Source: Oscillospiraceae bacterium
GTDB lineage: Bacteria; Bacillota; Clostridia; Oscillospirales; Ruminococcaceae
Length of the DNA stretch: 64,000 bases
NCBI GenBank assembly: GCA_017505635.1
Contig: JAFVOU010000007.1
Location: forward strand, 1 to 64,000
Reading direction: 5' to 3'
Numbering within the stretch: the stretch's first letter is position 1; each line of letters starts with the position of its first letter. The notes beneath the pieces are model-generated. The model saw only the letters and a list, made by a program, of their open reading frames with translations. It ran no database searches and had not been told where the DNA came from. Made by a program: the position numbers and the translations under genes. This document shows, piece by piece, positions 1 through 64,000 of this stretch.

Positions 1-3
1 CTA

Positions 4-1455
4 CTACAGCACACTGCCGTATCTGTTGATAATTCTTGCTGCGGCGTGGCGGCTGTGAACATCCAGTTTTCTGTAAATCTTCTTGGTGTAATCGTTTACG
101 GTGTGTTCGCTGATAAACAGGATTTTTGCAATATCGCTGTTGGTGTAACCGCAGCCGATAAGTTCCAGAACCTCTTTTTCGCGTTTTGTCAGGCTGTCGA
201 GAATATTTTCTTCTTTGCTGCTGTCATCCAAAACAGCTTTTTCTGCGGCGATTGCATCTTCCGCATTATCCTGTGCAAAGTCAATTTCCTCTGCGGCAGA
301 TTTTGCAGGAAATCTTCTTGCAAGGGTGTGAACAATATACGGTTCAAGATTCATATATATAATAAGCAGCAGCACTGTTATCGCCATATACACAAGATAC
401 AGCATTGCGGCATTGCTGCGGAAGGCTTCCACCAGTGCGCTTTGTATAACCACCGTTACAACTGCTATTGTCATAAGCACAGGAACTATAAAGCGTGACG
501 GATAGGTTTTCATCATTGTCAGGCCGTACAGCGGCAAAAACTGGCAGGGAGCAAAGCCAAGACCGATAAGCACGCAGGCAGGATATGTAAGGGCGGGTAC
601 AAACTCTGATGCATACAGGGCAAGAAAGCCTATTGCGGATAAGGACATAAACACCGAAATGATGCGCAGAGGATTTGCACCGTTCTTTTTATAAAACCAG
701 AATATTGCCAGCGAAGCAACTGCGTCGGCAAAATATGCAATGGAAACACCGTGTTTTACATCACCTGCTGCTGCTGCACCGCACAGTGTCATCAGGCAGC
801 TTACCACAGCAAGCAGCAGCAGACCGCTGAACAGATTTTTAGGCATAACTATGCTGTCGGTTTTCTTTACATATCTGGGGCAGGCTTCGGCAGCTGACGG
901 CAGATAAAAGCTGAAGGTCAGCAGCATTATCAGCATTGCCACAACAACCCAGCGGAAAACAGGAAAGCTGATTGGCACAAAGTCGTTCTGCACCACAGCG
1001 ATAATGAACAATGCGGCTGCATAGGCGACGGTCAGGTGCTTTATCGTGCTTTCTTCTGAAAAAAAGTTGACCATAATAAAGCTTTCGAAACCTATCATAA
1101 AACAGCAGAAGAAGATGTGAGCATACACTACCATTTTAAGTACGCCGTCAGGCAGCGGCATAAACATTGCCGCAATGGTTATCAGGGATGCTATGGTGGT
1201 AAGCCTTTCTGCCCACACAACAAAGTGTGGCAGCGCAATCATATATATGATGGCCAGCACATATCCTGCAACGATTATCAGGGTGACATTGTCCATTGAT
1301 ATTGGCAGCGGTGTGCGGCCGTTGAGCGTAAGGCTTGGCCCCATAAAGTAGATAAAACCCATCTGCCATGCACTGAACATGGAAAAGCAGAAAAGCATAA
1401 AAAGTGAAACAGCAAGCCTTTTGGACTGGTTTAATGAAAGTATAGGATGACCCAT
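4..1455 (-). CDS. LuxR-family regulator with MFS-like membrane domain
   Basis: A 483-residue protein. Residues ~10-385 are a succession of hydrophobic helices, about ten to twelve, resembling an MFS-type membrane domain. Residues ~418-483 are a LuxR/FixJ helix-turn-helix beginning LTKREKEVLELI and containing SEHTVNDYTKKIYRKL, the DNA-recognition segment. A charged linker rich in Ala and Glu joins them. The architecture is that of membrane-tethered LuxR regulators of Clostridia and Coriobacteriia, thought to sense a small molecule through the membrane part; the ligand is unknown. The ATG follows AAAGGGGG at a good distance. The gene is divergent from the zinc-ribbon/lipoprotein cluster, and two palindromes lie between them, so it is a plausible regulator of that cluster (inference). 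Confidence 0.85.
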   Translation of the reverse strand: MGHPILSLNQSKRLAVSLFMLFCFSMFSAWQMGFIYFMGPSLTLNGRTPLPISMDNVTLIIVAGYVLAIIYMIALPHFVVWAERLTTIASLITIAAMFMPLPDGVLKMVVYAHIFFCCFMIGFESFIMVNFFSEESTIKHLTVAYAAALFIIAVVQNDFVPISFPVFRWVVVAMLIMLLTFSFYLPSAAEACPRYVKKTDSIVMPKNLFSGLLLLAVVSCLMTLCGAAAAGDVKHGVSIAYFADAVASLAIFWFYKKNGANPLRIISVFMSLSAIGFLALYASEFVPALTYPACVLIGLGFAPCQFLPLYGLTMMKTYPSRFIVPVLMTIAVVTVVIQSALVEAFRSNAAMLYLVYMAITVLLLIIYMNLEPYIVHTLARRFPAKSAAEEIDFAQDNAEDAIAAEKAVLDDSSKEENILDSLTKREKEVLELIGCGYTNSDIAKILFISEHTVNDYTKKIYRKLDVHSRHAAARIINRYGSVL

Positions 1456-1511
1456 AAAATGCCCCCTTTGTGTTGAAATTTGGCTTTTACACCATAAAAA
1501 TTATAAAAAAT

Positions 1512-1556
1512 CCCTTGTTTTAAGGCGGTTTATGATAAAAACCCCTTGAATAAGGG
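1512..1556. promoter_or_regulatory. Paired CCCTT/AAGGG palindromes between divergent genes
   Basis: CCCTT-GTTTT-AAGGC at 1512-1526 and CCCTT-GAAT-AAGGG at 1543-1556 are two similar palindromes with centres about 30.5 bp apart, close to three helical turns. They sit between the divergent LuxR-type regulator and the zinc-ribbon cluster. A dimeric LuxR-type regulator binding site is the simplest reading, but no binding data exist. Confidence 0.35.
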
Positions 1557-1673
1557 ATATTATTTTGCTTTTTTGTACCATAAAATTAAGATGAAATATT
1601 AATATCGGACAAAAGAAAAAAATTCAACCTTATACGCGGACACAGTTCCACTGTTAAAGAACGGAGGTGCCCA

Positions 1674-1997
1674 ATGAGACAGTTTTACAAACATATATAT
1701 GCGGATAAAGTATTGAAACAGTTCTACACATCCTGCGAGCTGTGCGGAAAAAAGAAGTATGCGGAAAAAATACCCGTACTGTGCCGCAATCCGTATATGC
1801 TTTATGCCTTTGAGCACGGACAGGTAAAGGACCCGCGGCAGACACTTTACAACCACAAAAAAGCAAAGTCGGTACAGCATCTGGTGCGTTTTTTCAACCA
1901 TTGTCAGCAGTGCGGCAAATGGGTGTGCGATGAGTGTTACGAAGCAAAAGGTGATATTGACGGATGCAGGGACTGTGTGGAACGGTTTTCAAAATGA
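1674..1997 (+). CDS. Cys-rich putative zinc-binding protein
   Basis: A 107-residue basic protein with no signal peptide. Two Cys groups are visible: CELCGKKK near residue 21, and CQQCGKWVCDECYEAKG followed by CRDC near the C-terminus. CxxC spacing of this kind is typical of zinc ribbon or treble-clef folds. The start is fixed by ACGGAGGTGCCC just before the ATG. It is the first gene downstream of the divergent regulator and starts a co-oriented run that encodes more zinc-ribbon proteins. I do not recognise a named family. It could be an adaptor or nucleic-acid-binding protein, but nothing in the sequence decides this. Confidence 0.7.
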   Translation: MRQFYKHIYADKVLKQFYTSCELCGKKKYAEKIPVLCRNPYMLYAFEHGQVKDPRQTLYNHKKAKSVQHLVRFFNHCQQCGKWVCDECYEAKGDIDGCRDCVERFSK

Positions 1998-2144
1998 TGT
2001 TTTGCTGATTCAAGTATAAACCATAAGCGGTTTTCAGTAAACAGTTAAACAGATTAAAACAACAGTAAAACTATCTGTTTTGTGACAAAAACTGCATATA
2101 AAACAACGGCAGAAAAATAAAATCAGGCAATCGGAGTGATGACT

Positions 2145-2429
2145 ATGAAAACAGAAAAAGGCCAGGCAATAAAATATTTTGAATATATGCAGCTGGCAAG
2201 AGAAGCTTTTGGCGGACTTTGTGAAAAGTATCCCGAATTTGCAAACCTTTCTGCAAGGGAGCTGGAGATATTTGAACAGCTTATGACCGACAAAACCCTG
2301 ACGGCTATTGCAGATAAGCTGTGTATAACACAGTCTGCGGTTCATTTTCACTGCAAGAACATCTACAAAAAGCTTGATATTTCCAACCGCAGACAATTAT
2401 TGATCAAATATAAAGAACTTTACATTTAA
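2145..2429 (+). CDS. Small LuxR-type HTH regulator
   Basis: A 94-residue protein that is almost only a DNA-binding domain. LSARELEIFEQLM, then AIADKLCITQSAVHFHCKNI and YKKLDISNRRQLL, match the GerE/LuxR helix-turn-helix. There is no receiver or sensor domain. In-frame GTG (2136) and ATG (2139) lie upstream, but GGAG at 2133-2136 is correctly spaced only for the ATG at 2145, so I use that start. A stand-alone HTH of this size can act as a constitutive or partner-dependent regulator. Its position inside the zinc-ribbon/lipoprotein run suggests local control (inference). Confidence 0.75.
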   Translation: MKTEKGQAIKYFEYMQLAREAFGGLCEKYPEFANLSARELEIFEQLMTDKTLTAIADKLCITQSAVHFHCKNIYKKLDISNRRQLLIKYKELYI

Positions 2430-2443
2430 AGGAGGTAACCGTA

Positions 2444-2995
2444 ATGGCATTTCTTGAAAAACTGAACAAAATGGCAAAAAACATCGAGGATAAAACAGGC
2501 GATGCACTGGAAATTTCAAAGCATACAGCCCAGAAAGCAAAAGAAGAAGCTGCCCACCGAGAAGACCTGCGTAAGATAGGCAAATTCTATTACGATTTTT
2601 ACCTTGCAGGCGGACAGATAGAAGCCGATATTATGGAGGTTATGGAAAGTGCAAAGGCTCACGCTGATGCAGTGGCACAGGCACAGGCAGCCATTGACGG
2701 CATCCGTGACGAAAATGCACTGGAAAAGGCCGAAAAACTGGCAGCAAAGGAAGCGCAGGCGGAAGCTGCTGCAGAAGAAGCAGTGCAGGAAGCGGCTGAA
2801 GAAACAGAAAATATAACGGAAGAACCTGTTGCCCAAGAAGCTGAACCGCCACAGCCTGAGGCGGAAATTGCACAGCCACAGCCTGAAGAAATCGGGCAGC
2901 CTGTGCCGACAGAGAGAATATGTTCTGTGTGCGGCAACAGAGTAGAGGCAGGGGTTAAATTCTGCGGTGAATGCGGAAACAAAATGGAGGTTTAG
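2444..2995 (+). CDS. Coiled-coil protein with C-terminal zinc ribbon
   Basis: A 183-residue cytoplasmic protein. The N-terminal ~115 residues are charged and Ala/Glu-rich with coiled-coil character. A Gln/Pro/Glu-rich linker (about 120-155) leads to a zinc ribbon, CSVCGNRVEAGVKFCGECGNK, with four Cys in two CxxC pairs. AAAGGAGGTAACC precedes the ATG. It lies 14 bp after the small HTH gene and 3 bp before the next zinc-ribbon gene, so the three are probably cotranscribed. Zinc-ribbon tails of this type are common in Clostridial proteins of unknown role, and no enzyme domain is visible. Confidence 0.75.
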   Translation: MAFLEKLNKMAKNIEDKTGDALEISKHTAQKAKEEAAHREDLRKIGKFYYDFYLAGGQIEADIMEVMESAKAHADAVAQAQAAIDGIRDENALEKAEKLAAKEAQAEAAAEEAVQEAAEETENITEEPVAQEAEPPQPEAEIAQPQPEEIGQPVPTERICSVCGNRVEAGVKFCGECGNKMEV

Positions 2996-2998
2996 ACT

Positions 2999-3898
2999 AT
3001 GAGTTTTTTGAAGAGAATGATTAAAGATGGTATACGTGAAGGCGTAAGCAATGCCATAGGCGATGCAGTTAAAGGTGCGGTGGAGCCTGCAGCAACAAAC
3101 CTTGCCAACAAGGCGGCGGCAAAGATTGAAGACGTGGCCGAAAAGGTAAATGCAGAGGCAGCAGAAAAGCAGGCCGAAACAAAATCTGCATTCTCAGGTC
3201 TTGAAGGTGCATTTGCAAACCTTGAAAAGGCAGCCCAGAGCTATGCAACAGAAATCAGCAAAAATATGAAGGTATGTCCTGAATGTAACACACCTACCGA
3301 TGCAGCAAAAAAATTCTGTCCTGAATGCGGTGCAAAGCTGCCGGAAGAAACAGTGGCAGACAGCTCTGTATGTAAAGAGTGCGGCACCCAGAATACCCCT
3401 GGCACAAAATTCTGTCAGGAATGTGGTGCAAAGCTGCCTGCGGCGGAAAAAGAAGAAGCCGACGCACAGGCAAAGGACAATGATGTTATGGCAACATGGG
3501 ATGAATATATGTCAATGTATCCAAAATGGACCTTCGGCGGCAAAGATATGGTGCTGGAGGATTACGGCGGACATATCTACTTTGGTATGACCTTCAATAC
3601 ATCCTTTGCAGCACAGAATGCTGTAAGACAGTACAAGGCACTGCTTGAAGACAACGGATTTGTGCAGGCAGGCAAATATCCAAGTGAAAACGAACTTTAC
3701 AAGATGATTGACGGTGTCTGCTATCATGTAAGTTTCTCCAACTGTTTTGAAAATGACCCTGAAAGACCTGGTATCTCCTTTGCAACAGGGGAACCGCAGG
3801 GCGGATTTGACTGGTCTCCACAGAAGGAAAAACAGAAGGAACGCGAAGAATTTATGGAGGGACTGAACAAGGTTAAAGGCCTTTTCGGTAAAAAATAG
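2999..3898 (+). CDS. Double zinc-ribbon protein, function unknown
   Basis: A 299-residue protein. Residues 1-90 form an Ala/Glu/Lys-rich amphipathic helical segment. Residues ~94-150 hold two tandem zinc ribbons (CPECNT...FCPECGAKLP and CKECGT...FCQECGAKLP). Residues ~160-290 form a globular region with YMSMYPKWTFGG and YGGHIYFGMTF that I cannot assign. There is no signal peptide. It starts 3 bp after the preceding zinc-ribbon gene, so the two are translationally close and likely partners. No catalytic signature is visible. The gene is complete and uses the same codons as its neighbours. Confidence 0.75.
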   Translation: MSFLKRMIKDGIREGVSNAIGDAVKGAVEPAATNLANKAAAKIEDVAEKVNAEAAEKQAETKSAFSGLEGAFANLEKAAQSYATEISKNMKVCPECNTPTDAAKKFCPECGAKLPEETVADSSVCKECGTQNTPGTKFCQECGAKLPAAEKEEADAQAKDNDVMATWDEYMSMYPKWTFGGKDMVLEDYGGHIYFGMTFNTSFAAQNAVRQYKALLEDNGFVQAGKYPSENELYKMIDGVCYHVSFSNCFENDPERPGISFATGEPQGGFDWSPQKEKQKEREEFMEGLNKVKGLFGKK

Positions 3899-4038
3899 CA
3901 TTTAAATTACTTTAATATATCGGTTGAAACCCATAAAACAACATAACAATAAATCTATAACACCATACTGCAAAGGCGGTTGGCGATACCGCCAGCCGCC
4001 TTTGCGCTTTTTGTATTAAGTAAAAGGGAGGTAAGACT

Positions 4039-5496
4039 ATGAAAAAACTTTTGGCCATTTTAATTTCACTTTCACTTTTTATCAGCCTTACAGCCTGTGG
4101 CGGCAGTACCCCTGCAGAAAACGGCGGTGAAGGTGCAAAACCAAACACCCAGACCACCCAGCAGGGCGGCAGCGAAAACAGCGGCCAGAATGGCGGGGCT
4201 GCATCTGCAGATATCGGCAGTGTTTCTGTTGAAAATTATGCAGAAATTGTAAAGAAAGCTTTTGGTATTGAAATTGTTTTAGATGACGGCTGGACAGTTA
4301 CAAAAGCCAGCAGCCCTAACGGCGTAAATAACATTATTGTAACTTTAACAGCTCCTGCAGACACAGACGGCAAAGCTGAAATTGAAAAATATTTCAATCA
4401 GTGTATAAATCTTGGCGGTGTGTGGCAGCAGAAGATTGACTGGGATACACTTGCAATCAGCAAGGGCACACAGTATACAGACTATGAAGAGTTTTACAGC
4501 ACAGAGGTTACAGATTTTCTGGGACTCTATTCTGCAATGTGGCTGTACGACTTTGACGGAAAAAATGTGCAGTTCAGCTATGCACAGGACGAAAATATTG
4601 TTGAACTGTCCTTTACATATACAGTGCTTGACTACGAAATTGACATCAGCGACTGGGTTCCGCAGGAAGGTCAGGGCCCTGAAGGCTGGACATGGCAGGA
4701 CTGCCACGGATATATCGACAATGTGTGGGACAGCGACACTCTGCCTGAAAACTTCCCGAAAGAAATCAGCGGCGTAAGGGTAAGCGAAACCCGTTATTTC
4801 GGCTTTGGCTGTGAAGACCGCTGGGCAGGTGCAAGGGTTGGCAATCTGAACTTTGACAGCTGGGATTTTGAACAGTGGCAGCTTACCTTTGATGCTACAG
4901 ATGACCAGTTTGCGCAGTTTGAACAGGCACTGGCTGACAACGGTTTCCTTGGCGAAAAGACAGAGGACAAATATCAGGGCACCTATGTGGAAACAACAGA
5001 CGGTGAAATCTATCTTTACTATTCAATAGATGAAAGTGACCGCGACGGCTATGACTGGAATGTTTACTGCAACATGACAGTGCTGGAAAGCAACTATCCA
5101 TTGTTCTTTGAAGGTATCGAACTGCCTACATGGGGACTGTTCCGTGGTGAACCTAACGACTATCTGGTTATTGCCTATGATGAAGAATTCAACGAAATCT
5201 ATGATTTTGAATACGATTTTGAAAACGGATGCTTTATTGATGAAGCTGCCTATATATACTATGACTTTAATTATATGGGCGTAGACAGAGCTACCTATGA
5301 CTACTATATTGACTATCTGCGTGGTATGCCAGGCGAAGAATGGAACGAATATGTTTACAGTGAAGAAAACGACAGTTATGTGGCTTACTTCAAGTACAAC
5401 GATAAATACTGGATTGGCTGTTATCACAACTTTGACGGTGATGAAAACTGCATGCAGCTGATTATTTCACCTGATGAGGAATCACTGTTCTGGTAA
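4039..5496 (+). CDS. Acidic lipoprotein, function unknown
   Basis: A 485-residue predicted lipoprotein. A short basic start and hydrophobic h-region end in LTAC, with the lipid-modified Cys at residue 20. A Gly/Gln/Ser/Asn-rich tether (to about residue 65) follows, then a long acidic, Tyr/Trp/Asp-rich extracytoplasmic region. No transmembrane segment follows the signal. The second half is dense in DYDE-like aromatic/acidic stretches. GGGAGGT precedes the ATG. It is the first of four lipoprotein genes in this run. I do not recognise the folded part. A binding or surface-display role is possible, but not shown. Confidence 0.75.
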   Translation: MKKLLAILISLSLFISLTACGGSTPAENGGEGAKPNTQTTQQGGSENSGQNGGAASADIGSVSVENYAEIVKKAFGIEIVLDDGWTVTKASSPNGVNNIIVTLTAPADTDGKAEIEKYFNQCINLGGVWQQKIDWDTLAISKGTQYTDYEEFYSTEVTDFLGLYSAMWLYDFDGKNVQFSYAQDENIVELSFTYTVLDYEIDISDWVPQEGQGPEGWTWQDCHGYIDNVWDSDTLPENFPKEISGVRVSETRYFGFGCEDRWAGARVGNLNFDSWDFEQWQLTFDATDDQFAQFEQALADNGFLGEKTEDKYQGTYVETTDGEIYLYYSIDESDRDGYDWNVYCNMTVLESNYPLFFEGIELPTWGLFRGEPNDYLVIAYDEEFNEIYDFEYDFENGCFIDEAAYIYYDFNYMGVDRATYDYYIDYLRGMPGEEWNEYVYSEENDSYVAYFKYNDKYWIGCYHNFDGDENCMQLIISPDEESLFW

Positions 5497-5584
5497 AAGG
5501 CTTTGAATAACACAAAATATGCAGAGGGCACACTGTGTTCGCCCTGCGCAGTTACATTGATATACACAAGAAGGAGGAATGCAG

Positions 5585-8260
5585 ATGAAAAGAATGATAT
5601 CATTTATGCTTTCCTTTGCTATGCTGTTTCAGCTGACAGCCTGTGGCGGAGGAACACCGTCTGCGGCAAATCCTGAAACAGAAAATCAGCCGCAGGCAGC
5701 ACCTGCTGCAGAAAGTCCTGAAAACTTTGAAAACATACCTGTTACAGAGCAGGAAAACGGCGACATTATACCGGCTACTGACGATTTTTACGCCAGTCAG
5801 CAGACTGTTTTTGCCCAGCTGAACGAAAAATCCATCGGTGCCAACAAGGATTTGATTGCCACCCTTAAAACTGCCCCAACTGTGCAGTACACTCTTGACG
5901 AAAAGGATTATAACTATACCTTTGAACTGAGTGTAAACGATACGGACAGCTGGACACCTTTTGTCAGCGGCAAAGAAACATCATTTGAAGTTTCGGATGA
6001 AAATCTTATCGACTATCAGATAAAAAACAAAAAGAACTTTTCTTTCACAGCAAGGGAAGCCGGAGAATGTGTGGTTACCGCCGCACAGAACGGCAAAATA
6101 TCCACGGCATTAATCAGGATACTGCCTGTGGAGGACGACCGCTCAACATCCAACAGTGTGGAATACTATATGCTGTATCTTGCCAACGAGCTGGCACCGC
6201 TGGAAAGTGAAGAAAAGGCAGATTATCTTATCAGTCTTGGTGACTATGCAGCAAATCTGCTGGCTTCGGGGCAGGTGGACGGCAACCTTGTCAACGCAAT
6301 GGCGGCAGCCTGTATGATTTATCCAAACACCTACCTTATCAACAACTATGCCGCACTGCTTATGGAGCGTGGTCAGTACAAGGAAGCACTGGTGTGGCTT
6401 GAGCAGGCGGATGAGGCAAACCCACACAATGTATTTATTCTCACCAATATGGGCGAATGTCATTACGAGCTTGGCAATTTCAGCAAGGCTCTTGCATACA
6501 CAGATAAGGCAATCAGCTGTCAGGAAGACTATGGCATCCCCCATCTTATACAGGCCTGCATCTATGCACAGCAGGGCACCTTTGAACAGTTTATCACATC
6601 CCTGTTCAAATCTGCCCGTGCCAGCTGGACAGATGTGCATACAAAACTGTTCAGAAAAGCATTGACCTATGTGACAGATTATGTTGACCGCTATGACAAA
6701 ATGCCTGTTACAAAAGAACATCTGGATATTCTTATGGAGGCGGCAAGCTACGGCACCACATCAGACGGCCGTGACAAACTGTCAGAGCAGATTTCCCTGC
6801 CATTCCCTGCACCTGTTACCTCTGCCTGTCTTACAGCAGAAAAAAGCTATTCCGACCAGGCAAGTGCTTTGTACGACCAGGTAAAGGCACTTTACTATGA
6901 CGCACGCTATTATGAGGGCTATGCCAACGGCAAGGATGACCGACATCACTTTATCGCCCGTTTCCATATTCTTTATTATGAATGGATGATTGAAGAAAAT
7001 GATGCGTCATACGCAATGTTCGGCGAAGAATATGACAGACTGGAAGCACAGTTTTATGAAAAGGCCAACTCTATAATAGAACCGGCAGAAGAAAAGATTG
7101 CAGAACTGCAGGCAGAGCTTTATGAAGCTGCAATGACTGCTGTTATGGGTATGATGCTTACACCTTTTGCTGATGACCCGGATGCTGTTTGGTCAATTGC
7201 TCAACAGAATGGCAAATTTGTTGAAGAATATTGGGAGCCATATCAGACAGAGATGACAAAAATCACTCTGGACGCCTATACAGAGGTGCAGAATATATGG
7301 CATACCGACCTTAAAAAGATGGAAGAAGCCAAAATGGACGGATACGAAACAATAACCCGTCCTATCCTTGAAGAATACTGGCAGCGTATGAACGCTATTC
7401 TTGGCTATATGACCAACGACACACAGCGCAAAAACTTTGAAAAACGGGTGCTGTGGACTATAAATACCGAAGGCATTACAGTACCCCTTGGTTATGCAGG
7501 CGTGGAACTCAGGGAAGTAAACAAATATGCCGGCACTATAAACGGATGCCGTGAAAAACTGCAGATGGCAGAAATCAAAAGGATAGAAGCAGCTAACCAG
7601 CAGGCACAGGCAAATGTACAGCAGGCAAAGCTGGAAAAAGCCAAGGCAGAACAGCAGCAGCGTTCCTCCAGCTATCAGCTGGGCTTCCCTCCATTCAGTC
7701 CTATCCAGGTTTATATCGGCTACACAGAAGATGGCAATATCAGCTATGGCTATGGTGCATTCGGTCACGATGTTATCTACGAACATGATTTCAAAACAGG
7801 CAACACATCCAAAAATGTTGCATCCACTACCCTTGCAGGTCTACCGGGCCTTGGGCAGCTGGACAAAACTGTTGCAGGTCTTAAAGACTTATATGACACC
7901 ATTGAAAACTTAAGGGATATCGAGGGTGCCCTTGTTACACTGGAAAATGTTGTGGGTATGGCAAAAGGCCAGATTGTAGCAGGCCTGCCAAGCGTTGACG
8001 CACGGGAAACCACAGGTTCTATCGAGGTGTATAACTCTGACGGCGAACTGATAGACCGATCCACCTACCGCACCACATCGGTTTCAGGCGGCGGTGGCCT
8101 GCTGGGAAGCACCGTGGAAACCACCACAACCAAATCACAGTACAAAGACCCGTTAAACGGCAAGGTTTCAAATGTTGTAAGAACACAGTCCAAAGGCAAA
8201 ATTACCGTGGGCGGCTTTACCTTTGAAGAAAATATAAGCGGTGCACTGCCGGGACATTAA
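5585..8260 (+). CDS. Large TPR-containing lipoprotein
   Basis: An 891-residue predicted lipoprotein (LTAC, Cys20). Residues ~60-190 look like a beta-rich Ig-like domain. Residues ~230-340 contain tetratricopeptide repeats, for example LINNYAALLMERGQYKEAL and ILTNMGECHYELGNFSKAL. A long helical region follows, and residues ~660-692 form a Gln/Ala/Lys-rich coiled coil. The tail is Gly/Thr-rich. An ATG at 5579 is too near the AGGAGG (5572-5577), so the ATG at 5585 is the better start. TPRs mediate protein-protein contacts, so this may scaffold other exported products of the cluster (inference). No enzyme motif is seen. Confidence 0.75.
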   Translation: MKRMISFMLSFAMLFQLTACGGGTPSAANPETENQPQAAPAAESPENFENIPVTEQENGDIIPATDDFYASQQTVFAQLNEKSIGANKDLIATLKTAPTVQYTLDEKDYNYTFELSVNDTDSWTPFVSGKETSFEVSDENLIDYQIKNKKNFSFTAREAGECVVTAAQNGKISTALIRILPVEDDRSTSNSVEYYMLYLANELAPLESEEKADYLISLGDYAANLLASGQVDGNLVNAMAAACMIYPNTYLINNYAALLMERGQYKEALVWLEQADEANPHNVFILTNMGECHYELGNFSKALAYTDKAISCQEDYGIPHLIQACIYAQQGTFEQFITSLFKSARASWTDVHTKLFRKALTYVTDYVDRYDKMPVTKEHLDILMEAASYGTTSDGRDKLSEQISLPFPAPVTSACLTAEKSYSDQASALYDQVKALYYDARYYEGYANGKDDRHHFIARFHILYYEWMIEENDASYAMFGEEYDRLEAQFYEKANSIIEPAEEKIAELQAELYEAAMTAVMGMMLTPFADDPDAVWSIAQQNGKFVEEYWEPYQTEMTKITLDAYTEVQNIWHTDLKKMEEAKMDGYETITRPILEEYWQRMNAILGYMTNDTQRKNFEKRVLWTINTEGITVPLGYAGVELREVNKYAGTINGCREKLQMAEIKRIEAANQQAQANVQQAKLEKAKAEQQQRSSSYQLGFPPFSPIQVYIGYTEDGNISYGYGAFGHDVIYEHDFKTGNTSKNVASTTLAGLPGLGQLDKTVAGLKDLYDTIENLRDIEGALVTLENVVGMAKGQIVAGLPSVDARETTGSIEVYNSDGELIDRSTYRTTSVSGGGGLLGSTVETTTTKSQYKDPLNGKVSNVVRTQSKGKITVGGFTFEENISGALPGH

Positions 8261-8302
8261 TATATTTAAACAGCACATTTATATAAAGAAAGGGGCGGCA
8301 AT

Positions 8303-9763
8303 ATGGGAAGATATAAAAAGCTGACAATTTTACATTCCAATGATATGCACGGCGACTTTACCGCCGAAAAACTGGACGAAAAGCTGACAGGTGGCGTAAG
8401 CATGCTGTCGGGTTATGTGGACAAGGTGCGCAGAGAAGAAAAAAACACCCTCTACTGCATTGCGGGGGATATGTTCCGCGGGTCAATTATCGACACCGAA
8501 TACAAGGGTTTAAGCACAATTGAAATTATGAACGCCCTTGCGCCTGATGTGGTTACAATAGGCAATCACGAAACCGATTACGGCATAGGGCATCTGCTGT
8601 TCCTTGAAAAATGTGCAAAATTCCCTATAATCAATGCAAATCTTTACATAAAAAGCAACTTTGCCCGCCTGTTTCAGCCCTATCTGATAAAGGAGATTGA
8701 CGGAATGAAAATCCTCTTTATCGGAGTTCTTACCGAAGAGGTTATGAATCAGACCAAAAAAGAGGATATTATCGGCAGCTTTGTGGATATACACGAGGCA
8801 GCAAAAGAGGTTGGCCGCATCTGCAACGCCTACCATGCTACAGATATCGATCTTACCGTGCTGCTTACCCACATAGGCTTTGAAGAAGACAAACGCCTTG
8901 CGGCAGAGCTTGATCCTGCATGGGGCGTGGATATCATCATCGGCGGTCACAGCCACACCTTTATCCAGCAGCCTGAAATTGTAAACGGCATTGCCATTGT
9001 TCAGGCAGGCACAGGCACCGACCAGATTGGCCGTTTTGACATTGAGGTGGACACCTACAACAACTGCATAGAAAGCTATGAGTGGAAAGCAGTCCCCATT
9101 GCCGAAGGCTGCCCAAGAGATGCAGATATAGAAAATATAATTAACGGCTACAAGGCACAGACAGACAAAAAATACGGCAGACCGATAACACGTTTTAAAC
9201 GGGAACTTACCCATCCTGCCAGAAATATGGAAACCGAACTGGGCGGTCTGGTGGCGGATATAATAAAGGAAAGTCTTGGTGTGGATATAGCACTGTTCGG
9301 CAGCGGCAGTATACGCAGAACACGCATGGGACCAATGGTGGTTTATCAGGACTTTATCGAATGCTTTGCCTACGATGACCCGCAGTATATGCTGGCAGTA
9401 ACAGGGGCACAGCTTAAAAGAATGCTTATGTTTATGCTGCGGGACGAAACCTGGCAGGGCGACCACTGCGAGTTTTATCAGCTGTCCAAAGGTTTGAAGG
9501 TGGTTTACGACAAGGCGAAAAGAGAGATGCTGGAATTTACTTTTGAAGGTGAAGCTATAGCTGACGACAGGCTGCTAAGGGTATGTATACAGAAATTCCA
9601 CTATCTCAACTTTGACGAGTTTTTCAGCGTACCGCTGGCAGAGGTTGCAGCAAACAAAAAGCCTGTTGTAGTCTCCACATCCACAAACGATATACTGGAA
9701 GAATACTTTATGGCGCATCAGCAGCTTGACCGCCAGCTTGACGGCAGGCTGACACTGATATAA
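8303..9763 (+). CDS. 5'-nucleotidase/metallophosphatase, no signal peptide
   Basis: A 486-residue protein of the UshA/CpdB-like family. The N-terminal metallophosphatase domain has the expected metal motifs: SNDMHGDF near residue 11, GDMFRG, GNHETDYG, LLTHIGFEED and GGHSHTF. The C-terminal 5'-nucleotidase domain (about 290-486) has GGLVADIIKE and GSGSIRRTRMG, where substrate contacts lie in the family. Such enzymes hydrolyse nucleotides, 2',3'-cyclic nucleotides or nucleotide sugars and are usually exported. This one starts MGRYKKLTILHSND with no leader, so it should be cytoplasmic. AAAGGGGCGGC precedes the ATG. It sits between lipoprotein genes in the unknown cluster. Confidence 0.85.
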   Translation: MGRYKKLTILHSNDMHGDFTAEKLDEKLTGGVSMLSGYVDKVRREEKNTLYCIAGDMFRGSIIDTEYKGLSTIEIMNALAPDVVTIGNHETDYGIGHLLFLEKCAKFPIINANLYIKSNFARLFQPYLIKEIDGMKILFIGVLTEEVMNQTKKEDIIGSFVDIHEAAKEVGRICNAYHATDIDLTVLLTHIGFEEDKRLAAELDPAWGVDIIIGGHSHTFIQQPEIVNGIAIVQAGTGTDQIGRFDIEVDTYNNCIESYEWKAVPIAEGCPRDADIENIINGYKAQTDKKYGRPITRFKRELTHPARNMETELGGLVADIIKESLGVDIALFGSGSIRRTRMGPMVVYQDFIECFAYDDPQYMLAVTGAQLKRMLMFMLRDETWQGDHCEFYQLSKGLKVVYDKAKREMLEFTFEGEAIADDRLLRVCIQKFHYLNFDEFFSVPLAEVAANKKPVVVSTSTNDILEEYFMAHQQLDRQLDGRLTLI

Positions 9764-9879
9764 AGCACAAAACAAGACAAAGAACAAAAAAGGGAATGTT
9801 ATCTGCAAAAAAACATACCCAAAAAAGTTTACAGCAACTTTATTGACATAAAATCAATATCAACAAGGGAGACGAAATT

Positions 9880-11718
9880 ATGAAAAAATTGTTATCAATT
9901 ATTATTGCTCTGGCAATGATGCTGTCTCTTGCTGCTTGCGGCAGCAGCACCCCTGCACCCGAAGACACAGGCGGCGAGCAGCAGAATGAACAGCAGGGCG
10001 GCACCCATCAGAACGGTGAACTGACACAGACAGAAAAGGAAAAACTGGTTTCAACAGTGCTCAATCTGTCTGCTTTCGGCAAAGACAGCGAAGACAACCC
10101 TTACAAATGGCTGGTGCTTGATGTCGACACAGAAAACAAAAAAGCACTGCTGATTATGGACGGCTATATTGACACTATGTATATGTTTGCAGACGATGAA
10201 GTGCATACATGGGAAAACAGTCAGATAAGAGAATATCTTAATTTTCAGCCAAATATGGATGTAATGTTTACTGCCGAAGAACAGGAATTTATCCTCGAAA
10301 CAGCCGTATCAAACCCTGCAAACCCAAAAACAGGCGTTTCTTCCGGTAAAGACACAACAGACAGACTGTTCCTCCTCAGTGCACAGGAAATGGAAAAATA
10401 CTTTGAAAATCCGGAAGACCGTGTGGTTTATGATGCGGAGGGCAACCCTGTTGGCCAGTACCTGCGCACAGCAGGCGGGGAAGAAAGCTACTTTGCAATG
10501 ATTATACAGGACAACAGCGGCGAAATTGACTATAACGGCAGCTATGGCTACTCCGGTGCTTACGCTATCCGCCCTGCAATGTGGGTGGATGTTTCCGGTG
10601 CGGATTTATCCGTGCAGCCAAATGCAAAACCATCACAGTCATCTGAAACAGACGTACAGCTTGGCACACTGCAGATTTTTGACAAATCAGCCATTACTGC
10701 CATCAGAATTGAAGGCGAAAACAGCGGAGTGCTGAATGACCGCCAACCTGCCACAACAGGTATTTGCAGCGTTTTTGAACATGACGAATGGGTACAGTTT
10801 TATCCTGTGGGTGATGCTGAAGAAATAGATATATACTATTTAGCCCATGATGAAAAAGCTGATTACAGTAAAGTTGAAGCTGAATGGGTGTACGAAAATG
10901 GTGTATTTTTCACGCGCCTTTATAATCAGAAAAATGAATCATTCCCTGACGGCTACTGGGGAGCTACATATGTAGACCGGGATATGAAAACCGGATATTT
11001 CGACCTGGTTTTCACATCAGGCGGAAAAATAGTGGCAGTTATGACAATTCAGGTGTTTGAAGAGGATGGTCTGCAGAATTACACAGATGCAGAACTTATC
11101 GCTCTTAACGACGGCACAGCAACTGCTGAAACAGTAAAGGAACAGGCTGCAACCGAAAAAGAACAGCCAAAAGCAGAAGGCGGCATGGACCTTGCAGGAT
11201 TTATGGGCACAAAGACGGGTAAATTCTACAGTCAGTTTACAGACGAAAAAATGTATATGAAGTACGAAACTGTAATGGATGGTATGACAATGACCGTTAT
11301 CTCTGCCACAAAGGGCGATAAAGTTTATTCCGAAAGCATTGTGGACGGCGTAAGCAGCGGCGTTACAATTATGGACGGAGAAAAAATGTATGTTATTGAT
11401 CACGCAAGCAAAATGATTATCACAATGGCGCTTAATACAGATGCTATGACAATCGCAAACACAATCGTGGAAGAAAGTGACGTTGATATGGGTGACCTTG
11501 TAAAAGGCACAAAGGAAATTGACGGCAAAAAATATGACACAGAAGAATGGCTTGTGGAGGGAGAAAGCGCAGTGATGTGCTTTGACGGCAACGACCTTAA
11601 ATATATGATTTCCACAATTGACGGTATGGAGATGGTTATCAAGGTTGTGGAAATTTCCAATAAGGTTGATGATAAGCTGTTTGAACTTCCAAGCGGATAT
11701 ACACAATTTGCAATGTAA
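9880..11718 (+). CDS. Lipoprotein with DUF6273-like and LolA-like regions
   Basis: A 612-residue lipoprotein (LAAC, Cys20) with a Gly/Gln/Glu-rich tether. Residues ~77-237 carry the pattern of DUF6273: YKWLVLDV, WENSQIREYLN, DRLFLLSAQE, a QYLRT segment and YAIRPAMWVDV. A middle region (~265-400) is beta-rich. The last ~185 residues (YSQFTDEKMYMKYETVM onward, ending KLFELPSGY) resemble LolA/LppX-type lipoprotein-carrier or DUF4412-like domains. Function is unknown for such proteins in Firmicutes. GGGAG precedes the ATG. The upstream 116-bp gap could hold its own promoter. Confidence 0.7.
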   Translation: MKKLLSIIIALAMMLSLAACGSSTPAPEDTGGEQQNEQQGGTHQNGELTQTEKEKLVSTVLNLSAFGKDSEDNPYKWLVLDVDTENKKALLIMDGYIDTMYMFADDEVHTWENSQIREYLNFQPNMDVMFTAEEQEFILETAVSNPANPKTGVSSGKDTTDRLFLLSAQEMEKYFENPEDRVVYDAEGNPVGQYLRTAGGEESYFAMIIQDNSGEIDYNGSYGYSGAYAIRPAMWVDVSGADLSVQPNAKPSQSSETDVQLGTLQIFDKSAITAIRIEGENSGVLNDRQPATTGICSVFEHDEWVQFYPVGDAEEIDIYYLAHDEKADYSKVEAEWVYENGVFFTRLYNQKNESFPDGYWGATYVDRDMKTGYFDLVFTSGGKIVAVMTIQVFEEDGLQNYTDAELIALNDGTATAETVKEQAATEKEQPKAEGGMDLAGFMGTKTGKFYSQFTDEKMYMKYETVMDGMTMTVISATKGDKVYSESIVDGVSSGVTIMDGEKMYVIDHASKMIITMALNTDAMTIANTIVEESDVDMGDLVKGTKEIDGKKYDTEEWLVEGESAVMCFDGNDLKYMISTIDGMEMVIKVVEISNKVDDKLFELPSGYTQFAM

Positions 11719-11777
11719 AAAATGTAGTATCAAGAGTAAGCGACAAACAACTTTTAACGGGAAAAGGAGAAAATGAT

Positions 11778-12386
11778 ATGAAAAAGCTCGTTTATACAAT
11801 TGCGATAATGCTGCTGGCCTTTTCCCTTACCGCCTGTGTTACCATAAATGTGGTTGCGCCTGAAGGCGAAGCACAAAAAGAACAGCAGACAGAAAACACC
11901 CAGCAAAGCACACAGCAGGAACCACAGGTGCAGCAGCCTGTGCAGACACCTGCAGGCACAGAAACGGAAAACACAGAAAGTTCTGCAGAAAAAACACAGC
12001 AGCCACAGCAAAGCTATGAAGAACTGGAACAGCTTTACAGCATCTGGTCACAGCTTGTGGGATACTGGAATGCTGCCGAAAACCACTTTGCACTGGTGGA
12101 TATGATGGATAGCCACACCGCCTGCTTTGCCGACGGTATGTGGGAGACGGAATATTACCGTGAATGTATTGTGGCACAGCTGTACAAAGACGGCGAACAA
12201 CAGCTGTGGGCGGTGATAAACACAGACGGCACACAGGAAAATGTGCTGATAGATTACAGCGGTATTGAACAGGACGGAAAAATAAGGATAAAAATTGGCG
12301 AAGATGAGTGGCGGCAGTATATGTTTGCAGGCAACACAATGGACGAAGCCTATCAGACATACTGCGACAACACCTACGGCGGATAA
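11778..12386 (+). CDS. Small Gln-rich lipoprotein
   Basis: A 202-residue predicted lipoprotein with signal MKKLVYTIAIMLLAFSLTAC, the Cys at 20. Residues ~30-85 are low-complexity, rich in Gln, Thr, Glu and Pro, consistent with a cell-wall-spanning tether. The C-terminal ~110 residues (SIWSQLVGYWNAAENHFALV onward) form a compact domain with a lipocalin-like alternation of strands that I cannot name. AAAAGGAGAAAATGAT precedes the ATG. The next zinc-ribbon membrane gene starts 23 bp after its stop, so the two are probably cotranscribed. Confidence 0.7.
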   Translation: MKKLVYTIAIMLLAFSLTACVTINVVAPEGEAQKEQQTENTQQSTQQEPQVQQPVQTPAGTETENTESSAEKTQQPQQSYEELEQLYSIWSQLVGYWNAAENHFALVDMMDSHTACFADGMWETEYYRECIVAQLYKDGEQQLWAVINTDGTQENVLIDYSGIEQDGKIRIKIGEDEWRQYMFAGNTMDEAYQTYCDNTYGG

Positions 12387-12409
12387 TTACAGAAAAAGAG
12401 GTGAATTTT

Positions 12410-13123
12410 ATGGCAAAAATCTGTAAACAGTGTGGCAGTGAAATAGAACAGGGCAAAAAATTCTGTACCGAATGCGGTGCTTCTGCGGCTGAAGCAGTGG
12501 AAAAAGAAATTCCAAAAGCAGATAACTCACAGAAATACACATATACACAGACACAGCAGACATATACACAACAGCCACAGTCTGCTGACCCTGATGCACC
12601 TCCGCCAAAGGGCAGCAAATACGAGGTGGTTACAACAAAAGAATTTATCGGCATATCACTGCTTATGCTGATACCTGTTGTGAACATTGTGCTGCTTATC
12701 GTGTGGTCACTGGGCGGCTGCAGAAAAATCAACAAGCGCAATATGGCAAGAGCTTCGCTTATTATGATGGTTATCACACTTATCATAAGCCTGATTGTGG
12801 GTATGGCGGTTAAGGCACTGTTTAACAAAGCTCTGGAAGAAGCGGGACTAAGCTTTGAAAACGGACAGTTTGTTGTGGAGGAAAACAGCGACAGCGAAAT
12901 TGGCAGGCTGCTTGGAACAATCTCCGACTTCAAAAACGGAGAAATGACACCTGAGGATATTGCAGGTCTGCTTGGGGCTGTAACAGGCGAAGAGTTTGAC
13001 ACAAGCCAGTTTGAAGAAATGCTCGGCAGTATAACAGGTGAAGATGGGCAGATAGATATGTCACAGCTGGAAGAAATACTGGGGCAGCTTGAAGAGATAA
13101 GCGGCGAAGGAGCGGAAGAGTAA
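12410..13123 (+). CDS. Membrane protein with N-terminal zinc ribbon
   Basis: A 237-residue protein. It opens with a zinc ribbon (CKQCGSEIEQGKKFCTECG, residues 4-22), then a Gln/Thr/Pro-rich linker. Two hydrophobic segments follow at about 83-103 and 118-138, separated by GGCRKINKRNMARAS, and then a long acidic tail with EEMLG and EEILG-like repeats. This resembles zinc-ribbon membrane proteins widespread in Clostridia. A longer in-frame start at 12308 would overlap the upstream lipoprotein; AGAGGTG is spaced correctly for the ATG at 12410. It is the last gene of the cluster and is followed by a strong hairpin. Confidence 0.75.
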   Translation: MAKICKQCGSEIEQGKKFCTECGASAAEAVEKEIPKADNSQKYTYTQTQQTYTQQPQSADPDAPPPKGSKYEVVTTKEFIGISLLMLIPVVNIVLLIVWSLGGCRKINKRNMARASLIMMVITLIISLIVGMAVKALFNKALEEAGLSFENGQFVVEENSDSEIGRLLGTISDFKNGEMTPEDIAGLLGAVTGEEFDTSQFEEMLGSITGEDGQIDMSQLEEILGQLEEISGEGAEE

Positions 13124-13191
13124 AGATATGTCATATGGCTTGATAGAATAAAAATTTTTTAGCGACATGTTCCTTGTATAATATAAGCAAA

Positions 13192-13225
13192 GGAGTTATC
13201 CTGCCATTTGCGGCAGGATAACTCC
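13192..13225 (+). terminator. Perfect 14-bp hairpin downstream of cluster
   Basis: GGAGTTATCCTGCC and its exact complement enclose a 6-base loop, followed by ATATTTTTAT. This is a likely terminator for the lipoprotein/zinc-ribbon cluster. The T-run is interrupted, so efficiency is uncertain. Confidence 0.6.
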
Positions 13226-13272
13226 ATATTTTTATACATTCACTGTCGGTTTTATTTGAATTATTTTGTTTT

Positions 13273-13302
13273 TAATTGTTTGCGTTATGACTATCCGCAC
13301 CA
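13273..13302. repeat. Left copy of ~30-bp imperfect direct repeat
   Basis: The core TTTGCGTTATGACT, flanked by TTAATTG and ATCCGCACC, recurs near 15934-15963 with about 27 of 30 matching positions in the same orientation. The two copies bracket a stretch of integrase, repressor and recombinase remnants, as expected of attachment-site or element-end repeats. Confidence 0.5.
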
Positions 13303-13306
13303 AAAG

Positions 13307-13340
13307 ACGGGTTTAATGGGAACATTGAGCCCGTTTTTTT
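13307..13340 (+). terminator. Hairpin terminator before integrase remnant
   Basis: ACGGGTTTAATG pairs with CATTGAGCCCGT (two G-T pairs) over a short loop and is followed by seven T. It reads as a rho-independent terminator on the + strand, blocking transcription into the integrase remnant from the left. Confidence 0.55.
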
Positions 13341-13347
13341 ATCCACT

Positions 13348-13377
13348 TGCATTAGATTTTTCGTCGAATCTAGTGCA
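13348..13377. repeat. Inverted repeat upstream of integrase remnant
   Basis: TGCATTAGATT and AATCTAGTGCA form an 11-bp inverted repeat with one mismatch around an 8-base spacer, 17 bp before the integrase start codon. It may be a recombinase core site or an operator; neither is shown. Confidence 0.4.
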
Positions 13378-13393
13378 GGTCGGAGGGATAAAA

Positions 13394-13891
13394 ATGAACG
13401 AAAAACAGTATACTTTGGCACAGGCAATATAGTTTTTTGTAAGGCACAGCGAGATAAAAGGATTGGCAAAAGACACCATAAAATCCTACAGACTTTACAC
13501 AACCAAGTTCGCAGAATGGATAGGGGAAGAAACCCCGCTGTCTGACATAACCATCAATGATATTGAGGAGTATATGGAATACAAAAGGCTTGGTGGCAAC
13601 AAGGCTGTTTCTGTAGCAACCAATGTCCGCAATCTCCGCTGTTTTTTCAATTTCTGTTCCAAAAGAAAGATGATGGAACATTTGGAAATCATAATGCCAA
13701 GATACGAAAAAGAACTTAAAGAACCTTATTCAGATTATGAAATGGCTCTGCTGTTGGTTAAACCAAAAGGAGACAGTTGGACAGAATACAGAAATTGGGC
13801 GATGGTCAACTATTTCTTTGCAACGGGACAGCGGTTATCCACAGTTATACACATCAGAGTCAAGGATGTAGACCTTGTAAGCAAAAGACTG
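13394..13891 (+). pseudogene. Tyrosine recombinase remnant with in-frame TAG
   Basis: With a good RBS (CGGAGGGATAAAA) the frame opens MNEKQYTLAQAI, meets TAG at 13430-13432, and continues in the same frame as FFVRHSEIKGLAKDTIKSY. This is the SAM-like core-binding domain of phage-type integrases. The frame runs into the catalytic domain (YFFATGQRLSTVIHIRVKDVD, containing the first catalytic Arg), then homology stops near 13891 and unrelated sequence follows. The HxxR and Tyr motifs are absent. A TTG at 13463 could restart translation, but the missing C-terminus means no active recombinase. It marks a former integrative element. Confidence 0.75.
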
Positions 13892-13892
13892 T

Positions 13893-14200
13893 TGGTTTGC
13901 TGTGGCTGTAAACAATCAGCTTTTCTTCACCATATTCATCATCTTCGAGGACAGCGGATGCTTCCTCCATTGTGCTTATTTCATCTTCGTGTTCCAACAG
14001 ATAGAAAGCTTTGTTGATTTCTTTTATATATTCACAGATAGACCTTACATTTGCGGAAATGCCGTAGTCAGATTTATCATTTCCGCTGTTACTCGTTTGT
14101 TTTCATCGGTGTTTTTCAGCAGATATTGCATAACAAAGAAAGGCTTCATCTTCTGATTGTCTCTTTTGCCTTTTGCGGAATTGTTCGGTTCTTTAGCCAA
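13893..14200 (-). pseudogene. WYL-type regulator N-terminal fragment, frameshifted
   Basis: Reading leftward from a TTG at 14200 behind AGAGGTG, the frame gives MAKEPNNSAKGKRDNQKMKP and FFVMQYLLKNTDENKRVTAE. It then needs a frame change near 14070 to continue as YGISANVRSICEYIKEINKA and FYLLEHEDE. This is the N-terminal HTH part of WYL-domain regulators found in Clostridial mobile elements. The WYL domain itself is missing: the sequence runs into the truncated integrase. It is a decayed regulator, fused head-on to another remnant by deletion. Confidence 0.6.
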
Positions 14201-14301
14201 AGTAATCACCTCTAAATCATTATATCATACAAATCAAACAGATAAAAATGAAACTATTAACACTAAAAATATAGTAATAATGTTAATAGTTTGAGTATGT
14301 C

Positions 14302-14631
14302 TTATTTTAATGATTGAAGATAGACCGCAAGTAAGTTTAGGGCGGTTTCTTTTTCTTTTGGAGAGCATTCATTCAGCTGTTGCCACAGTTCTTCCTGTTT
14401 TGCGGAAATGGAGATATTGTCTTCGGTCAGGATTTCATCAGGAGTAATGTGTAATGCTTTGCAGATGCGCAAAACAGTTTCGGTGCGCATATTTACAGAG
14501 CCTCTTTCAATATCTGCATAGGTTCTGTCAGATAAGCCTGACTTTTCTGCAACCTCTGCCTGAGTCATACCTTTCTTTTTTCTTATATCAAGCAATTTGT
14601 TGCCAATAGAATGCAAATCAAAAACAAGCAT
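14302..14631 (-). CDS. XRE-family repressor
   Basis: A 109-residue protein with a complete N-terminal HTH_3 domain: IGNKLLDIRKKKGMTQAEVA, then KSGLSDRTYADIERG and VLRICKALHITPDEIL. A short helical C-terminal region (EELWQQLNECSPKEKETALN) may serve dimerisation. AGGAGG precedes the ATG. It is transcribed leftward, divergent from the 57-residue HTH gene. The region between holds palindromic AGTTCCTGT sites overlapping a strong promoter, the classical layout of a mobile-element repressor controlling itself and the opposing gene. It is intact, unlike the surrounding remnants. Confidence 0.85.
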   Translation of the reverse strand: MLVFDLHSIGNKLLDIRKKKGMTQAEVAEKSGLSDRTYADIERGSVNMRTETVLRICKALHITPDEILTEDNISISAKQEELWQQLNECSPKEKETALNLLAVYLQSLK

Positions 14632-14675
14632 CTTTCTTCCTCCTAAATGCTTAATTAGCGCTTATATAAGAATTA

Positions 14676-14740
14676 TAGTTCCTGTTTGGATTGACAAACA
14701 GGAACTAATCTACTACAATTATAGGTAGAATAGTTCCTGT
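14676..14740. promoter_or_regulatory. Divergent promoter with three repressor half-sites
   Basis: TAGTTCCTGTTTG (14676-14688) and CAAACAGGAACTA (14695-14707) form a perfect 13-bp inverted repeat; TAGTTCCTGT recurs at 14731-14740. TTGACA (14691-14696) and TACAAT (14714-14719), 17 bp apart, make a near-consensus rightward promoter embedded in the palindrome. TATAAT on the opposite strand (14673-14678) may serve the leftward repressor gene. The XRE protein is the obvious ligand (inference). Confidence 0.7.
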
Positions 14741-14758
14741 CGAAAGGAGGTTTTAACC

Positions 14759-14932
14759 ATGAGTGACAGCATGGGAACAAAAGAAGCTTCAGAATTATGG
14801 GGATATTCCCAATCCACTATAAGTAAATGGTGTAGAGAAGGGCTTATTAAAGGAGTTAACCAAGACTCTAAAGGGAGCCCAGGGCATATTCCTAAAAATG
14901 CAGAATGCCCAAAGAAAACAAAAAACAGGTAG
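14759..14932 (+). CDS. 57-residue HTH (excisionase/MerR-like) protein
   Basis: A 57-codon gene behind GAAAGGAGGTTTTAACC. The product includes MGTKEASELWGYSQSTISKW and CREGLIKGVNQDSKGSPGHI. The pattern (helper helix, GYSxSTISKWCREG turn, then GLI and Pro) is that of HTH_17/MerR-like DNA-binding domains used by excisionases and small Clostridial element proteins. It uses the TTGACA/TACAAT promoter controlled by the XRE sites and is followed 28 bp later by the membrane-protein gene. It is short enough to be missed by standard calling. It could be an excisionase for the broken integrase or a local activator. Confidence 0.7.
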   Translation: MSDSMGTKEASELWGYSQSTISKWCREGLIKGVNQDSKGSPGHIPKNAECPKKTKNR

Positions 14933-14960
14933 GTACTGAATGACATAAAGGAAAACTCAA

Positions 14961-15416
14961 ATGACATCAAACAACACAAAAAAAGACATCTTATTTTTAA
15001 TATGCAATGTCGTTATACCTTTGCTAATAGGTGCTTATATCTACATCTATATAAGCAAAGATTCATATTTTGGAAACTTTGTACGTCATTTCATTTCAAT
15101 TTCAACAAATGAAACTAAAACATTGTTCAGATTTTTAATGAAAAATTGGGGTGGAGATTTTTTGTGGGCGTATGCTCTGTTTTTTGCTTTATGCTTTTCC
15201 ATGTATCCAGCAGGTTTTATGATAAAAAAATCATCTTTATATACAATAGCATGCTCAGTATTTGTAGAGTCATTACAACTAATACAAGTTGATTTTATAA
15301 AGTGTGGTACGTTTGATGTATTGGATATCATAATCGAGTTGTTTGCTGTTTTGGTTGGTGTAATTGTTTTTAAAAGCTATATGTATTTAATCAGAAAGGA
15401 TAACAAATATGAGTAA
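14961..15416 (+). CDS. VanZ-like small membrane protein
   Basis: A 151-residue protein with four hydrophobic segments (about 10-29, 65-85, 90-110 and 123-142). Between them sit WGGDFLWAYALFFALCFSMY and GTFDVLDIIIELFAVLVG. The conserved order (D.LWAYAL, E..Q, G.FD..D) resembles VanZ-like membrane proteins, though the match is by eye only. AAAGGAAAACTCAA precedes the ATG. The last 8 bases overlap the next gene. It lies in the XRE-controlled rightward unit and is A+T-richer than the genes outside the element. The role is unknown. Confidence 0.6.
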   Translation: MTSNNTKKDILFLICNVVIPLLIGAYIYIYISKDSYFGNFVRHFISISTNETKTLFRFLMKNWGGDFLWAYALFFALCFSMYPAGFMIKKSSLYTIACSVFVESLQLIQVDFIKCGTFDVLDIIIELFAVLVGVIVFKSYMYLIRKDNKYE

Positions 15417-15609
15417 CAACAATAAAAGTAATAACAATAATAACAAAAATTTTAAAGATACACTTGCAATTATAATTGTAATTGCTTTTGTAGTAATTTT
15501 TGCATTTTCAAGTTGTAGTAGCGCAGGGAATAAATATGATGTAGCTCATGACCCTGATGGTTTTTTAGGTTATAGTGATGACTTTTGGGAATGGCAATCA
15601 AAACAGTAG
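15409..15609 (+). CDS. 66-residue Asn-rich membrane or lipoprotein peptide
   Basis: A 66-residue product. It starts with a run of Asn/Lys/Ser, followed by one hydrophobic helix (LAIIIVIAFVVIFAFSSC) ending in a Ser-Ser-Cys that could serve as a weak lipobox. A short acidic tail, HDPDGFLGYSDDFWEWQSKQ, follows. AGAAAGGATAACAAAT precedes the ATG, and the start overlaps the upstream membrane gene by 8 bp, implying translational coupling. A strong terminator follows. I do not recognise the family. It may be accessory to the VanZ-like protein. Confidence 0.55.
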   Translation: MSNNNKSNNNNNKNFKDTLAIIIVIAFVVIFAFSSCSSAGNKYDVAHDPDGFLGYSDDFWEWQSKQ

Positions 15610-15653
15610 CCGTTGCTGTTATATCCGATAGGAGAAACTTTTTATACAACAAA

Positions 15654-15702
15654 ATCAGACTGTTAACAGTAATAGTAAACTGTTAACAGTCTGATTCTTT
15701 TT
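15654..15702 (+). terminator. 18-bp perfect hairpin terminator
   Basis: AATCAGACTGTTAACAGT and its exact complement (15680-15697) around an 8-base loop, then CTTTTTTA. This ends the XRE-controlled rightward unit of the element. Confidence 0.8.
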
Positions 15703-15711
15703 TATACACAT

Positions 15712-15930
15712 CATTCCAAAAGAGAAATGTACTTGTAAACTGTGGTTCTGCTCAAATTGCAAACTCTTGCAAATTCTGAAATGTTCAACTGCTTTGCTTT
15801 GTATGCGGGATAATGTCTGCAGAAAATCTGTGGTATGTCCTCTTTAGTCACCTGCGGTCTGCCTATTTTGCACCTTTAAGCTTGGCGTTCTGCATACCTG
15901 ACTTAACCCTTGCTCTGATTATCATATTAT
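15712..15930 (-). pseudogene. Serine recombinase C-terminal fragment
   Basis: Leftward translation gives IIRARVKSGMQNAKLKGAK, then a stop. One frame shift restores KIGRPQVTKEDIPQIF, and further on LNISEFARVCNLSRTTVYKY and ISLLE. This is the end of a resolvase/invertase: the GRP linker and the HTH with SRTTVYKY. The catalytic domain is absent, and the fragment begins exactly beside the right copy of the 30-bp repeat. It is non-functional and records a recombination junction. Confidence 0.7.
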
Positions 15931-15933
15931 TGT

Positions 15934-15963
15934 TAATTATTTGCGTTATGACTGTACGCACCG
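15934..15963. repeat. Right copy of ~30-bp imperfect direct repeat
   Basis: TTTGCGTTATGACT flanked by TTAATTA and GTACGCACC; same orientation as the copy near 13273. See that entry. It abuts the 5' break of the serine-recombinase fragment. Confidence 0.5.
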
Positions 15964-16180
15964 GAGTTTTGTGAAAAAATGCAACTTGATGTAAAAAGAG
16001 GCTGTGAATGACTTGATGTGCATTTTTGAATTTATGCACAAATGTAACATTAATATTCACTTTTGAATACCAAGAAAATCTGTGGAATACAACTTAATTG
16101 TGCAAAATAACAAAAAATATTCAATAATAGCTGCTTATTTGTGTGAAAAATAGAAAATAGTTAAAAAAAGTTACAAGTAG

Positions 16181-16209
16181 TTGAAAAAATAAATATACAG
16201 GTCTATAAT
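16181..16209 (+). promoter_or_regulatory. Probable promoter of ABC transporter operon
   Basis: TTGAAA and TATAAT are exactly 17 bp apart, about 170 bp before the first permease gene. The region from 15964 to 16377 has no gene and is very A+T-rich. The long leader contains no recognisable riboswitch. A second TATAAT near 16300 lacks a well-placed -35. Confidence 0.55.
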
Positions 16210-16377
16210 ACCTAATATCGTCTACGATGTTCACAATTTGTTAAAAAATTAGAAACGTTTCATACTTATATAGATTGTAAACAATATAACGAATGATTAT
16301 ATAATGGATATCTATATAATTGTTATTTATGAAATTGTATTAAATGTAAATTCTCTCGCGGAAAGGGGAAAAGGATT

Positions 16378-17319
16378 TTGGGAAAATATATTTTAAAGAG
16401 ACTTGGACAGATGCTGCTTTTGCTTTTGGGTATGAGCTTTATAGTTTTTGCCAGTCTTTACATAGCACCTGGTGACCCTGCACAGATGGTTGCAGGTGTT
16501 GCAGCTACAGAACAGGATATTGAGGCGGTAAGAATAAGCCTTGGCCTTGACAAGCCATTTCTTGTTCAGTACGGCATCTATCTTAAAAACCTGCTTACCC
16601 TTGATCTGGGTATGTCATATACAACAAGACAGCCTATCATTCAGGAAATTGCAGTCCGACTGCCTTTCACAATCAATCTGGCAGTGGCAGCTATTCTTAT
16701 AGCAATTGTAATAGGTATCCCGCTGGGTATTCTTACAGCGCTTAAAAGAGATACCATTGTGGACAATGTGCTTACAACAACATCACTGTTTGCAATCTCA
16801 ATGCCAAACTTCTGGCTTGGTACAATGCTTATCCTTCTGTTCAGTGTTAAACTGGGTCTGCTTCCTTCCGGCGGTATGACACACTTCTTCTGGACAGCAA
16901 CGGGCTTTAAGCAGGTTATTCTGCCGGCCTTTGCACTTTCCACATCGACAATTGCAAGCTTTATGCGTATAGGCAGAAGCGCAATGCTGGATGTGCTGCA
17001 GTCAGACTATATCAGAACAGCAAAATCCAAAGGTCTTTCACAGAAGGTTGTTATCTTTATACATGCTTTGAGAAATGCCCTTATACCGCTGCTTACACAG
17101 CTGGGCACAAGCTTTGGCGGTCTGCTGGGCGGCGCAATTGTAACCGAACAGGTTTTTGTTGTTAACGGTCTTGGCACATATCTCATCAATGCAATCAACT
17201 CCCGCAACTATCCTGTTGTACAGAGCACAGTTCTGGTAATTGCGGCAATGTTTATCATAATCAACCTTATAGTAGATATTGTTTACTGTCTGGTTGACCC
17301 AAGAATTTCACTGGAGTAG
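16378..17319 (+). CDS. Peptide/glutathione-type ABC permease (DppB/GsiC-like)
   Basis: A 313-residue inner-membrane permease with six predicted helices. The N-terminal signature (YILKRLGQMLLLLLGMSFIV) and APGDPA are typical of the DppB/OppB family. The EAA-like loop is seen around RTAKSKGLSQKVVIFIHALR, the contact to the ATPase. The start is a TTG behind GGAAAGGGGAAAAGG. The second permease begins 12 bp after the stop. With the downstream permease, binding protein and two ATPases it forms a complete importer of the dipeptide/oligopeptide/nickel class. A gamma-glutamyltransferase in the same direction suggests gamma-glutamyl peptides or glutathione as substrate (inference). Confidence 0.9.
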   Translation: MGKYILKRLGQMLLLLLGMSFIVFASLYIAPGDPAQMVAGVAATEQDIEAVRISLGLDKPFLVQYGIYLKNLLTLDLGMSYTTRQPIIQEIAVRLPFTINLAVAAILIAIVIGIPLGILTALKRDTIVDNVLTTTSLFAISMPNFWLGTMLILLFSVKLGLLPSGGMTHFFWTATGFKQVILPAFALSTSTIASFMRIGRSAMLDVLQSDYIRTAKSKGLSQKVVIFIHALRNALIPLLTQLGTSFGGLLGGAIVTEQVFVVNGLGTYLINAINSRNYPVVQSTVLVIAAMFIIINLIVDIVYCLVDPRISLE

Positions 17320-17331
17320 GAGGACACAGGT

Positions 17332-18228
17332 TTGGTAAACAACAGACAAAAACAGTGGAAAACCGCTGTAAATAAACTTCTGCGCAACAAGCTTGCAGTT
17401 CTCTGTTTCGCAGTGCTTATTGTAGAAATTTTACTTGTACTTCTGGCAGGGGTTATTGCTCCGTACCAGCCTGAAGCAGTTGACGCTTCAATAAAACTTG
17501 CCCCGGGTTTCTGGGCACAGTGGTCAAAGGACCCGATAGAAGCTGCAAAATATGTTCCGGGGCATCTGTTTGGCACAGACCATCTTGGCCGTGATGTTCT
17601 TTCCCGTCTGCTTTACGGCGGCAGAATTTCCCTGGCAGTTGGTTTCTGTTCCACAGCAATGGGCCTTTTCTTTGGTGTTATCCTTGGTATGCTGGCAGGT
17701 TACTATCCTAAACTGGATAACATCATTATGAGATTTATGGACCTGCTTTTCACATTCCCTGGCACACTGCTTGCAATGCTTATTATGGCAATGCTTGGTG
17801 CAAGTACATTCAATGCAATGCTGGCAATCAGCATCTGGTCAATTCCGTCCTTTGCCCGAATGATACGCGGCAGGGTGCTGCAGATTAAACAGGAAGACTA
17901 CATCATGGCGGTAAAAAGCCTTGGTGCAAGCGACTTCCGCATTATCTTCGGTCACATTCTTCAGAATGCACTTCCGCTGATTATCGTTATTGCAACTATG
18001 CGTATGGCATCATCCCTTATTTCAATCTCAACACTCAGCTATCTGGGTATGGGGGTTCCTGCACCTGCACCTGAATGGGGCAGCATGATTGCAAACGGCA
18101 AAAACTATATGTGGCAGCGCCCAAGCCTTATCGTTATTCCCGGTATTGCGGTAATTATCACAGTTATCTGCTTTAACATCCTTGGCGACAAGCTGCGCGA
18201 CATCCTTGACCCAAGCCTTAAGGATTAA
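17332..18228 (+). CDS. Peptide/glutathione-type ABC permease (DppC/GsiD-like)
   Basis: A 298-residue permease of the OppC/DppC family. It has an N-terminal helix after LLRNKLAVLCFAVLIVEILL, a periplasmic-type loop with HLFGTDHLGRDVLSRLLYGG (the family hallmark), then five more helices. The EAA loop is near MAVKSLGASDFRIIFGHILQ. The start is TTG behind AGGAGGACACAGG, 12 bp after the first permease gene, so they are translated as a pair. It ends PSLKD, as many DppC proteins do. A 118-bp gap separates it from the binding-protein gene. Confidence 0.9.
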   Translation: MVNNRQKQWKTAVNKLLRNKLAVLCFAVLIVEILLVLLAGVIAPYQPEAVDASIKLAPGFWAQWSKDPIEAAKYVPGHLFGTDHLGRDVLSRLLYGGRISLAVGFCSTAMGLFFGVILGMLAGYYPKLDNIIMRFMDLLFTFPGTLLAMLIMAMLGASTFNAMLAISIWSIPSFARMIRGRVLQIKQEDYIMAVKSLGASDFRIIFGHILQNALPLIIVIATMRMASSLISISTLSYLGMGVPAPAPEWGSMIANGKNYMWQRPSLIVIPGIAVIITVICFNILGDKLRDILDPSLKD

Positions 18229-18346
18229 CATAAGTTAATATGGCAACAGCCTTATTATAAATTACGAATTGATTAAGCTTAAAGGGATTTTCCAATTAGC
18301 CCCAAGGCTTTAACAATTGAATTAAATGAAAAAGAGGAGATTAGTT

Positions 18347-19921
18347 ATGAAAAAATTCAAAAAACTCTCAGCTCTCGCTCTTGCACTTGTGATGAGTTTG
18401 TCACTTGTTGCTTGCGGCGGTGGCGGCGAAATCGGCGGCACACCGGAAAGCGGTTCTCCTGAAACAGCAGGTGTTACAGAAGACAGAATGTTCAATGTAG
18501 TTATGACAGCTGCTTACACAGGTTTTGACCCGCTTAAAACAAACGATGCTGCATCCACTTACATTACAGCACAGATTTACGAAACACTTTATCTTATCGC
18601 AGATGACGGCAGCTTTGTTCCGCTTCTTGCAGAAAGCCTGCCAGAATTCAGCGAAGACGGCCTTACAGCAACAATCAAACTTCGCGAAGGCATCAAATTC
18701 CACGACGGCACACCATTTAACTCCGAAGCTGTTAAATACACATTTGAACTTATCAAAGACCCTGACTTCGGTTCTGCACGTGCTTCCATTGCAGCATCCA
18801 TCGACAGCATCGAATGTCCTGACGAACACACAGTAGTATTCCACCTCAACTACGAAGACGGTGTTCTTCTTGCTAAACTTGCACACACAAACAGTGCAAT
18901 CGTTTCTCCAACAGCACAGCAGAAACAGGATCTTATGGTTGACCCTGTTGGTACAGGTCCTTACAAATATGTAAGCCACGTTTCCGGTTCCAATGCAGTT
19001 CTTACAAGAAATGACGAATACTGGGGCGAAAAAGCACAGATTAAAGACGTAACATTTACAGTTATCACAGAAGAATCCACAGCTCTTGCACGTCTTGAAA
19101 CAGGCGAAGCTGACTACATTCCATCTGTTACAGTAGAAAGTCTGCCAAGAGTACAGGCAATGCAGAATGTTACAACAGAAACACAGGACTCCGCACAGAT
19201 TTACTATGTTGGTCTGCGTCAGAACTCCTACATCAACCCATTGATGGCTAACCCTGAATTCAGAAAAGCTATCGTTATGTCTCTTGACAGAGAAGGCTTT
19301 GTAAACTACACAATGGAAGGCCACGGCTCTTACGCTAAATCCTTTATCGGTCCAAAGGTTCTCGGTTACACAGCAGCAGCTGAAGAAGCTAACATCGGCT
19401 ACGACCCAGAAGGCGCAAAAGCTATCATCGAAGCAAACGGCTGGCAGGACGAAGAAATTGTATTCCTCTGCCCATCCACACCTGCATACGCACCAATCGG
19501 TGAATATTTCCAGGCTAACCTTACAGCAGCTGGCTTCAACAATGTAAAACTTGAATCCATCGAATACTCTGCATACCTTACAGAATCCAAAGCAGAAAAC
19601 CGCTTTGACATTTCTCTCTTTGCATGGGCAAACGTAACACGTGACGGTTCTGAACTTCTTGAACCAAACACACATTCCGTTTCCAGCGCAAGACTTAAAA
19701 TCAACAGCGAAGAACTTGACAACATGATTCTTGCAAGCAAAACAACATCTGTAGAAGCAGACCGTGTTGCAGCTCTTGAAGAAGCAAACATCTATGTTCT
19801 TGAAAACGCACTTATCGCTCCAATCTACAACGGCGAATACAGATTTGCATACAACTCTGCTTACGAATGTTCTTTGGACACAAGCAGCGTATTCTACCTC
19901 AATACATTTAAAATCAAATAA
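18347..19921 (+). CDS. ABC peptide-binding lipoprotein (SBP family 5)
   Basis: A 524-residue lipoprotein (LVAC, Cys23) of the family 5 extracellular solute-binding proteins (DppA/OppA/GsiB). Family features in order: DPLKTNDAAS, YETLYLIADDGSFVPLLAES, LREGIKFHDGTPFNSEAVKY, VGTGPYKYVS, NDEYWG, ARLETGEADYI, and near the end APIYNGEYRF. An in-frame ATG at 18326 is upstream of the RBS AGAGGAG; the correct start is 18347. Its codons are strongly biased (GAA, AAA, GCA, TCC), consistent with high expression. It captures the substrate for the flanking permeases. Confidence 0.92.
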   Translation: MKKFKKLSALALALVMSLSLVACGGGGEIGGTPESGSPETAGVTEDRMFNVVMTAAYTGFDPLKTNDAASTYITAQIYETLYLIADDGSFVPLLAESLPEFSEDGLTATIKLREGIKFHDGTPFNSEAVKYTFELIKDPDFGSARASIAASIDSIECPDEHTVVFHLNYEDGVLLAKLAHTNSAIVSPTAQQKQDLMVDPVGTGPYKYVSHVSGSNAVLTRNDEYWGEKAQIKDVTFTVITEESTALARLETGEADYIPSVTVESLPRVQAMQNVTTETQDSAQIYYVGLRQNSYINPLMANPEFRKAIVMSLDREGFVNYTMEGHGSYAKSFIGPKVLGYTAAAEEANIGYDPEGAKAIIEANGWQDEEIVFLCPSTPAYAPIGEYFQANLTAAGFNNVKLESIEYSAYLTESKAENRFDISLFAWANVTRDGSELLEPNTHSVSSARLKINSEELDNMILASKTTSVEADRVAALEEANIYVLENALIAPIYNGEYRFAYNSAYECSLDTSSVFYLNTFKIK

Positions 19922-19972
19922 TTGATTTGAAACAGTAGAAAATTTAATTGGAATTTTAAAATGATAAATAAT

Positions 19973-20040
19973 CTGCAGGCGGCACAACCGCCGTCTGCAG
20001 AGTGTTTATACTATGAGCTTAGCTGGCAGAAATATCTGCC
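19973..20040 (+). terminator. Two hairpins after binding-protein gene
   Basis: CTGCAGGCGG...CCGCCGTCTGCAG (19973-20000) and GGCAGA...TCTGCC (20025-20040) are stem-loops without T-runs between the binding-protein gene and the first ATPase gene. Such structures commonly act as mRNA stabilisers or partial terminators that let binding protein be made in excess of ATPase. That role here is inferred. Confidence 0.4.
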
Positions 20041-20092
20041 GGCATAGCTGATGGTACTAAGCAAACTAAACATAACCTCAGGGGGAAAAACA

Positions 20093-21073
20093 ATGGCAGA
20101 AAAAGTTCTCAGTGTTAAAAATCTTATCACTGCATTCCGCATAGACAAAAAAGAATATCCTGTTCTCAGAGATATTTCCTTTGATATATATGAAAACGAA
20201 ACCGTATGTATGGTTGGCGAAAGCGGCTGCGGCAAAAGTGTTACAACACTTTCCATAATGGGTCTGCTGCCGGAAAATGCTGTTGTTCAGCAGGGCGAAA
20301 TTGAGCTTTGCGGCGAAATTATCAGCGGCAAAAGCCAGAAGGAACTCAACAAGGTGCGCGGCAGCAAGATGGGTATGATTTTCCAGGAACCTATGACCAG
20401 CCTCAACCCGCTGCTCACTATCGGCCATCAGCTTACCGAAGGTCTTATCCGCCACAAAGGCATGAGCAAAAAAGAAGCTTATGCAACAGCGGTGCAATAT
20501 CTGGAACTGGTTGGCATTGCAAATGCCGAAAGCCGTATGAAACAGTATCCGTTCCAGCTTTCCGGTGGTCTGCGTCAGCGTGTTATGATTGCTATGGTTA
20601 TGTCCATGCAGCCAAAACTGCTTATTGCCGACGAACCTACAACCGCACTTGATGTAACTATTCAGAAACAGGTTCTTATTCTGCTTAACAAGCTGAAAAA
20701 GACAATGAACACAGGCGTTCTCTTTATCACACACGACCTTGGTGTTGTTGCTGAAATTGCCGACAGGGTTATCGTGCTTTACAGCGGCACAAAGGTGGAA
20801 GAAGGCAGTGCAAAACAGATTTTTGAAAACAATATGCACCCTTATACACAGGGGCTGCTTGCAGCAGTACCTAATGTGGACAAGGATGACTTTGAAATCA
20901 AGGCTATTCCGGGCACATTCCCTGCAATTACAGAAACTATAGTTGGCTGCCGTTTCCATCCAAGATGTCCATACGCAACCGACCGCTGCCGCAGTGAAAT
21001 TCCGCAGGCAATAGAATACGAAAAAGGACACTTTGTAGCTTGCCATAAGGTAGAGGAGGAAAACAAGTGTTAG
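20093..21073 (+). CDS. Peptide ABC transporter ATPase (DppD/OppD-like)
   Basis: A 326-residue ABC ATPase. Walker A GESGCGKS, Q-loop MIFQEPMTSLNP, signature LSGGLRQRV, Walker B LLIADEPTTALD, and H-loop FITHDLG are all present. The last ~60 residues form the oligopeptide-transporter C-terminal domain with RFHPRCPYATDRC, whose Cys residues bind an Fe-S cluster in some family members. A start at 20051 is possible in frame, but GGGGG at 20081-20085 fixes the ATG at 20093. The 3' end overlaps the second ATPase gene by 7 bp. Confidence 0.92.
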   Translation: MAEKVLSVKNLITAFRIDKKEYPVLRDISFDIYENETVCMVGESGCGKSVTTLSIMGLLPENAVVQQGEIELCGEIISGKSQKELNKVRGSKMGMIFQEPMTSLNPLLTIGHQLTEGLIRHKGMSKKEAYATAVQYLELVGIANAESRMKQYPFQLSGGLRQRVMIAMVMSMQPKLLIADEPTTALDVTIQKQVLILLNKLKKTMNTGVLFITHDLGVVAEIADRVIVLYSGTKVEEGSAKQIFENNMHPYTQGLLAAVPNVDKDDFEIKAIPGTFPAITETIVGCRFHPRCPYATDRCRSEIPQAIEYEKGHFVACHKVEEENKC

Positions 21074-22641
21074 AACATAGATCGGCATTAATTGAACTGA
21101 ATAAACTTAAAAAATATTTTCCGGTTAAAAGGGGTGTAAACCTTAAAGCTCTGGAAGATGTAAGCCTTAAAATTTACGAAGGTGAAAAATTTGGCGTTGT
21201 TGGTGAATCAGGCTGTGGCAAATCCACACTGGGCCGTGTAATTCTTCAGCTTTACCGTCAGACCAGCGGTGCCTGTGTTTATCATGGCAAATCAATTGAA
21301 GAAGTCGCACCAAAATATATCGAAAAAGAAATAGACAATCTGCTTAATTACCAGAAAAAAGCTGATGAATACTATAAAAAGGCGGTTGAACTGGATAAAA
21401 AAATAGCAGAGATGGATGAAAAAATCGAAGCTCTGTCTGACCATGGCACAAAGCAGGAAGTGGCAAAACGCCGCAAGATTACACAGGAGAGAGACAAGCT
21501 GTCTTTCCAGTCAAAAGAGTATAAAAAAGATGCTTCCCGTCAGCTGCGAGAAGGCAGCCGAACAGTCGGCAGCCTTATCCTGAGCGCAAAATTGCCGGAG
21601 ATACAGCGGCTTTACAAGCAGGCATACAATGCAACAGTGCGTGCAGGTGAATATGTAAAGGACTACAACAAGTATCATGCAGAGTATTCCGAAATGCTGA
21701 CAAAAGGCGAAAAGCCTGCTCAGGACGTTATGGATAAAATGCGTGAAGCCAGCGAAAACACAAAAAAATGCCGTGACGAAGCACTCACTTGCAAAGCAAA
21801 AGCTTTGTCCATGCGCCGTCAGGACATTCTGCCAATTACAGAGCGCTGTCTTGACGAAGAATATCAGCACAAGCTGGACCGCAACTACGAAACAGGCATC
21901 AACCTTGCAAAGCTTACAAACAAAGAAATGCGCAGTCTGCGCAAGGATATGCAGATGATTTTCCAGGACCCTGCAGCCAGCCTTGACCCAAGAAAAACAG
22001 TGGGTAAAGCTATCGAAGAGGTTTTTGAAATTCACACTGACTACGGCAAGGAAATGCGCAGGGAATGCACAATGAAGCTGCTGGAGGATGTTGGTCTCAA
22101 GCGCGAACAGTACTATTCCTACCCTCATCAGCTTTCGGGCGGTCAGAAACAGCGTGTTGGTATAGCACGAGCTATCGCACTCAATCCAAAATTTGTTGTT
22201 CTGGACGAATCTGTATCAGCACTTGACGTATCTGTACAGGCACAGATTCTGCAGCTTCTGGAAGATTTGAAACAGCGTCAGCATCTGACATATTTCTTTA
22301 TCACTCACAACCTTGGCGTTGTAAAACATTTCTGTGACAGAGTTATGGTTATGTACCTTGGCGGTGTATGCGAACTTGCAGAAAGCAAAGAGCTGTTCCG
22401 CAAACCGCTGCATCCATATACAAAATCTCTGCTCAAAGCGGTTCCGCGTCCTACAGTAAGGGAAAATTACGAGGAGGAAACAGTGCTTGAAGGCGAAGTT
22501 CCGTCTGCAATCAATCCTCCGAAAGGCTGTACATTCCACACCCGCTGCAGCGAATGTATGGAAATCTGCAAAAAGGTTAAACCAACCTTGCAGGAAGTTG
22601 AACCAGGCCGTTTTGTAGCCTGTCACCTTTACAACAAATAA
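21067..22641 (+). CDS. ABC ATPase (DppF/OppF-like) with large helical insertion
   Basis: A 524-residue ATPase; typical DppF proteins are 320-340. Walker A GESGCGKST is at 46-54. Then, instead of the usual ~50 residues, about 250 separate it from the Q-loop MIFQDPAASLDPR (Gln300). The extra ~200 residues (about 80-285) are Lys/Glu-rich and strongly helical, with coiled-coil stretches such as KADEYYKKAVELDKKIAEMD. Signature LSGGQKQR, Walker B VVLDESVSALD and H-loop FITHNLG are intact, as is the C-terminal TFHTRCSEC motif. The start is GTG, overlapping the upstream ATPase gene. The reading frame is continuous, so this is an insertion, not an error. Confidence 0.88.
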   Translation: MLEHRSALIELNKLKKYFPVKRGVNLKALEDVSLKIYEGEKFGVVGESGCGKSTLGRVILQLYRQTSGACVYHGKSIEEVAPKYIEKEIDNLLNYQKKADEYYKKAVELDKKIAEMDEKIEALSDHGTKQEVAKRRKITQERDKLSFQSKEYKKDASRQLREGSRTVGSLILSAKLPEIQRLYKQAYNATVRAGEYVKDYNKYHAEYSEMLTKGEKPAQDVMDKMREASENTKKCRDEALTCKAKALSMRRQDILPITERCLDEEYQHKLDRNYETGINLAKLTNKEMRSLRKDMQMIFQDPAASLDPRKTVGKAIEEVFEIHTDYGKEMRRECTMKLLEDVGLKREQYYSYPHQLSGGQKQRVGIARAIALNPKFVVLDESVSALDVSVQAQILQLLEDLKQRQHLTYFFITHNLGVVKHFCDRVMVMYLGGVCELAESKELFRKPLHPYTKSLLKAVPRPTVRENYEEETVLEGEVPSAINPPKGCTFHTRCSECMEICKKVKPTLQEVEPGRFVACHLYNK

Positions 22642-22660
22642 TTATTTATGTAAAATTAAA

Positions 22661-22718
22661 AAAGGGCTGATGCCCACATCGCCCATAACTTGTGGGAGTG
22701 GTGTGAGTATCAGCCTTT
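22661..22718 (+). ncRNA. Structured leader or hairpin element before ggt
   Basis: AAAGGGCTGAT pairs with ATCAGCCTTT (one bulge) and encloses a smaller stem CCCACA...TGTGGG plus a GTGGTGTGAG strand. No T-run follows, so it is not a normal terminator. It lies 42 bp before the gamma-glutamyltransferase start. It could be a processing or attenuation structure, or an RNA motif I do not recognise. Confidence 0.35.
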
Positions 22719-22759
22719 GACTGTATAAAATCACAGTTATGCTGTGAAAGGAGATTATT

Positions 22760-24376
22760 ATGAACTTCAATTCCACATATATCCCATACGCTTCCAGGCG
22801 TTATCCAATCTATGCGCAGCATGGTATGGTTTGTGCCTCAAGCCCTCAGGCTGCAGCAGCGGGCCTTGAGGTTATGCGCAACGGCGGCAATGCAATGGAT
22901 GCAGCAGTTGCAACAGCAGCAGCACTTACAGTATGTGAGCCAACTGCAAACGGCATTGGCGGCGACTGTTTTGCACTTATCTGGTCAGAGAAGGACCAGC
23001 AGCTTTACGGCCTTAATGCCAGCGGCATATCCGCAAAAAACATTTCCATTGAAAAGGTTAAAGAACGTATAAACAGTGATGAGATGCCGGTTTACGGCTG
23101 GGTTCCTACAATGGTGCCGGGCGCACCAAGCGGCTGGGCAAAGGTGGCAGAACGTTTTGGCAATCTGCCTATGACCGAAAGTATGGCACCTGCAATCCGC
23201 TACGCAAGAGAGGGCTATCCATGTTCTCCAAACCTTGCAAGAATGTGGGACAGAGCTGCAAAAAAATACAAACAGATGTGCACAGGGGAAGAATATGGCG
23301 AATGGTTTAAAACATTTACACCTGACGGCATAATCCCAAAAGCAGGGGATATTATAAAACTGCCAAATCACGCCAACACACTGGAACTTATTGCAAAAAC
23401 AAATGCCGAAGCTTTCTACAAGGGCGAACTGGCAGACAAAATTGTGGCAGACAGCGATAAATTTGGCGGTTATTACTGCAAGGAAGATTTTGAAAACTAC
23501 GAGGCTGCATGGGTTGAACCAATCAGAGTAAACTACAAGGGTTACGAAATCTGCGAAATTCCGCCAAACGGTCAGGGCATTGTGGCACTTATGGCGCTCA
23601 ATATCCTCAAAGAATTTGACTATAAAGAAAAAGAATGTGTGGATACATTCCACAAGCAGTGGGAAGCTATGAAGATTGCTTTTGCTGACGGCAAATTCCA
23701 CGTTACCGACCCAAAATGTATGGCAATCAACTATAACGACCTTATAAAACCTGAATACGGTGCACACCGTGCTGCACAGATTACAGACCAGGCTGCAGCA
23801 CCTTGCCCTGAAACACCACCGTCCAGCGGTACAGTTTATTTCTGCACAGCTGACGGCGAGGGCAATATGGTTTCCTTTATTCAGTCCAACTATATGGGCT
23901 TTGGCAGCGGCATCGTTGTAAGAGATACAGGTATTGCTCTGCAGAACCGCGGTGCAGACTTTTCGCTTAATGCCGAAGATGCAAATGCACTTGCACCATG
24001 TAAAAAATCCTATCATACAATTATCCCGGGCTTTATTATGAAGGACGGCAAAGGTCTTGCTCCGTTTGGTGTTATGGGCGGATATATGCAGCCACAGGGG
24101 CATGTTCAGGTGGCGATGAATCTTATTGATTTTGGCATGAATCCACAGCAGGCACTTGATGCACCTCGCTGGCAGTGGATGAAGGATAAGACATTTATGG
24201 TGGAAGACAATTTCTCCAACGAAATTGCAAAACAGCTTGCAGCAAGGGGCCACGATGTACAGGTTGCACTGGATGCGGTTAACTTTGGCCGCGGACAGAT
24301 TATTGTAAAACTTCCAAACGGTACACTGGTTGGCGGCACAGAAAGCCGTACCGACAGCAATATTGCCTGCTGGTAA
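22760..24376 (+). CDS. Gamma-glutamyltransferase, cytoplasmic YwrD-like type
   Basis: A 538-residue member of the gamma-glutamyltranspeptidase family. The large-subunit motifs NGGNAMDAAVATAAALTVCE and GIGGDCFALIW are clear. Autoprocessing and catalysis use the Thr of SSGTVYF, here Thr358, followed by GEGNMVSFIQSNYMGFGSG, LQNRGADFSL and the GGYMQPQGHVQV oxyanion region. There is no signal peptide, unlike secreted GGT, so it should act in the cytoplasm like Bacillus YwrD. GAAAGGAGATTATT precedes the ATG. Next to the peptide importer it would cleave imported gamma-glutamyl compounds to glutamate plus a peptide or amine (inference). Confidence 0.9.
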   Translation: MNFNSTYIPYASRRYPIYAQHGMVCASSPQAAAAGLEVMRNGGNAMDAAVATAAALTVCEPTANGIGGDCFALIWSEKDQQLYGLNASGISAKNISIEKVKERINSDEMPVYGWVPTMVPGAPSGWAKVAERFGNLPMTESMAPAIRYAREGYPCSPNLARMWDRAAKKYKQMCTGEEYGEWFKTFTPDGIIPKAGDIIKLPNHANTLELIAKTNAEAFYKGELADKIVADSDKFGGYYCKEDFENYEAAWVEPIRVNYKGYEICEIPPNGQGIVALMALNILKEFDYKEKECVDTFHKQWEAMKIAFADGKFHVTDPKCMAINYNDLIKPEYGAHRAAQITDQAAAPCPETPPSSGTVYFCTADGEGNMVSFIQSNYMGFGSGIVVRDTGIALQNRGADFSLNAEDANALAPCKKSYHTIIPGFIMKDGKGLAPFGVMGGYMQPQGHVQVAMNLIDFGMNPQQALDAPRWQWMKDKTFMVEDNFSNEIAKQLAARGHDVQVALDAVNFGRGQIIVKLPNGTLVGGTESRTDSNIACW

Positions 24377-24410
24377 TATGCTGTTTATTCATAAACTCTT
24401 TAAAGCGATA

Positions 24411-24437
24411 AACCGATAACACAGATTATCGGTTTTT
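24411..24437 (+). terminator. Terminator after gamma-glutamyltransferase gene
   Basis: AACCGATAA / TTATCGGTT stem with a 6-base loop and a five-T run. It would separate the gamma-glutamyltransferase transcript from the transporter pair, though readthrough is likely because the next gene starts within 50 bp. Confidence 0.65.
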
Positions 24438-24481
24438 CGGCTTGTATGGGCTTTGCACAAGGCCCGGAAAGGATGTTGAGA

Positions 24482-25054
24482 TTGAAAGAATTATTTGATA
24501 TATATTTAAAGTTTTTCAAGATAGGTGCAGTAACCTTTGGCGGCGGATATGCAATGCTGCCTATTCTGCGCCGTGAAATTGTGGAAAAGGAAAAATGGCT
24601 CAGCGAAGAAGCAGTGATGGACTTTTATGCCATCAGCCAGAGTATGCCGGGCATTATTGCAATAAACGTAGGTTCATTTATCGGCTATCAGCGCCGCAAA
24701 AAACTGGGTGCGGCAGCGGCAGCACTTGGGGTTGTGTCTCCATGTATTATTATCATCACAATCATTGCGACCTGCCTTTCCAACTTTCAGGACAATGTAT
24801 ATGTCCGCCATGCTTTAAGTGCGGTGTCGGTGTGCGTGTGTGCCCTTATTCTGGACAGCATAGTGGCAATGTGGAAAAAGGGTGTAAAGGACATTTTCGG
24901 CATGGTGGTTTTTGCAATTATGCTGGTGCTTATGACCTTTACCGAAACCAGCCCTGTGCTGCTGGTTGTACTCAGTGCTGTGTGTGGCATAATCTGCAAA
25001 TCCTTGCAGGAACGCAATAAAGCCAAAACAGAAAAAGGAGGTAACGAGAAATGA
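24482..25054 (+). CDS. Chromate transporter family, first half
   Basis: About 190 residues, one half of a ChrA-type transporter. FKIGAVTFGGGYAMLPILRR is the family's N-terminal signature, followed by ISQSMPGIIAINVGSFIGYQ and three or more further helices. Two short genes, each encoding one CHR domain, are the usual arrangement in Firmicutes and assemble as a heterodimer. In-frame starts at 24446 (ATG), 24473 (ATG) and 24482 (TTG) exist; GGAAAGG at 24466-24472 favours TTG 24482. The substrate is uncertain: many Firmicute CHR pairs have no demonstrated link to chromate. Confidence 0.85.
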   Translation: MKELFDIYLKFFKIGAVTFGGGYAMLPILRREIVEKEKWLSEEAVMDFYAISQSMPGIIAINVGSFIGYQRRKKLGAAAAALGVVSPCIIIITIIATCLSNFQDNVYVRHALSAVSVCVCALILDSIVAMWKKGVKDIFGMVVFAIMLVLMTFTETSPVLLVVLSAVCGIICKSLQERNKAKTEKGGNEK

Positions 25055-25614
25055 TTTATCTCCGTCTTTTCTTTGAGTTTTTCAAAATCGGACTTTTTGC
25101 AGTAGGCGGCGGCATGGCAACACTGCCGTTTTTGCAGCGCCTTGGCGAAAGTACCGGCTGGTTTGACAATCAGCTTATCACCGATATGGTGGCAATCAGC
25201 GAATCTACACCGGGACCTATCGGCATAAATATGGCAACATACGTTGGATACAATGTTGCAGGTTTCTGGGGCGGTTTTGCAGCAACAATGGGCGAAGTTT
25301 TGCCCTGCGTTATGCTGGTGATACTGTTCTCAAAATTTCTTGATAAGCTCAGCGGTAACAAATATCTGGACTATGCCTTTTACGGTATGCGTCCTGCAGT
25401 GACAGGCCTTATTGCTGCAGCAGCAGTTTCAATTATGCAGGTGTCAATTTTAAATACTGAACTGTTTAAGCAGACAGGCAGCATAGCCGACCTTGCAGAC
25501 CCTAAAAAGATAATTTTCTTTGTGCTGATATACCTGGCTATAAAGAAATTTAAAAAGCATCCTGTTGCCTATATTGCGGTATCTGCAGTTGCCGGACTGG
25601 TGTTTGCATTCTGA
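25051..25614 (+). CDS. Chromate transporter family, second half
   Basis: A 187-residue CHR-domain membrane protein. It starts MIYLRLFFEFFKIGLFAVGG, then GMATLPFLQRL, ISESTPGPIGINMATYVGYN and the GF.GGFAATMGEVLPC segment. The ATG overlaps the stop of the first half by 4 bp and sits behind AAAGGAGGTAAC, so the two halves are made together. About six hydrophobic segments are visible. No metal-binding cluster is seen. The pair is co-oriented with the peptide importer, but a terminator-like hairpin lies before it, so a functional link is only a possibility. Confidence 0.87.
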   Translation: MIYLRLFFEFFKIGLFAVGGGMATLPFLQRLGESTGWFDNQLITDMVAISESTPGPIGINMATYVGYNVAGFWGGFAATMGEVLPCVMLVILFSKFLDKLSGNKYLDYAFYGMRPAVTGLIAAAAVSIMQVSILNTELFKQTGSIADLADPKKIIFFVLIYLAIKKFKKHPVAYIAVSAVAGLVFAF

Positions 25615-25760
25615 TATTTACATTATGCAAGAAAATGCTGACAGATATACTTGTTCAAAGATATATAATTGTGATGTGATGGCATAAAGATATATGCGGT
25701 AATCAAAGCTGATATAGAAAAATCCGTAAAAATATGTCCGGTAGAACACAGGAGATTGTT

Positions 25761-26618
25761 ATGATTATAGATTTTCACACCCACAGCTTTCCCGATAAAA
25801 TTGCAGAGAAAGCTATGAAAAGCCTTAGCGCAGCGTCTCATTCCATGGCTTTTGCCGACGGCACGGTGCAGGGAATAATAAATTCCATGGCAGAAGGGGG
25901 AATATCCCGTTCGGTAATACTTCCTGTTGCAACAAAGGCAGCCAGTGTTGCCGGAATGAACGATTATGCCTGCAGGTTCAATCAGCAGTACGAAAAACAG
26001 GGGCTGTTTTCCTTTGGCTGTATGCACCCCGATTTTGAAGACTGGAAAGCCGAGCTTGACCGCGTTGCACATATGGGTCTTAAAGGCATAAAAATACACC
26101 CTGTTTATCAGGGGGTAAACCAGGACGATGTGCGTTTTGTGCGCATTCTGGAAAGGGCAGGCGAACTGGGGCTTGTTGTGGTAAGCCACGCAGGGCTGGA
26201 TATAGGTTTTCCGGGAGAGGTGAAATCCACACCTGCAATGATATCCAATGCAATAAGACAGGCAGGACCTGTAAAATTTGTTGCGGCACATATGGGCAGC
26301 TGGAAACTGTGGGACGAAGTTGACTGTCTTGCAGAATATAAAAATATATACATAGATACAGCATTCAGCCTTGGCAGTATAATTCCAAGAGAAAACGATG
26401 ATTATTATCTGGGCACAGATACAAAAATGCTGGGCGACAAACGGTTTTGCGATATTGTACGTCTGTTTGGCGCAGACAGGGTGCTGTTTGGCTCTGACAG
26501 CCCGTGGGACAGTCAGAAACAGGCAGTGGAGCGTATAAAACAAAGTGGTATTACACAGCAGGAAGCAGATAAGATTTTTTGGCACAACGGGTGCAGACTG
26601 CTGGGTATGACAATATAA
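25761..26618 (+). CDS. TIM-barrel amidohydrolase (ACMSD-like family)
   Basis: A 285-residue metal-dependent hydrolase of the Amidohydro_2 family. Metal and active-site motifs are in order: DFHTHSFP at the N-terminus, GIKIHPVYQG, VVSHAG, AAHMGSW, and FGSDSPW near residue 243, whose Asp is catalytic in the family. Members include decarboxylases and hydrolases of uncertain substrate, so no reaction can be assigned. A frame extension to 25734 lacks an RBS; AGGAGATTGTT supports the ATG at 25761. It is followed 59 bp later by an unrelated small gene. Confidence 0.85.
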   Translation: MIIDFHTHSFPDKIAEKAMKSLSAASHSMAFADGTVQGIINSMAEGGISRSVILPVATKAASVAGMNDYACRFNQQYEKQGLFSFGCMHPDFEDWKAELDRVAHMGLKGIKIHPVYQGVNQDDVRFVRILERAGELGLVVVSHAGLDIGFPGEVKSTPAMISNAIRQAGPVKFVAAHMGSWKLWDEVDCLAEYKNIYIDTAFSLGSIIPRENDDYYLGTDTKMLGDKRFCDIVRLFGADRVLFGSDSPWDSQKQAVERIKQSGITQQEADKIFWHNGCRLLGMTI

Positions 26619-26677
26619 ACTGATATTTTTATGTTGGTATTAAATGAAAATAAAATATGTTAAGGAGAAGTTGATTT

Positions 26678-27043
26678 ATGAACAACGAATTTGTTTTCTG
26701 GGATAAATATTTTAACCTTGAGGAAGAGGAGCTTAAGCTGTTCAATTTTGTTCTGCAGTTTGACTTTGGCGAAGGCAACGCAGAGTATTCCTGCGAGGAT
26801 TTAAAGGCAGGTGAACTGACAATTGAACAGGTGCTGGGCTGTCTTAAATTTATCATCTGCGGATACAACGACGGAAAGCAGAACTACCTTGCTTTTCTTG
26901 ATATCGATGATGAGGGCGGCGTTGGCTATAACTTTTTCCGTGATGGCAGCGAAGAACCTGTGGATATTAAAGATGCAGAAATCGTTGCAGCCAACATCTA
27001 CGCTATCGTAAGCGACGGTCTGGTTGCGGAGTTTGATAAATAG
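26678..27043 (+). CDS. Acidic protein of unknown function
   Basis: A 121-residue cytoplasmic acidic protein without recognisable domain. It reads as an alpha/beta fold with conserved-looking segments FDFGEGNAEYSCEDLKAG, YNDGKQNYLAFLDIDDEGG and a C-terminal helix AANIYAIVSDGLVAEF. AAGGAGAAG precedes the ATG. It is a single-gene unit: a 59-bp gap and then a hairpin on the 3' side. I do not recognise the family. Confidence 0.65.
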   Translation: MNNEFVFWDKYFNLEEEELKLFNFVLQFDFGEGNAEYSCEDLKAGELTIEQVLGCLKFIICGYNDGKQNYLAFLDIDDEGGVGYNFFRDGSEEPVDIKDAEIVAANIYAIVSDGLVAEFDK

Positions 27044-27057
27044 TGCAAAAATGTACC

Positions 27058-27085
27058 CATCAAAACACCAATCTGTGTTTTGATG
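27058..27085 (+). terminator. Hairpin after the acidic unknown gene
   Basis: CATCAAAACAC / GTGTTTTGATG is a perfect 11-bp stem with a 6-base loop, 15 bp after the stop codon. Only a weak T-run follows. Confidence 0.5.
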
Positions 27086-27144
27086 TGGATTTATGTTTTC
27101 TTATCAGGATTCTGCTTTGACAGGGTGATTTATTATAAAAAAAT

Positions 27145-27184
27145 ACGGGGTACTCAGAAGTTAAAACTGAGTACTCCGTTTTTG
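27145..27184 (+). terminator. Strong hairpin terminator
   Basis: ACGGGGTACTCAG / CTGAGTACTCCGT with one mismatch and a 9-base loop, then five T. The A-run before it makes it functional in both directions, so it may also end the GNAT remnant on the other strand. Confidence 0.7.
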
Positions 27185-27188
27185 TCTG

Positions 27189-27398
27189 TTATTCTGCAAG
27201 TTCTGTAAGGGTATCTCCGGCTATGCGGTACACTGTCCAGTCTTCCATTGGCTGAGCTCCCAGTGACAGATAAAAATCTATGCTTGGCCTGTTCCAGTCA
27301 AGGCACCACCATTCCAGCCTGCCGCAGCCGCGTTCCACGGCTGTCTGCGCCAGCTTTTTCAGCAATGCTTTGCCATAGCCCTTGCCGCAATAACAGAT
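27189..27398 (-). pseudogene. GNAT acetyltransferase C-terminal remnant
   Basis: Leftward translation gives CYCGKGYGKALLKKLAQTAV, ERGCGRLEWWCLDWNRPS and IDFYLSLGAQPMEDWTVYR, then a normal end (LTELAE, TAA). This is the acetyl-CoA-binding half of a diamine-N-acetyltransferase-like GNAT. An in-frame TAA lies just upstream of the ICYCGKG segment and no start precedes it. The N-terminal half is missing, so this is a relic. Confidence 0.65.
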
Positions 27399-27462
27399 TT
27401 AGTGCCGTAGAACTGTAAACAATCATATTATATAATACAAACTTTCTCCGGCAGAAAAAGAT

Positions 27463-27504
27463 AAATATCCCGCCATACATCTGCAGATGCATGACGGGAT
27501 ATTT
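27463..27504 (-). terminator. Terminator of kinase gene (bidirectional)
   Basis: AAATATCCCG / CGGGATATTT flanks an inner ATCTGCAGAT palindrome. T-rich tracts lie on both sides. It is 13 bp beyond the stop of the leftward sugar kinase gene. Confidence 0.7.
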
Positions 27505-27516
27505 TTGTATATGTTT

Positions 27517-28890
27517 TTATTCAACCGTTTCTATGTCAAAGGACTCTTTTACAAGTTCCCTTGCCTTTTCAAGCATCATATCTTCATAGAGATACATCAT
27601 CTGCGAAACGATATTGCCTGTGGCGGTGCATTCAACAGGTCCTGCGGTTACGGTTCTGCCTGTGTACTGCTTTGTAAGGCTGTTCAGATATCTGTCCTTG
27701 CTGCCGCCGCCAACAATGCTTATGCGGCTTATTTTTTTGCCTGCAATATCCTCAATTTCCTTCAAAGTGCGGTTGTAGCTGTCCGCAAGGGAATGATAAA
27801 TACTGCTCAACACATCAGCAAGCGGAAGGTCAGGTCTGCCAAGATAATTTCTCACAGCTTCGGTCATACTTTTCGGTGCAAGAAAGGCATCATCAGTAGG
27901 GTCAATAAGTTCGGCAAAACTGCTGTCCATTGCAAGCTGCATCATTTCATCATAGCTGTACTGGCCGTTCAGCTCTCTTTTGATGCTCTGGAAAAGCCAC
28001 ATACCCATGATGTTTTTCAAAAAACGGTAGCGGTAGTTTATGCCGCCCTCATTGGAAAGAGATGCATCCATAGCCTGCTGTGTTGTAACAGGATAGGTGT
28101 TTTCGGTGCCCACAAGGCTCCAGGTGCCGGAGGAGATGAAAAGCGTTTCGTCATCAACAGGGCAGGCTGCCACTGCCGATGCAGTATCGTGGGCAGGGCA
28201 GTGCATAACAAGGCAGTCAAACCCCACACGGGCTTTTATTTCTTCACTCAAAGTGCCCACAGCAGTGCAGGGGGCGCTGATATCTTTGAAAAGCTCCTGC
28301 TTATATCCCAAAGTGTCAATAAGTTCTCTGTCCCAGTCTTTGGTCTGTGCATTCAGCAGACCGGTTGTGGAACAGATTGTATATTCGTGTGAGACAACCC
28401 CTGTAAGTCTGTAGGAAAGATAATCAGGCATCATAAGCAGATGTGCCGCTTTGTCCATCTTGCCGCTTTGCTTGTCGCACCACAGCTGAAAGATTGTGTT
28501 GTAGGTCTGTTCACCTATACCTGCTTTGCCGTAAAGGGTGTTTTTGTCCACAAATTTATATATTTCCTGCGGTACAGCGGCAGTTCTTGCATCTCTGTAT
28601 GCAACACAGGGCAAAAGTTCGCTGTGGTTTTCGTCAAGCAGCACATAGTCAACGCCCCAGGTGTCGATGGCCACAGTCTGCGGCACTTTGCCAAGCTGGG
28701 CACATTTTTCAAGGCCTTTTATTACGTTTTCGCAAAGTTCGGCAATATCCCAGACAAGTGTGCCGTTTGTTTCTTTAATGCCGTTTTCAAAGCGGTAGAT
28801 TTCGGAAATAACCAGCTTACCATCCTTTATTTCACCAAGCAGATGTCTGCCGCTTGAAGCACCTATATCAATTGCCAGACAATATGACAT
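27517..28890 (-). CDS. rhaB: Rhamnulokinase-family (FGGY) sugar kinase
   Basis: A 457-residue FGGY kinase closest by eye to rhamnulokinase. It has LAIDIGASSGRHLLG (phosphate 1), IDTWGVDYVLLD, AYRDART, CPAHDTASAV (the catalytic-Asp region), SSGTWSLVGTE and IVGGGSKD near the C-terminus (adenosine site). These kinases phosphorylate a ketohexulose at O1. CGGAGGTAAAT precedes the ATG. The upstream gene of the same strand encodes L-fucose isomerase, 45 bp away, so L-fuculose is the probable substrate here rather than L-rhamnulose. No aldolase gene is in the window to complete the route. Confidence 0.85.
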   Translation of the reverse strand: MSYCLAIDIGASSGRHLLGEIKDGKLVISEIYRFENGIKETNGTLVWDIAELCENVIKGLEKCAQLGKVPQTVAIDTWGVDYVLLDENHSELLPCVAYRDARTAAVPQEIYKFVDKNTLYGKAGIGEQTYNTIFQLWCDKQSGKMDKAAHLLMMPDYLSYRLTGVVSHEYTICSTTGLLNAQTKDWDRELIDTLGYKQELFKDISAPCTAVGTLSEEIKARVGFDCLVMHCPAHDTASAVAACPVDDETLFISSGTWSLVGTENTYPVTTQQAMDASLSNEGGINYRYRFLKNIMGMWLFQSIKRELNGQYSYDEMMQLAMDSSFAELIDPTDDAFLAPKSMTEAVRNYLGRPDLPLADVLSSIYHSLADSYNRTLKEIEDIAGKKISRISIVGGGSKDRYLNSLTKQYTGRTVTAGPVECTATGNIVSQMMYLYEDMMLEKARELVKESFDIETVE

Positions 28891-28935
28891 ATTTACCTCC
28901 GTTTTTGTAATTTTATATGTTATATCTGACTTGTT

Positions 28936-30735
28936 TTAGCATTTTTTAAAGAGCGGACCAAAGTTCTGACAAGCTCTGTAGTCTGCGCTTTCCTTGTCCA
29001 TACCAAATGCATTCCATGCAGCAGGACGGAAGATTTGTTCTTCAGGTACGTTGTGCATGCAAACAGGAATTCTCAGCATGGAACAGAGTGTGATAAGGTC
29101 TGCGCCGATGTGACCATAGGAGATTGCGCCGTGGTTTGCGCCCCAGTTGTTCATTACGTCATAAGCTGTTTTAAACGGACCTTCACCTGTGCATCTTGGT
29201 GCAAACCATGTGCAAGGCCATGTGTAGTCGGTGCGTTTCCACAATGTGTCGGTAACGTCGTCAGGCAGCTGTACAGTCCAGCCTTCTGCAATCTGCAGCA
29301 CAGGGCCAAGACCTTTTACAAGGTTAAGGCGAATCATTGTTGCAGGCATCTGTGCCTTTGTGATAAAGCGGGAAGAATAACCGCCGCCGCGGAAATAGCC
29401 TATGTCAGCATAGTTCCATGTGGAGTTTGCCATGATAGCTTTCTGGTCTTCTTCTGTTACTTCGTACCAAGGTTTCATAACAGCGTTGCCGTTTTCGTCT
29501 TTTGCTTCGCCGTTTGCATCAAGACAGCAGGCACCGGAGTTGATAAGGTGGATAAAGCCGTCAGATTCTTTTGCATAGCCGTCAATGTCATAGCCTGTAA
29601 CTCTCTTTACAGCTTCGCCGCTCCAGTATGTTCTAACGTCTGCAAACATCTGCGGACGGTTTGTAAGCAGTTTCATAAACAGCATACCAATGCCGTTGAG
29701 AACGTCGTTTTCGGTTGCAAGGATATAAGGTTCGCGTGCGCCGTTCCAGTCAAAAGAGGTGTTGAGCATAGCTTCAGGGAAGTCGCAGTTTGGATAAAAG
29801 TCTGTCCACTGTCTCTGTCCCTGGAAACCTGCAGCGATTGCATTGTGACCAACCATTTCTTCTTCACAGCCTGCAGGCAGGTTAGGGTTGCCGTTCATAA
29901 GGTCTTTGATGATAACCATCATCTTAACAACAAATTCCCAGTCAGCATCCTTTTCTTCCCTTGTTTTCTGCAGTTCTTCAGGGTTTTTGTCAAAGCCTTC
30001 AATGCAGTATTCTTTTGCCCATGCCATAGCTTTTTCAAATTCAGCCTGGTCATAGATGCCTTCTGTCATACGGCGGATAATTTCAACTTCGTCAACAGAT
30101 TCCACGCGCATGCCAAGGTAGTCTTCGATAAAGTCTGTGCTGATAATGGAACCGCCGATACCCATACAGATAGAGCCTATCTGCAGGTAGGATTTGCCCC
30201 TCATTGTTGCGGCGGCAACAGCAGCGCGGCCAAAACGAAGCAGTTTTTCCTTTACATCTTCAGGAATTGATGTGTCGTCAGCATCCTGAACATCGTGGCC
30301 GTAGATGCCGAATGCAGGCAGACCTTTCTGTGCGTGTGTTGCCAGAACAGATGCAAGATAAACAGCACCTGGACGTTCTGTGCCGTTAAAACCCCATACA
30401 GCCTTGATTGTGTTTGGGTCCATATCCATTGTTTCTGCGCCGTAGCACCAGCAAGGTGTAACTGTAAGTGTGATGTCAACGCCTTCCTTGCGGAACTTGT
30501 CAGCACAGGCTGCAGCTTCTGCCACACGGCCTATTGTTGTGTCTGCAATAACAACCTTTACAGGTTCGCCGTTGGAATATTTAAGGTTTTCCTCAAACAG
30601 TTTTGCTGCACTTTTTGCCATATTCATTGTCTGTTCTTCAAGGCTTTCGCGCACCTTGAGAACACCGCGTCTGCCGTCGATGGTAGGGCGGATGCCGATA
30701 ACAGGGTAATCACCGATAAGTCTGGATTTTGCCAT
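28936..30735 (-). CDS. fucI: L-fucose isomerase
   Basis: A 599-residue enzyme matching FucI along its length (Escherichia coli FucI is 591). It has [20 protein letters not shown] at the start, [23 protein letters not shown], and the active-site region with [17 protein letters not shown] and FADVRTYWS, supplying the family's Glu and Asp metal ligands. [11 protein letters not shown] and a C-terminal [10 protein letters not shown] follow. It converts L-fucose to L-fuculose using Mn2+. CGGAGGTTTTACT precedes the ATG. It heads a two-gene operon with the kinase, pointing to growth on host-mucin or plant fucose. No permease or regulator is adjacent. Confidence 0.95.
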
Positions 30736-30942
30736 AGTAAAACCTCCGATTTGATTTAGTTTATTGTTGTTTTGTCTGTCAGAAATTCGCGGTCTGTATG
30801 GGCGGCACAGTGGGGCTGCCCACCCTTTATAAAATAAGTATATCAGTATAAATATAAGATTACAACATTAAAAATAGTGCGACACAATCAATTTCATTAA
30901 GTTAAGTGAACTTCAGAATATCAACTTTGTACAATAAAATAA

Positions 30943-31056
30943 AATGTCATTCCGGGCACAGCGATGCAGGGGACGGTGTCCCCGACGTCCCGTTGAATCT
31001 CCCTGTCCGATTGAACCCGGAGATTCCTGGACACTTGCGTTGTTCAGAATGACATT
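30943..31056. repeat. REP/MITE-like palindromic intergenic element
   Basis: A 114-bp element starting AATGTCATTC and ending GAATGACATT, with an inner pair GAATCTCC...GGAGATTC and a GC-rich GGGACGGTGTCCCCGACGTC part. It is much richer in G+C than its surroundings. The outer arms match the short TGTCATTC hairpins near 35220 and 43796, suggesting a dispersed family. The rest of the 30736-31125 gap is A+T-rich and holds only the presumed fucI promoter. Confidence 0.6.
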
Positions 31057-31125
31057 GTTAATGTATTAAGTTTGTATCTTTGCCTTGCCTTGCGGCACAG
31101 GCAGATGTATTTTTTGCCTTGCAGA

Positions 31126-32763
31126 CTATCCTTTTATCTGTGCTTCAACCAGCCTGTCGGAACAGTAGCGCTGACGCAGCACAGGCTTTTCAATTTTGCC
31201 GGTAGGGTTGCGAGGCACCTTGTCAAAGATAATTTTTCTTGGGCGTTTGTAACGGGGCAGTGCCATGCAGAATTCGTCAATTTCCTGCTGTGTACAGCTT
31301 TCGTTTTCCTTTACCTCGATAATTGCGGCTGCAATTTCGCCCAGACGGCTGTCAGGCAGACCGATAACTGCAACGTCCTTGATTTTGTCGTTTGTGCGCA
31401 GAAAATCTTCTATCTGAACAGGATAAATGTTTTCACCGCCCGAGATAACAACATCTTTTTTGCGGTCCACAAGGTAGATAAATCCGTCTTCGTCCTCTCT
31501 GGCCATATCGCCTGTATAAAGCCAGCCGTCGCGTATAACTTCGCTTGTTGCATCAGGATTTTTATAATAGCAGGTCATAACACCGTTGCCTTTTACAATC
31601 AGTTCGCCTACTTCGCCTTTTGCCACATCTGTGCCGTGTTCGTCAACTATGCGTGTCTGCCAGCCATAGCCTGCTTTGCCTATGGCACCAACCTTGGAGA
31701 TGTTTTCCACACCAAGGTGTACACAACCGGGGCCGATAGATTCTGAAAGACCGTAGTTTGTGTCATAACAGTGGTTTGGAAATGTCTTCATCCAGCGGCG
31801 GATAAGGCTTGGCGGAACAGGCTGTGCACCTATGTGCATAAGTCTCCACTGGTCAAGGCGGCAACGGGAAAGGTCAATCCTTCCGTCATCTATTGCATCA
31901 AGCAGGTCCTGCGCCCAGGGCACAAGCAGCCACACAATTGTGCAGCGTTCTTCCGTTACTGCACGCAGAATCCATTCCGGTTTTACACCGCGAAGCAGAA
32001 CTGCTTTGGAACCCGACACAAGGGAGCCGAACCAGTGCATCTTTGCCCCTGTGTGATAAAGGGGAGGTATGCAGAGAAATACATCGTCGTGCTGCTGACC
32101 GTGGTGGCTGTGTTCTGTAAGGCAGGCGTGCACAAGTGACTGATGGTTGTGCAGTATGGCCTTTGGAAAACCTGTTGTGCCGGAAGAAAAGTATATTGCT
32201 GCATCATCATCTTCGTCCAGGGCAACAGGCGGTGCAGAAGAAGAGCAGTAGCCCGCAAGTTCAAGACAGTTCTGTGCATAGCAAGGCACATCCTTGCCTA
32301 CAAAGAAAAGTGTTTTTACATTTGGTATATCATCTGCAATTGCATCTATACGGCTGATAAATTCCGGCCCAAAAACCAGCACCTCAACATCAGCAAGGTC
32401 AAGACAGTATTTTATTTCATCGGAGGAATAGCGGTAGTTCATCGGCACTGCAATACAGCCTGCTTTAAGCACACCAAAGTAAACAGGCAGCCATTCAAGA
32501 CAGTTCATAACCAGAATTGCCACCTTTGTGCCTTTTTTGATACAGCGGCTGAGCAGCAGGTTTGCAAAGCGGTTTGCGCGGTAGTCAAAATCCTTCCAGC
32601 TTATCTCTCTGCGGTAAGGTGCGTCCTGTCCGGCGCTTTCGATAAGGTTAAAATCCCACCAGGTAACAGCCTTATCGCGTTCTTCCGACGGGTTAATCTC
32701 TACCAGCGCAGTTTCATGACCGTACAGTCTGGCGTTTCTTTCAAGAAAATCTGTGATAATCAT
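31126..32763 (-). CDS. AMP-forming acyl-CoA synthetase
   Basis: A 545-residue ANL-superfamily ligase. The ATP/AMP motif is IYFSSGTTGFPKAILHNHQS; the acyl pocket begins at LCIPPLYHTGAKMHW; YGLSESIG is the A5 motif; GWLYTGDMAREDEDGFIYLV and DRKKDVVISGGENIYP are the hinge motifs; RNPTGKIEKPVL carries the catalytic Lys. It activates a carboxylic acid to an acyl-adenylate and then a CoA thioester. The chain length cannot be told. An upstream extension to 32838 lacks an RBS, whereas AGAGGTGAAG supports the start at 32763. It is a single-gene unit. Confidence 0.88.
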   Translation of the reverse strand: MIITDFLERNARLYGHETALVEINPSEERDKAVTWWDFNLIESAGQDAPYRREISWKDFDYRANRFANLLLSRCIKKGTKVAILVMNCLEWLPVYFGVLKAGCIAVPMNYRYSSDEIKYCLDLADVEVLVFGPEFISRIDAIADDIPNVKTLFFVGKDVPCYAQNCLELAGYCSSSAPPVALDEDDDAAIYFSSGTTGFPKAILHNHQSLVHACLTEHSHHGQQHDDVFLCIPPLYHTGAKMHWFGSLVSGSKAVLLRGVKPEWILRAVTEERCTIVWLLVPWAQDLLDAIDDGRIDLSRCRLDQWRLMHIGAQPVPPSLIRRWMKTFPNHCYDTNYGLSESIGPGCVHLGVENISKVGAIGKAGYGWQTRIVDEHGTDVAKGEVGELIVKGNGVMTCYYKNPDATSEVIRDGWLYTGDMAREDEDGFIYLVDRKKDVVISGGENIYPVQIEDFLRTNDKIKDVAVIGLPDSRLGEIAAAIIEVKENESCTQQEIDEFCMALPRYKRPRKIIFDKVPRNPTGKIEKPVLRQRYCSDRLVEAQIKG

Positions 32764-33062
32764 TATCTTCACCTCTGTATAAATAAACATCCTCTGCAAA
32801 AACAGAGAACAGAAAGTTTCTTTGATGATATAAAGCATCAGATAAAATTACCGATTTTATCAGTATATTTAAAATATGCTATTAAGTTTAGCACTAAAAG
32901 CAGGGTTAGTCAATAAAGCTGATAATTAATGCAATAAAGTTGTAATATAATACATCTGAAGTGTAAAATGCCTTGTTGTTTTAAAAATCTGTGTCAGATA
33001 TTTGCTTTTACAGCCATTGTCTGTTAAAATATATCATCAGTAAAAAATTTGTGGAGATAATT

Positions 33063-35183
33063 ATGGGCGGCACAGTTTTAGGCAATATTACCGGCAGTTT
33101 ATATTTTGTTTACTTTCAGCTGGCAGGGGTTCTGCTGGCTTTGTTTGTTCTGCCGGAAGAAAAGATATGGGCAAAGATAACAGCCGGCAGTGTGGCAGGC
33201 AGTGCACTTATGCAGTGGCTGTGTGTACTTGCGGCGTTTGCCTTTGATTTTACCATTACAGCCCATACAGTTGCGGCAGTGTGTGTTATGCCGCTGTTTG
33301 TCGCAGCAATATATTACAGAGGATATATAAAAAATCAGTTTGCGGATACAGCAGTTCAGTTTAAAGAAAACAGGGGCTTTGCACTGCTTCTGGCTGCGGT
33401 TTTTGTGCTGTGGTGCTGTCTGCTGAACAGCCATATAATACCTGTAACGGAAACCGGGGCAGTCCACACAGGCCAGTGCACCTACGGCGATATGAGTATG
33501 CACCTGGGCTTTATAACAAGCATAGCCACACAGAGCGAATTTCCGCCTTTTTATTCAATATTCCCATCCACAAAACTTGCCTATCCGTTTTTAAATGCAA
33601 GTATCTCATCAAGTGTTTACCTTTTTGGTGCTTCGGTGCGATGGGCATATATCCTGCCTATGCTTGCAGCTTTTCTGCAGGTGTGCGGAGGTGTTTACCT
33701 GCTGGCATCAACGGTGCTTAAAAGCCGTGCAAAAGCGGTTTTAAGCTGGGTGCTGCTGTTTTTCAACGGCGGTCTGGGATTTGTTTATTTTACAGGCCTT
33801 ACCGACAGCGGTCTTACGCTTAAGGACATCTTCACAGGCTTTTACACCACACCTACCAACCTTGTGGATTACAATATCCGCTGGGCAAATATAATTGCGG
33901 ATATTCTTCTGCCACAGCGTGCATCGCTGTTTGGCTATGCGGTGCTTTTTACTGCCATATGGCTTCTGTACCGTGCAGTGTGGGACGGTCAGAAAAAATA
34001 TTTTGTATATGCAGGCTTTTTTGCAGGGGCGCTTCCCCTTGTGCACACCCATTCTTTTCTGGCAATGGGGCTTGTCAGTGCGGCGTGGCTGCTGCTGTGG
34101 CTTTACCGCGAAACAACAGCAGAAAATCGTCAGAAATGGTACGGCGCACATATTTTTGCAGCCTTTGCGGCGGTTATGTGCCTGCTGCAGTATTTCAACA
34201 ACAGATATACACTTTCTTCAAAGTTTTTCTTTGCTTTTGGTATATGCGGTATAGCACTGTGTGTTTTTTACGGCATTGTTCTTATGGCAAAATATATCCG
34301 CAAAAACAGCTTTGCACAGCTTGCTGAAAGCTGGGGTATTTACCTTGCTATTGTACTTTGTCTTGCACTGCCGCAGCTGGTGGGCTGGACCTTTGGTCAG
34401 GTGGCGGAAGGCGGTTTTCTCCGCGGGCATTTCAACTGGGGCAATCTGTGGGATTTTTACCCGTGGTTTTACATAAAAAATATCGGTGCACCTCTTGTGC
34501 TTATTGTTGCGGCAATCTGCAGAGGAAACAGAAAAACCGCTCCCCTTATAACAGCAGCAGGGGTGATATGGTTTGTGGCAGAACTAATTCTGTTTACGCC
34601 AAATACCTACGACAACAACAAGCTGCTTTACGTTGCATATATGCTGCTGTGTATTGCGGCATCAGACTTTGCAGCCGACTGGTTTGCACAGCGCAGAAAA
34701 TCAGCAGCAAAAACTGCCGGAAAGGCTGTGCTGTATGGGCTGACTGCTGTTTTTGCGGTGCTTTGCACCCTTTCGGCAGTGCTGACACTTGGCAGAGAAT
34801 ATGTAAGCGACTATCAGCTTTACGACAGCGACCATATGGCGGCGGCAGAGTGGGTTTACAGCAATACTGATACAGATGATGTTGTGCTTACAAACACCCG
34901 CCACAACAACGAAATTGCCTGTCTGACAGGCAGAAATATTGTCTGCGGCAGTGATATCTTCCTCTACTATCACGGCATTAACACCTCACAGCGCAAAGCA
35001 GAGGTGCGTCAGATGTACGAAAACGTGGCAGACAGTATGGAACTGTACAAAAAATACAGCGTTGACTATGTGATGATTTCCAGCTGGGAAAAAGCGGACT
35101 ATTACATAGATATTCCTCTTTTTGAACAGCTTTTTGACAAGGTGTTTGAGCAGGGCGGCGTGGCGCTGTATAAAGTGAAATAG
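33063..35183 (+). CDS. Large polytopic membrane protein, GT-C-like
   Basis: A 706-residue protein with about thirteen predicted helices over residues 1-590 and a soluble C-terminal domain of ~110 residues (AAEWVYSNTDTDDVVLTNTR onward, ending KYSVDYVMISSWEKADYY). The first large loop has an acidic/His motif (GDMSMHLGFITS), placed as in GT-C glycosyltransferases that use lipid-linked sugars. This suggests transfer of a sugar at the outer membrane face, but the assignment rests on topology. The ATG at 33063 follows GTGGAGATAATT; the 24-codon upstream extension has no RBS. Flippase and glycosyltransferase genes lie ~6-8 kb downstream. Confidence 0.65.
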   Translation: MGGTVLGNITGSLYFVYFQLAGVLLALFVLPEEKIWAKITAGSVAGSALMQWLCVLAAFAFDFTITAHTVAAVCVMPLFVAAIYYRGYIKNQFADTAVQFKENRGFALLLAAVFVLWCCLLNSHIIPVTETGAVHTGQCTYGDMSMHLGFITSIATQSEFPPFYSIFPSTKLAYPFLNASISSSVYLFGASVRWAYILPMLAAFLQVCGGVYLLASTVLKSRAKAVLSWVLLFFNGGLGFVYFTGLTDSGLTLKDIFTGFYTTPTNLVDYNIRWANIIADILLPQRASLFGYAVLFTAIWLLYRAVWDGQKKYFVYAGFFAGALPLVHTHSFLAMGLVSAAWLLLWLYRETTAENRQKWYGAHIFAAFAAVMCLLQYFNNRYTLSSKFFFAFGICGIALCVFYGIVLMAKYIRKNSFAQLAESWGIYLAIVLCLALPQLVGWTFGQVAEGGFLRGHFNWGNLWDFYPWFYIKNIGAPLVLIVAAICRGNRKTAPLITAAGVIWFVAELILFTPNTYDNNKLLYVAYMLLCIAASDFAADWFAQRRKSAAKTAGKAVLYGLTAVFAVLCTLSAVLTLGREYVSDYQLYDSDHMAAAEWVYSNTDTDDVVLTNTRHNNEIACLTGRNIVCGSDIFLYYHGINTSQRKAEVRQMYENVADSMELYKKYSVDYVMISSWEKADYYIDIPLFEQLFDKVFEQGGVALYKVK

Positions 35184-35219
35184 CACGACTGTATAACAAA
35201 CTGTATAATGATAAACAAA

Positions 35220-35257
35220 AATGCCATTCTGTAATAAATACGGAATGACATTTTTAT
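35220..35257 (+). terminator. TGTCATTC-type hairpin terminator
   Basis: AATGCCATTC pairs with GAATGACATT (one mismatch), followed by five T. It serves the + strand membrane gene and, with the A-run on its left, also the leftward GNAT gene. It is related in sequence to the arms of the 114-bp element at 30943. Confidence 0.65.
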
Positions 35258-35263
35258 ATTCGG

Positions 35264-35803
35264 TTATTCATTAAGCAGAGAAAATCTAAGGTGGTCCTCC
35301 CATACACCGTTAACCTCCAGACAGCGCTTTGAAAGACCTTCGGGCATAAAGCCCAGCTTTTCCATAACACGCAGACTTTTTGCATTGCGTGGCATAACAT
35401 AGCTTTCGATACGGTGAAGCTGCAAAGTTCTGAACGCAAGGTTTATTATCTCGTCAACAGCCTCGGTGGCATAGCCTTTTCCCTGACAGTCTGCCGCAAT
35501 TTTATAGGAGAGATAACAGCTTTTCACACTGCCGAAAAGTATGTTGGATATGCAAACGGTGCCGATAACTTCGCTGCTGCCTTTTTCGCTTATCCAGAAG
35601 CGGAATTCTTCGCATCGGCGGCTGGCTTTGTCCTCCTCCTTAAGAATGGTGCGCACACCGCTGTGGGTGTAGTATTCTCTTGGTCGGGTTGGTTCCGTGT
35701 CGGCAAAAGCGTCACGGTTTTTTATGTTAAAACGGCACACCTCGCCGGCAAGTCTGGGGTGACTGAGGGTAAGGACAAGCCTTTCGGTAAAAAGATGATA
35801 CAT
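35264..35803 (-). CDS. GNAT acetyltransferase (RimJ/RimL-like)
   Basis: A 179-residue acetyltransferase. It opens TERLVLTLSHPRLAGEV, typical of the RimJ/RimL/YdaF group. GTVCISNILFGSVKSCYLSY is the central strand pair, ADCQGKGYATEAVDEIINLA is the acetyl-CoA pyrophosphate loop, and HRIESYVMPRNAKSLRVMEK completes the fold. Members acetylate ribosomal-protein N-termini or small molecules; the target here is unknown. AGAAAGGCATAT precedes the ATG. It is a single gene transcribed toward the GT-C-like membrane protein gene, sharing the terminator between them. Confidence 0.85.
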   Translation of the reverse strand: MYHLFTERLVLTLSHPRLAGEVCRFNIKNRDAFADTEPTRPREYYTHSGVRTILKEEDKASRRCEEFRFWISEKGSSEVIGTVCISNILFGSVKSCYLSYKIAADCQGKGYATEAVDEIINLAFRTLQLHRIESYVMPRNAKSLRVMEKLGFMPEGLSKRCLEVNGVWEDHLRFSLLNE

Positions 35804-36036
35804 ATATGCCTTTCTGTCTGAGATTGCAGAAATTTAAGGGTGAATACTGCAAAAAATCTTGAAAAATTATTGTTAAAGTATTAAACTAAAAGATATATAT
35901 GTACTGTGTTCTACTGTTTATAACAAGTTGAAAAACCTGCAGTAAAGACAGAAAAACAGCACATATACAGCAACGTTATTATATTACACACAGCCTGTCT
36001 GTGTCAAAATATTTTGATAAATTTTGGAGGATATTT

Positions 36037-37125
36037 ATGTTTGCGCTTAAAGCGAGAGCAGAAAAGATTATCAGACTTCTGGAACTTACCAAAACAGATG
36101 CATGTGTCGTTAAAAGTTTTGAAAACCGCCGTTATCTCACAGGTCTTGCAACCAGTGCAGGCATGGTGGTTATCACCAGAAAAGGCAACAGATATTTTGT
36201 TGTGGACGACCGCTACGAAGAAATTGCAACCAAACAGCTTGTGCCTCAGGGCTTTATTGTCCGAGGTCTGCTCAACTATGACAACTATGCCGAAATAATG
36301 TATGATATTGTGCAGAGTGACCATATATCGGTGATGCTGCTGGAAAGTGACGGCATAAGCCACGAGGAGTATGTAAAGTTTGAAAACAGTATGTATTCCA
36401 AGGTTATGCCTCTCAAGGCACAGCTTAATAAGATAAGGGCTGTAAAGGACTTTGAAGAGGTTGAAAACATCAAAACCGCACAGCGCATCAGCGAAAAGGT
36501 TTTTGACGAAGTACTGGAATATATAAAACCGGGCATGACCGAAAAACAGGTGGAAGCAAAAATTGTGCACAGCCTGCTGGAAAACGGCAGCGACCTTGCA
36601 AAATTCCATATGTGCTGTGTGTCGGGGGTAAACTCCAGTCTTATTCACGGCGCAGCAACCGACAGGGTTATCGAAAAAGGCGACCCGCTTCTGCTGGATT
36701 TTGGTGCCATATATAAAGGCTACCGCAGCAGTATGTCCCGCACAATCTGCGTGGGCAACCCAAGCGATGATTTCAAAAGAGCATATGATGCTGTAAAAAC
36801 AGCAACTATGCTGGGTGCAAAATATTTAAGGGCAGGCGTAGAAGCTGATACTGTTGATGCAGAGGTGCGTGCCTTTATCGAAGAAATGGGCTACGGCGGC
36901 AATTTCCGCCATGCTGCCGGTCACGGCATCGGTCTTGACTATATCGAGCTGCCTGTTCTTGGCCACAAATCAAAAGAGGTTCTCGGTGTGGGCAACATTG
37001 TTGTTGTGGAACCGGGCATATACATCAAGGGTGAATACGGCATCCGCATCGGCGATTTGTTCTACATCGGTGAAAACAGCACCGAAAATCTTACCCGTAC
37101 AACAAAAGAACTTATTATACTGTAA
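36037..37125 (+). CDS. M24 (Xaa-Pro peptidase) family protein lacking two metal ligands
   Basis: A 362-residue protein with a creatinase N-terminal domain (1-130) and an M24 pita-bread domain. In active Xaa-Pro aminopeptidases five residues bind two metals: Asp, Asp, His, Glu, Glu. Here LLLDFGA gives the first Asp, AGHGIGLD the His and VEPGIY the first Glu. However the second Asp (normally in S-D-M-T-R-T) is Ser in YRSSMSRT, and the last Glu (normally G-x-R-I-E-D) is Gly in GIRIGDLF. It may therefore be inactive as a peptidase or do different chemistry, as creatinase does. GGAGG precedes the ATG at 36037. Confidence 0.82.
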   Translation: MFALKARAEKIIRLLELTKTDACVVKSFENRRYLTGLATSAGMVVITRKGNRYFVVDDRYEEIATKQLVPQGFIVRGLLNYDNYAEIMYDIVQSDHISVMLLESDGISHEEYVKFENSMYSKVMPLKAQLNKIRAVKDFEEVENIKTAQRISEKVFDEVLEYIKPGMTEKQVEAKIVHSLLENGSDLAKFHMCCVSGVNSSLIHGAATDRVIEKGDPLLLDFGAIYKGYRSSMSRTICVGNPSDDFKRAYDAVKTATMLGAKYLRAGVEADTVDAEVRAFIEEMGYGGNFRHAAGHGIGLDYIELPVLGHKSKEVLGVGNIVVVEPGIYIKGEYGIRIGDLFYIGENSTENLTRTTKELIIL

Positions 37126-37166
37126 AAAACAACCGCACAGCATTCAGCTGTATGTCCATAAAACAT

Positions 37167-37203
37167 TAATCGTCCCCGTGAGATTTCACAGGGACGATTT
37201 TTA
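37167..37203 (+). terminator. Terminator after M24-family gene
   Basis: AATCGTCCC / GGGACGATT with inner GTGA/TCAC pairing and a five-T run. It ends the single-gene M24-family unit. Confidence 0.75.
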
Positions 37204-37269
37204 TTTTCAATATCGAAAAACATATATGCAACGGTAACGGACCGCATATAATGTGCATCGTTTAAATGT

Positions 37270-37286
37270 TCGATAAATTGAAATTT
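37270..37286. repeat. Edge repeat, left of LysE gene
   Basis: TCGATAAATTGAAATTTG lies directly after the lysE-family stop codon and resembles TCGACAAATTCAAATTTA at 37908-37925, at the other edge. Because the motif is nearly palindromic it matches as direct or inverted. It may mark insertion ends. Confidence 0.35.
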
Positions 37287-37287
37287 G

Positions 37288-37896
37288 TTAGTTTTTCTTT
37301 ATTAATAATTTAATACCAAATCCAATTATTACTATACCAACTATTACATTTAAAATCTTAGATAGTATATCTGGTATAAAATTAGATAATATCATTCCTA
37401 ATATAGCCACTGTTGTTAAAAAGAATAATGTAGCAGATACTAAACCAACTGAAAATATAATTAACTCTTTTTTCTTAAACTTTTCTTCAATAATTTTGGT
37501 TGTTAATATACTTCCCCAAAAAACAATTGTTATAGGATTAGATAAAGTTAAAATAATTCCTTGTATAAATGCACTTGAAGAATTTGGATTCAAATTTAAT
37601 CCTGGTATAATATTTATCCCAAACACGTTTAAAATAATATTTAAACCAAATATCATTAAAACAATTGCACCAACTATTTTTACAACTTTCTCAACTTTTT
37701 CGTTTCCTAATAATTTACTAGCGCCTAAACTTGCTAATAAAATGTAAAATGCATCAACTAATGCTATCGCTATAACTAATGACATTGCAACAAAAAATCC
37801 AGTATTTTGAGCAGTGTTAAAAACCATTAAACACATTGGTCCAACAGCAAACTGTAATAATAAGCCAAATTTTAGTCCTTCTATATATTTTTTCAT
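37288..37896 (-). CDS. LysE-family exporter, A+T-rich and probably transferred
   Basis: A 202-residue membrane protein with six hydrophobic segments and LysE/RhtB features: KFGLLLQFAVGPMCLMVFNT near the N-terminus and ILTLSNPITIVFWGSILTT in the middle. Such proteins export amino acids or other small molecules. GAGGAGGTTATGT supports the start at 37896. Base use is strikingly unlike the neighbours: nearly all third positions are A or T (ATA, TTA, AAA, AAT), whereas adjacent genes use mixed codons. Similar A+T-rich 18-bp sequences sit at both edges. Recent acquisition from a low-G+C relative is likely. Confidence 0.85.
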   Translation of the reverse strand: MKKYIEGLKFGLLLQFAVGPMCLMVFNTAQNTGFFVAMSLVIAIALVDAFYILLASLGASKLLGNEKVEKVVKIVGAIVLMIFGLNIILNVFGINIIPGLNLNPNSSSAFIQGIILTLSNPITIVFWGSILTTKIIEEKFKKKELIIFSVGLVSATLFFLTTVAILGMILSNFIPDILSKILNVIVGIVIIGFGIKLLIKKN

Positions 37897-37907
37897 ACAT
37901 AACCTCC

Positions 37908-37925
37908 TCGACAAATTCAAATTTA
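37908..37925. repeat. Edge repeat, right of LysE gene
   Basis: TCGACAAATTCAAATTTA overlaps the stop codon of the DUF1349 gene and the RBS region of the LysE-family gene. See the matching repeat at 37270. Confidence 0.35.
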
Positions 37926-38546
37926 TCTTACAGTTTGTTGGTCTGCATCAGGCTGCTGTCCATCGTGTGCCAACCATTTACATTCGGTGATGTCCATATT
38001 GGTAAATGTTGCTTTAAAGGATGAATCTTCAGGGCTGCAGGCATAAATTCCAAATTGAATTGTTCCTGCGCCATTCCACATATGGCATACCCGCATCTGT
38101 CTGAAAACAACACCATCTTCGGAACATTCAATACAATAGTCATCTACACGGCGGCTTAAACGATACCACACCGATTTGATATCTGCATCAATTTCAGTGG
38201 TTGCCCAGTCGGAATAACCATTGTTTGTAACCACAGAACCAAGATGCTGAAAATGCTCGTTTTCGTATTCGACAGAGCCTTTAAGCCAGTTTTCGCTGTC
38301 CAGATACATAACTATGCCGCACTGGTCAAATCTGTGTTTGCTTTCAAATTCTGTTTTCACAACAAAGGAAAAATATTTTTCATCAGTCTGCATCTGCAGT
38401 ACAGGGGCATTGTCATTTCTGAAATGGTAATATGTTCTCTGCCACAAATCTGTATGGGGAGAGGTAATGATTTCAATTTTATCATCTGATATGGTATAAG
38501 CAGATGGTTTTCTTGTCCATTTTAATTTTGTTGTATCAAATTTCAC
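37923..38546 (-). CDS. DUF1349 (concanavalin-like) protein
   Basis: A 207-residue cytoplasmic protein matching DUF1349 over most of its length. It has PHTDLWQRTYYHFRNDNAPV, FSFVVKTEFESKHRFDQCGI, MYLDSENWLKGSVEYENE, VWYRLSRRVDDYCIECS and FGIYACSPEDSSFKATFTNM. The family adopts a jelly-roll fold related to concanavalin-like lectins, suggesting carbohydrate binding; no catalytic role is established. The start is GTG behind GAGAGGTG. Its stop lies inside the repeat at the edge of the LysE insertion, so its original 3' end may have been altered. Confidence 0.8.
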   Translation of the reverse strand: MKFDTTKLKWTRKPSAYTISDDKIEIITSPHTDLWQRTYYHFRNDNAPVLQMQTDEKYFSFVVKTEFESKHRFDQCGIVMYLDSENWLKGSVEYENEHFQHLGSVVTNNGYSDWATTEIDADIKSVWYRLSRRVDDYCIECSEDGVVFRQMRVCHMWNGAGTIQFGIYACSPEDSSFKATFTNMDITECKWLAHDGQQPDADQQTVR

Positions 38547-38622
38547 GACGGCACCTCTCCCGATTTATATCTGTATGATTGTTTAGTCTAGTCTATCATA
38601 TGGCTGAAATATATACAAGAAA

Positions 38623-38650
38623 AGTCCCGGCAGATATTCCTGCCGGGACT
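38623..38650 (-). terminator. Terminator of flippase-trmB-apbE-NERD operon
   Basis: AGTCCCGGCAG / CTGCCGGGACT is a perfect 11-bp stem with a 6-base loop. Read leftward it is followed by TTTTC. It ends the leftward operon whose last gene stops at 38706. Confidence 0.75.
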
Positions 38651-38705
38651 GTAACTGTCTTGTGATGCCCCACTGTTACAGTGAGGTTTTGATATTGCTA
38701 TATAA

Positions 38706-39338
38706 TTATTTAACGGTATATTTTTCCAAAGCTGCTTTCATTGCAGGGATATCAGCGCCTTTGTCAGCCTGATATTTGTCTGTGGAAAGTTTTGCTTCAA
38801 GTGTTTTAAGGGTATATACGTTTGTGTTTTTGCCTGTAAAGAGTTCTGCATTTTTTGCAGGAAATACAACAACAGCTTCACTCATACCGCATTTTGCTTT
38901 TTCTGCACCGTAAAGTTCCTTAAAGAATTTTACACTGCCGTTTGCAGAGGACATAGGGTTTGCAAAATACTCTCTTTTGCCGTTCTTGTCAATGCTTACC
39001 CATTTTTCATCCTTTGCTTCGCCGTAAATTTCGCCCTGTTCAAAACAGCTTTTTACAGCAAAAGTTCCGTAATATGTAAGCAGAATGGCATCAAAATCAA
39101 AAGTTTCGCTGCCAAAGCGGAGTGTTGTTCTGCCAAGTATTTCGCAGTCGCGCAGAGAAGCAAAACGTTTAAGACCTTTGATAAGAGTTGTGCTGATTTC
39201 TTCGCTGCTCTGTGCTTTTTTGTTTTTAAACCATTCCAGCTTGCCGCTGAAAATTGCAAATGTAATCATTGCAGCAAGCAGTACAATTGCCATAACAGCA
39301 CTTACTGCAAAACCGCTTTCCATAAGAAAATCGTTCAT
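38706..39338 (-). CDS. Membrane-anchored NERD-like domain protein
   Basis: A 210-residue protein with one N-terminal transmembrane helix (about 8-31) and a cytoplasmic domain. FDFDAILLTYYGTFAVKSCF followed by GEIYGEAKDEKWVS and REYFANPM matches the layout of the NERD (nuclease-related) domain, which has a restriction-endonuclease-like fold. The expected catalytic E-x-K strand reads VKSCFEQGE, so activity is doubtful. AAGGAAG precedes the ATG. It is the last gene of the leftward operon, 27 bp after the apbE-type gene. Confidence 0.65.
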   Translation of the reverse strand: MNDFLMESGFAVSAVMAIVLLAAMITFAIFSGKLEWFKNKKAQSSEEISTTLIKGLKRFASLRDCEILGRTTLRFGSETFDFDAILLTYYGTFAVKSCFEQGEIYGEAKDEKWVSIDKNGKREYFANPMSSANGSVKFFKELYGAEKAKCGMSEAVVVFPAKNAELFTGKNTNVYTLKTLEAKLSTDKYQADKGADIPAMKAALEKYTVK

Positions 39339-39365
39339 TTCAAATACTTCCTTTATATAAATTTT

Positions 39366-40460
39366 TTATTCGATAGGGGAGGTGCTGGTTATGCCGCAGC
39401 TCTGCAGATAATCTTTAAAGCCGTCTGTCAGCATAGTGCTGCCGTCTGTCAGCACAAGCATACATTCTGCATCAGGAATTGTGTCGATAAAATCCAGTGC
39501 TTTCTGCGGTTCCATCATAAATATTGCAGTGGAAAGAGCGTCTGCCATACCGCTGTCTTCGCACAGAATGGAAACACCGTTGTAGATGTTTTCCGGATAC
39601 AGTGTAACAGGGTCGATAAGGTGGTGGTATCTTTCGCCTTCGTGAACAAAGAAACGCTGATAGCCGCCGCTGCATACAAGACTCTGGTTGCCGTAAAGGA
39701 ATGCAAGGTCAATGTTGCCGCCTATCATCTGATAGTTTTCGTCCACATTCGGGTTCTGCACGCCTATACCCCAGCGGGTTCTTTCGTCCATAGGGCTGCC
39801 GTTAACTCTTACGTTACCGCCTGCAGAGATTGCAAAGCTTGGGTATTTTTCTGCCAGTTCTGCACAGATAATTTCGGTTGCATAGCCTTTTGCAACAGCA
39901 CCAAGGTCAAGGCTTGTTTCAGGGTCTGTGATAAACACAGTCATGTTTTCTTTATCCAGCACAATACTGTCGATGGATGTGTGCTGGTTTGCTGCCTGGA
40001 GTTTTTCCATATCAGGCAGAACCGGTGTGTTGTATTCGGCATATTCCCTTACATCGTGCCAGATTTTAAGCACGCTGCCCATGGCAACATTTACCTTGCC
40101 GCCTGTTTTGTGGTACCAGTCAATGCTGAACTCAATAAGGTCAAACAGCTCTTTTTCCACCTTTACAGGTGCAATACCGGCATTGTCATTGATTGTTTTT
40201 GCATTTACAAGGCCGTCGTAGCTGTTGTAGATATCAAACAGTTCGTGAAGATAACGGTAACGTTCCTGGGTATATTTCATAAAGGCTTTGTATTCTTCTT
40301 CTGTTTTGTGGTATGAAACGGTGGAAATAATTGTGTCAAAGCTGTCCCATATGGAACCGTTGTATTTTGTGTATTCAGGCTCTTTTTCGCAGCCTGTAAA
40401 GAGTGAAAGGGATAAAACAGCTGCAATAGCAAGTGAAATTATTCTTTTCATTCTAAGCAT
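39366..40460 (-). CDS. apbE: FAD:protein FMN transferase (ApbE family)
   Basis: A 364-residue lipoprotein (LFTGC, Cys24) of the ApbE/RnfF family. Conserved segments are DSFDTIISTVSYHKTE, ELFDIYNSYD, GGKVNVAMGSVLKIWHD, DLGAVAKGYATE, SAGGNVRVNG and SGGYQRFF with HHLIDPVTLYP. The enzyme attaches FMN from FAD to a Thr of target proteins such as NqrB/C, RnfD/G or extracellular flavoproteins, outside the membrane. GGAGGACACAA sets the start at 40460, giving MLRMKRII. The gene overlaps the end of trmB by 8 bp, so it is translated with it. Confidence 0.92.
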   Translation of the reverse strand: MLRMKRIISLAIAAVLSLSLFTGCEKEPEYTKYNGSIWDSFDTIISTVSYHKTEEEYKAFMKYTQERYRYLHELFDIYNSYDGLVNAKTINDNAGIAPVKVEKELFDLIEFSIDWYHKTGGKVNVAMGSVLKIWHDVREYAEYNTPVLPDMEKLQAANQHTSIDSIVLDKENMTVFITDPETSLDLGAVAKGYATEIICAELAEKYPSFAISAGGNVRVNGSPMDERTRWGIGVQNPNVDENYQMIGGNIDLAFLYGNQSLVCSGGYQRFFVHEGERYHHLIDPVTLYPENIYNGVSILCEDSGMADALSTAIFMMEPQKALDFIDTIPDAECMLVLTDGSTMLTDGFKDYLQSCGITSTSPIE

Positions 40461-41127
40461 TTGTGTCCTCCGGATATACGGCAATAAGGCCTTTTATTTT
40501 AATACCCTCGTCCATAAACATTTTTTCGTGTTCTGTGATAATGTTGTCCGGCAGGGATTTTTCTGTCATATCATAGGTAATGAATGTAAGCTCAAAACCG
40601 CTTTCCTTAAAATATTCAAGACTTTCGGCAAAGAGTTCGTCATCATCTGTTTTAAAGAAGATTTCGCCGCCTTTTTTAAGGAATGCCTTGTATTTTTCCA
40701 GCTGACGGGAATGTGTCAGACGGCGTTTTTTGTGGCGGTCCTTCGGCCACGGATTGCAGAAGTTGATGTAAATGCGGTCCACTTTGTCGTTTTCGCTTAC
40801 AATCAGCGCAATTCTTTCAATGTCAAATGTGCACATACGGATATTTGTTGTTGTGCGGTTTGCCATCATATAAAGGTGCTGTACATTGCGGTTTGCATAG
40901 CCAAGCATATCGCTTTTGATGTCGATGGCAAGATAGTTTATATCAGGATTTTTAACAGCTTTCTGTGCAATAAATGTGCCTCTGCCACAGCCCAGTTCAA
41001 GGTGAATCGGCTGGTCAGGATTTTCAAAAGCTTCCTTCCATTTTCCGTAAAAATCGTGAGGGTTGCGGATGTAGATGCTGCTTGCATCAAGTTCCGGCTG
41101 TGCCCATGGTTTGTGACGTATTCTCAT
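40453..41127 (-). CDS. trmB: tRNA (guanine-46-N7)-methyltransferase
   Basis: A 224-residue TrmB. The SAM-binding motif is HLELGCGRGTFIAQKA, followed by YLAIDIKSDMLGYA, the active-site region IYINFCNPWPKDRHKKRRLT (family consensus FPDPWPK with RH.KRR), and FFKTDDDELFAES. It methylates G46 in the variable loop of tRNAs. The family Asp in PDPWPK is Asn here (NFCNPWPK), a common Firmicute variant. It starts one base after the flippase stop and overlaps apbE, so expression is coupled. The upstream SD is weak, consistent with coupling. Confidence 0.93.
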   Translation of the reverse strand: MRIRHKPWAQPELDASSIYIRNPHDFYGKWKEAFENPDQPIHLELGCGRGTFIAQKAVKNPDINYLAIDIKSDMLGYANRNVQHLYMMANRTTTNIRMCTFDIERIALIVSENDKVDRIYINFCNPWPKDRHKKRRLTHSRQLEKYKAFLKKGGEIFFKTDDDELFAESLEYFKESGFELTFITYDMTEKSLPDNIITEHEKMFMDEGIKIKGLIAVYPEDTNA

Positions 41128-41128
41128 A

Positions 41129-42544
41129 TCAGGCTTTGCCTCTCTTTCTTTTTGTCAGACCTTTAAGCAGCTGAAGCGCAAAGCCCAGCAAAGGTTTTAT
41201 ATTTACTGCCATAATAAGCAGGGTGATAACAATGCTTATAATAACATTATGATGTATGCCGGCAATCATTGCATAACTCATACCGCCGGTAAGTGCAACA
41301 TTTATAATAAGCTGAATTGGTGAAATATTTATGTCAATAAATTTGCGGGTGTTGATTGCACGCAGGGCAAAAACCAGCACATAACTTGCAAAGGTTGCTA
41401 TTGCGGCACCCTGTGCACCAATTTTTGGAATAAGAATAAGGTTAAGTGCAATGTTGGCAACTGCACCGGCAGACATTGTTGCAAGGTTTAAGCCGCCGCG
41501 TTTTTCCACCATATAGATGCTTGTCATAAAGGTGGAGAAGCAGGCAAATATTGTTGCCATAATCAGCACAGGCACAAAGGTCCAGGCTTCAAAATAGGCT
41601 TCGTCAGCCAGCAGTTTAATCAGCGGTTTGCACAGCAGTATTATGCCTGCACCGCCGATAAATACAACACTCTGGTATGCCTTGAATACATTGCCGAAGA
41701 AACGGCTTGTGTGCTTTTCGCCGCTTTCCTTGACAGCGCTTATCTGCCATGCTTCAAGGAAGATTGTGGCAAACACGTTTATGATACTTGGCAGCTTGTA
41801 GCTGATATCGTAGATGCCGTTAACTGTATCACCGCAGAAATATGCAACAAGATAGCGGTCACTTACGTTGGTAATCCACCAGGCAATGCTTGCAGGGATA
41901 AGGGGCAGGCAGTATTTAAGCATCTCTTTTGCCACTTCCTTGTCCAGTTTGGAAATGTCAAAGTATCTCCATACAGAAGTTATAACGCTTAAAAATACAA
42001 CACTCAAAAAGTCTGCGCCGATAATGGCAGCAATATACCCCATTGCGCCCCAGCGGAATTTAAGCAGGAAAACACATACAAGAATAAGTGTGTTCACCGT
42101 TGCAAGTATGCCGTCAAAGGCATACAGTTTTGTGTAGGTTTTTGCACGGACAAACTGCTGCACAAGGGTGCGGCTGCAGCTCATAAGCAGATAGAGATAC
42201 AGCATCCAGATGTACTTGTGGATAAATTCCACACGGTTTAAAAGCGGAAATGCGGCGATAAGCAGCAGATATCCCGCACCGAGAGTAAACACACCTGTGG
42301 TGAAAACCGTGCGCTTTGAATATTTGTCGTCAAGACCAAAACGGATAATACTGTTGGAGATGCCAAGGCTTACCAGCGGGATAAGCAGGTTTGCTGTCTG
42401 CATCATCAGGCTGACATCGCTGTTTTCGGCAGGAGAAAGCACTGCTGTGTAGATTGGCATAAGCAGAAACACCAGAAATTTACTGCTGAAACTGCTTATA
42501 AAAAACAGCACCGTATTGGAAAATAAAAACTTGTATCGGTTCAT
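41129..42544 (-). CDS. Oligosaccharide flippase (MATE/MVF superfamily)
   Basis: A 471-residue membrane protein with about fourteen helices, matching polysaccharide-biosynthesis flippases (Wzx/RfbX-like). It starts MNRYKFLFSNTVLFFISSFS, then FLLMPIYTAVLSPAENSDVS, LGISNSIIRFGLDD and a central ISAVKESGEKHTSRFFGNVF loop. It should flip a lipid-linked oligosaccharide across the membrane for capsule or cell-wall polymer assembly. AAGGACAG precedes the ATG. It is the first gene of the leftward operon. A glycosyltransferase gene is divergent, 230 bp away, and may serve the same pathway. Confidence 0.85.
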   Translation of the reverse strand: MNRYKFLFSNTVLFFISSFSSKFLVFLLMPIYTAVLSPAENSDVSLMMQTANLLIPLVSLGISNSIIRFGLDDKYSKRTVFTTGVFTLGAGYLLLIAAFPLLNRVEFIHKYIWMLYLYLLMSCSRTLVQQFVRAKTYTKLYAFDGILATVNTLILVCVFLLKFRWGAMGYIAAIIGADFLSVVFLSVITSVWRYFDISKLDKEVAKEMLKYCLPLIPASIAWWITNVSDRYLVAYFCGDTVNGIYDISYKLPSIINVFATIFLEAWQISAVKESGEKHTSRFFGNVFKAYQSVVFIGGAGIILLCKPLIKLLADEAYFEAWTFVPVLIMATIFACFSTFMTSIYMVEKRGGLNLATMSAGAVANIALNLILIPKIGAQGAAIATFASYVLVFALRAINTRKFIDINISPIQLIINVALTGGMSYAMIAGIHHNVIISIVITLLIMAVNIKPLLGFALQLLKGLTKRKRGKA

Positions 42545-42774
42545 TTATACTGTCCTTATAATTAAATAAAACAATAAAATACTTTATTACATACTATAAC
42601 CAATATATCATATCATAAAAGAAATGCTTTTGCAATTTTTAAAAGGTGAAATTTGTTGATTTGTATGGCGCAAAATACTGTTTTTCATAAAAGTTGCAAC
42701 AATGGGCAGTATATGATAAACTGTTATGTTAGAAAGATATGTTTATACCCACAAATTTTCTTCAGGAGAATTGT

Positions 42775-43767
42775 ATGAAAGCAAGTATTATCATACCAAA
42801 CTTAAACGGTGAAGGCTGGATTGAAGATTCCATCCGCAGCTGTATCAATCAGAAATTCAATGCCGAATACGAAATTATAGTTATAGACAACGGTTCAAAG
42901 GACCGTTCGGTGGAAATTATCAAGGAATGTGCAAAGGATTTTGAAAACTTTATCCTTATCTGCAACGACACCAACACAGGCTTTGACCACGCGGTTAATC
43001 AGGGCATCGAGGCTTCAAAAGCGGAATATGCCGTTATGTTCAACAACGATGCATTTGCCGAACCTGACTGGCTGCAGGTGCTTGTGGATACAGCCGACAG
43101 CGACAAAAAAATATTCTCTGTTGGCGGTCTTATGGTGCAGCACTTCAACCGCCACCTTGCCGATGATGCAAGTGACTATGTGCCTTTGTTCGGCTGGACC
43201 TGCAAACGCGGTGACGGCTTGAAACGTGAAAGATACAACAAAACCGAACGCGTGTTCTCCAACTGCGGAGGTGCGGCACTTTACCGCAGAAGCATCCTTG
43301 ACGAAATAGGCTGGTTTGACGAAGCATTCTTTGCCTACGGCGAAGACGTTGACCTTGGCTGGCGCGGCAACAATGCAGGCTATAAAAACATCTACAACCC
43401 AAATGCTGTTTGCTACCACATCTGCAGCGCAACAACAGGGGGCAGATACAACGATTTCAAGGCGGAAAAAAGCGGACAGAACACACTCTTGCTGCTGTAC
43501 AAAAATCAGCCTCTGCTTATGCTTATAATCAACTTTCCGTTCCAGTTTATAGGCTATCTGCCAAAGGTGGCAATGTACTATGCACGCGGCTTTGGCAAAC
43601 CGTTTATGAAAGGTACAATCAAGGGCATAAAGATGCGCAGGGAAGTGGAAAAATATCCTTTTAAATGGAAAAACCTTGGCAGTTATCTCTGGGTGGAATG
43701 GACAATGTTCAAACACTGCTTTACATATGTCAACTACCGTGTAAGAAGATTTTTTGGCTGGATTTAA
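42775..43767 (+). CDS. Family 2 glycosyltransferase
   Basis: A 330-residue GT2 enzyme. The GT-A fold starts KASIIIPNLNGEGWIEDSIR. NGSKDRSVEII is the nucleotide-binding turn, MFNNDAFAEPDWL provides the DXD-like metal site, and GWFDEAFFAYGEDVDLGWRG is the acceptor/catalytic motif of rhamnosyltransferase-like GT2s. A C-terminal hydrophobic stretch (LLMLIINFPFQFIGYL) may attach it to the membrane. AGGAG supports the ATG at 42775 over the in-frame ATG at 42739. It is a single-gene unit, divergent from the flippase gene. Confidence 0.88.
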   Translation: MKASIIIPNLNGEGWIEDSIRSCINQKFNAEYEIIVIDNGSKDRSVEIIKECAKDFENFILICNDTNTGFDHAVNQGIEASKAEYAVMFNNDAFAEPDWLQVLVDTADSDKKIFSVGGLMVQHFNRHLADDASDYVPLFGWTCKRGDGLKRERYNKTERVFSNCGGAALYRRSILDEIGWFDEAFFAYGEDVDLGWRGNNAGYKNIYNPNAVCYHICSATTGGRYNDFKAEKSGQNTLLLLYKNQPLLMLIINFPFQFIGYLPKVAMYYARGFGKPFMKGTIKGIKMRREVEKYPFKWKNLGSYLWVEWTMFKHCFTYVNYRVRRFFGWI

Positions 43768-43795
43768 ACCTTGTTAAAACTGAACAACAAAAAAT

Positions 43796-43834
43796 ATGTC
43801 ATTCTGCATTTTTGCGGAATGACATTTTGTTTTA
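43796..43834 (+). terminator. TGTCATTC-type hairpin terminator
   Basis: ATGTCATTC / GAATGACAT around a short GC-rich loop, then TTTTGTTTT. It is shared by the converging glycosyltransferase and hydrolase genes and is related to the hairpin at 35220 and the arms of the element at 30943. Confidence 0.7.
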
Positions 43835-43841
43835 TGTATTT

Positions 43842-44822
43842 TTAATTTTCTTTTGCTGTCGGATTTGTAATAAGTGTGGTCGGCACACCGTTGCGGGTGT
43901 AAAAATCACATACTTCGCGGAAATATTTTTCGTTGTCCAGCAGATAAGCAAGACCGTGACCTTCGCCCTCCATTGTCACAAGGCGCTTTGGTGACCTGCA
44001 GGCATCAAACAGTTTTCTGCTCATATAACAGGGCACAAAATCGTCCCCTTCACTGTGAACAAACAGCACGGGCAAGGTGCAGCTTTCCATAGCTTTCAGG
44101 GCAGAATATTCATCAGGGTCAAAACCGCCGTAAAGCTTTGCACCAAGCTTTATAAAAGGATAAAGCAGGTTTACAGGCAGATGAAGGTCTTTGCCGCATT
44201 TTTTTATAATCTCTTCCGCTGTGGTAAAACCGCAGTCGGCAAGAATGCCCTTTACATTCGGCGGCAAAGGTCTGCCTGCCGCCATAAGCACTGTGGAGGC
44301 ACCCATGGATATACCTGTCAGTAAAAGTGGAACATCGCTGCCAAACTGCTGTGTGGCAAAATCCACCCAGCTTAAACAGTCGCGGTGTTCCTTTATGCCA
44401 AAGGTAATAATGTGCCCTCCGCTTTTGCAGGTTGTGCGCTGGTCCACAATAAGGGCGTTTCTGCCAAGGGCAAAGCAACGCTGCAGTCCGCCGCTCAAAT
44501 CGCGTTCTGCGCTGCCGCGGTAGCCGTGAAACATAATCTCGGTTGCCGCCCCTTTTTTGTATTCATAATATGTACCATGCAAGGTAATGCCGTCAAAGGC
44601 TTTTATATAAAAATCCTCGTGGGGACGGCTGCGGGCATCCTTTATCCAGCTTTTCATCATTTCATGATAAGGTCGGTACACCTTTCCGCCGGGCACAGGC
44701 AGCACATCGGGGTCAGGCTTTCTGATTCTTGGTACAAAAAATACCGGGATAAAGCATAACAGCGATAAAAGCAGAACAGCGGCAGCAACTATAACCGCGG
44801 CAATGACAAGTTTTGTAAACAT
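43842..44822 (-). CDS. Membrane-anchored alpha/beta hydrolase
   Basis: A 326-residue protein with an N-terminal transmembrane helix (about 4-30) and an alpha/beta hydrolase domain of the YqkD/BAAT type. Nucleophile elbow GISMGAS, acid Asp in HSEGDDFV and base His in EGEGHGLAY are all present, with EIMFHGYRGSAERDLSGG giving the oxyanion loop. Substrates of this family are unknown; esterase or thioesterase activity is usual. AAGGACTGATTT supports the start at 44822; the upstream in-frame ATG at 44864 has no RBS. Single-gene unit. Confidence 0.85.
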   Translation of the reverse strand: MFTKLVIAAVIVAAAVLLLSLLCFIPVFFVPRIRKPDPDVLPVPGGKVYRPYHEMMKSWIKDARSRPHEDFYIKAFDGITLHGTYYEYKKGAATEIMFHGYRGSAERDLSGGLQRCFALGRNALIVDQRTTCKSGGHIITFGIKEHRDCLSWVDFATQQFGSDVPLLLTGISMGASTVLMAAGRPLPPNVKGILADCGFTTAEEIIKKCGKDLHLPVNLLYPFIKLGAKLYGGFDPDEYSALKAMESCTLPVLFVHSEGDDFVPCYMSRKLFDACRSPKRLVTMEGEGHGLAYLLDNEKYFREVCDFYTRNGVPTTLITNPTAKEN

Positions 44823-44881
44823 ATAAATCAGTCCTTTTTTATAATGGTACATTATAAAATGCAAATAAAATATAATGGTAA

Positions 44882-44908
44882 AAAAAGCGGACGTTTTGTC
44901 CGCTTTTT
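44882..44908 (-). terminator. Bidirectional terminator
   Basis: AAAAAGCGGAC / GTCCGCTTTTT, a perfect stem with a 5-base loop, 10 bp past the stop of the leftward DUF896 gene. Confidence 0.8.
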
Positions 44909-44917
44909 GTCTGATGA

Positions 44918-45127
44918 TTATTTTTTCTTTCTGAATTCTGTCAGAGGAATGGTTTCACCGTCTTCGTATTTGATGTCGGTGTTTTCAAGCTGCTGACGGA
45001 AGCTTTTGCGAAATTCGGCAATATATTCTGCGCGCAGCTGCTGCTGTTCAAGCTTTTCAGCCTCTGTAAGACCGCTTTCTCTTGATTTTTTTGCAAGTGC
45101 ATTTATTCTTTCCAAACGATTATCCAC
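44918..45127 (-). CDS. DUF896 (UPF0291) protein
   Basis: A 69-residue protein typical of DUF896/YnzC: MDNRLERINALAKKSRESGL, then TEAEKLEQQQLRAEYI and AEFRKSFRQQLENT. The fold is a helical hairpin. Bacillus relatives are small SOS- or stress-linked proteins without a proven biochemical role. The start is GTG behind AAAAAGGAG. Single gene with its own terminator. The 45128-45339 gap upstream is A+T-rich and carries the divergent promoters. Confidence 0.9.
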   Translation of the reverse strand: MDNRLERINALAKKSRESGLTEAEKLEQQQLRAEYIAEFRKSFRQQLENTDIKYEDGETIPLTEFRKKK

Positions 45128-45339
45128 AAAAAATTCTCCTTTTTAACACAAAACAGTGGTTATATTATTTATATATCTGATTTTAATTTAAAATTTGTGC
45201 GTACAATATATATTAACACATACTTTGTGAAAATGCAAAATATATATTGATTTATTGCAGTATATGGTATATACTTGATATATAGTTTTTAAAACCATAT
45301 CTTAAAATATTTATGATTATATAGAACGGAGAATACAGA

Positions 45340-45996
45340 ATGTCTGCAAAACCAATGAAAAGATATACAGTGGGCGAAGAGGTTTTCAACAGTGTAAGCC
45401 ATGGCGTAGGTGCCCTGCTTGCAGTGGTGGGTGCAAGTGTTATCGTCACCCTTGCTGTCTGTTTTGGCGACACCGTTGCGGTGCTTTCCAGCCTTGTTTA
45501 CGGTCTGTCTCTTGTGGTGCTTTACACAATGTCAACTTTGTACCACGCTTTTCCTTTCGAAAAGGTAAAGAAAATCTTCCGCATATTTGACCACACATCA
45601 ATATTTATCCTTATCGCAGGCAGCTATACACCTTTCTGCCTTCTGGCTTTAAGAGGAAATCCAAAAGGTGCGTTAGTTGCAGCTGTGGTCTGGCTGTGTG
45701 CCATAGGCGGTATAGTTATGAACGCTGTAAGCCTTGAAAAAACCGAAAAACTTTCCCTTGTCCTGTACATTATTATGGGCTGGGCGGTAGTTGTGGTTAT
45801 CAGGGATATAGTTGCAGCACTTGCAGGTCCTGCATTCTGGCTTCTGCTGGCAGGCGGGCTGAGCTATACAGGCGGCATAATTTTTTACAAGCTTAAATTC
45901 CGCTATATGCACAGCATATGGCATCTGTTTGTGCTTGCCGGCAGTGTGCTGCACTATCTGTGCATTGTAATCTATGTGCTGCCAATGAGTTTCTGA
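45340..45996 (+). CDS. Hemolysin III/PAQR-family membrane protein (TrhA-like)
   Basis: A 218-residue protein with seven predicted helices. The PAQR/HlyIII signature is complete: EEVFNSVSHGVGALLAVVGA at the start, TMSTLYHAFPFEKVKKIFRI, FDHTSIFILIAGSYTPFCL, and MHSIWHLFVLAGSVLHYL at the end. The conserved Ser/His/Asp residues in these segments bind zinc in the family. Bacterial members affect membrane-lipid and fatty-acid homeostasis. CGGAGAATACAG precedes the ATG. It is a single-gene unit with a terminator. Confidence 0.92.
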   Translation: MSAKPMKRYTVGEEVFNSVSHGVGALLAVVGASVIVTLAVCFGDTVAVLSSLVYGLSLVVLYTMSTLYHAFPFEKVKKIFRIFDHTSIFILIAGSYTPFCLLALRGNPKGALVAAVVWLCAIGGIVMNAVSLEKTEKLSLVLYIIMGWAVVVVIRDIVAALAGPAFWLLLAGGLSYTGGIIFYKLKFRYMHSIWHLFVLAGSVLHYLCIVIYVLPMSF

Positions 45997-46015
45997 TTGT
46001 GAATAATATACACAG

Positions 46016-46043
46016 CGGGGTTATGCAGATAACCCCGTTTTGT
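46016..46043 (+). terminator. Terminator after hemolysin III gene
   Basis: CGGGGTTAT / ATAACCCCG with a 4-base loop and TTTTG following. Confidence 0.8.
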
Positions 46044-46179
46044 GTAAAAAACATTTAACGATACATAATATTGACAATCTGTTAACAATTAGGCCAAATA
46101 TGAACAATTTCTGCAGAAAACGTTTTTAGTTATTTAATATTTGTTTAACACACCTTACACAAATAGGGCGTATACTTAT

Positions 46180-46281
46180 AACTGTAAAAGGAAGCAAGCC
46201 AAAATACAAAATAAAAATTTTTCTCTCCTCTTAATAAAATATACTTTCCCTGTAAAAACGTCCGCCGCAACGGACGTTTTT
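46180..46281 (+). ncRNA. Possible small RNA ending in a perfect terminator
   Basis: AAAAACGTCCG / CGGACGTTTTT (46254-46281) is a strong terminator with no protein gene upstream on the + strand: the hemolysin III gene already ended at its own terminator. TATACT/TATAAC-like -10 sequences near 46170 precede a GTAAAAGGAAG stretch. A ~100-nt transcript would fit. Alternatively the hairpin is a boundary or serves the opposite strand. The rest of 45997-46350 shows nothing else. Confidence 0.3.
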
Positions 46282-46350
46282 ACTTTTGTTGCCACTTTGA
46301 AAATTGTATGATAAAATATGTATGTATCAAAATTCCGAAAGGATAATGCT

Positions 46351-46716
46351 ATGGAACATATACACAGCTGCAGCTGCTGTCCGCTGCACGAAAATGCGGT
46401 GCATACAGCGCTGGAAAATATGCCGCAGGATAACGAGATAGATGCCCTCAGTGCATTTTTCAAGATGATGGGGGACCCTACCCGAATAAAAATGATGTGT
46501 GTTATGGCACAGGGCGAAATGTGTGTACAGGATATTGCATCGGCACTGGATATGACCAAATCTGCAATCAGTCACCAGCTCAGCGGTTTAAAGGAAAACA
46601 AAATTGTAAAAAGCCGCAGAGAAGGCAAAAATGTTTTCTATTCCATAGATGATGACCATGTGCATACAGTGCTCAATATTGCCATGACCCATGTAAAACA
46701 CAAAGCGGAAGAATAA
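46351..46716 (+). CDS. ArsR/SmtB-family metal-sensing repressor
   Basis: A 121-residue winged-helix repressor. The N-terminal HSCSCCPLHE offers three Cys, like the metal site of CadC. GDPTRIKMMCVMAQGEMCVQDIA contains the family Cys region, DMTKSAISHQLSGLKENKIV is the recognition helix, and DDDHVHTVLNIAMTHVKHK gives the Asp/His/His/His zinc site of the last helix. It should release DNA on binding Zn, Cd or Pb. AAAGGATAATGCT sets the ATG at 46351. A matching operator lies at 48191-48220, before the HMA/P-type ATPase operon, its likely target. Confidence 0.9.
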   Translation: MEHIHSCSCCPLHENAVHTALENMPQDNEIDALSAFFKMMGDPTRIKMMCVMAQGEMCVQDIASALDMTKSAISHQLSGLKENKIVKSRREGKNVFYSIDDDHVHTVLNIAMTHVKHKAEE

Positions 46717-46729
46717 TATCATAAAAATC

Positions 46730-46756
46730 AAAGGACGGCGTATGCCGTCCTTTTTT
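46730..46756 (+). terminator. Terminator after ArsR-family gene
   Basis: AAAGGACGGC / GCCGTCCTTT with a 4-base loop, then three more T. It is placed between converging genes and can serve both. Confidence 0.85.
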
Positions 46757-46766
46757 GCTGCGGTGA

Positions 46767-47987
46767 TTATTGCTTTTGTTTTATCAGTCCGTTAAGTGCC
46801 ATAACAATGTGCGGTGCCGCTGCAATAAATGCCAAAGACAAAAATACACTGCCGTTGTTAAGCTGTGCCAGACAGCTGCCCATACCGTCAAATTTTCTGT
46901 TTATAAGGCAAAAAGCGGAGATGCTGTGATAAATCCATAAAGGCACAATGCATATTGCACACACTTTGCGGCTGTGTCTGCCGCGGGTAAAAACTATAAA
47001 CAAAGCGGCGACAACAAGTATAAGTGCAGTATAAATAATATTATATACATTAATTTTGTTAATCACAGCTATAACTTTCGGGGTTTCAAGCCAGAAAGCA
47101 TACATATGTGCTTCGTTTTTTAAAATAACAGCCCCTACAAATCCGTAATAAACTGTGTGCAGAATTCCCAAAAGGGCAATTGCAGCAGATGTTGTATAAA
47201 CTGAATTGCTGAAAGTTTTTCTTTTTTCACTTACCGCTATATTTATTACAACAGATAAAAAGTAAACAAAAGCACGAGATATTACGGTGGAATTGTTGAA
47301 CTGTACAGATATTCCGTATTTTACTGCTGATGCGCCAAGCATTTCTGCCATAATTGTGCACAGGTCGTTCAAACGGTTGCCAAGGGCATATCCGTATATA
47401 TGCCAGAACAGAAAAATAAAATATATACCGCTTACAGCAGCAAAGATAAAAACTTTATCAAGATTACCTTCAAAGGTGTTACAATCTGTATCGCACAGCA
47501 TAAGTCTGTGTTTTTTTATATTCATTGAAAAAACAAAATAAACGGCAACAATCAGAAAACTGAAAAACAACGGTCTGTACTGCCACGGCATAATACTTAT
47601 GTAATTGCCCAGAACTGTAATTTGTCCGAAAAGACAAAAGAAAACAGAAAAAAGCACGGAGATTATGGCGATAATATATTTAAAATTTATTTTGTTTACC
47701 AGCACAGAGGCATAACTGGAGGAAGTTTTTTCATTATCCGTGTGCAGCGCATATCCGGATTTTTCCTTGTCTGATGCTGTATTGTTGCCGCAGAACAGAT
47801 AATCAATGCTTATGTCGAGAACAAAGGCAATCTGAGGAACAAGGCTTATATCGGGCAGACTTTCGTTTCTTTCCCATTTGCTTACTGCTTTGTCACTCAC
47901 GCCAAGTTTTTCGGCAAGGTCTTTCTGGGTAAGCCCAAGGACTTTGCGTTTTTCTTTTATAACATTGCCCATTGTAATGTTTTCCAT
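46767..47987 (-). CDS. XRE-type HTH regulator with membrane domain
   Basis: A 406-residue protein. Residues 7-65 are an XRE HTH (VIKEKRKVLGLTQKDLAEKL, GVSDKAVSKWERNESLPDIS) followed by ISIDYLFCGNN. Residues ~100-400 contain about eight hydrophobic helices. This is the architecture of membrane-bound XRE regulators of Clostridia that may report on envelope conditions. GGAGGTCGGCCT precedes the ATG. Its promoter region faces the heavy-metal operon and contains an inverted repeat at 48103-48123. No metal-binding motif is visible, so a role in the adjacent metal operon is not implied by sequence. Confidence 0.82.
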   Translation of the reverse strand: MENITMGNVIKEKRKVLGLTQKDLAEKLGVSDKAVSKWERNESLPDISLVPQIAFVLDISIDYLFCGNNTASDKEKSGYALHTDNEKTSSSYASVLVNKINFKYIIAIISVLFSVFFCLFGQITVLGNYISIMPWQYRPLFFSFLIVAVYFVFSMNIKKHRLMLCDTDCNTFEGNLDKVFIFAAVSGIYFIFLFWHIYGYALGNRLNDLCTIMAEMLGASAVKYGISVQFNNSTVISRAFVYFLSVVINIAVSEKRKTFSNSVYTTSAAIALLGILHTVYYGFVGAVILKNEAHMYAFWLETPKVIAVINKINVYNIIYTALILVVAALFIVFTRGRHSRKVCAICIVPLWIYHSISAFCLINRKFDGMGSCLAQLNNGSVFLSLAFIAAAPHIVMALNGLIKQKQ

Positions 47988-48102
47988 AGGCCGACCTCCG
48001 TTTGGGGAATAAGGGTATGATGCTTTTTTGCTGTAACGGTAAAACTGTTATGATGATATTATAGCACACTACTGTTATATGTACACCCATAGGCTGTGGG
48101 AT

Positions 48103-48123
48103 AACTCTACCGGCAGTAGAGTT
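48103..48123. promoter_or_regulatory. Inverted repeat in divergent promoter region
   Basis: AACTCTAC / GTAGAGTT flanks a 5-base CGGCA spacer between the XRE membrane regulator and the metal operon. It is a candidate operator for the XRE regulator; it differs clearly from the ArsR-type site nearby. Confidence 0.4.
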
Positions 48124-48153
48124 GATAGTTCGCAGTATGTTCAGTAAAAAATA

Positions 48154-48220
48154 TTGACAAATTAAATGTGTTTCAACTATAATATAAGCACAAACAGTTG
48201 AACAACTGCTCAACTGTTTG
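48154..48220 (+). promoter_or_regulatory. Metal operon promoter with ArsR-type operator
   Basis: TTGACA (48154-48159) and TATAAT (48178-48183) are 18 bp apart. CAAACAGTTGA and TCAACTGTTTG (48191-48220) form a perfect 11-bp inverted repeat with an 8-base centre. The core TGAACAACTGCTCA follows the SmtB/CadC pattern TGAACA-x-x-T-x-x-TCA. Its position just after the -10 would block transcription when repressor is bound. Confidence 0.75.
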
Positions 48221-48247
48221 CAAAAATACATACAAGAGGAAACAGCT

Positions 48248-48469
48248 ATGACAAAAACATACCGTCTTACAGGTCTCTGCTGTGCAAACTGTGCGGCAAG
48301 AATGGAACGACTTATCGAAAAAATAGACACAGTAAACGAGGTTACCCTCAATTTTATGACAACAAAGCTGATTGTTGATATGGACGAAAACGGTGTTGAA
48401 GCTACCGAAGAAAAAATTATGGCAGCTATTGCAAAGGTAAGCCGTGAAGTGGTGATGACAAGGGCTTAA
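48248..48469 (+). CDS. Stand-alone heavy-metal-associated (HMA) domain protein
   Basis: A 73-residue ferredoxin-like HMA domain. It has TYRLTGLCCANCAARMERLI with the metal-binding CxxC (GLCCANC, with one extra Cys), then VNEVTLNFMTTKLIVDMDEN and a final helix. Such domains carry Cu, Zn or Cd as chaperones or sit at the N-terminus of P-type ATPases. Here it is a separate gene before an ATPase that has no HMA domain of its own, so it probably acts as the ATPase's detached domain. ACAAGAGGAAACAGCT precedes the ATG. It is directly under the ArsR-type operator. Confidence 0.9.
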   Translation: MTKTYRLTGLCCANCAARMERLIEKIDTVNEVTLNFMTTKLIVDMDENGVEATEEKIMAAIAKVSREVVMTRA

Positions 48470-48508
48470 CTGTTTATACAGCGGTTATTATTTTTATATT
48501 ACTAAAAT

Positions 48509-48554
48509 GGGCGCACAGCAGGGAATGCAGGTAAATCTGCGCCTTTTTTGCGCC
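48509..48554 (+). terminator. Internal hairpin between HMA and ATPase genes
   Basis: GGCGCA (48510-48515) can pair with TGCGCC at 48538-48543, followed by six T, a terminator shape. It can also pair with a second TGCGCC at 48549-48554. The hairpin lies in a continuous two-gene unit, so it may be a partial terminator or attenuator lowering ATPase relative to HMA protein. Confidence 0.5.
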
Positions 48555-48570
48555 TTTACGGAGATTTTAT

Positions 48571-50415
48571 ATGACAAAACAGAATAAAAGGGATTTGTGC
48601 AAAATTCTTGCTGCTGCGGCACTTTTTGTGCTTGGCAATGTGGTAAAAGGCGGCGAAGTGCTGCGTTTTGCCTTTTTCTTTGCGGCGTTTATCGTTGCAG
48701 GGGGCGAAGTGCTTGCAAATGCTGTGCGCAATATAAGATATGGTCAGGTATTTGACGAAGAATTTTTAATGACCATAGCCACAATAGGTGCATTCTGTGT
48801 GGGCGAATATCCAGAGGGCGCAGCGGTTATGCTGTTCTTTCAGGTTGGAGAACTGTTCCAGAGCTATGCGGTCAACAAAAGCCGTAAATCCATAAGTGAC
48901 CTTATGGATATCCGTCCGGACTATGCAAATGTGCTTGTGGATGGAGAAACGGTAAAAAAAGATCCTTACGATGTAAAGGTCGGTGACATTATCGTTATAA
49001 ATCCGGGCGAGCGCGTACCGCTGGACAGTGTTGTTGTCAAAGGTGAAAGCAGCCTTGACACAAGTGCACTCACAGGGGAAAGCCTGCCGAGAGATGTTGA
49101 AGCCGGCAGCGAAATTTTAAGCGGCTGTATCAATATAAACGGGGTTATAACAGCCGTGGTGGAAAAGGCATACGGCGAAAGCACAGTCAACCGCATTCTC
49201 GACCTTGTGGAAAACGCAAGCAATAAAAAAAGCAAATCAGAAAAATTCATCACAAAATTTGCCCGTGTATACACACCTGCCGTGTGTGGTGTGGCACTGG
49301 CACTGGCGGTTATTCCGTCACTCATTACAGGGCAGTGGTCTGTATGGGTTTACCGTGCGCTGTCCTTCCTTGTTGTTTCCTGTCCGTGTGCGCTGGTTAT
49401 CAGTGTTCCGCTGTCCTTCTTCGGCGGTCTTGGCGGTGCATCAAAACAGGGTGTACTGGTAAAAGGCAGCAACTACCTGGAAACTATGGCACAGGTTAAA
49501 ACCGTTGTGTTTGACAAAACAGGAACACTGACAAAGGGCAGATTTGAGGTTGTTGCAGTAAATGCTGTGGACGGGGATAAAGATGCACTGGTAAATCTTG
49601 CCGCACTTTGCGAAAATGCATCAAACCATCCTATTGCCCTGTGCATAAAAAATGCGGCTGGCAAGATTGATGCAGGCAGAGTAAGCAACATAAAGGAACA
49701 GGCGGGATTTGGCGTTGTATGTACAGCCGACGGCAAAGAAACCCTTGTGGGCAGCGAAAAACTTATGCAGCAGCACAATATCAGCGGTGTTGCACAGCAT
49801 ACAGCCCTTGGCAGTGTAGTGCATATAGCGCAGGACGGCAGATATCTTGGTAATATTGTTGTGGCAGACGTTATAAAAGACGATGCAAAACAGCTTGTTG
49901 CAAACCTTAAGGCTATGGGCATAACCAACACAGTTATGCTTACGGGAGATGTAAAATCCGTCGGTGAAAAAATTGCATCCGACCTTGGCATCGATACAGT
50001 TGTAAGCGAACTTCTGCCTCACGAAAAGGTGGAACATTTTGAAAGAATACTCGAACAGAATACAAACGGAAAAGTGTGCTATGTAGGTGACGGCATCAAC
50101 GATGCACCTGTGCTTGCAAGGGCGGACATAGGCATAGCAATGGGGGCACTTGGCAGCGATGCGGCTATCGAAGCAGCAGACGTTGTTATTATGAACGACG
50201 AAATAAGCAAAATAACCACAGCCATAAAGGTGGCACAGAAAACCCTGACGATAGTAAAGCAGAATATCATTTTTGCAATAGGGGTCAAGCTGGCAGTACT
50301 GCTGTTTGTTGCAGCAGGCCTTGCAACAATGTGGTGGGCAGTTTTTGCCGATGTAGGTGTTGCAGTTATTGCAATACTAAATGCTGTCAGGGCACTGGAT
50401 ACAAAAAATATGTAA
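48571..50415 (+). CDS. Zn/Cd/Pb-type P1B ATPase
   Basis: A 614-residue heavy-metal ATPase without an N-terminal HMA domain. It has two N-terminal hydrophobic segments, then the actuator loop DTSALTGESLPRDVE, the transport motif SCPCALVISVPLSFFGGLGG, the phosphorylation site VFDKTGTLTKG, the HP-type segment NASNHPIALC, and GDGINDAPVLARADIGIAMG. CPC with a downstream Lys/Asp-type C-terminal helix suggests the CadA/ZntA subgroup (Zn, Cd, Pb). GGAGATTTTAT precedes the ATG. It exports metal using ATP; the ArsR-type repressor 2 kb upstream is the likely control. Confidence 0.92.
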   Translation: MTKQNKRDLCKILAAAALFVLGNVVKGGEVLRFAFFFAAFIVAGGEVLANAVRNIRYGQVFDEEFLMTIATIGAFCVGEYPEGAAVMLFFQVGELFQSYAVNKSRKSISDLMDIRPDYANVLVDGETVKKDPYDVKVGDIIVINPGERVPLDSVVVKGESSLDTSALTGESLPRDVEAGSEILSGCININGVITAVVEKAYGESTVNRILDLVENASNKKSKSEKFITKFARVYTPAVCGVALALAVIPSLITGQWSVWVYRALSFLVVSCPCALVISVPLSFFGGLGGASKQGVLVKGSNYLETMAQVKTVVFDKTGTLTKGRFEVVAVNAVDGDKDALVNLAALCENASNHPIALCIKNAAGKIDAGRVSNIKEQAGFGVVCTADGKETLVGSEKLMQQHNISGVAQHTALGSVVHIAQDGRYLGNIVVADVIKDDAKQLVANLKAMGITNTVMLTGDVKSVGEKIASDLGIDTVVSELLPHEKVEHFERILEQNTNGKVCYVGDGINDAPVLARADIGIAMGALGSDAAIEAADVVIMNDEISKITTAIKVAQKTLTIVKQNIIFAIGVKLAVLLFVAAGLATMWWAVFADVGVAVIAILNAVRALDTKNM

Positions 50416-50420
50416 ATATT

Positions 50421-50476
50421 AAAAGGACGGAAATTCTGCTGTCACAAGGCTGACGGCAGCAGATAACCGTCCTTTT
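50421..50476 (+). terminator. Terminator after metal ATPase gene
   Basis: AAAAGGACGG / CCGTCCTTTT with inner CTGCTG...CAGCAG pairing, closing a long stem. Ends the metal operon. Confidence 0.8.
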
Positions 50477-50585
50477 GTTTTGCCTTAAACTGTGAAATTT
50501 TGCGGATACTGTAATTAATACTTTTAATATATGGGCTTTTGTGTTAAAATATATTGTCAGTCTTGATTTTAGCAAAAAGGATTTT

Positions 50586-52088
50586 ATGAAAAGATTAACA
50601 GCATTATTTTTAACTTTAATCACAGCGGCAGGATTGCTTGCGCCTTTAAAGGCGGCTGCCGCTGATGTGACATATATAAAAAGTGAAACTGCGGTGCTTA
50701 TGGAAGCAGATACAGGTGCGGTGCTGTACGACAAAAATATGAACCGCAAAATGTATCCTGCCAGCATAACCAAAATTATGACAGGTCTGCTTGCACTGGA
50801 AAACTGCAGCCTTGACGATGTAATGACCGCAAGCTACAATTCGGTGCACAGCCTGCCGTACAATTCCAGTCATATAGCACTGGATACGGGAGAACAGATT
50901 TCGGTAAAGGATGCAATGTATGCCCTTGCAATCGAATCTGCCAACGATGTTTCCAACGTGTTTGCCGAACATATCGCAGGTTCAAATGCCGCATTTGGTG
51001 AAATGATGACACAGCGTGCAAAAGAAATCGGTGCATACAACACAAACTTTACAAACCCTCACGGTCTGCCGGCAAACGACCATTACACAACCGCATATGA
51101 TATGGCGCTTATTACAGCCCAGGCCATAAAGCACGAGGGCTTTGCCACCTTTTTCAGCACCAACCGCTATGATATGGGGCCTACAAACATACGCAGCGAA
51201 ACCCGTTCTTTCTGGAATGCCAACAACTTTATCAACGGATATGACCGTGTGGAAGGTCTTGTTATGAGCAAGACCGGCTGGACCGAAGAAGCGGGGCATA
51301 CACTTGTAACGGTGGCAGAACGTGACGGAGTAACCCTTGTTGCGGTTGTTATGTCTTCCGAACACAAGCAGGAAAAATTTGAAGATACAATGGCACTTCT
51401 GGACTATGGTTTCGGCAAGTTTTACAATCTGCAGATAAATACAGATATTATCAGGGCCAAGGCGGCTTCAAAGGTTACAACTGCAGAGGATATAACACTC
51501 AGTATCCCGTCAGAAAACTATCTCATCGAGAATTTTGATGTTACAATTCCAAAAAATCTCACTGAGCATGACCTGAAATACAATTTCGGCAAGGTGACGG
51601 CAAACAGCGACAAAACAATTGCTACAGGACAGCTGGAGATATATTATACCGAAGACGGTGCCCATATAACCTGCGGCACACACGACTTTTCGGTTATGCT
51701 GGGCGAAACAATGATAAGCACACAGCCAAAAGAAATGCCGTTCCTGCTCAAAGCAGGGCTGGCACTGCTTTATGCAGCCCTTGGTCTGCTTGTGCTGAGG
51801 TTTGCATACCTTGTTATGCGGCAGATGATTATTATCGAAAACCGGCGCAGAATACGCAAACGCCGCCGCGAGCAGATTATGGCAAAGATGCAGAGCAGCC
51901 AGCAGCGACACAGCAATACAGCTGTAATGTATACGGCACACAGCGCATCACAAAGCAGCCGGAAAACCAGCACCGTCAACAGAAAACAGCATACTGCTTC
52001 GGTGCAGGACAGGACACAAAAAACAAAATATACAGGTGCAGGCAGGAAGAAATCTCTGGCAAAAAGAACCTTTCAAGGTAAAAAATAG
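50586..52088 (+). CDS. D-alanyl-D-alanine carboxypeptidase (PBP5/DacF-like)
   Basis: A 500-residue exported peptidase of family S11. It has a signal peptide ending near Ala26, nucleophile motif SITK (Ser60, Lys63), SAN in ALAIESANDVSN, and KTG in VMSKTGWTEEAGH. A C-terminal beta-rich PBP5_C domain follows to about residue 390. Unusually it has a membrane helix (FLLKAGLALLYAALGLLVL) and then a ~90-residue basic Arg/Lys/Gln/Ser-rich cytoplasmic tail. It trims the terminal D-Ala from peptidoglycan stem peptides. AAAAAGGATTTT sets the start at 50586; the earlier frame start at 50541 has no RBS. Confidence 0.9.
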   Translation: MKRLTALFLTLITAAGLLAPLKAAAADVTYIKSETAVLMEADTGAVLYDKNMNRKMYPASITKIMTGLLALENCSLDDVMTASYNSVHSLPYNSSHIALDTGEQISVKDAMYALAIESANDVSNVFAEHIAGSNAAFGEMMTQRAKEIGAYNTNFTNPHGLPANDHYTTAYDMALITAQAIKHEGFATFFSTNRYDMGPTNIRSETRSFWNANNFINGYDRVEGLVMSKTGWTEEAGHTLVTVAERDGVTLVAVVMSSEHKQEKFEDTMALLDYGFGKFYNLQINTDIIRAKAASKVTTAEDITLSIPSENYLIENFDVTIPKNLTEHDLKYNFGKVTANSDKTIATGQLEIYYTEDGAHITCGTHDFSVMLGETMISTQPKEMPFLLKAGLALLYAALGLLVLRFAYLVMRQMIIIENRRRIRKRRREQIMAKMQSSQQRHSNTAVMYTAHSASQSSRKTSTVNRKQHTASVQDRTQKTKYTGAGRKKSLAKRTFQGKK

Positions 52089-52197
52089 CGGATAAAAAGT
52101 AGAAAAAACGGTTGTTTTCTTGACTTTTTGGCACCGGGATGTAATACTATAAAAATATATTGAAAAATAATTAATTATTTCGAAAGCAGGAAATATT

Positions 52198-53187
52198 ATG
52201 GAAAAATATCAGTCCAAACTCAGCATAAAAGAAACTCAGGCTGCCATTCAGTTTCTGAGACATAAATTTGAAACAGAACTCTGCGATGCACTTAACCTTA
52301 ACCGTGCTTCTGCACCTATGTTTGTAAATGTAAAAAGCGGTCTCAACGACAACCTCAACGGTGTTGAACGTCCTGTTACATTTGACGTGCTGGAAACAGG
52401 CGAAGTTATGGAAATTGTTCATTCCCTTGCAAAATGGAAGCGCTATGCACTCCACGAATACGGCATCGAAACACACAAGGGCATCTACACAGATATGAAC
52501 GCTATCCGCCGCGATGAAAAATGTGATGCTATACACTCCCTCTATGTTGACCAGTGGGACTGGGAAAAGGTTATCACTCGTGAAGACCGCACAGAAGAAT
52601 ATCTCAAACAGGTTGTGCGCGACATCTACGGTGCAATCAAAATGACAAGCAAAGCTGTGGAAAGAAGATATCCGGAACTCAAGGATATCCTCCCGGACGA
52701 AATCAGCTTTGTTACAACACAGGAGCTGGAGGACCGCTGGCCTGATTATACAGACAAACAGAAGGAACGTGCAATTGCAAAAGAAAAAGGCGCAGTGTTT
52801 GTAATGAAAATCGGCTGCAAACTCAAAAGCGGCAAAAAACACGACGGCCGTGCACCGGACTATGATGACTGGCAGCTCAACGGCGATATTCTTGTTTACT
52901 ATCCGATTCTCGACATTGCTCTTGAACTTTCTTCCATGGGTATCCGTGTTGACGAAAAAAGCATGATGAGCCAGCTTGAAGAATACAATGCACTTGACCG
53001 CCTTAAATTCGATTTCCACCAGAACATCATCAACGGCAAACTTCCGCTTACAATCGGCGGCGGTATCGGTCAGAGCCGTCTTTGTATGTTCCTGCTTCAG
53101 AAAGCCCACATCGGTGAGGTACAGTCCTCCGTATGGCCACAGAGCGAAATTGACTACTGCAAAGAAAACGGCATTCAGCTGCTGTAA
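52198..53187 (+). CDS. asnA: Aspartate-ammonia ligase
   Basis: A 329-residue AsnA. It starts YQSKLSIKETQAAIQFLRHK; core segments are RASAPMFVNVKSGLNDNLNG, RPVTFDVLETG, AVVHSLAKWKR-like ALAKWKRYALHEYGI, HSLYVDQWDWEKVI and a C-terminal GGGIGQSRLCMFLLQKAHIG. It forms asparagine from aspartate, ammonia and ATP and has a class II aminoacyl-tRNA-synthetase fold. GCAGGAAATATT precedes the ATG. It is a single gene with its own terminator; TTGACT about 75 bp upstream is a probable -35. Confidence 0.95.
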   Translation: MEKYQSKLSIKETQAAIQFLRHKFETELCDALNLNRASAPMFVNVKSGLNDNLNGVERPVTFDVLETGEVMEIVHSLAKWKRYALHEYGIETHKGIYTDMNAIRRDEKCDAIHSLYVDQWDWEKVITREDRTEEYLKQVVRDIYGAIKMTSKAVERRYPELKDILPDEISFVTTQELEDRWPDYTDKQKERAIAKEKGAVFVMKIGCKLKSGKKHDGRAPDYDDWQLNGDILVYYPILDIALELSSMGIRVDEKSMMSQLEEYNALDRLKFDFHQNIINGKLPLTIGGGIGQSRLCMFLLQKAHIGEVQSSVWPQSEIDYCKENGIQLL

Positions 53188-53208
53188 TACAAAAAAATAC
53201 ATACAAAC

Positions 53209-53233
53209 AGCCCGTATCACTGTGATACGGGCT
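53209..53233 (+). terminator. Terminator after asnA
   Basis: AGCCCGTATCA / TGATACGGGCT, perfect 11-bp stem with a 3-base loop, then ATATTTTAC. Confidence 0.8.
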
Positions 53234-53326
53234 ATATTTTACCTGTTTTACACAGATATATCATTGAAATATGACACTGTTATGTTAAAATAAAATAAAC
53301 AGATAAAATATAAACGAGGTGAATTT

Positions 53327-53992
53327 ATGGTAACCTACAAAGAAGTAAGAGAAAACGAAGATATAAAAACTTACATCAGAATGGCAGATGCCACCCTTGC
53401 AAGTATGAAATTTACCGAGCACAGCTTTGCCCACGTTGTGCGCTGTGCAGATGTGGCAGGTGCAATTTTGCAGAAACTGGGCTATGACGAAAGAACAGTG
53501 GAACTGGCACAGATTGCCGCATATATGCACGATATAGGCAATGTGGTAAACCGCATTGACCACGCACAGTCAGGGGCTGTTATGGCATTCCGTCTGCTGG
53601 ACAAGATGGGAATGAATGCTCAGGATATCTCCCGAGTGGTAACAGCTATCGGCAACCACGACGAAAAAACAGCCTACCCTGTAAACGAAATTGCAGCGGC
53701 ACTTATCATTGCCGACAAAAGTGACGTGCGCCGCAGCCGTGTGCGCCCGGAAGAAAAGGCAACCATAAGCACAGATATCCACGACCGCGTAAACTACGCT
53801 GTGGAAAAATCAAAGCTTGATGTGGATGCCGAAAACAAAAACTTTACTCTTTGCCTTACAATTGACGAGGATATAAGCCTTATCAGCGAATACTTTGAGA
53901 TTTTCCTTGACCGTATGATGCTGTGCCGCCGTGCCGCCGCATACTTTGACGCAAAGTTCGAAGTTAACATCAACGGCACAAGGGTGATGTAA
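53327..53992 (+). CDS. HD-domain phosphohydrolase
   Basis: A 221-residue HD-superfamily protein. HSFAHVVRCADVAG supplies the first His, AAYMHDIGNVVNRIDHAQSG the HD pair and a further His, and AIGNHDEKTAYPV a third His-Asp; LIIADKSDVRRSRV gives the last Asp. The metal site is therefore complete. A C-terminal ~65-residue region has no assigned domain. Members hydrolyse nucleotides or phosphodiesters; the substrate is not evident. ACGAGGTGAATTT precedes the ATG. Single-gene unit. Confidence 0.88.
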   Translation: MVTYKEVRENEDIKTYIRMADATLASMKFTEHSFAHVVRCADVAGAILQKLGYDERTVELAQIAAYMHDIGNVVNRIDHAQSGAVMAFRLLDKMGMNAQDISRVVTAIGNHDEKTAYPVNEIAAALIIADKSDVRRSRVRPEEKATISTDIHDRVNYAVEKSKLDVDAENKNFTLCLTIDEDISLISEYFEIFLDRMMLCRRAAAYFDAKFEVNINGTRVM

Positions 53993-54018
53993 CTGTTACA
54001 ATTCAATATTTCAAAAAG

Positions 54019-54049
54019 TCCCGCATATTTTTATGCGGGATTATTTTTT
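54019..54049 (+). terminator. Terminator after HD-domain gene
   Basis: TCCCGCATA / TATGCGGGA with a 4-base loop, followed by TTATTTTTT. Confidence 0.8.
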
Positions 54050-54059
54050 GCACAAAAAA

Positions 54060-54083
54060 ACAGCCCCTCTTGCGAGGAGCTGT
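54060..54083. repeat. Short hairpin at left edge of TnpV-flanked segment
   Basis: ACAGCCCCTC / GAGGAGCTGT, imperfect by one C-A mismatch, with a 4-base loop. The rest of 54084-54265 holds no gene; it carries the leader of the TnpV-like gene. Confidence 0.4.
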
Positions 54084-54265
54084 AAATATTCCGATATATC
54101 CAACAATTAACGTTTGGAGAAAATCAAAACCCAGTAAAATAAAGGAAAATCGGCGTTTTTGCAGTACGATTGGCTGTACACGAAAGTTAATTCACCGCAC
54201 CTTAAAAACACCCGTGTGAATTGTGGTATTTAGAAAATCAATTATACTGCAAAGGAGATTTTACA

Positions 54266-54619
54266 ATGAAAATTGCCGAAAACAAAACAGATTTACGCAA
54301 CATTTCTGAATGGGGCGAAACAGCAATCGGCAGGCGTTACAATATCGGTATGTGGGGTGAACGCCGCAGAGAGCATCTTAAAAATCACAGGAAGGCACTG
54401 TACAATCATTATCAGATGAATATGACATTGCTGCAGCACCTTGAAGATACACAGCTGCAGGCACAGCAGCTGTACGAAACACTGATTAAACAACTTGCTG
54501 AAAAAGGGAATATCACAGAACAGCTTAAAGCTAAAAATCAGATGGAGTGGATAAGACGGATGAATAATATAAGGCAGAGAGCAACGGAGATTGTAAATAG
54601 GGAGGTGGTATTTAAATAG
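54266..54619 (+). CDS. TnpV-like transposon protein, left copy
   Basis: A 117-residue protein matching the TnpV family, an accessory protein of Tn4451-type and related Clostridial mobilisable transposons. Signature segments are IGMWGERRREHLKNHRKALY and KQLAEKGNITEQLKAKNQME, then WIRRMNNIRQRATEIV. AAAGGAGATTTTACA precedes the ATG. A second, N-terminally altered copy lies at 58183, about 85 percent identical in DNA over ~275 bp and in the same orientation. The two copies bracket the MarR/permease/lyase genes. The family's biochemical role is unknown. Confidence 0.82.
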   Translation: MKIAENKTDLRNISEWGETAIGRRYNIGMWGERRREHLKNHRKALYNHYQMNMTLLQHLEDTQLQAQQLYETLIKQLAEKGNITEQLKAKNQMEWIRRMNNIRQRATEIVNREVVFK

Positions 54620-54646
54620 TGTTCTGTGCATTTTTTGAAATTATAG

Positions 54647-54699
54647 TTGAAAATATAGAATTTTAAGTATATAATTATTCAACAATTGAACGGTTCAAT
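54647..54699 (+). promoter_or_regulatory. MarR gene promoter with perfect palindrome
   Basis: TTGAAA (54647-54652) and TATAAT (54670-54675) with a 17-bp spacer. ATTGAACGGTTCAAT (54685-54699) is a perfect 15-bp palindrome just downstream, well placed for autorepression by the MarR protein. Confidence 0.7.
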
Positions 54700-54718
54700 G
54701 ATCGTTAGGGGTGAAAAG

Positions 54719-55192
54719 ATGGAAAGAGAGAAAGCGTTAAAAGAATTTTGGAAAGAAAGCACCAAACTTGTAAGTATAATGAGCGAATTTGATGGTGAGC
54801 AACATCTTTATGGAGATAATTTGATGTATCAGATAGAGGGAAGTGTCATAGATTTGATTGCTGAAAATCCTGGTATAAATATAACTGAGATATCTGCAGA
54901 AATACGAAGAACTATAAGTGCATGTTCAAAATTCATAAAAAAATTTGTGGATAATGGCTGGGTGGAACAGACAAGAAATCCTTATAATAAGCGAGTATTT
55001 AATCTTTCTCTTACTCCTGAAGGCATGGAGGTTTATAATGCACGTCGTGTTTTTAACGAGAAATGTCAGCAGATAATATATAATAATTTATCAGAATTTT
55101 CCGTTGAGGATATAGAAAAATATACACAAATAAACCGGGCTCTCAACAACGCCTGTATGGAAATAACAAAAAAATTTAGAATAGAAAAATAA
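54719..55192 (+). CDS. MarR-family regulator
   Basis: A 157-residue winged-helix regulator. The wHTH runs over IEGSVIDLIAENPGINITEI, RRTISACSKFIKKFVDNGWV and QTRNPYNKRVFNLSLTPEGM, the last being the beta-wing and its Thr/Pro turn. Flanking helices at both ends form the MarR dimer interface. AGGGGTGAAAAG sets the ATG at 54719. Palindromes of the type TTGAAC-x-GTTCAA lie in its own promoter and twice before the permease gene, so it probably represses both units and is released by an amino acid or sulfur metabolite (inference). Confidence 0.85.
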   Translation: MEREKALKEFWKESTKLVSIMSEFDGEQHLYGDNLMYQIEGSVIDLIAENPGINITEISAEIRRTISACSKFIKKFVDNGWVEQTRNPYNKRVFNLSLTPEGMEVYNARRVFNEKCQQIIYNNLSEFSVEDIEKYTQINRALNNACMEITKKFRIEK

Positions 55193-55292
55193 ATGTACAG
55201 CAATCTTTATGTATAAAGTATAAAGGTTGCTGTTGTTTTTGCACAAAAAAATAGTGCAGTTTTAGTTAAAACATAAAAATTAAAAAAACATA

Positions 55293-55365
55293 TTGCAAAA
55301 ATTTTGAAAAAGCAGTATATTGGAATCACTTAATAGTTGAATGGTTCAAATATTGAACGAGTCAA
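55293..55365 (+). promoter_or_regulatory. Permease-lyase promoter with two MarR-type operators
   Basis: TTGCAA (55293-55298) and TATATT (55316-55321) are 17 bp apart. TTGAATGGTTCAA (55337-55349) and TTGAACGAGTCAA (55353-55365) match the palindrome at 54685-54699 and are 16 bp centre to centre. The remaining gap to the gene is A+T-rich. Confidence 0.7.
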
Positions 55366-55470
55366 AAACTCGGATGAACCAAAGTTTGAAAAAACTACGG
55401 CATATTAAGAAGTTTATGCATTGGCCATGCAAAGTGTAAAAAAACAAAGTAATTTTATAGGAGAAAAAAT

Positions 55471-56832
55471 ATGAAAGATAAGAAAAAATTAGGTTTTTTT
55501 GACATCTTTAATTTGGGTGTTGGAGGAACTATAGGTTCAGGTATCTTTGTAATGATGGGGCTGGGTATTGCCTTTACAGGCCGTTCAGTTTCGCTCGCAT
55601 TATTTGTAGGCTGTATCTATATGCTTTTGGCATATCTGTTCCACCCTATAATGGCATCTATGTTTGTTCTGCCGGGTGGTGACTATGATATGAAAGCCAT
55701 GCTTTATGGTCCTACACTTACAGGTGTAAGTGCGGTTTTTCAGGTTATGAACGGACTTGCCTGTGCAGCATATGGCACAGCAATCGTTGATTATGTAGGT
55801 ATGATTTTCCCAGCGGTGCTTGCTTATAAAAAGATTATTGCAGTTGGTATTATTGTTCTCTTTTTTGCTCTTACTATAAGAGGTTCCAAGTTTATGGCAA
55901 AGCTGAACAATGTAATCACAGTTATTCTTCTTGTATCCATAGCATTGTTTATTGTATTTGGGCTTCCAAAAGTTCAGCCTGGTTATGTAACAAATGAAGG
56001 CTTTTTCGTTGATGGCTTTGGCGGGTTTATGATGGCTATTTCTATTCTTGCATTTGCATGTCAGGGTGCAAGCATCACACCGGTTGCTATGATGAGCGAA
56101 ACAAATAATCCTAAACGTACAATTCCTCTTGCTATTCCTGTTGTGGCAGCAGCTGTTGCGATTGTTTACACACTTATGGGTATTGTTGCTTCTGGTGTTC
56201 TTCCTTATGAACAGGTTGCAGGTCAACCACTTACATTGGTTGCACAGCAGATTTTCCCAAGCTGGCTCTATATGATTTTTGTGCTTGGCGGCGCAGTATT
56301 TGCTATTGCATCATCTCTTATGGCATTTATTTCTATGATGAAAGTGCCTCTTCTGCAGGTGGCAAAAGACGGCTGGCTTCCAAAAGTATTTACAAAAACA
56401 ACAAAAGACGGTTATCCATATGCAACACAGTTAGCTTTACTTACAGTAAGTGTACTTCCGCTTCTTCTTGATTTCTCTTTGGACTCTATTGTTTCTCTCA
56501 CAATGATTCCTACAATGTTGCTCAACTGTTACCTTAACTTTTCGCTTATCAAGCTTGTAAAAGAATATCCGGAACAGTGGGAAAAGAGTGTTTACCATAT
56601 GCCAAAAGGCGTATTTACAATAGTTTGCATAGTTGCTGCAATATGCGATATTGTTGTTGCAATTTCTCTTTTTATGAATTTCGGCAGCGCAACAGAGATT
56701 ATCTTCCTTATCGGAATTATCATATTCTGTTTTGCAGTTGCAATTCTCAGGCTTAAACAGGGTGCTGTTTCCAAAGAAAAACTTATGGAAAAAAGACAGG
56801 CTATCATTGATGCGGCAGTTTCTGCTGAATAA
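55471..56832 (+). CDS. APC-family amino acid permease
   Basis: A 453-residue permease with twelve predicted helices. Helix 1 contains the substrate-carboxylate loop FNLGVGGTIGSGIFVMMGLG, characteristic of APC transporters. LPGGDYDMKAMLYGP, ACQGASITPVAMMSETNNPK and RTIPLAIPVVAA follow the family order. The substrate cannot be read from sequence. The adjacent lyase points to a sulfur amino acid such as cystathionine, cysteine or methionine (inference). TAGGAGAAAAAAT precedes the ATG. It is 24 bp before the lyase gene, forming a two-gene operon controlled by the MarR-type operators. Confidence 0.88.
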   Translation: MKDKKKLGFFDIFNLGVGGTIGSGIFVMMGLGIAFTGRSVSLALFVGCIYMLLAYLFHPIMASMFVLPGGDYDMKAMLYGPTLTGVSAVFQVMNGLACAAYGTAIVDYVGMIFPAVLAYKKIIAVGIIVLFFALTIRGSKFMAKLNNVITVILLVSIALFIVFGLPKVQPGYVTNEGFFVDGFGGFMMAISILAFACQGASITPVAMMSETNNPKRTIPLAIPVVAAAVAIVYTLMGIVASGVLPYEQVAGQPLTLVAQQIFPSWLYMIFVLGGAVFAIASSLMAFISMMKVPLLQVAKDGWLPKVFTKTTKDGYPYATQLALLTVSVLPLLLDFSLDSIVSLTMIPTMLLNCYLNFSLIKLVKEYPEQWEKSVYHMPKGVFTIVCIVAAICDIVVAISLFMNFGSATEIIFLIGIIIFCFAVAILRLKQGAVSKEKLMEKRQAIIDAAVSAE

Positions 56833-56855
56833 TTTTTAATTACAAAGGTGAAATT

Positions 56856-58067
56856 ATGAAATATAACTTTACAGATATAATCGAAAGACAGGGCAAAGAC
56901 TCTATTGCTGTTGACGGTTTTAAAGGTTTTCCTGCTTTTTCTCCTAAAAAACCAAAAGAAGGCTTCAGTCTCATCCCAATGTGGGTTGCAGATATGAACT
57001 TTGCAACAGTGCCTACTATTGCAGAAGCTATTACTGAAAGAGCAAAACATCCGCTGTTTGGTTATTTTGAAGCAACAGATGAATATTTTGATTCCATTAT
57101 TAATTGGCACGAAAAGCGCAATGGTGTAAAAGGAATTAAAAAGGAACATATCGGTTATGAAAACAGTGTACTTGGTGGCGTTATGTCCACTATAAACTCT
57201 CTTGCTGCGCCAGGAGATGCACTTTTGCTTCATACACCGGTATACAGCGGTTTTACCAATATCATTGGTATGAATGGTTATAAAATGGTGTTCAGTCCGC
57301 TTAAAAAAGACGAAAACAATGTGTGGCGTATGGATTTTGAGGATATGGACAGAAAAATCAAGGAAAATAATATTCATGTAGCTGTATTCTGCAATCCGCA
57401 TAATCCGTGTGGACGAGTATGGGAAAAGTGGGAACTGGAAAAAGCTCTTGAAGTGTACAAGGCTAATGATGTTACAGTTATATCAGACGAAATTTGGTCA
57501 GACATTATCCTTGACGGCCATAAACACACACCTATGCAGAGCGTAAACGAATGGGCAAAAGAAAATGTTGTTGCATTTTATGCTCCAAGCAAGACATTCA
57601 ATCTTGGCGGTCTTATAGGTGCTTACAACATTATTTATAACAAACGTCTTCGTGATCAGATTAAAGCAAAAGGTGCAAAAACACATTACAACGAAATGAA
57701 TGTTCTATGGATGCATGCTCTTATTGGTGCATATAAACCTGAAGGTCACGAATGGACAGATGAACTCTGCCAGGTTCTCACCGAAAATATTAACTATGGT
57801 TATAACTATATCAAAGAGCATTTTGAAGGTGTAGAAGTAATAAAACCAGAAGGAACATATATGCTTTGGCTTGACTGCACAGAATGGCTTGAAAAGCATA
57901 ATATGACACAGGAAGAATTGCTTAATAAAGGCTGGGATGTTGGTGTTACATGGCAATCCGGTGTTTGGTTTGAAGGCCCTTCTTGTATCCGCATGAATCT
58001 TGCACTTCCAATGAGCAAAATCGTAGAAGCTTTTGAAAGAATGGATAAATATGTTTTTAATGCTTAA
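56856..58067 (+). CDS. PatB/MalY-family PLP enzyme, likely C-S beta-lyase
   Basis: A 403-residue fold-type I aminotransferase of the MalY/PatB subfamily. IPMWVADMNFATVPTIAEAI is the subfamily's N-terminal signature. GGVMSTINSLAAPGD binds PLP phosphate, FCNPHNPCGRVWEKWEL and ISDEIWSDIILDGHKHTP are conserved, and the Schiff-base Lys is in YAPSKTFNLGGLIGAY. The end has GPSCIRMNLALP with the carboxylate-binding Arg. Family enzymes cleave cystathionine or cysteine conjugates to a thiol, pyruvate and ammonia; transamination is possible. AAAGGTGAAATT precedes the ATG. Operon partner of the permease. Confidence 0.88.
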   Translation: MKYNFTDIIERQGKDSIAVDGFKGFPAFSPKKPKEGFSLIPMWVADMNFATVPTIAEAITERAKHPLFGYFEATDEYFDSIINWHEKRNGVKGIKKEHIGYENSVLGGVMSTINSLAAPGDALLLHTPVYSGFTNIIGMNGYKMVFSPLKKDENNVWRMDFEDMDRKIKENNIHVAVFCNPHNPCGRVWEKWELEKALEVYKANDVTVISDEIWSDIILDGHKHTPMQSVNEWAKENVVAFYAPSKTFNLGGLIGAYNIIYNKRLRDQIKAKGAKTHYNEMNVLWMHALIGAYKPEGHEWTDELCQVLTENINYGYNYIKEHFEGVEVIKPEGTYMLWLDCTEWLEKHNMTQEELLNKGWDVGVTWQSGVWFEGPSCIRMNLALPMSKIVEAFERMDKYVFNA

Positions 58068-58130
58068 TCTGTATTAGGCATTATATTGAAAAATATGTAA
58101 TTTTCCGTTTTAAATAATACAACCTTTCAA

Positions 58131-58169
58131 AGAAAACAGAAAGCTGTGAAGCTTTCTGTTTTCTTTTTG
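58131..58169 (+). terminator. Terminator after permease-lyase operon
   Basis: AGAAAACAGAAAGCT and its perfect complement (58150-58164) around GTGA, then TTTT. Strong intrinsic terminator. Confidence 0.85.
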
Positions 58170-58182
58170 CTGTTATTAATAA

Positions 58183-58485
58183 ATGTCTGCAGAGATTCCA
58201 CAGGCATTTATAGGTATGTGGGGTGAACGCCGCAGAGAGTATCTTAAAAATCATAAAAAAGCACTGTACAGCCACTATCAGATGAATTTAACATTACTGC
58301 AGCATCTTGAAGGTACACAGCTACAGGCACAGCAGCTGTACGAAACACTGATTAAACAATTGGCTGAAAAGGAGAATGTCACAGAACAGCTTAAAGCTGA
58401 AAATCAGCTGGAGTGGGTACGACAGATGAATAATATAAGGCAGAGAGCAACGGAGATTGTTTATAATGATATTATATATAAATAA
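58183..58485 (+). pseudogene. TnpV-like gene, right copy, 5'-truncated
   Basis: The 100-residue frame is homologous to the left TnpV-like copy only from IGMWGERRREYLKNHKKALY to the C-terminus. The first ~26 residues of the left copy are replaced by MSAEIPQAF, and no RBS is visible before the ATG, so it is probably a remnant. It is, however, open to the end and its differences from the left copy are often synonymous or conservative, so it decayed slowly or was functional for some time. It marks the right border of the MarR/permease/lyase segment. Confidence 0.65.
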
Positions 58486-58590
58486 TCTGACATACGAATT
58501 TATATAAAACTTTGATAAAATTGCAACCCCACGAAAATAAATCGTACTATATAAACAGAAGGCCTTTTAAACAGGAAAGGAGGTAATGGT

Positions 58591-59142
58591 ATGGACGACC
58601 TGCACATTGTCAGTCTGTATTTGAAAAGAGACGAGCAGGCGCTGAAAGAGACAGATGACAAATATAGACGACTGTGCTTTTCCATCGCGAAAAACATCCT
58701 TGCAGACACTGAGGATTGCCGTGAATGTGTAAATGATACATATATGGCGGTGTGGAATAGTATTCCGCCCAACAAGCCGGATAATTTCAAGGCTTATATT
58801 GCAAAGACTGCACGCAATACAGCTTTGAAAAGGCTGGAATTCAATATGGCTGATAAACGAAATCCATCAATGTCCGTTTTCCTTGATGAAATAGGAGAAA
58901 TAATTGCGGATGAATCTGTGCTGGCGGATATTTCTGCTCAGGAACTGGGACAGTTGATAAATAAATTTCTCAAGAACGAAAAAGCAGATTCGAGAAATGT
59001 TTTTATACTCAGATACTGGTATTTTCACTCTATTTCAGAGATATCTGTAAAATACAGTTTCAGTGAAAGCAAGGTTAAGTCGATGCTCTTTAACAGCAGG
59101 AAAAGACTGGAAAAGTTTTTGAGGCAGGAGGGATACTTATGA
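58591..59142 (+). CDS. ECF-type RNA polymerase sigma factor
   Basis: A 183-residue sigma-70 family member with region 2 (EQALKETDDKYRRLCFSIAK, then DTEDCRECVNDTYMAVWNSI, then AYIAKTARNTALKRLE) and region 4 (VFILRYWYFHSISEISVKYS, FSESKVKSMLFNSRKRLEKF). The missing region 3 and short length are typical of ECF sigma factors. AAAGGAGGTAATGGT precedes the ATG. Its 3' end overlaps the start of the next gene by 4 bp, the usual layout of an ECF sigma with its anti-sigma factor. Target promoters are unknown; autoregulation is likely. Confidence 0.9.
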   Translation: MDDLHIVSLYLKRDEQALKETDDKYRRLCFSIAKNILADTEDCRECVNDTYMAVWNSIPPNKPDNFKAYIAKTARNTALKRLEFNMADKRNPSMSVFLDEIGEIIADESVLADISAQELGQLINKFLKNEKADSRNVFILRYWYFHSISEISVKYSFSESKVKSMLFNSRKRLEKFLRQEGYL

Positions 59143-60023
59143 AACAGGATAAATTTATATTGGCAATGAACTATATTGATGACAGCTTTATCAAGGAAGC
59201 TGAAGAATACAAAGGAGATAGCATTATGAAAAAAGATACAACAGCAGCCAGCAGAGGCACTGGCTTTGCACATAGATATTTAAAACCTATTCTGTCAGTT
59301 GCAGCAGCGTTTGCATTGATTCTGGGGTGGGGCATGTTTGCACCATCTTCCAATACAGATGGCCCGTTAAACGTGGGGAATTTCGGCGTTATGGTGGTTT
59401 CAGCAGCAGAACTGGAACAGGTTGTATATGAAGTATATGACGATACAACTGTACAGCTGCCTGTAAAAGCAATGCTTAAAGTGGCAGATATCAGAAATAT
59501 GAACGAAGATGAAGCATATGCTTTTCAGGAAAATATGGTTATGGAAATGGAAAAACATCTGAATTTCGATGACAAAAGTCTGGGAAGTTATGGTTACAGA
59601 TGCCATCCAACTGAAAATGCAATAGTGTATTACGGATATATGAACAGCTTTATGCTTGGCGGAATTGATGCAGACAGACTGTCTGAAATTGAAATCAATC
59701 TTGACGGCGTTGGTGAACTTGAAATAAACAATATGTCTTTTGGTGGCGAGCTCAATGAGTATGGAAAAAACTTTGTAATTTCCGCAGAAGAGTACAAAAA
59801 TGTATATGCAGACAGAACAGACAATACAGGCAATTTTTGTATAGGATGGATGTTTGGTGAAGAACTTGTTGATATGTTTGATAATAACCCTGATGCTCCG
59901 CTTTCTGATATCGAAGATACTGTAACTTTTACTGCACGATATAATGACGGCACATCAGAACAGTTTGATATTGTAATCTCTTTTGGTGAAGACGGCGTTA
60001 TGAATGCAGCATACATCAAATAA
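59139..60023 (+). CDS. Probable anti-sigma factor, single membrane span
   Basis: A 294-residue protein translated from an ATG overlapping the sigma gene stop (ATGA). The N-terminal ~45 residues are cytoplasmic and open MKQDKFILAMNYIDDSFIKE, resembling the short helical start of anti-sigma factors. One membrane helix (about 48-66, ILSVAAAFALILGWGMF) follows, and then an extracytoplasmic domain of ~225 residues with no recognisable family. No zinc-binding HxxxCxxC motif is present, so it is not a ZAS-type anti-sigma. Function is inferred from coupling to the sigma gene and from topology. Confidence 0.75.
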   Translation: MKQDKFILAMNYIDDSFIKEAEEYKGDSIMKKDTTAASRGTGFAHRYLKPILSVAAAFALILGWGMFAPSSNTDGPLNVGNFGVMVVSAAELEQVVYEVYDDTTVQLPVKAMLKVADIRNMNEDEAYAFQENMVMEMEKHLNFDDKSLGSYGYRCHPTENAIVYYGYMNSFMLGGIDADRLSEIEINLDGVGELEINNMSFGGELNEYGKNFVISAEEYKNVYADRTDNTGNFCIGWMFGEELVDMFDNNPDAPLSDIEDTVTFTARYNDGTSEQFDIVISFGEDGVMNAAYIK

Positions 60024-60060
60024 GTTTAACATATATATAAGCAAAATATTTATAGCATTA

Positions 60061-60086
60061 AAAAGGCAGGAGAAATCCTGCCTTTT
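60061..60086. terminator. Bidirectional terminator between converging units
   Basis: AAAAGGCAGGA / TCCTGCCTTTT with a 4-base loop. It separates the sigma/anti-sigma operon from the leftward defence island. Confidence 0.85.
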
Positions 60087-60100
60087 CATGTATTAATTTA

Positions 60101-62065
60101 TTATTGTAATTTTTCAATAATATTATTCCAAAAGTATGTAAACTGTGATTCATTATCTTTGAGTACAGCATTAAATATTTTCTTTTTAAGAATAGTATCT
60201 TTTATGCCATACAAATTTCCAAAATAACTACAAGTTCTATTAAAAACTATTTTACCATCACAAATGGTTTTCCAGTTATTATCCCATTGAGTATGGTTGT
60301 ATTCCTGTTCCATGTTATCAAATTTTATAGTCATATTATTAATAAATTCTTCTATGACATTTTCTGATAAGAGATCTTTTACATAATTAGAAAAATCATC
60401 TTTAGAAGAAACAATGATATTACGTTGATTAACGCGTTTCGACAATCCTTTTATATAAGTATCGAGTTCATAATTCAAATATTTTTTCTTTGTTATTTCT
60501 AAAGATTCATTTGCAAAATCTTTCATTTTATTCGAAATAATCATAGGATCAATTTGCTCTTCTGAAACATCTTGCAAAAAATTATTTAAAATCGTGGCAA
60601 TGATTTGTTCATCAAGTAAAAAATTTTCAATTTCATGCACAGGAAGGAAAGAAATATGCTTATCAAAATAGTTTGGGTCGTCCTCTCTCAGCTTTTGTAT
60701 TTTACTATCGCTTCTCGTATCGCGGTCCAATATAAATACAAATTTAGGAACAGTGACAAGTTCTTTAACTTTTGTTAAGCTATTATATACTTGAAGTATT
60801 TCTGTGCAATTCCCCAACATCTTGATTTTTATATTATATTGATTACATAGGTCTGATAAATTATCGGTTTCAGTTTTACCTTCTACAAACAATACTTTAT
60901 CTTCGACAAAACTAATACCACAATTGCGTAATATGGTTTCACATTCTTCCTTTGATACTGGAGTTAATCCGTTATTATCTGTTATATAGTTAATCCCTAT
61001 TGAAAAATTATTATAAATTAAACTTTTTGAGTGTGTTATAAGAAAAACTTGACCAATTTTGATATGGTAATCTTCTTTTTCAAAAATTTCTTGTAAGGAA
61101 AGAACAAATTTCCAAGCTAATTGTTCATGAAGATGGTTTTCAGGCTCATCAATGATAAGTAGTCCTATGTTTTTTAGGTAGTTTAGGATCAACAATACAT
61201 ACCATATTAATTTTTCTCCAGAACTTAAATTTCGGGCATCATATTTAACATTTTTATGTGAAGGCATTATATTCTTGGCAATGAGGATAAATTGATTTTC
61301 TATTTCTTTGCCTGAAAAGTTGCTTATAGCAATACCATCCATTATTTCAGAAAACATTGCCATACTTTTATGAACAAAATCATCATTACGAGGCTTTTGT
61401 GGATTAAGCCTTTCATATAAGTATGCATTCATCATAATATCATACATATGTTGATAAATATTTTTAGGATCTAAAACAAAATCAATTATAGGACTATTGT
61501 TTTTACCCGATATCAAATTGATTTTATCATATCCAAAATCTTCTTCGTATACATTTTTATCTGCATTAAGCATTACGATAATATTTGAAGGATCTTGTAA
61601 ATTCCAAAAATTTAATAAGATTTCCTTTTCTTTTTGGCAGTCAGTTGAGATGGACCACTCACAAGTTAATCCTGTTATCTTTGAAGCATTAAGTGTTAGT
61701 GTTACAGAATGATCCTCTGTCATGGAGAGATGTATACCTACATTATTAAGGTCTATGTCGGAAAATGTGATGGTGAGAGAAATTGAAGCTTGTCTGTCAG
61801 AAGCTAAAGAAGCTATCTCTCTTGCAACTTTTTGTCGATGACTTGGTTCATCGGAAGATATAATATCAAGATTTAACACATCTTCTGGTTCTAGCAAATC
61901 AACAAAAAAAGCTTTTTGAAGCAACATAATGCTTTCAAAAATTGTACTTTTTCCTGAACCATTTTTCCCACTTACAGTGTTTAAAAAAGAATCATTATGC
62001 AATTCAATAATAGTATGATTTTTATATCTTTTTATATTGTTTAAAACTATTCGATTTAATAACAC
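60101..62065 (-). CDS. ABC/SMC-like ATPase fused to TOPRIM (DUF4435-like) domain
   Basis: A 654-residue protein. The N-terminal ATPase has Walker A SGKNGSGKST (about 32-41), signature LSSGEK (~285), Walker B LLIIDEPENHLHE (~305) and a switch His in LITHSKS. It is followed by VLFVEGKTETDNL (Glu ~391) and FVFILDRDTRSD (~446), the Glu and Asp-x-Asp signature of TOPRIM nucleases, then HEIENFLLDEQII, as seen in DUF4435. ATPase plus TOPRIM occurs in OLD nucleases and in PARIS defence (AriA with AriB, sometimes fused). It starts with GTG behind CAGGAG. It is A+T-rich and lies 41 bp after the methyltransferase gene, in the same direction. Confidence 0.78.
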   Translation of the reverse strand: MLLNRIVLNNIKRYKNHTIIELHNDSFLNTVSGKNGSGKSTIFESIMLLQKAFFVDLLEPEDVLNLDIISSDEPSHRQKVAREIASLASDRQASISLTITFSDIDLNNVGIHLSMTEDHSVTLTLNASKITGLTCEWSISTDCQKEKEILLNFWNLQDPSNIIVMLNADKNVYEEDFGYDKINLISGKNNSPIIDFVLDPKNIYQHMYDIMMNAYLYERLNPQKPRNDDFVHKSMAMFSEIMDGIAISNFSGKEIENQFILIAKNIMPSHKNVKYDARNLSSGEKLIWYVLLILNYLKNIGLLIIDEPENHLHEQLAWKFVLSLQEIFEKEDYHIKIGQVFLITHSKSLIYNNFSIGINYITDNNGLTPVSKEECETILRNCGISFVEDKVLFVEGKTETDNLSDLCNQYNIKIKMLGNCTEILQVYNSLTKVKELVTVPKFVFILDRDTRSDSKIQKLREDDPNYFDKHISFLPVHEIENFLLDEQIIATILNNFLQDVSEEQIDPMIISNKMKDFANESLEITKKKYLNYELDTYIKGLSKRVNQRNIIVSSKDDFSNYVKDLLSENVIEEFINNMTIKFDNMEQEYNHTQWDNNWKTICDGKIVFNRTCSYFGNLYGIKDTILKKKIFNAVLKDNESQFTYFWNNIIEKLQ

Positions 62066-62106
62066 TTTAAACGTCTCCTGAGTTATATATGTAATATTTA
62101 TTTTAA

Positions 62107-62853
62107 TTACTTCCTAAAAACAAACAAATATTCATGCCCAATCAACAGGAAATTGTACTTTACACTATTTGTTTTCCAATAACCTGTTGCACGGCAGTTA
62201 TGTTGTTCTTTTATTATCAATTCTTTAAGTTTAAAACCTGCATCTTGAAAAATTTTCATAACCTCAAAAGACATCGGTATCATATGTCCTTTCTGGCGGG
62301 TGTCACCCATAAGGATTGCACAGAACTTGTCCTTTTTCAGTACACGGTAGCTCTCCTGGGCTACCTTTTTCATTTCTTCAAGAAAATCTTTTACTTTGAG
62401 CAAAGACAAATCTTCCGGGATATCTTCACTGTAATGAATAATATCAGCGTATGGTGGGTGTGTGCATATTAAATCGATGCTTTCATCAGGGATAAAGTGC
62501 AGATTTCGAGCATCACCTTTATGTAAGAAAACTTGTCCTTTTGCAGGCTCATAGTCAAAGTCAATTTTTTCTTTGCAGCGTTCGAGAGCAACATCATTTA
62601 CATCTACTCCAATTATATTTCTGTTAAGCAGTTTTGCTTCAACAAGAGTAGTACCGCCACCTGCAAACTGGTCAAGAACCAAATCGCCTTCCTTTGAATA
62701 TCTCAAAAGGATATTTCTTGGAATGTATGGTGACCAGTTGCCACGCCATTTTGCATCGTGTGTAGCCCAGTTGCCTCTGTCCGGAAAACTCCAAACTGTA
62801 GTCATTTCCAGCTCAAAGTCATCAGGTTCCCATTTTTTGATTTTCTTCCCCAT
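62107..62853 (-). CDS. DNA (N4-cytosine/N6-adenine) methyltransferase
   Basis: A 248-residue amino-methyltransferase. The SAM motif I is VLDQFAGGGTTLVEAKLLNR, followed by IIGVDVNDVALERC; the catalytic motif IV is THPPYAD; LMGDTRQKGHM and KYNFLLIGHEYLFVFRK complete it. Motif I precedes motif IV, so this is not the usual beta-class order. Whether it modifies adenine or cytosine cannot be told from THPPY. The ATG overlaps the stop of the endonuclease gene by one base (TAATG). It should protect the site cut by the DpnII-family endonuclease encoded immediately upstream. Confidence 0.88.
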   Translation of the reverse strand: MGKKIKKWEPDDFELEMTTVWSFPDRGNWATHDAKWRGNWSPYIPRNILLRYSKEGDLVLDQFAGGGTTLVEAKLLNRNIIGVDVNDVALERCKEKIDFDYEPAKGQVFLHKGDARNLHFIPDESIDLICTHPPYADIIHYSEDIPEDLSLLKVKDFLEEMKKVAQESYRVLKKDKFCAILMGDTRQKGHMIPMSFEVMKIFQDAGFKLKELIIKEQHNCRATGYWKTNSVKYNFLLIGHEYLFVFRK

Positions 62854-63728
62854 TATTTAAAAACCTCTTTAATTATACCCTCTTCCAAATCTTTTATATT
62901 ATAAATGTGCTGCATAACCTCAAAGGTTTCTTCCAAATTGTTTCTGGCATCAAACCAACCACTACCGTCAGTAATCCACACAAAAGCAAATCCTTCTATA
63001 TCCTGTGATTCTTGAGAAATCTGTTTATAACTACGGGCTGTTTCATTCAATTTTGACCCACTGCTTGCATAAAAATTGGTTTCTATACCATAAACAGTAT
63101 TTTCAGTTATTATTACAAAATCAAAGCGTTTAACTGTCTTGCCTTTATTAGAGATTTCTGACAAATCAAGATTAAATTTCTTCTCAATATCTTTGATTCG
63201 CATTTCCTTAAAGTAAGTTTTATTTTTTACAAAACCTGCATCAACTATATACTGCTCTACTAAGTTTTCCATCAGATGACCACCACGGTTTTTACGCCCA
63301 TTTGAGTCAAGGCCTGTTTCTACACCTGTAGCATAATCAACCAAATTGTTAACAATATGATTTTCAAGCAAATCAAATAAACCAGTCTCTCTCATAAAGT
63401 ATTTACATCTTTCATAATGTAAATGACTGTTTGGCGGATATTTTCCAAAATCAAACTTATATAAATGACCGCCATTTTCATCCTGACAGTATATTTCATT
63501 AGCTCTTACTGCTAAAAGCAGTGGAATACATTTCAAAACTTCAGGATATTTTCTAATTAAATTTTCGAAATCTGTTTCTATATTTTTTGAGCCAATAAGA
63601 GAATTTAATATATTCAATTCAACTTTTATGTCATTAACATTTCGGTGCACTTTATCGAAATCTATGTAATATTTATAATCCGCAATGCTATTGCGAAACT
63701 CAGACAACCATTCATTAAAATTTCTCAT
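62853..63728 (-). CDS. DpnII-family type II restriction endonuclease
   Basis: A 291-residue protein with the DpnII/MboI-type pattern: FENLIRKYPEVLKCIPLLLA near residue 60, GLFDLLENHIVNNLVDYATG, LDSNGRKNRGGHLMENLVEQ, RFDFVI for the catalytic Asp, and GIETNFYASSGSKLNETARS with the Glu and the family hallmark NFY..SGSKLNE. Family members cut GATC, but specificity cannot be read here. The gene is A+T-rich. Translation is coupled to the methyltransferase by a one-base overlap. There is no separate Dam-like (DpnM) gene beside it, unlike the classical DpnII locus. Confidence 0.9.
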   Translation of the reverse strand: MRNFNEWLSEFRNSIADYKYYIDFDKVHRNVNDIKVELNILNSLIGSKNIETDFENLIRKYPEVLKCIPLLLAVRANEIYCQDENGGHLYKFDFGKYPPNSHLHYERCKYFMRETGLFDLLENHIVNNLVDYATGVETGLDSNGRKNRGGHLMENLVEQYIVDAGFVKNKTYFKEMRIKDIEKKFNLDLSEISNKGKTVKRFDFVIITENTVYGIETNFYASSGSKLNETARSYKQISQESQDIEGFAFVWITDGSGWFDARNNLEETFEVMQHIYNIKDLEEGIIKEVFK

Positions 63729-63739
63729 TTATTTTTCCT

Positions 63740-64000
63740 CTATTCTATTGTTATTACGAATTTGTCTCCATCTATTTTCCATTTGGACTTTTTCTGTACA
63801 AAAGAATTATCATCATTAATTAATCCGCAATCTTTATATATTTGTGTTACGCCACCTATATATCTATGACCTTTATCTAAATTAAGAGTTTTATTATGGC
63901 CATTGATCTCTGCATTAATAGTAGAGTCAGTATCACTAATTGAGTTTTTAATGATTTGTGGAATAATTAAAATTCTTGCTCGTATATCATTTGCCGTAAT
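63740..64000 (-). CDS. Partial gene upstream of endonuclease (5' end outside window)
   Basis: The last 86 codons of a leftward gene that continues beyond position 64000. The visible C-terminus includes ITANDIRARILIIPQIIKNS and RYIGGVTQIYKDCGLI and ends WKIDGDKFVITIE. It stops 11 bp before the endonuclease start, so it belongs to the same operon. I do not recognise the family. The composition is A+T-rich like the rest of the island. It could be a further component of the defence system or a regulator. Confidence 0.6.
   Translation of the reverse strand: MTANDIRARILIIPQIIKNSISDTDSTINAEINGHNKTLNLDKGHRYIGGVTQIYKDCGLINDDNSFVQKKSKWKIDGDKFVITIE

Follow-up and report, generated by a model that had tools for sequence, protein, structure and literature searches.

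A membrane LuxR regulator and its conserved operator-like repeat mark a probable inducible surface-protein regulon in Oscillospirales

Introduction

LuxR regulators with 10–12 transmembrane (TM) segments were described by Dong et al. (2022) in Eggerthella lenta as substrate-induced activators of neighbouring enzymes, and the 12-TM members of that species match their inducer with the substrate of the enzyme (PMC9734109). The regulator considered here, g0, resembles DadR, HcdR, and CadR of E. lenta in its many-TM N-terminus, its C-terminal GerE HTH, and its adjacent presumed targets (PMC9734109). A limited literature search found neither an operator for 10–12-TM LuxR regulators nor a description of a gene cluster with the make-up reported below. 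The locus lies in a window of 64,000 nucleotides, the whole stretch of DNA that was analysed, which corresponds to positions 1–64000 of contig 4 of a 2.06-Mb, 98% complete genome of a ruminant-gut bacterium; its nearest named relatives, which are Oscillospiraceae, are MAGs recovered from the rectum of goat and roe deer. A preliminary description had proposed that ten genes of the window form one undescribed envelope-linked system. Our reading, to which we assign a probability of roughly 0.6 as a whole, is that the block, which is horizontally variable, forms an inducible surface regulon with g0 as the putative ligand-responsive activator of a divergent promoter; confidence in the promoter architecture alone is higher.

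Results

The divergent regulator on the minus strand was numbered g0 (4–1455), and the ten plus-strand genes g1–g10. These ten open reading frames are collinear over 1674–13123, with intergenic gaps of 3–147 nt from g1 to g10, and g0 bounds them on the left; both features had been noted in the preliminary description and were found as given. g0 encodes 483 aa with a predicted N-terminal domain of ~12 TM segments (11 Kyte-Doolittle peaks of at least 1.6, which by this rough method agrees with 10–12 segments), followed by a C-terminal GerE HTH (PF00196, 66.8 bits at residues 420–475). In the first part of the cluster, g1 (1674–1997, 107 aa) is Cys-rich (CxxC..C..CxxC) and treble-clef-like; g2 (2145–2429, with an alternative GTG start at 2136; 94 aa) is a bare LuxR/GerE HTH, as previously recognized (PF00196, 51.9 bits); g3 (2444–2995, 183 aa) has a helical N-terminus and a C-terminal zinc ribbon (PF13240, 26 bits); and g4 (2999–3898, 299 aa) combines a helix, two zinc ribbons (PF12773, 51 bits), and a C-terminal α/β domain. 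With g10 (12410–13123, 237 aa), which carries an N-terminal zinc ribbon (PF13240, 28 bits) and TM segments at 80–98 and 116–134, these had been counted as four zinc-ribbon proteins; the ribbons of g3, g4, and g10 pass Pfam cut-offs, whereas all hits of g1 are subthreshold. Like GerE-type proteins, g2 is a stand-alone HTH of ~94 aa lacking a receiver domain, but its gene accompanies that of a 12-TM LuxR and no sporulation context was seen.

The four lipoproteins of the preliminary description all have visible lipoboxes. They are g5 (4039–5496, 485 aa, LTAC), with repeated α/β modules in the predicted model; g6 (5585–8260, alternative start 5579; 891 aa, LTAC), a TPR protein (TPR_1, 34 bits); g8 (9880–11718, 612 aa, LAAC); and the small g9 (11778–12386, 202 aa, LTAC). 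Residues 91–237 of g8 match DUF6273 (PF19789, 59.5 bits), a domain to which Pfam assigns no function; compared with other DUF6273 proteins, g8 sits in a LuxR-linked lipoprotein cluster. The AlphaFold2 model of g5 (mean pLDDT 62.5) and the predicted structure of g4 (about 62) gave no PDB match at E ≤ 0.001 in Foldseek, and the PsbP/LpqN-like hits of g5 were weak. We do not propose a shared fold for the C-terminal domain of g4 and the domains of g5 or other lipoproteins, as the matches in profile comparison were short, with a best E of 7e-5 in a one-target comparison and a probability below 10%. Domains like those of g5 were also found in G367, from yet another family, as separate lipoprotein genes adjoining a zinc-ribbon gene.

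The cluster is interrupted by a feature that the preliminary description missed. Between g4 and g5, where a single operon would have no internal terminator, lies a terminator-like hairpin on the plus strand (3969–4006; 17 pairs, loop of 4, then CTTTTT with its T5 run). Because this strong hairpin ends only 32 nt before the start of g5, g5–g10 would depend on read-through or a further promoter and, given its strong-terminator form, may be a unit of their own or one that is expressed weakly. The hairpin is kept in G005; at the same place, G001 has a hairpin of different sequence with no T run. At the end of the cluster, the proposed perfect terminator was retained in part: the 14-bp stem at 13192–13225 is perfect, but its T tract is interrupted and weak in both directions.

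The spacer between g0 and the cluster carries a 22-bp operator-like inverted repeat, AAAACCCCTTGAATAAGGGAT, with its core ACCCCTTGAATAAGGGAT at 1541–1558 on the plus strand and a footprint that reaches the AAAA on the left. Spacers from different loci cannot otherwise be aligned and have AAAACCCCTTGAATAAGGGAT in common; mean identity across seven lineages is 84% in the 22-bp block, against 33% in the 5′ flank, 39% in the spacer, and 35% in the 3′ flank. The G554 version reads CCCTC-GATA-GAGGG, a symmetric change that preserves the inverted repeat. A −10 hexamer facing the cluster (TATAAT, TAAAAT, or TACAAT) begins 31 nt downstream of the repeat centre in eight of nine loci and 32 nt downstream of it in the ninth; in the window, it is TAAAAT at 1581–1586 (plus strand), at 31 nt. 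No comparable arrangement was seen in the direction of g0 in those nine loci. The summed match to TATAAT at the 31-nt spacing is 34 of 42, a value reached by none of 20000 shuffles. As G001/G011 and G396/G068 are close pairs, the independent loci number about seven, and all those compared are on MAG-type contigs, several of them truncated. The repeat centre falls at about −43, overlapping the −35 position, in eight of the nine loci, as in a class-II LuxR-type promoter (centre near −42); about −43 is the classical class-II position for LuxR activators. This geometry makes a dedicated, inducible regulon the most likely interpretation of the block, and the position is consistent with ligand-dependent activation of its neighbours by g0. 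The gene content, its linkage, and the geometry of operator and promoter were established computationally.

With up to three mismatches allowed, the 2.06-Mb genome contains a single copy of the inverted repeat. A scan of 394 genomes of the order returned only two non-self hits with zero or one mismatch, in G396 and G068, and both lie ~33–35 bp upstream of g0 homologues that came from a separate protein search. Since those homologues were found independently, the hits amount to a blind confirmation of the operator. Two-mismatch hits elsewhere in the order did not coincide with g0 genes and were treated as chance. G772, with a distant relative of g0 (37% identity), has neither the operator nor the cluster neighbours, and the operator is therefore not general to every 12-TM LuxR. 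Separately, G210 contains a candidate second, weaker copy upstream (5 mismatches), and contig C48 of G268 (L088, ~497–540) contains a candidate related operator, ATCCCCCTATATTGGG, ~33 nt before a TATAAT and upstream of a bare LuxR gene.

Orthologues of g0 are rare: they were found in 7 of 348 family genomes and 7 of 394 order genomes, with one distant relative among 184 genomes of the class. They occur in five further genera from two families, divergent from genes of the g1/g2/g3/g4 type, and every informative locus has g0 divergent from the cluster. Within the genus, a profile search of 16 genomes detected g0 in G001, G005, G011, and the window genome only, and a search of 81 relatives for g6 returned full-length or near-identical copies only from the same three congeners. 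Among the 16 congeneric genomes, g0 and g6 are present together in 4/4 and absent together in 12/12, a pattern expected once in 1820 if the genes were independent (simple counting, with phylogeny ignored). The order in G001 and G011 is g0/g2-g3-g4-g6′-g7-g8-g9-g10-g5-g6, and in G005 two contigs carry g4-g6′-g5-g6 and g6-g7-g8, respectively; the window has no g6′, and its g5-g6 pair lies between g4 and g7. In these three congeners (L034:4528-7002, L036, and L037), g6′ encodes a further TPR lipoprotein that has diverged from g6 to 29% identity. Gene content is therefore linked and order labile, which bears out the expected conservation of the cluster only partly: the genes co-occur and g0 stays beside zinc-ribbon and/or bare-LuxR genes, but the g5-g6 pair moves and g6′ comes and goes. 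Identities to the window proteins in G001/G011 are about 75% for g5 and 82% for g6; in G001, they are 67% for g8 and 49% for g9.

Outside the genus, G169 has g0/g1-g3-g4 on a contig that ends after g4, G210 has g0/g2-g3, and G554 has g0/g1-g4-g3-[TM + zinc ribbon]-g10. The bracketed gene, L101:15694-16719, lies within the g0-linked cluster and encodes a polytopic membrane protein whose C-terminus carries a zinc ribbon. G268 carries g0/g1-g4 on one contig and, on another, g2, a truncated g4-like gene, and genes for an exported protein, a lipoprotein, and g10. G068, from another family, has g0/g2-g4 followed by genes for a protein with signal peptide and SLH domain, a lipoprotein, and a DUF4870-like protein, and G396, from the genus of G068, retains g0/g2-lipoprotein only. 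By gene, g1 orthologues adjoin g0 in G169, G268, and G554; g2 does so in G001, G011, G210, G068, and G396; g3 is conserved in G001, G011, G169, G210, and G554; and g4 orthologues in G001/G011, G268, G169, and G068 are 49–55% identical. These loci identify g0 with g1/g2/g3/g4-type genes as the stable core, and the exported part varies.

The same loci bear on which HTH protein would bind the repeat. The HTH of g2 belongs to the family of the g0 HTH, and g2 adjoins the promoter in the five genomes just listed, so g2 could be the binder, with g0 as its membrane partner or as the sensor of something else. We consider this quite unlikely: G554 keeps the operator next to g0 and has no g2 on this side, an arrangement that speaks for g0 as the binder, and no g2 was seen on the G169 contig, as far as it extends past g0 to its end after g4.

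The gene g7 (8303–9763, 486 aa) encodes a 5′-nucleotidase-like metallophosphoesterase. Like the 5′-nucleotidase/UshA family (3ivd, CD73), it has both PF00149 and PF02872 and keeps the catalytic motifs (profile match to PDB nucleotidase 3ivd, E 1.6e-37). Unlike those proteins, it starts with MGRYKKLTILHSNDMHGDF and has no signal peptide, hydrophobic or TM segment, or surface anchor of a secreted 5′-nucleotidase, in line with the leaderless enzyme of the preliminary description; it is thus presumably cytosolic. The block could then be a substrate-induced metabolic regulon in which a phosphoester or nucleotide, sensed by g0, induces g7 and the lipoproteins help to bind the substrate. Such a scheme would suit the intact catalytic motifs and the pairing of inducer with enzyme substrate by the 12-TM LuxRs of E. 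lenta (PMC9734109), yet it appears rather improbable: g7 was seen solely in the genus of the window and not beside g0 in other genera, which retain zinc-ribbon or lipoprotein genes there, and it is one gene of ten, cytosolic among products that are mostly exported or membrane-bound.

Evidence for a link between the inner and outer faces of the membrane comes from the exported protein of G268 (L088:2973-4313), which has a signal peptide, an ectodomain, one TM helix (397–415), and a C-terminal zinc ribbon that scores below the Pfam cut-off, yet has both CxxC pairs. Its ectodomain is 57% identical to that of the SLH-anchored protein of G068 (L130:4171-5829); one ectodomain thus carries an S-layer anchor in G068 and, in G268, a zinc ribbon that is presumably cytosolic. 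This fusion, a single case involving proteins absent from the window, is the strongest backing for the earlier pairing of zinc ribbons with exported proteins and would indirectly back a trans-envelope link. With a LuxR-type HTH set over zinc-ribbon proteins and membrane proteins, the block also recalls envelope-stress responses of the PspA/Lia/YdjGHI type, in which the zinc-ribbon proteins would be membrane-stress partners; this resemblance is a lead only. Genes for PspA, PspC, LiaF, SPFH, and histidine kinases were not found in the block with Pfam and NCBIfam, and we regard this assignment as highly improbable. A PADLOC search of the block for known defence proteins gave only HTH or low-scoring coiled-coil/ribbon matches.

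The block behaves like a movable island, as judged from draft, mostly metagenome-derived contigs in which misjoins are possible. In G005, an aldehyde dehydrogenase gene adjoins the g0 end of the cluster; in the window genome, that gene lies apart from the cluster, within contig 26. On the right side, homology with noncarrier congeners starts only at about 15.97–16.35 kb of the window. Just past the cluster, at 13463–14017, is a broken tyrosine-recombinase gene with only the SAM-like domain PF13495, a likely integration scar. Searches for the operator and g0 in viral contigs and for g4 in plasmids found none of them, so no vehicle was identified. The integrase remnant, the differing chromosomal positions in G005 and the window genome, and the varying order and content would also fit unrelated lipoprotein and zinc-ribbon genes that accreted in a variable island and form no functional unit. 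That account is very unlikely, in our judgment, as the operator, the promoter spacing, and the core of g0 with g1/g2/g3/g4 recur across six genera and two families. Elsewhere in the window, 60101–63728 is a restriction-modification locus: it encodes a DpnII-type restriction endonuclease (PF04556, 363 bits), an N6/N4 DNA methyltransferase, and an ATPase of the AAA_15 family whose tail may be TOPRIM-like and which may be an OLD-like partner. Two short neighbouring genes at 24446–25614 resemble chromate transporters (ChrA), and PF02417 confirms the first of them.

Discussion

From the operator, we infer that the cluster genes are targets of g0, and the reading of the block as an inducible surface regulon can be laid out as a sequence of proposed steps. 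The ~12-TM g0 would sense a signal at or in the membrane, and its C-terminal HTH would bind the 1541–1558 repeat, overlapping the −35 position with its centre at about −43. RNA polymerase would then be recruited to the −10 at 1581–1586, and transcription would enter g1–g4, with g2 as a possible second, small LuxR factor (feed-forward). The lipoprotein genes g5–g10 would be expressed by read-through of 3969–4006 or from a further promoter. The cytosolic and membrane zinc-ribbon proteins are probably scaffolds or adaptors at the inner face, and the lipoproteins would be displayed on the outside. In this scheme we infer that g0 is the binder and activator, that a signal acts on it, that read-through takes place, and that the products serve as scaffolds and at the surface.

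The earlier view of one envelope-linked system is supported in part. It agrees with the co-occurrence of the genes (g0 and g6 in 4/4 carriers and 0/12 others) and with the single conserved operator and promoter facing the cluster; it has to accommodate labile gene order, lipoprotein sets that differ between genera, a genus-restricted g7, and a hairpin that splits the zinc-ribbon genes from the lipoprotein genes. The term envelope-linked itself is backed indirectly, mainly by the ectodomain-TM-zinc-ribbon fusion of G268. A stronger version, in which the products form a trans-envelope device whose inner-face zinc ribbons couple physically to surface lipoproteins or S-layer-type proteins, and the transporter-like membrane LuxR reads an external compound and binds its dedicated operator directly, is offered tentatively and is, on balance, unlikely.

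If the inducible surface regulon is correct, an anonymous lipoprotein cluster gains a switch open to assay and a way towards its signal. It would also take the membrane-LuxR activators beyond the metabolic enzymes of Coriobacteriia, into a surface-protein regulon of Oscillospirales, and give them a concrete operator-promoter architecture. In E. lenta the targets are molybdenum or flavin enzymes (PMC9734109), whereas g0 faces zinc-ribbon and lipoprotein genes; unlike DadR, HcdR, and CadR, g0 belongs to a rare Oscillospirales subfamily with a conserved operator defined here.
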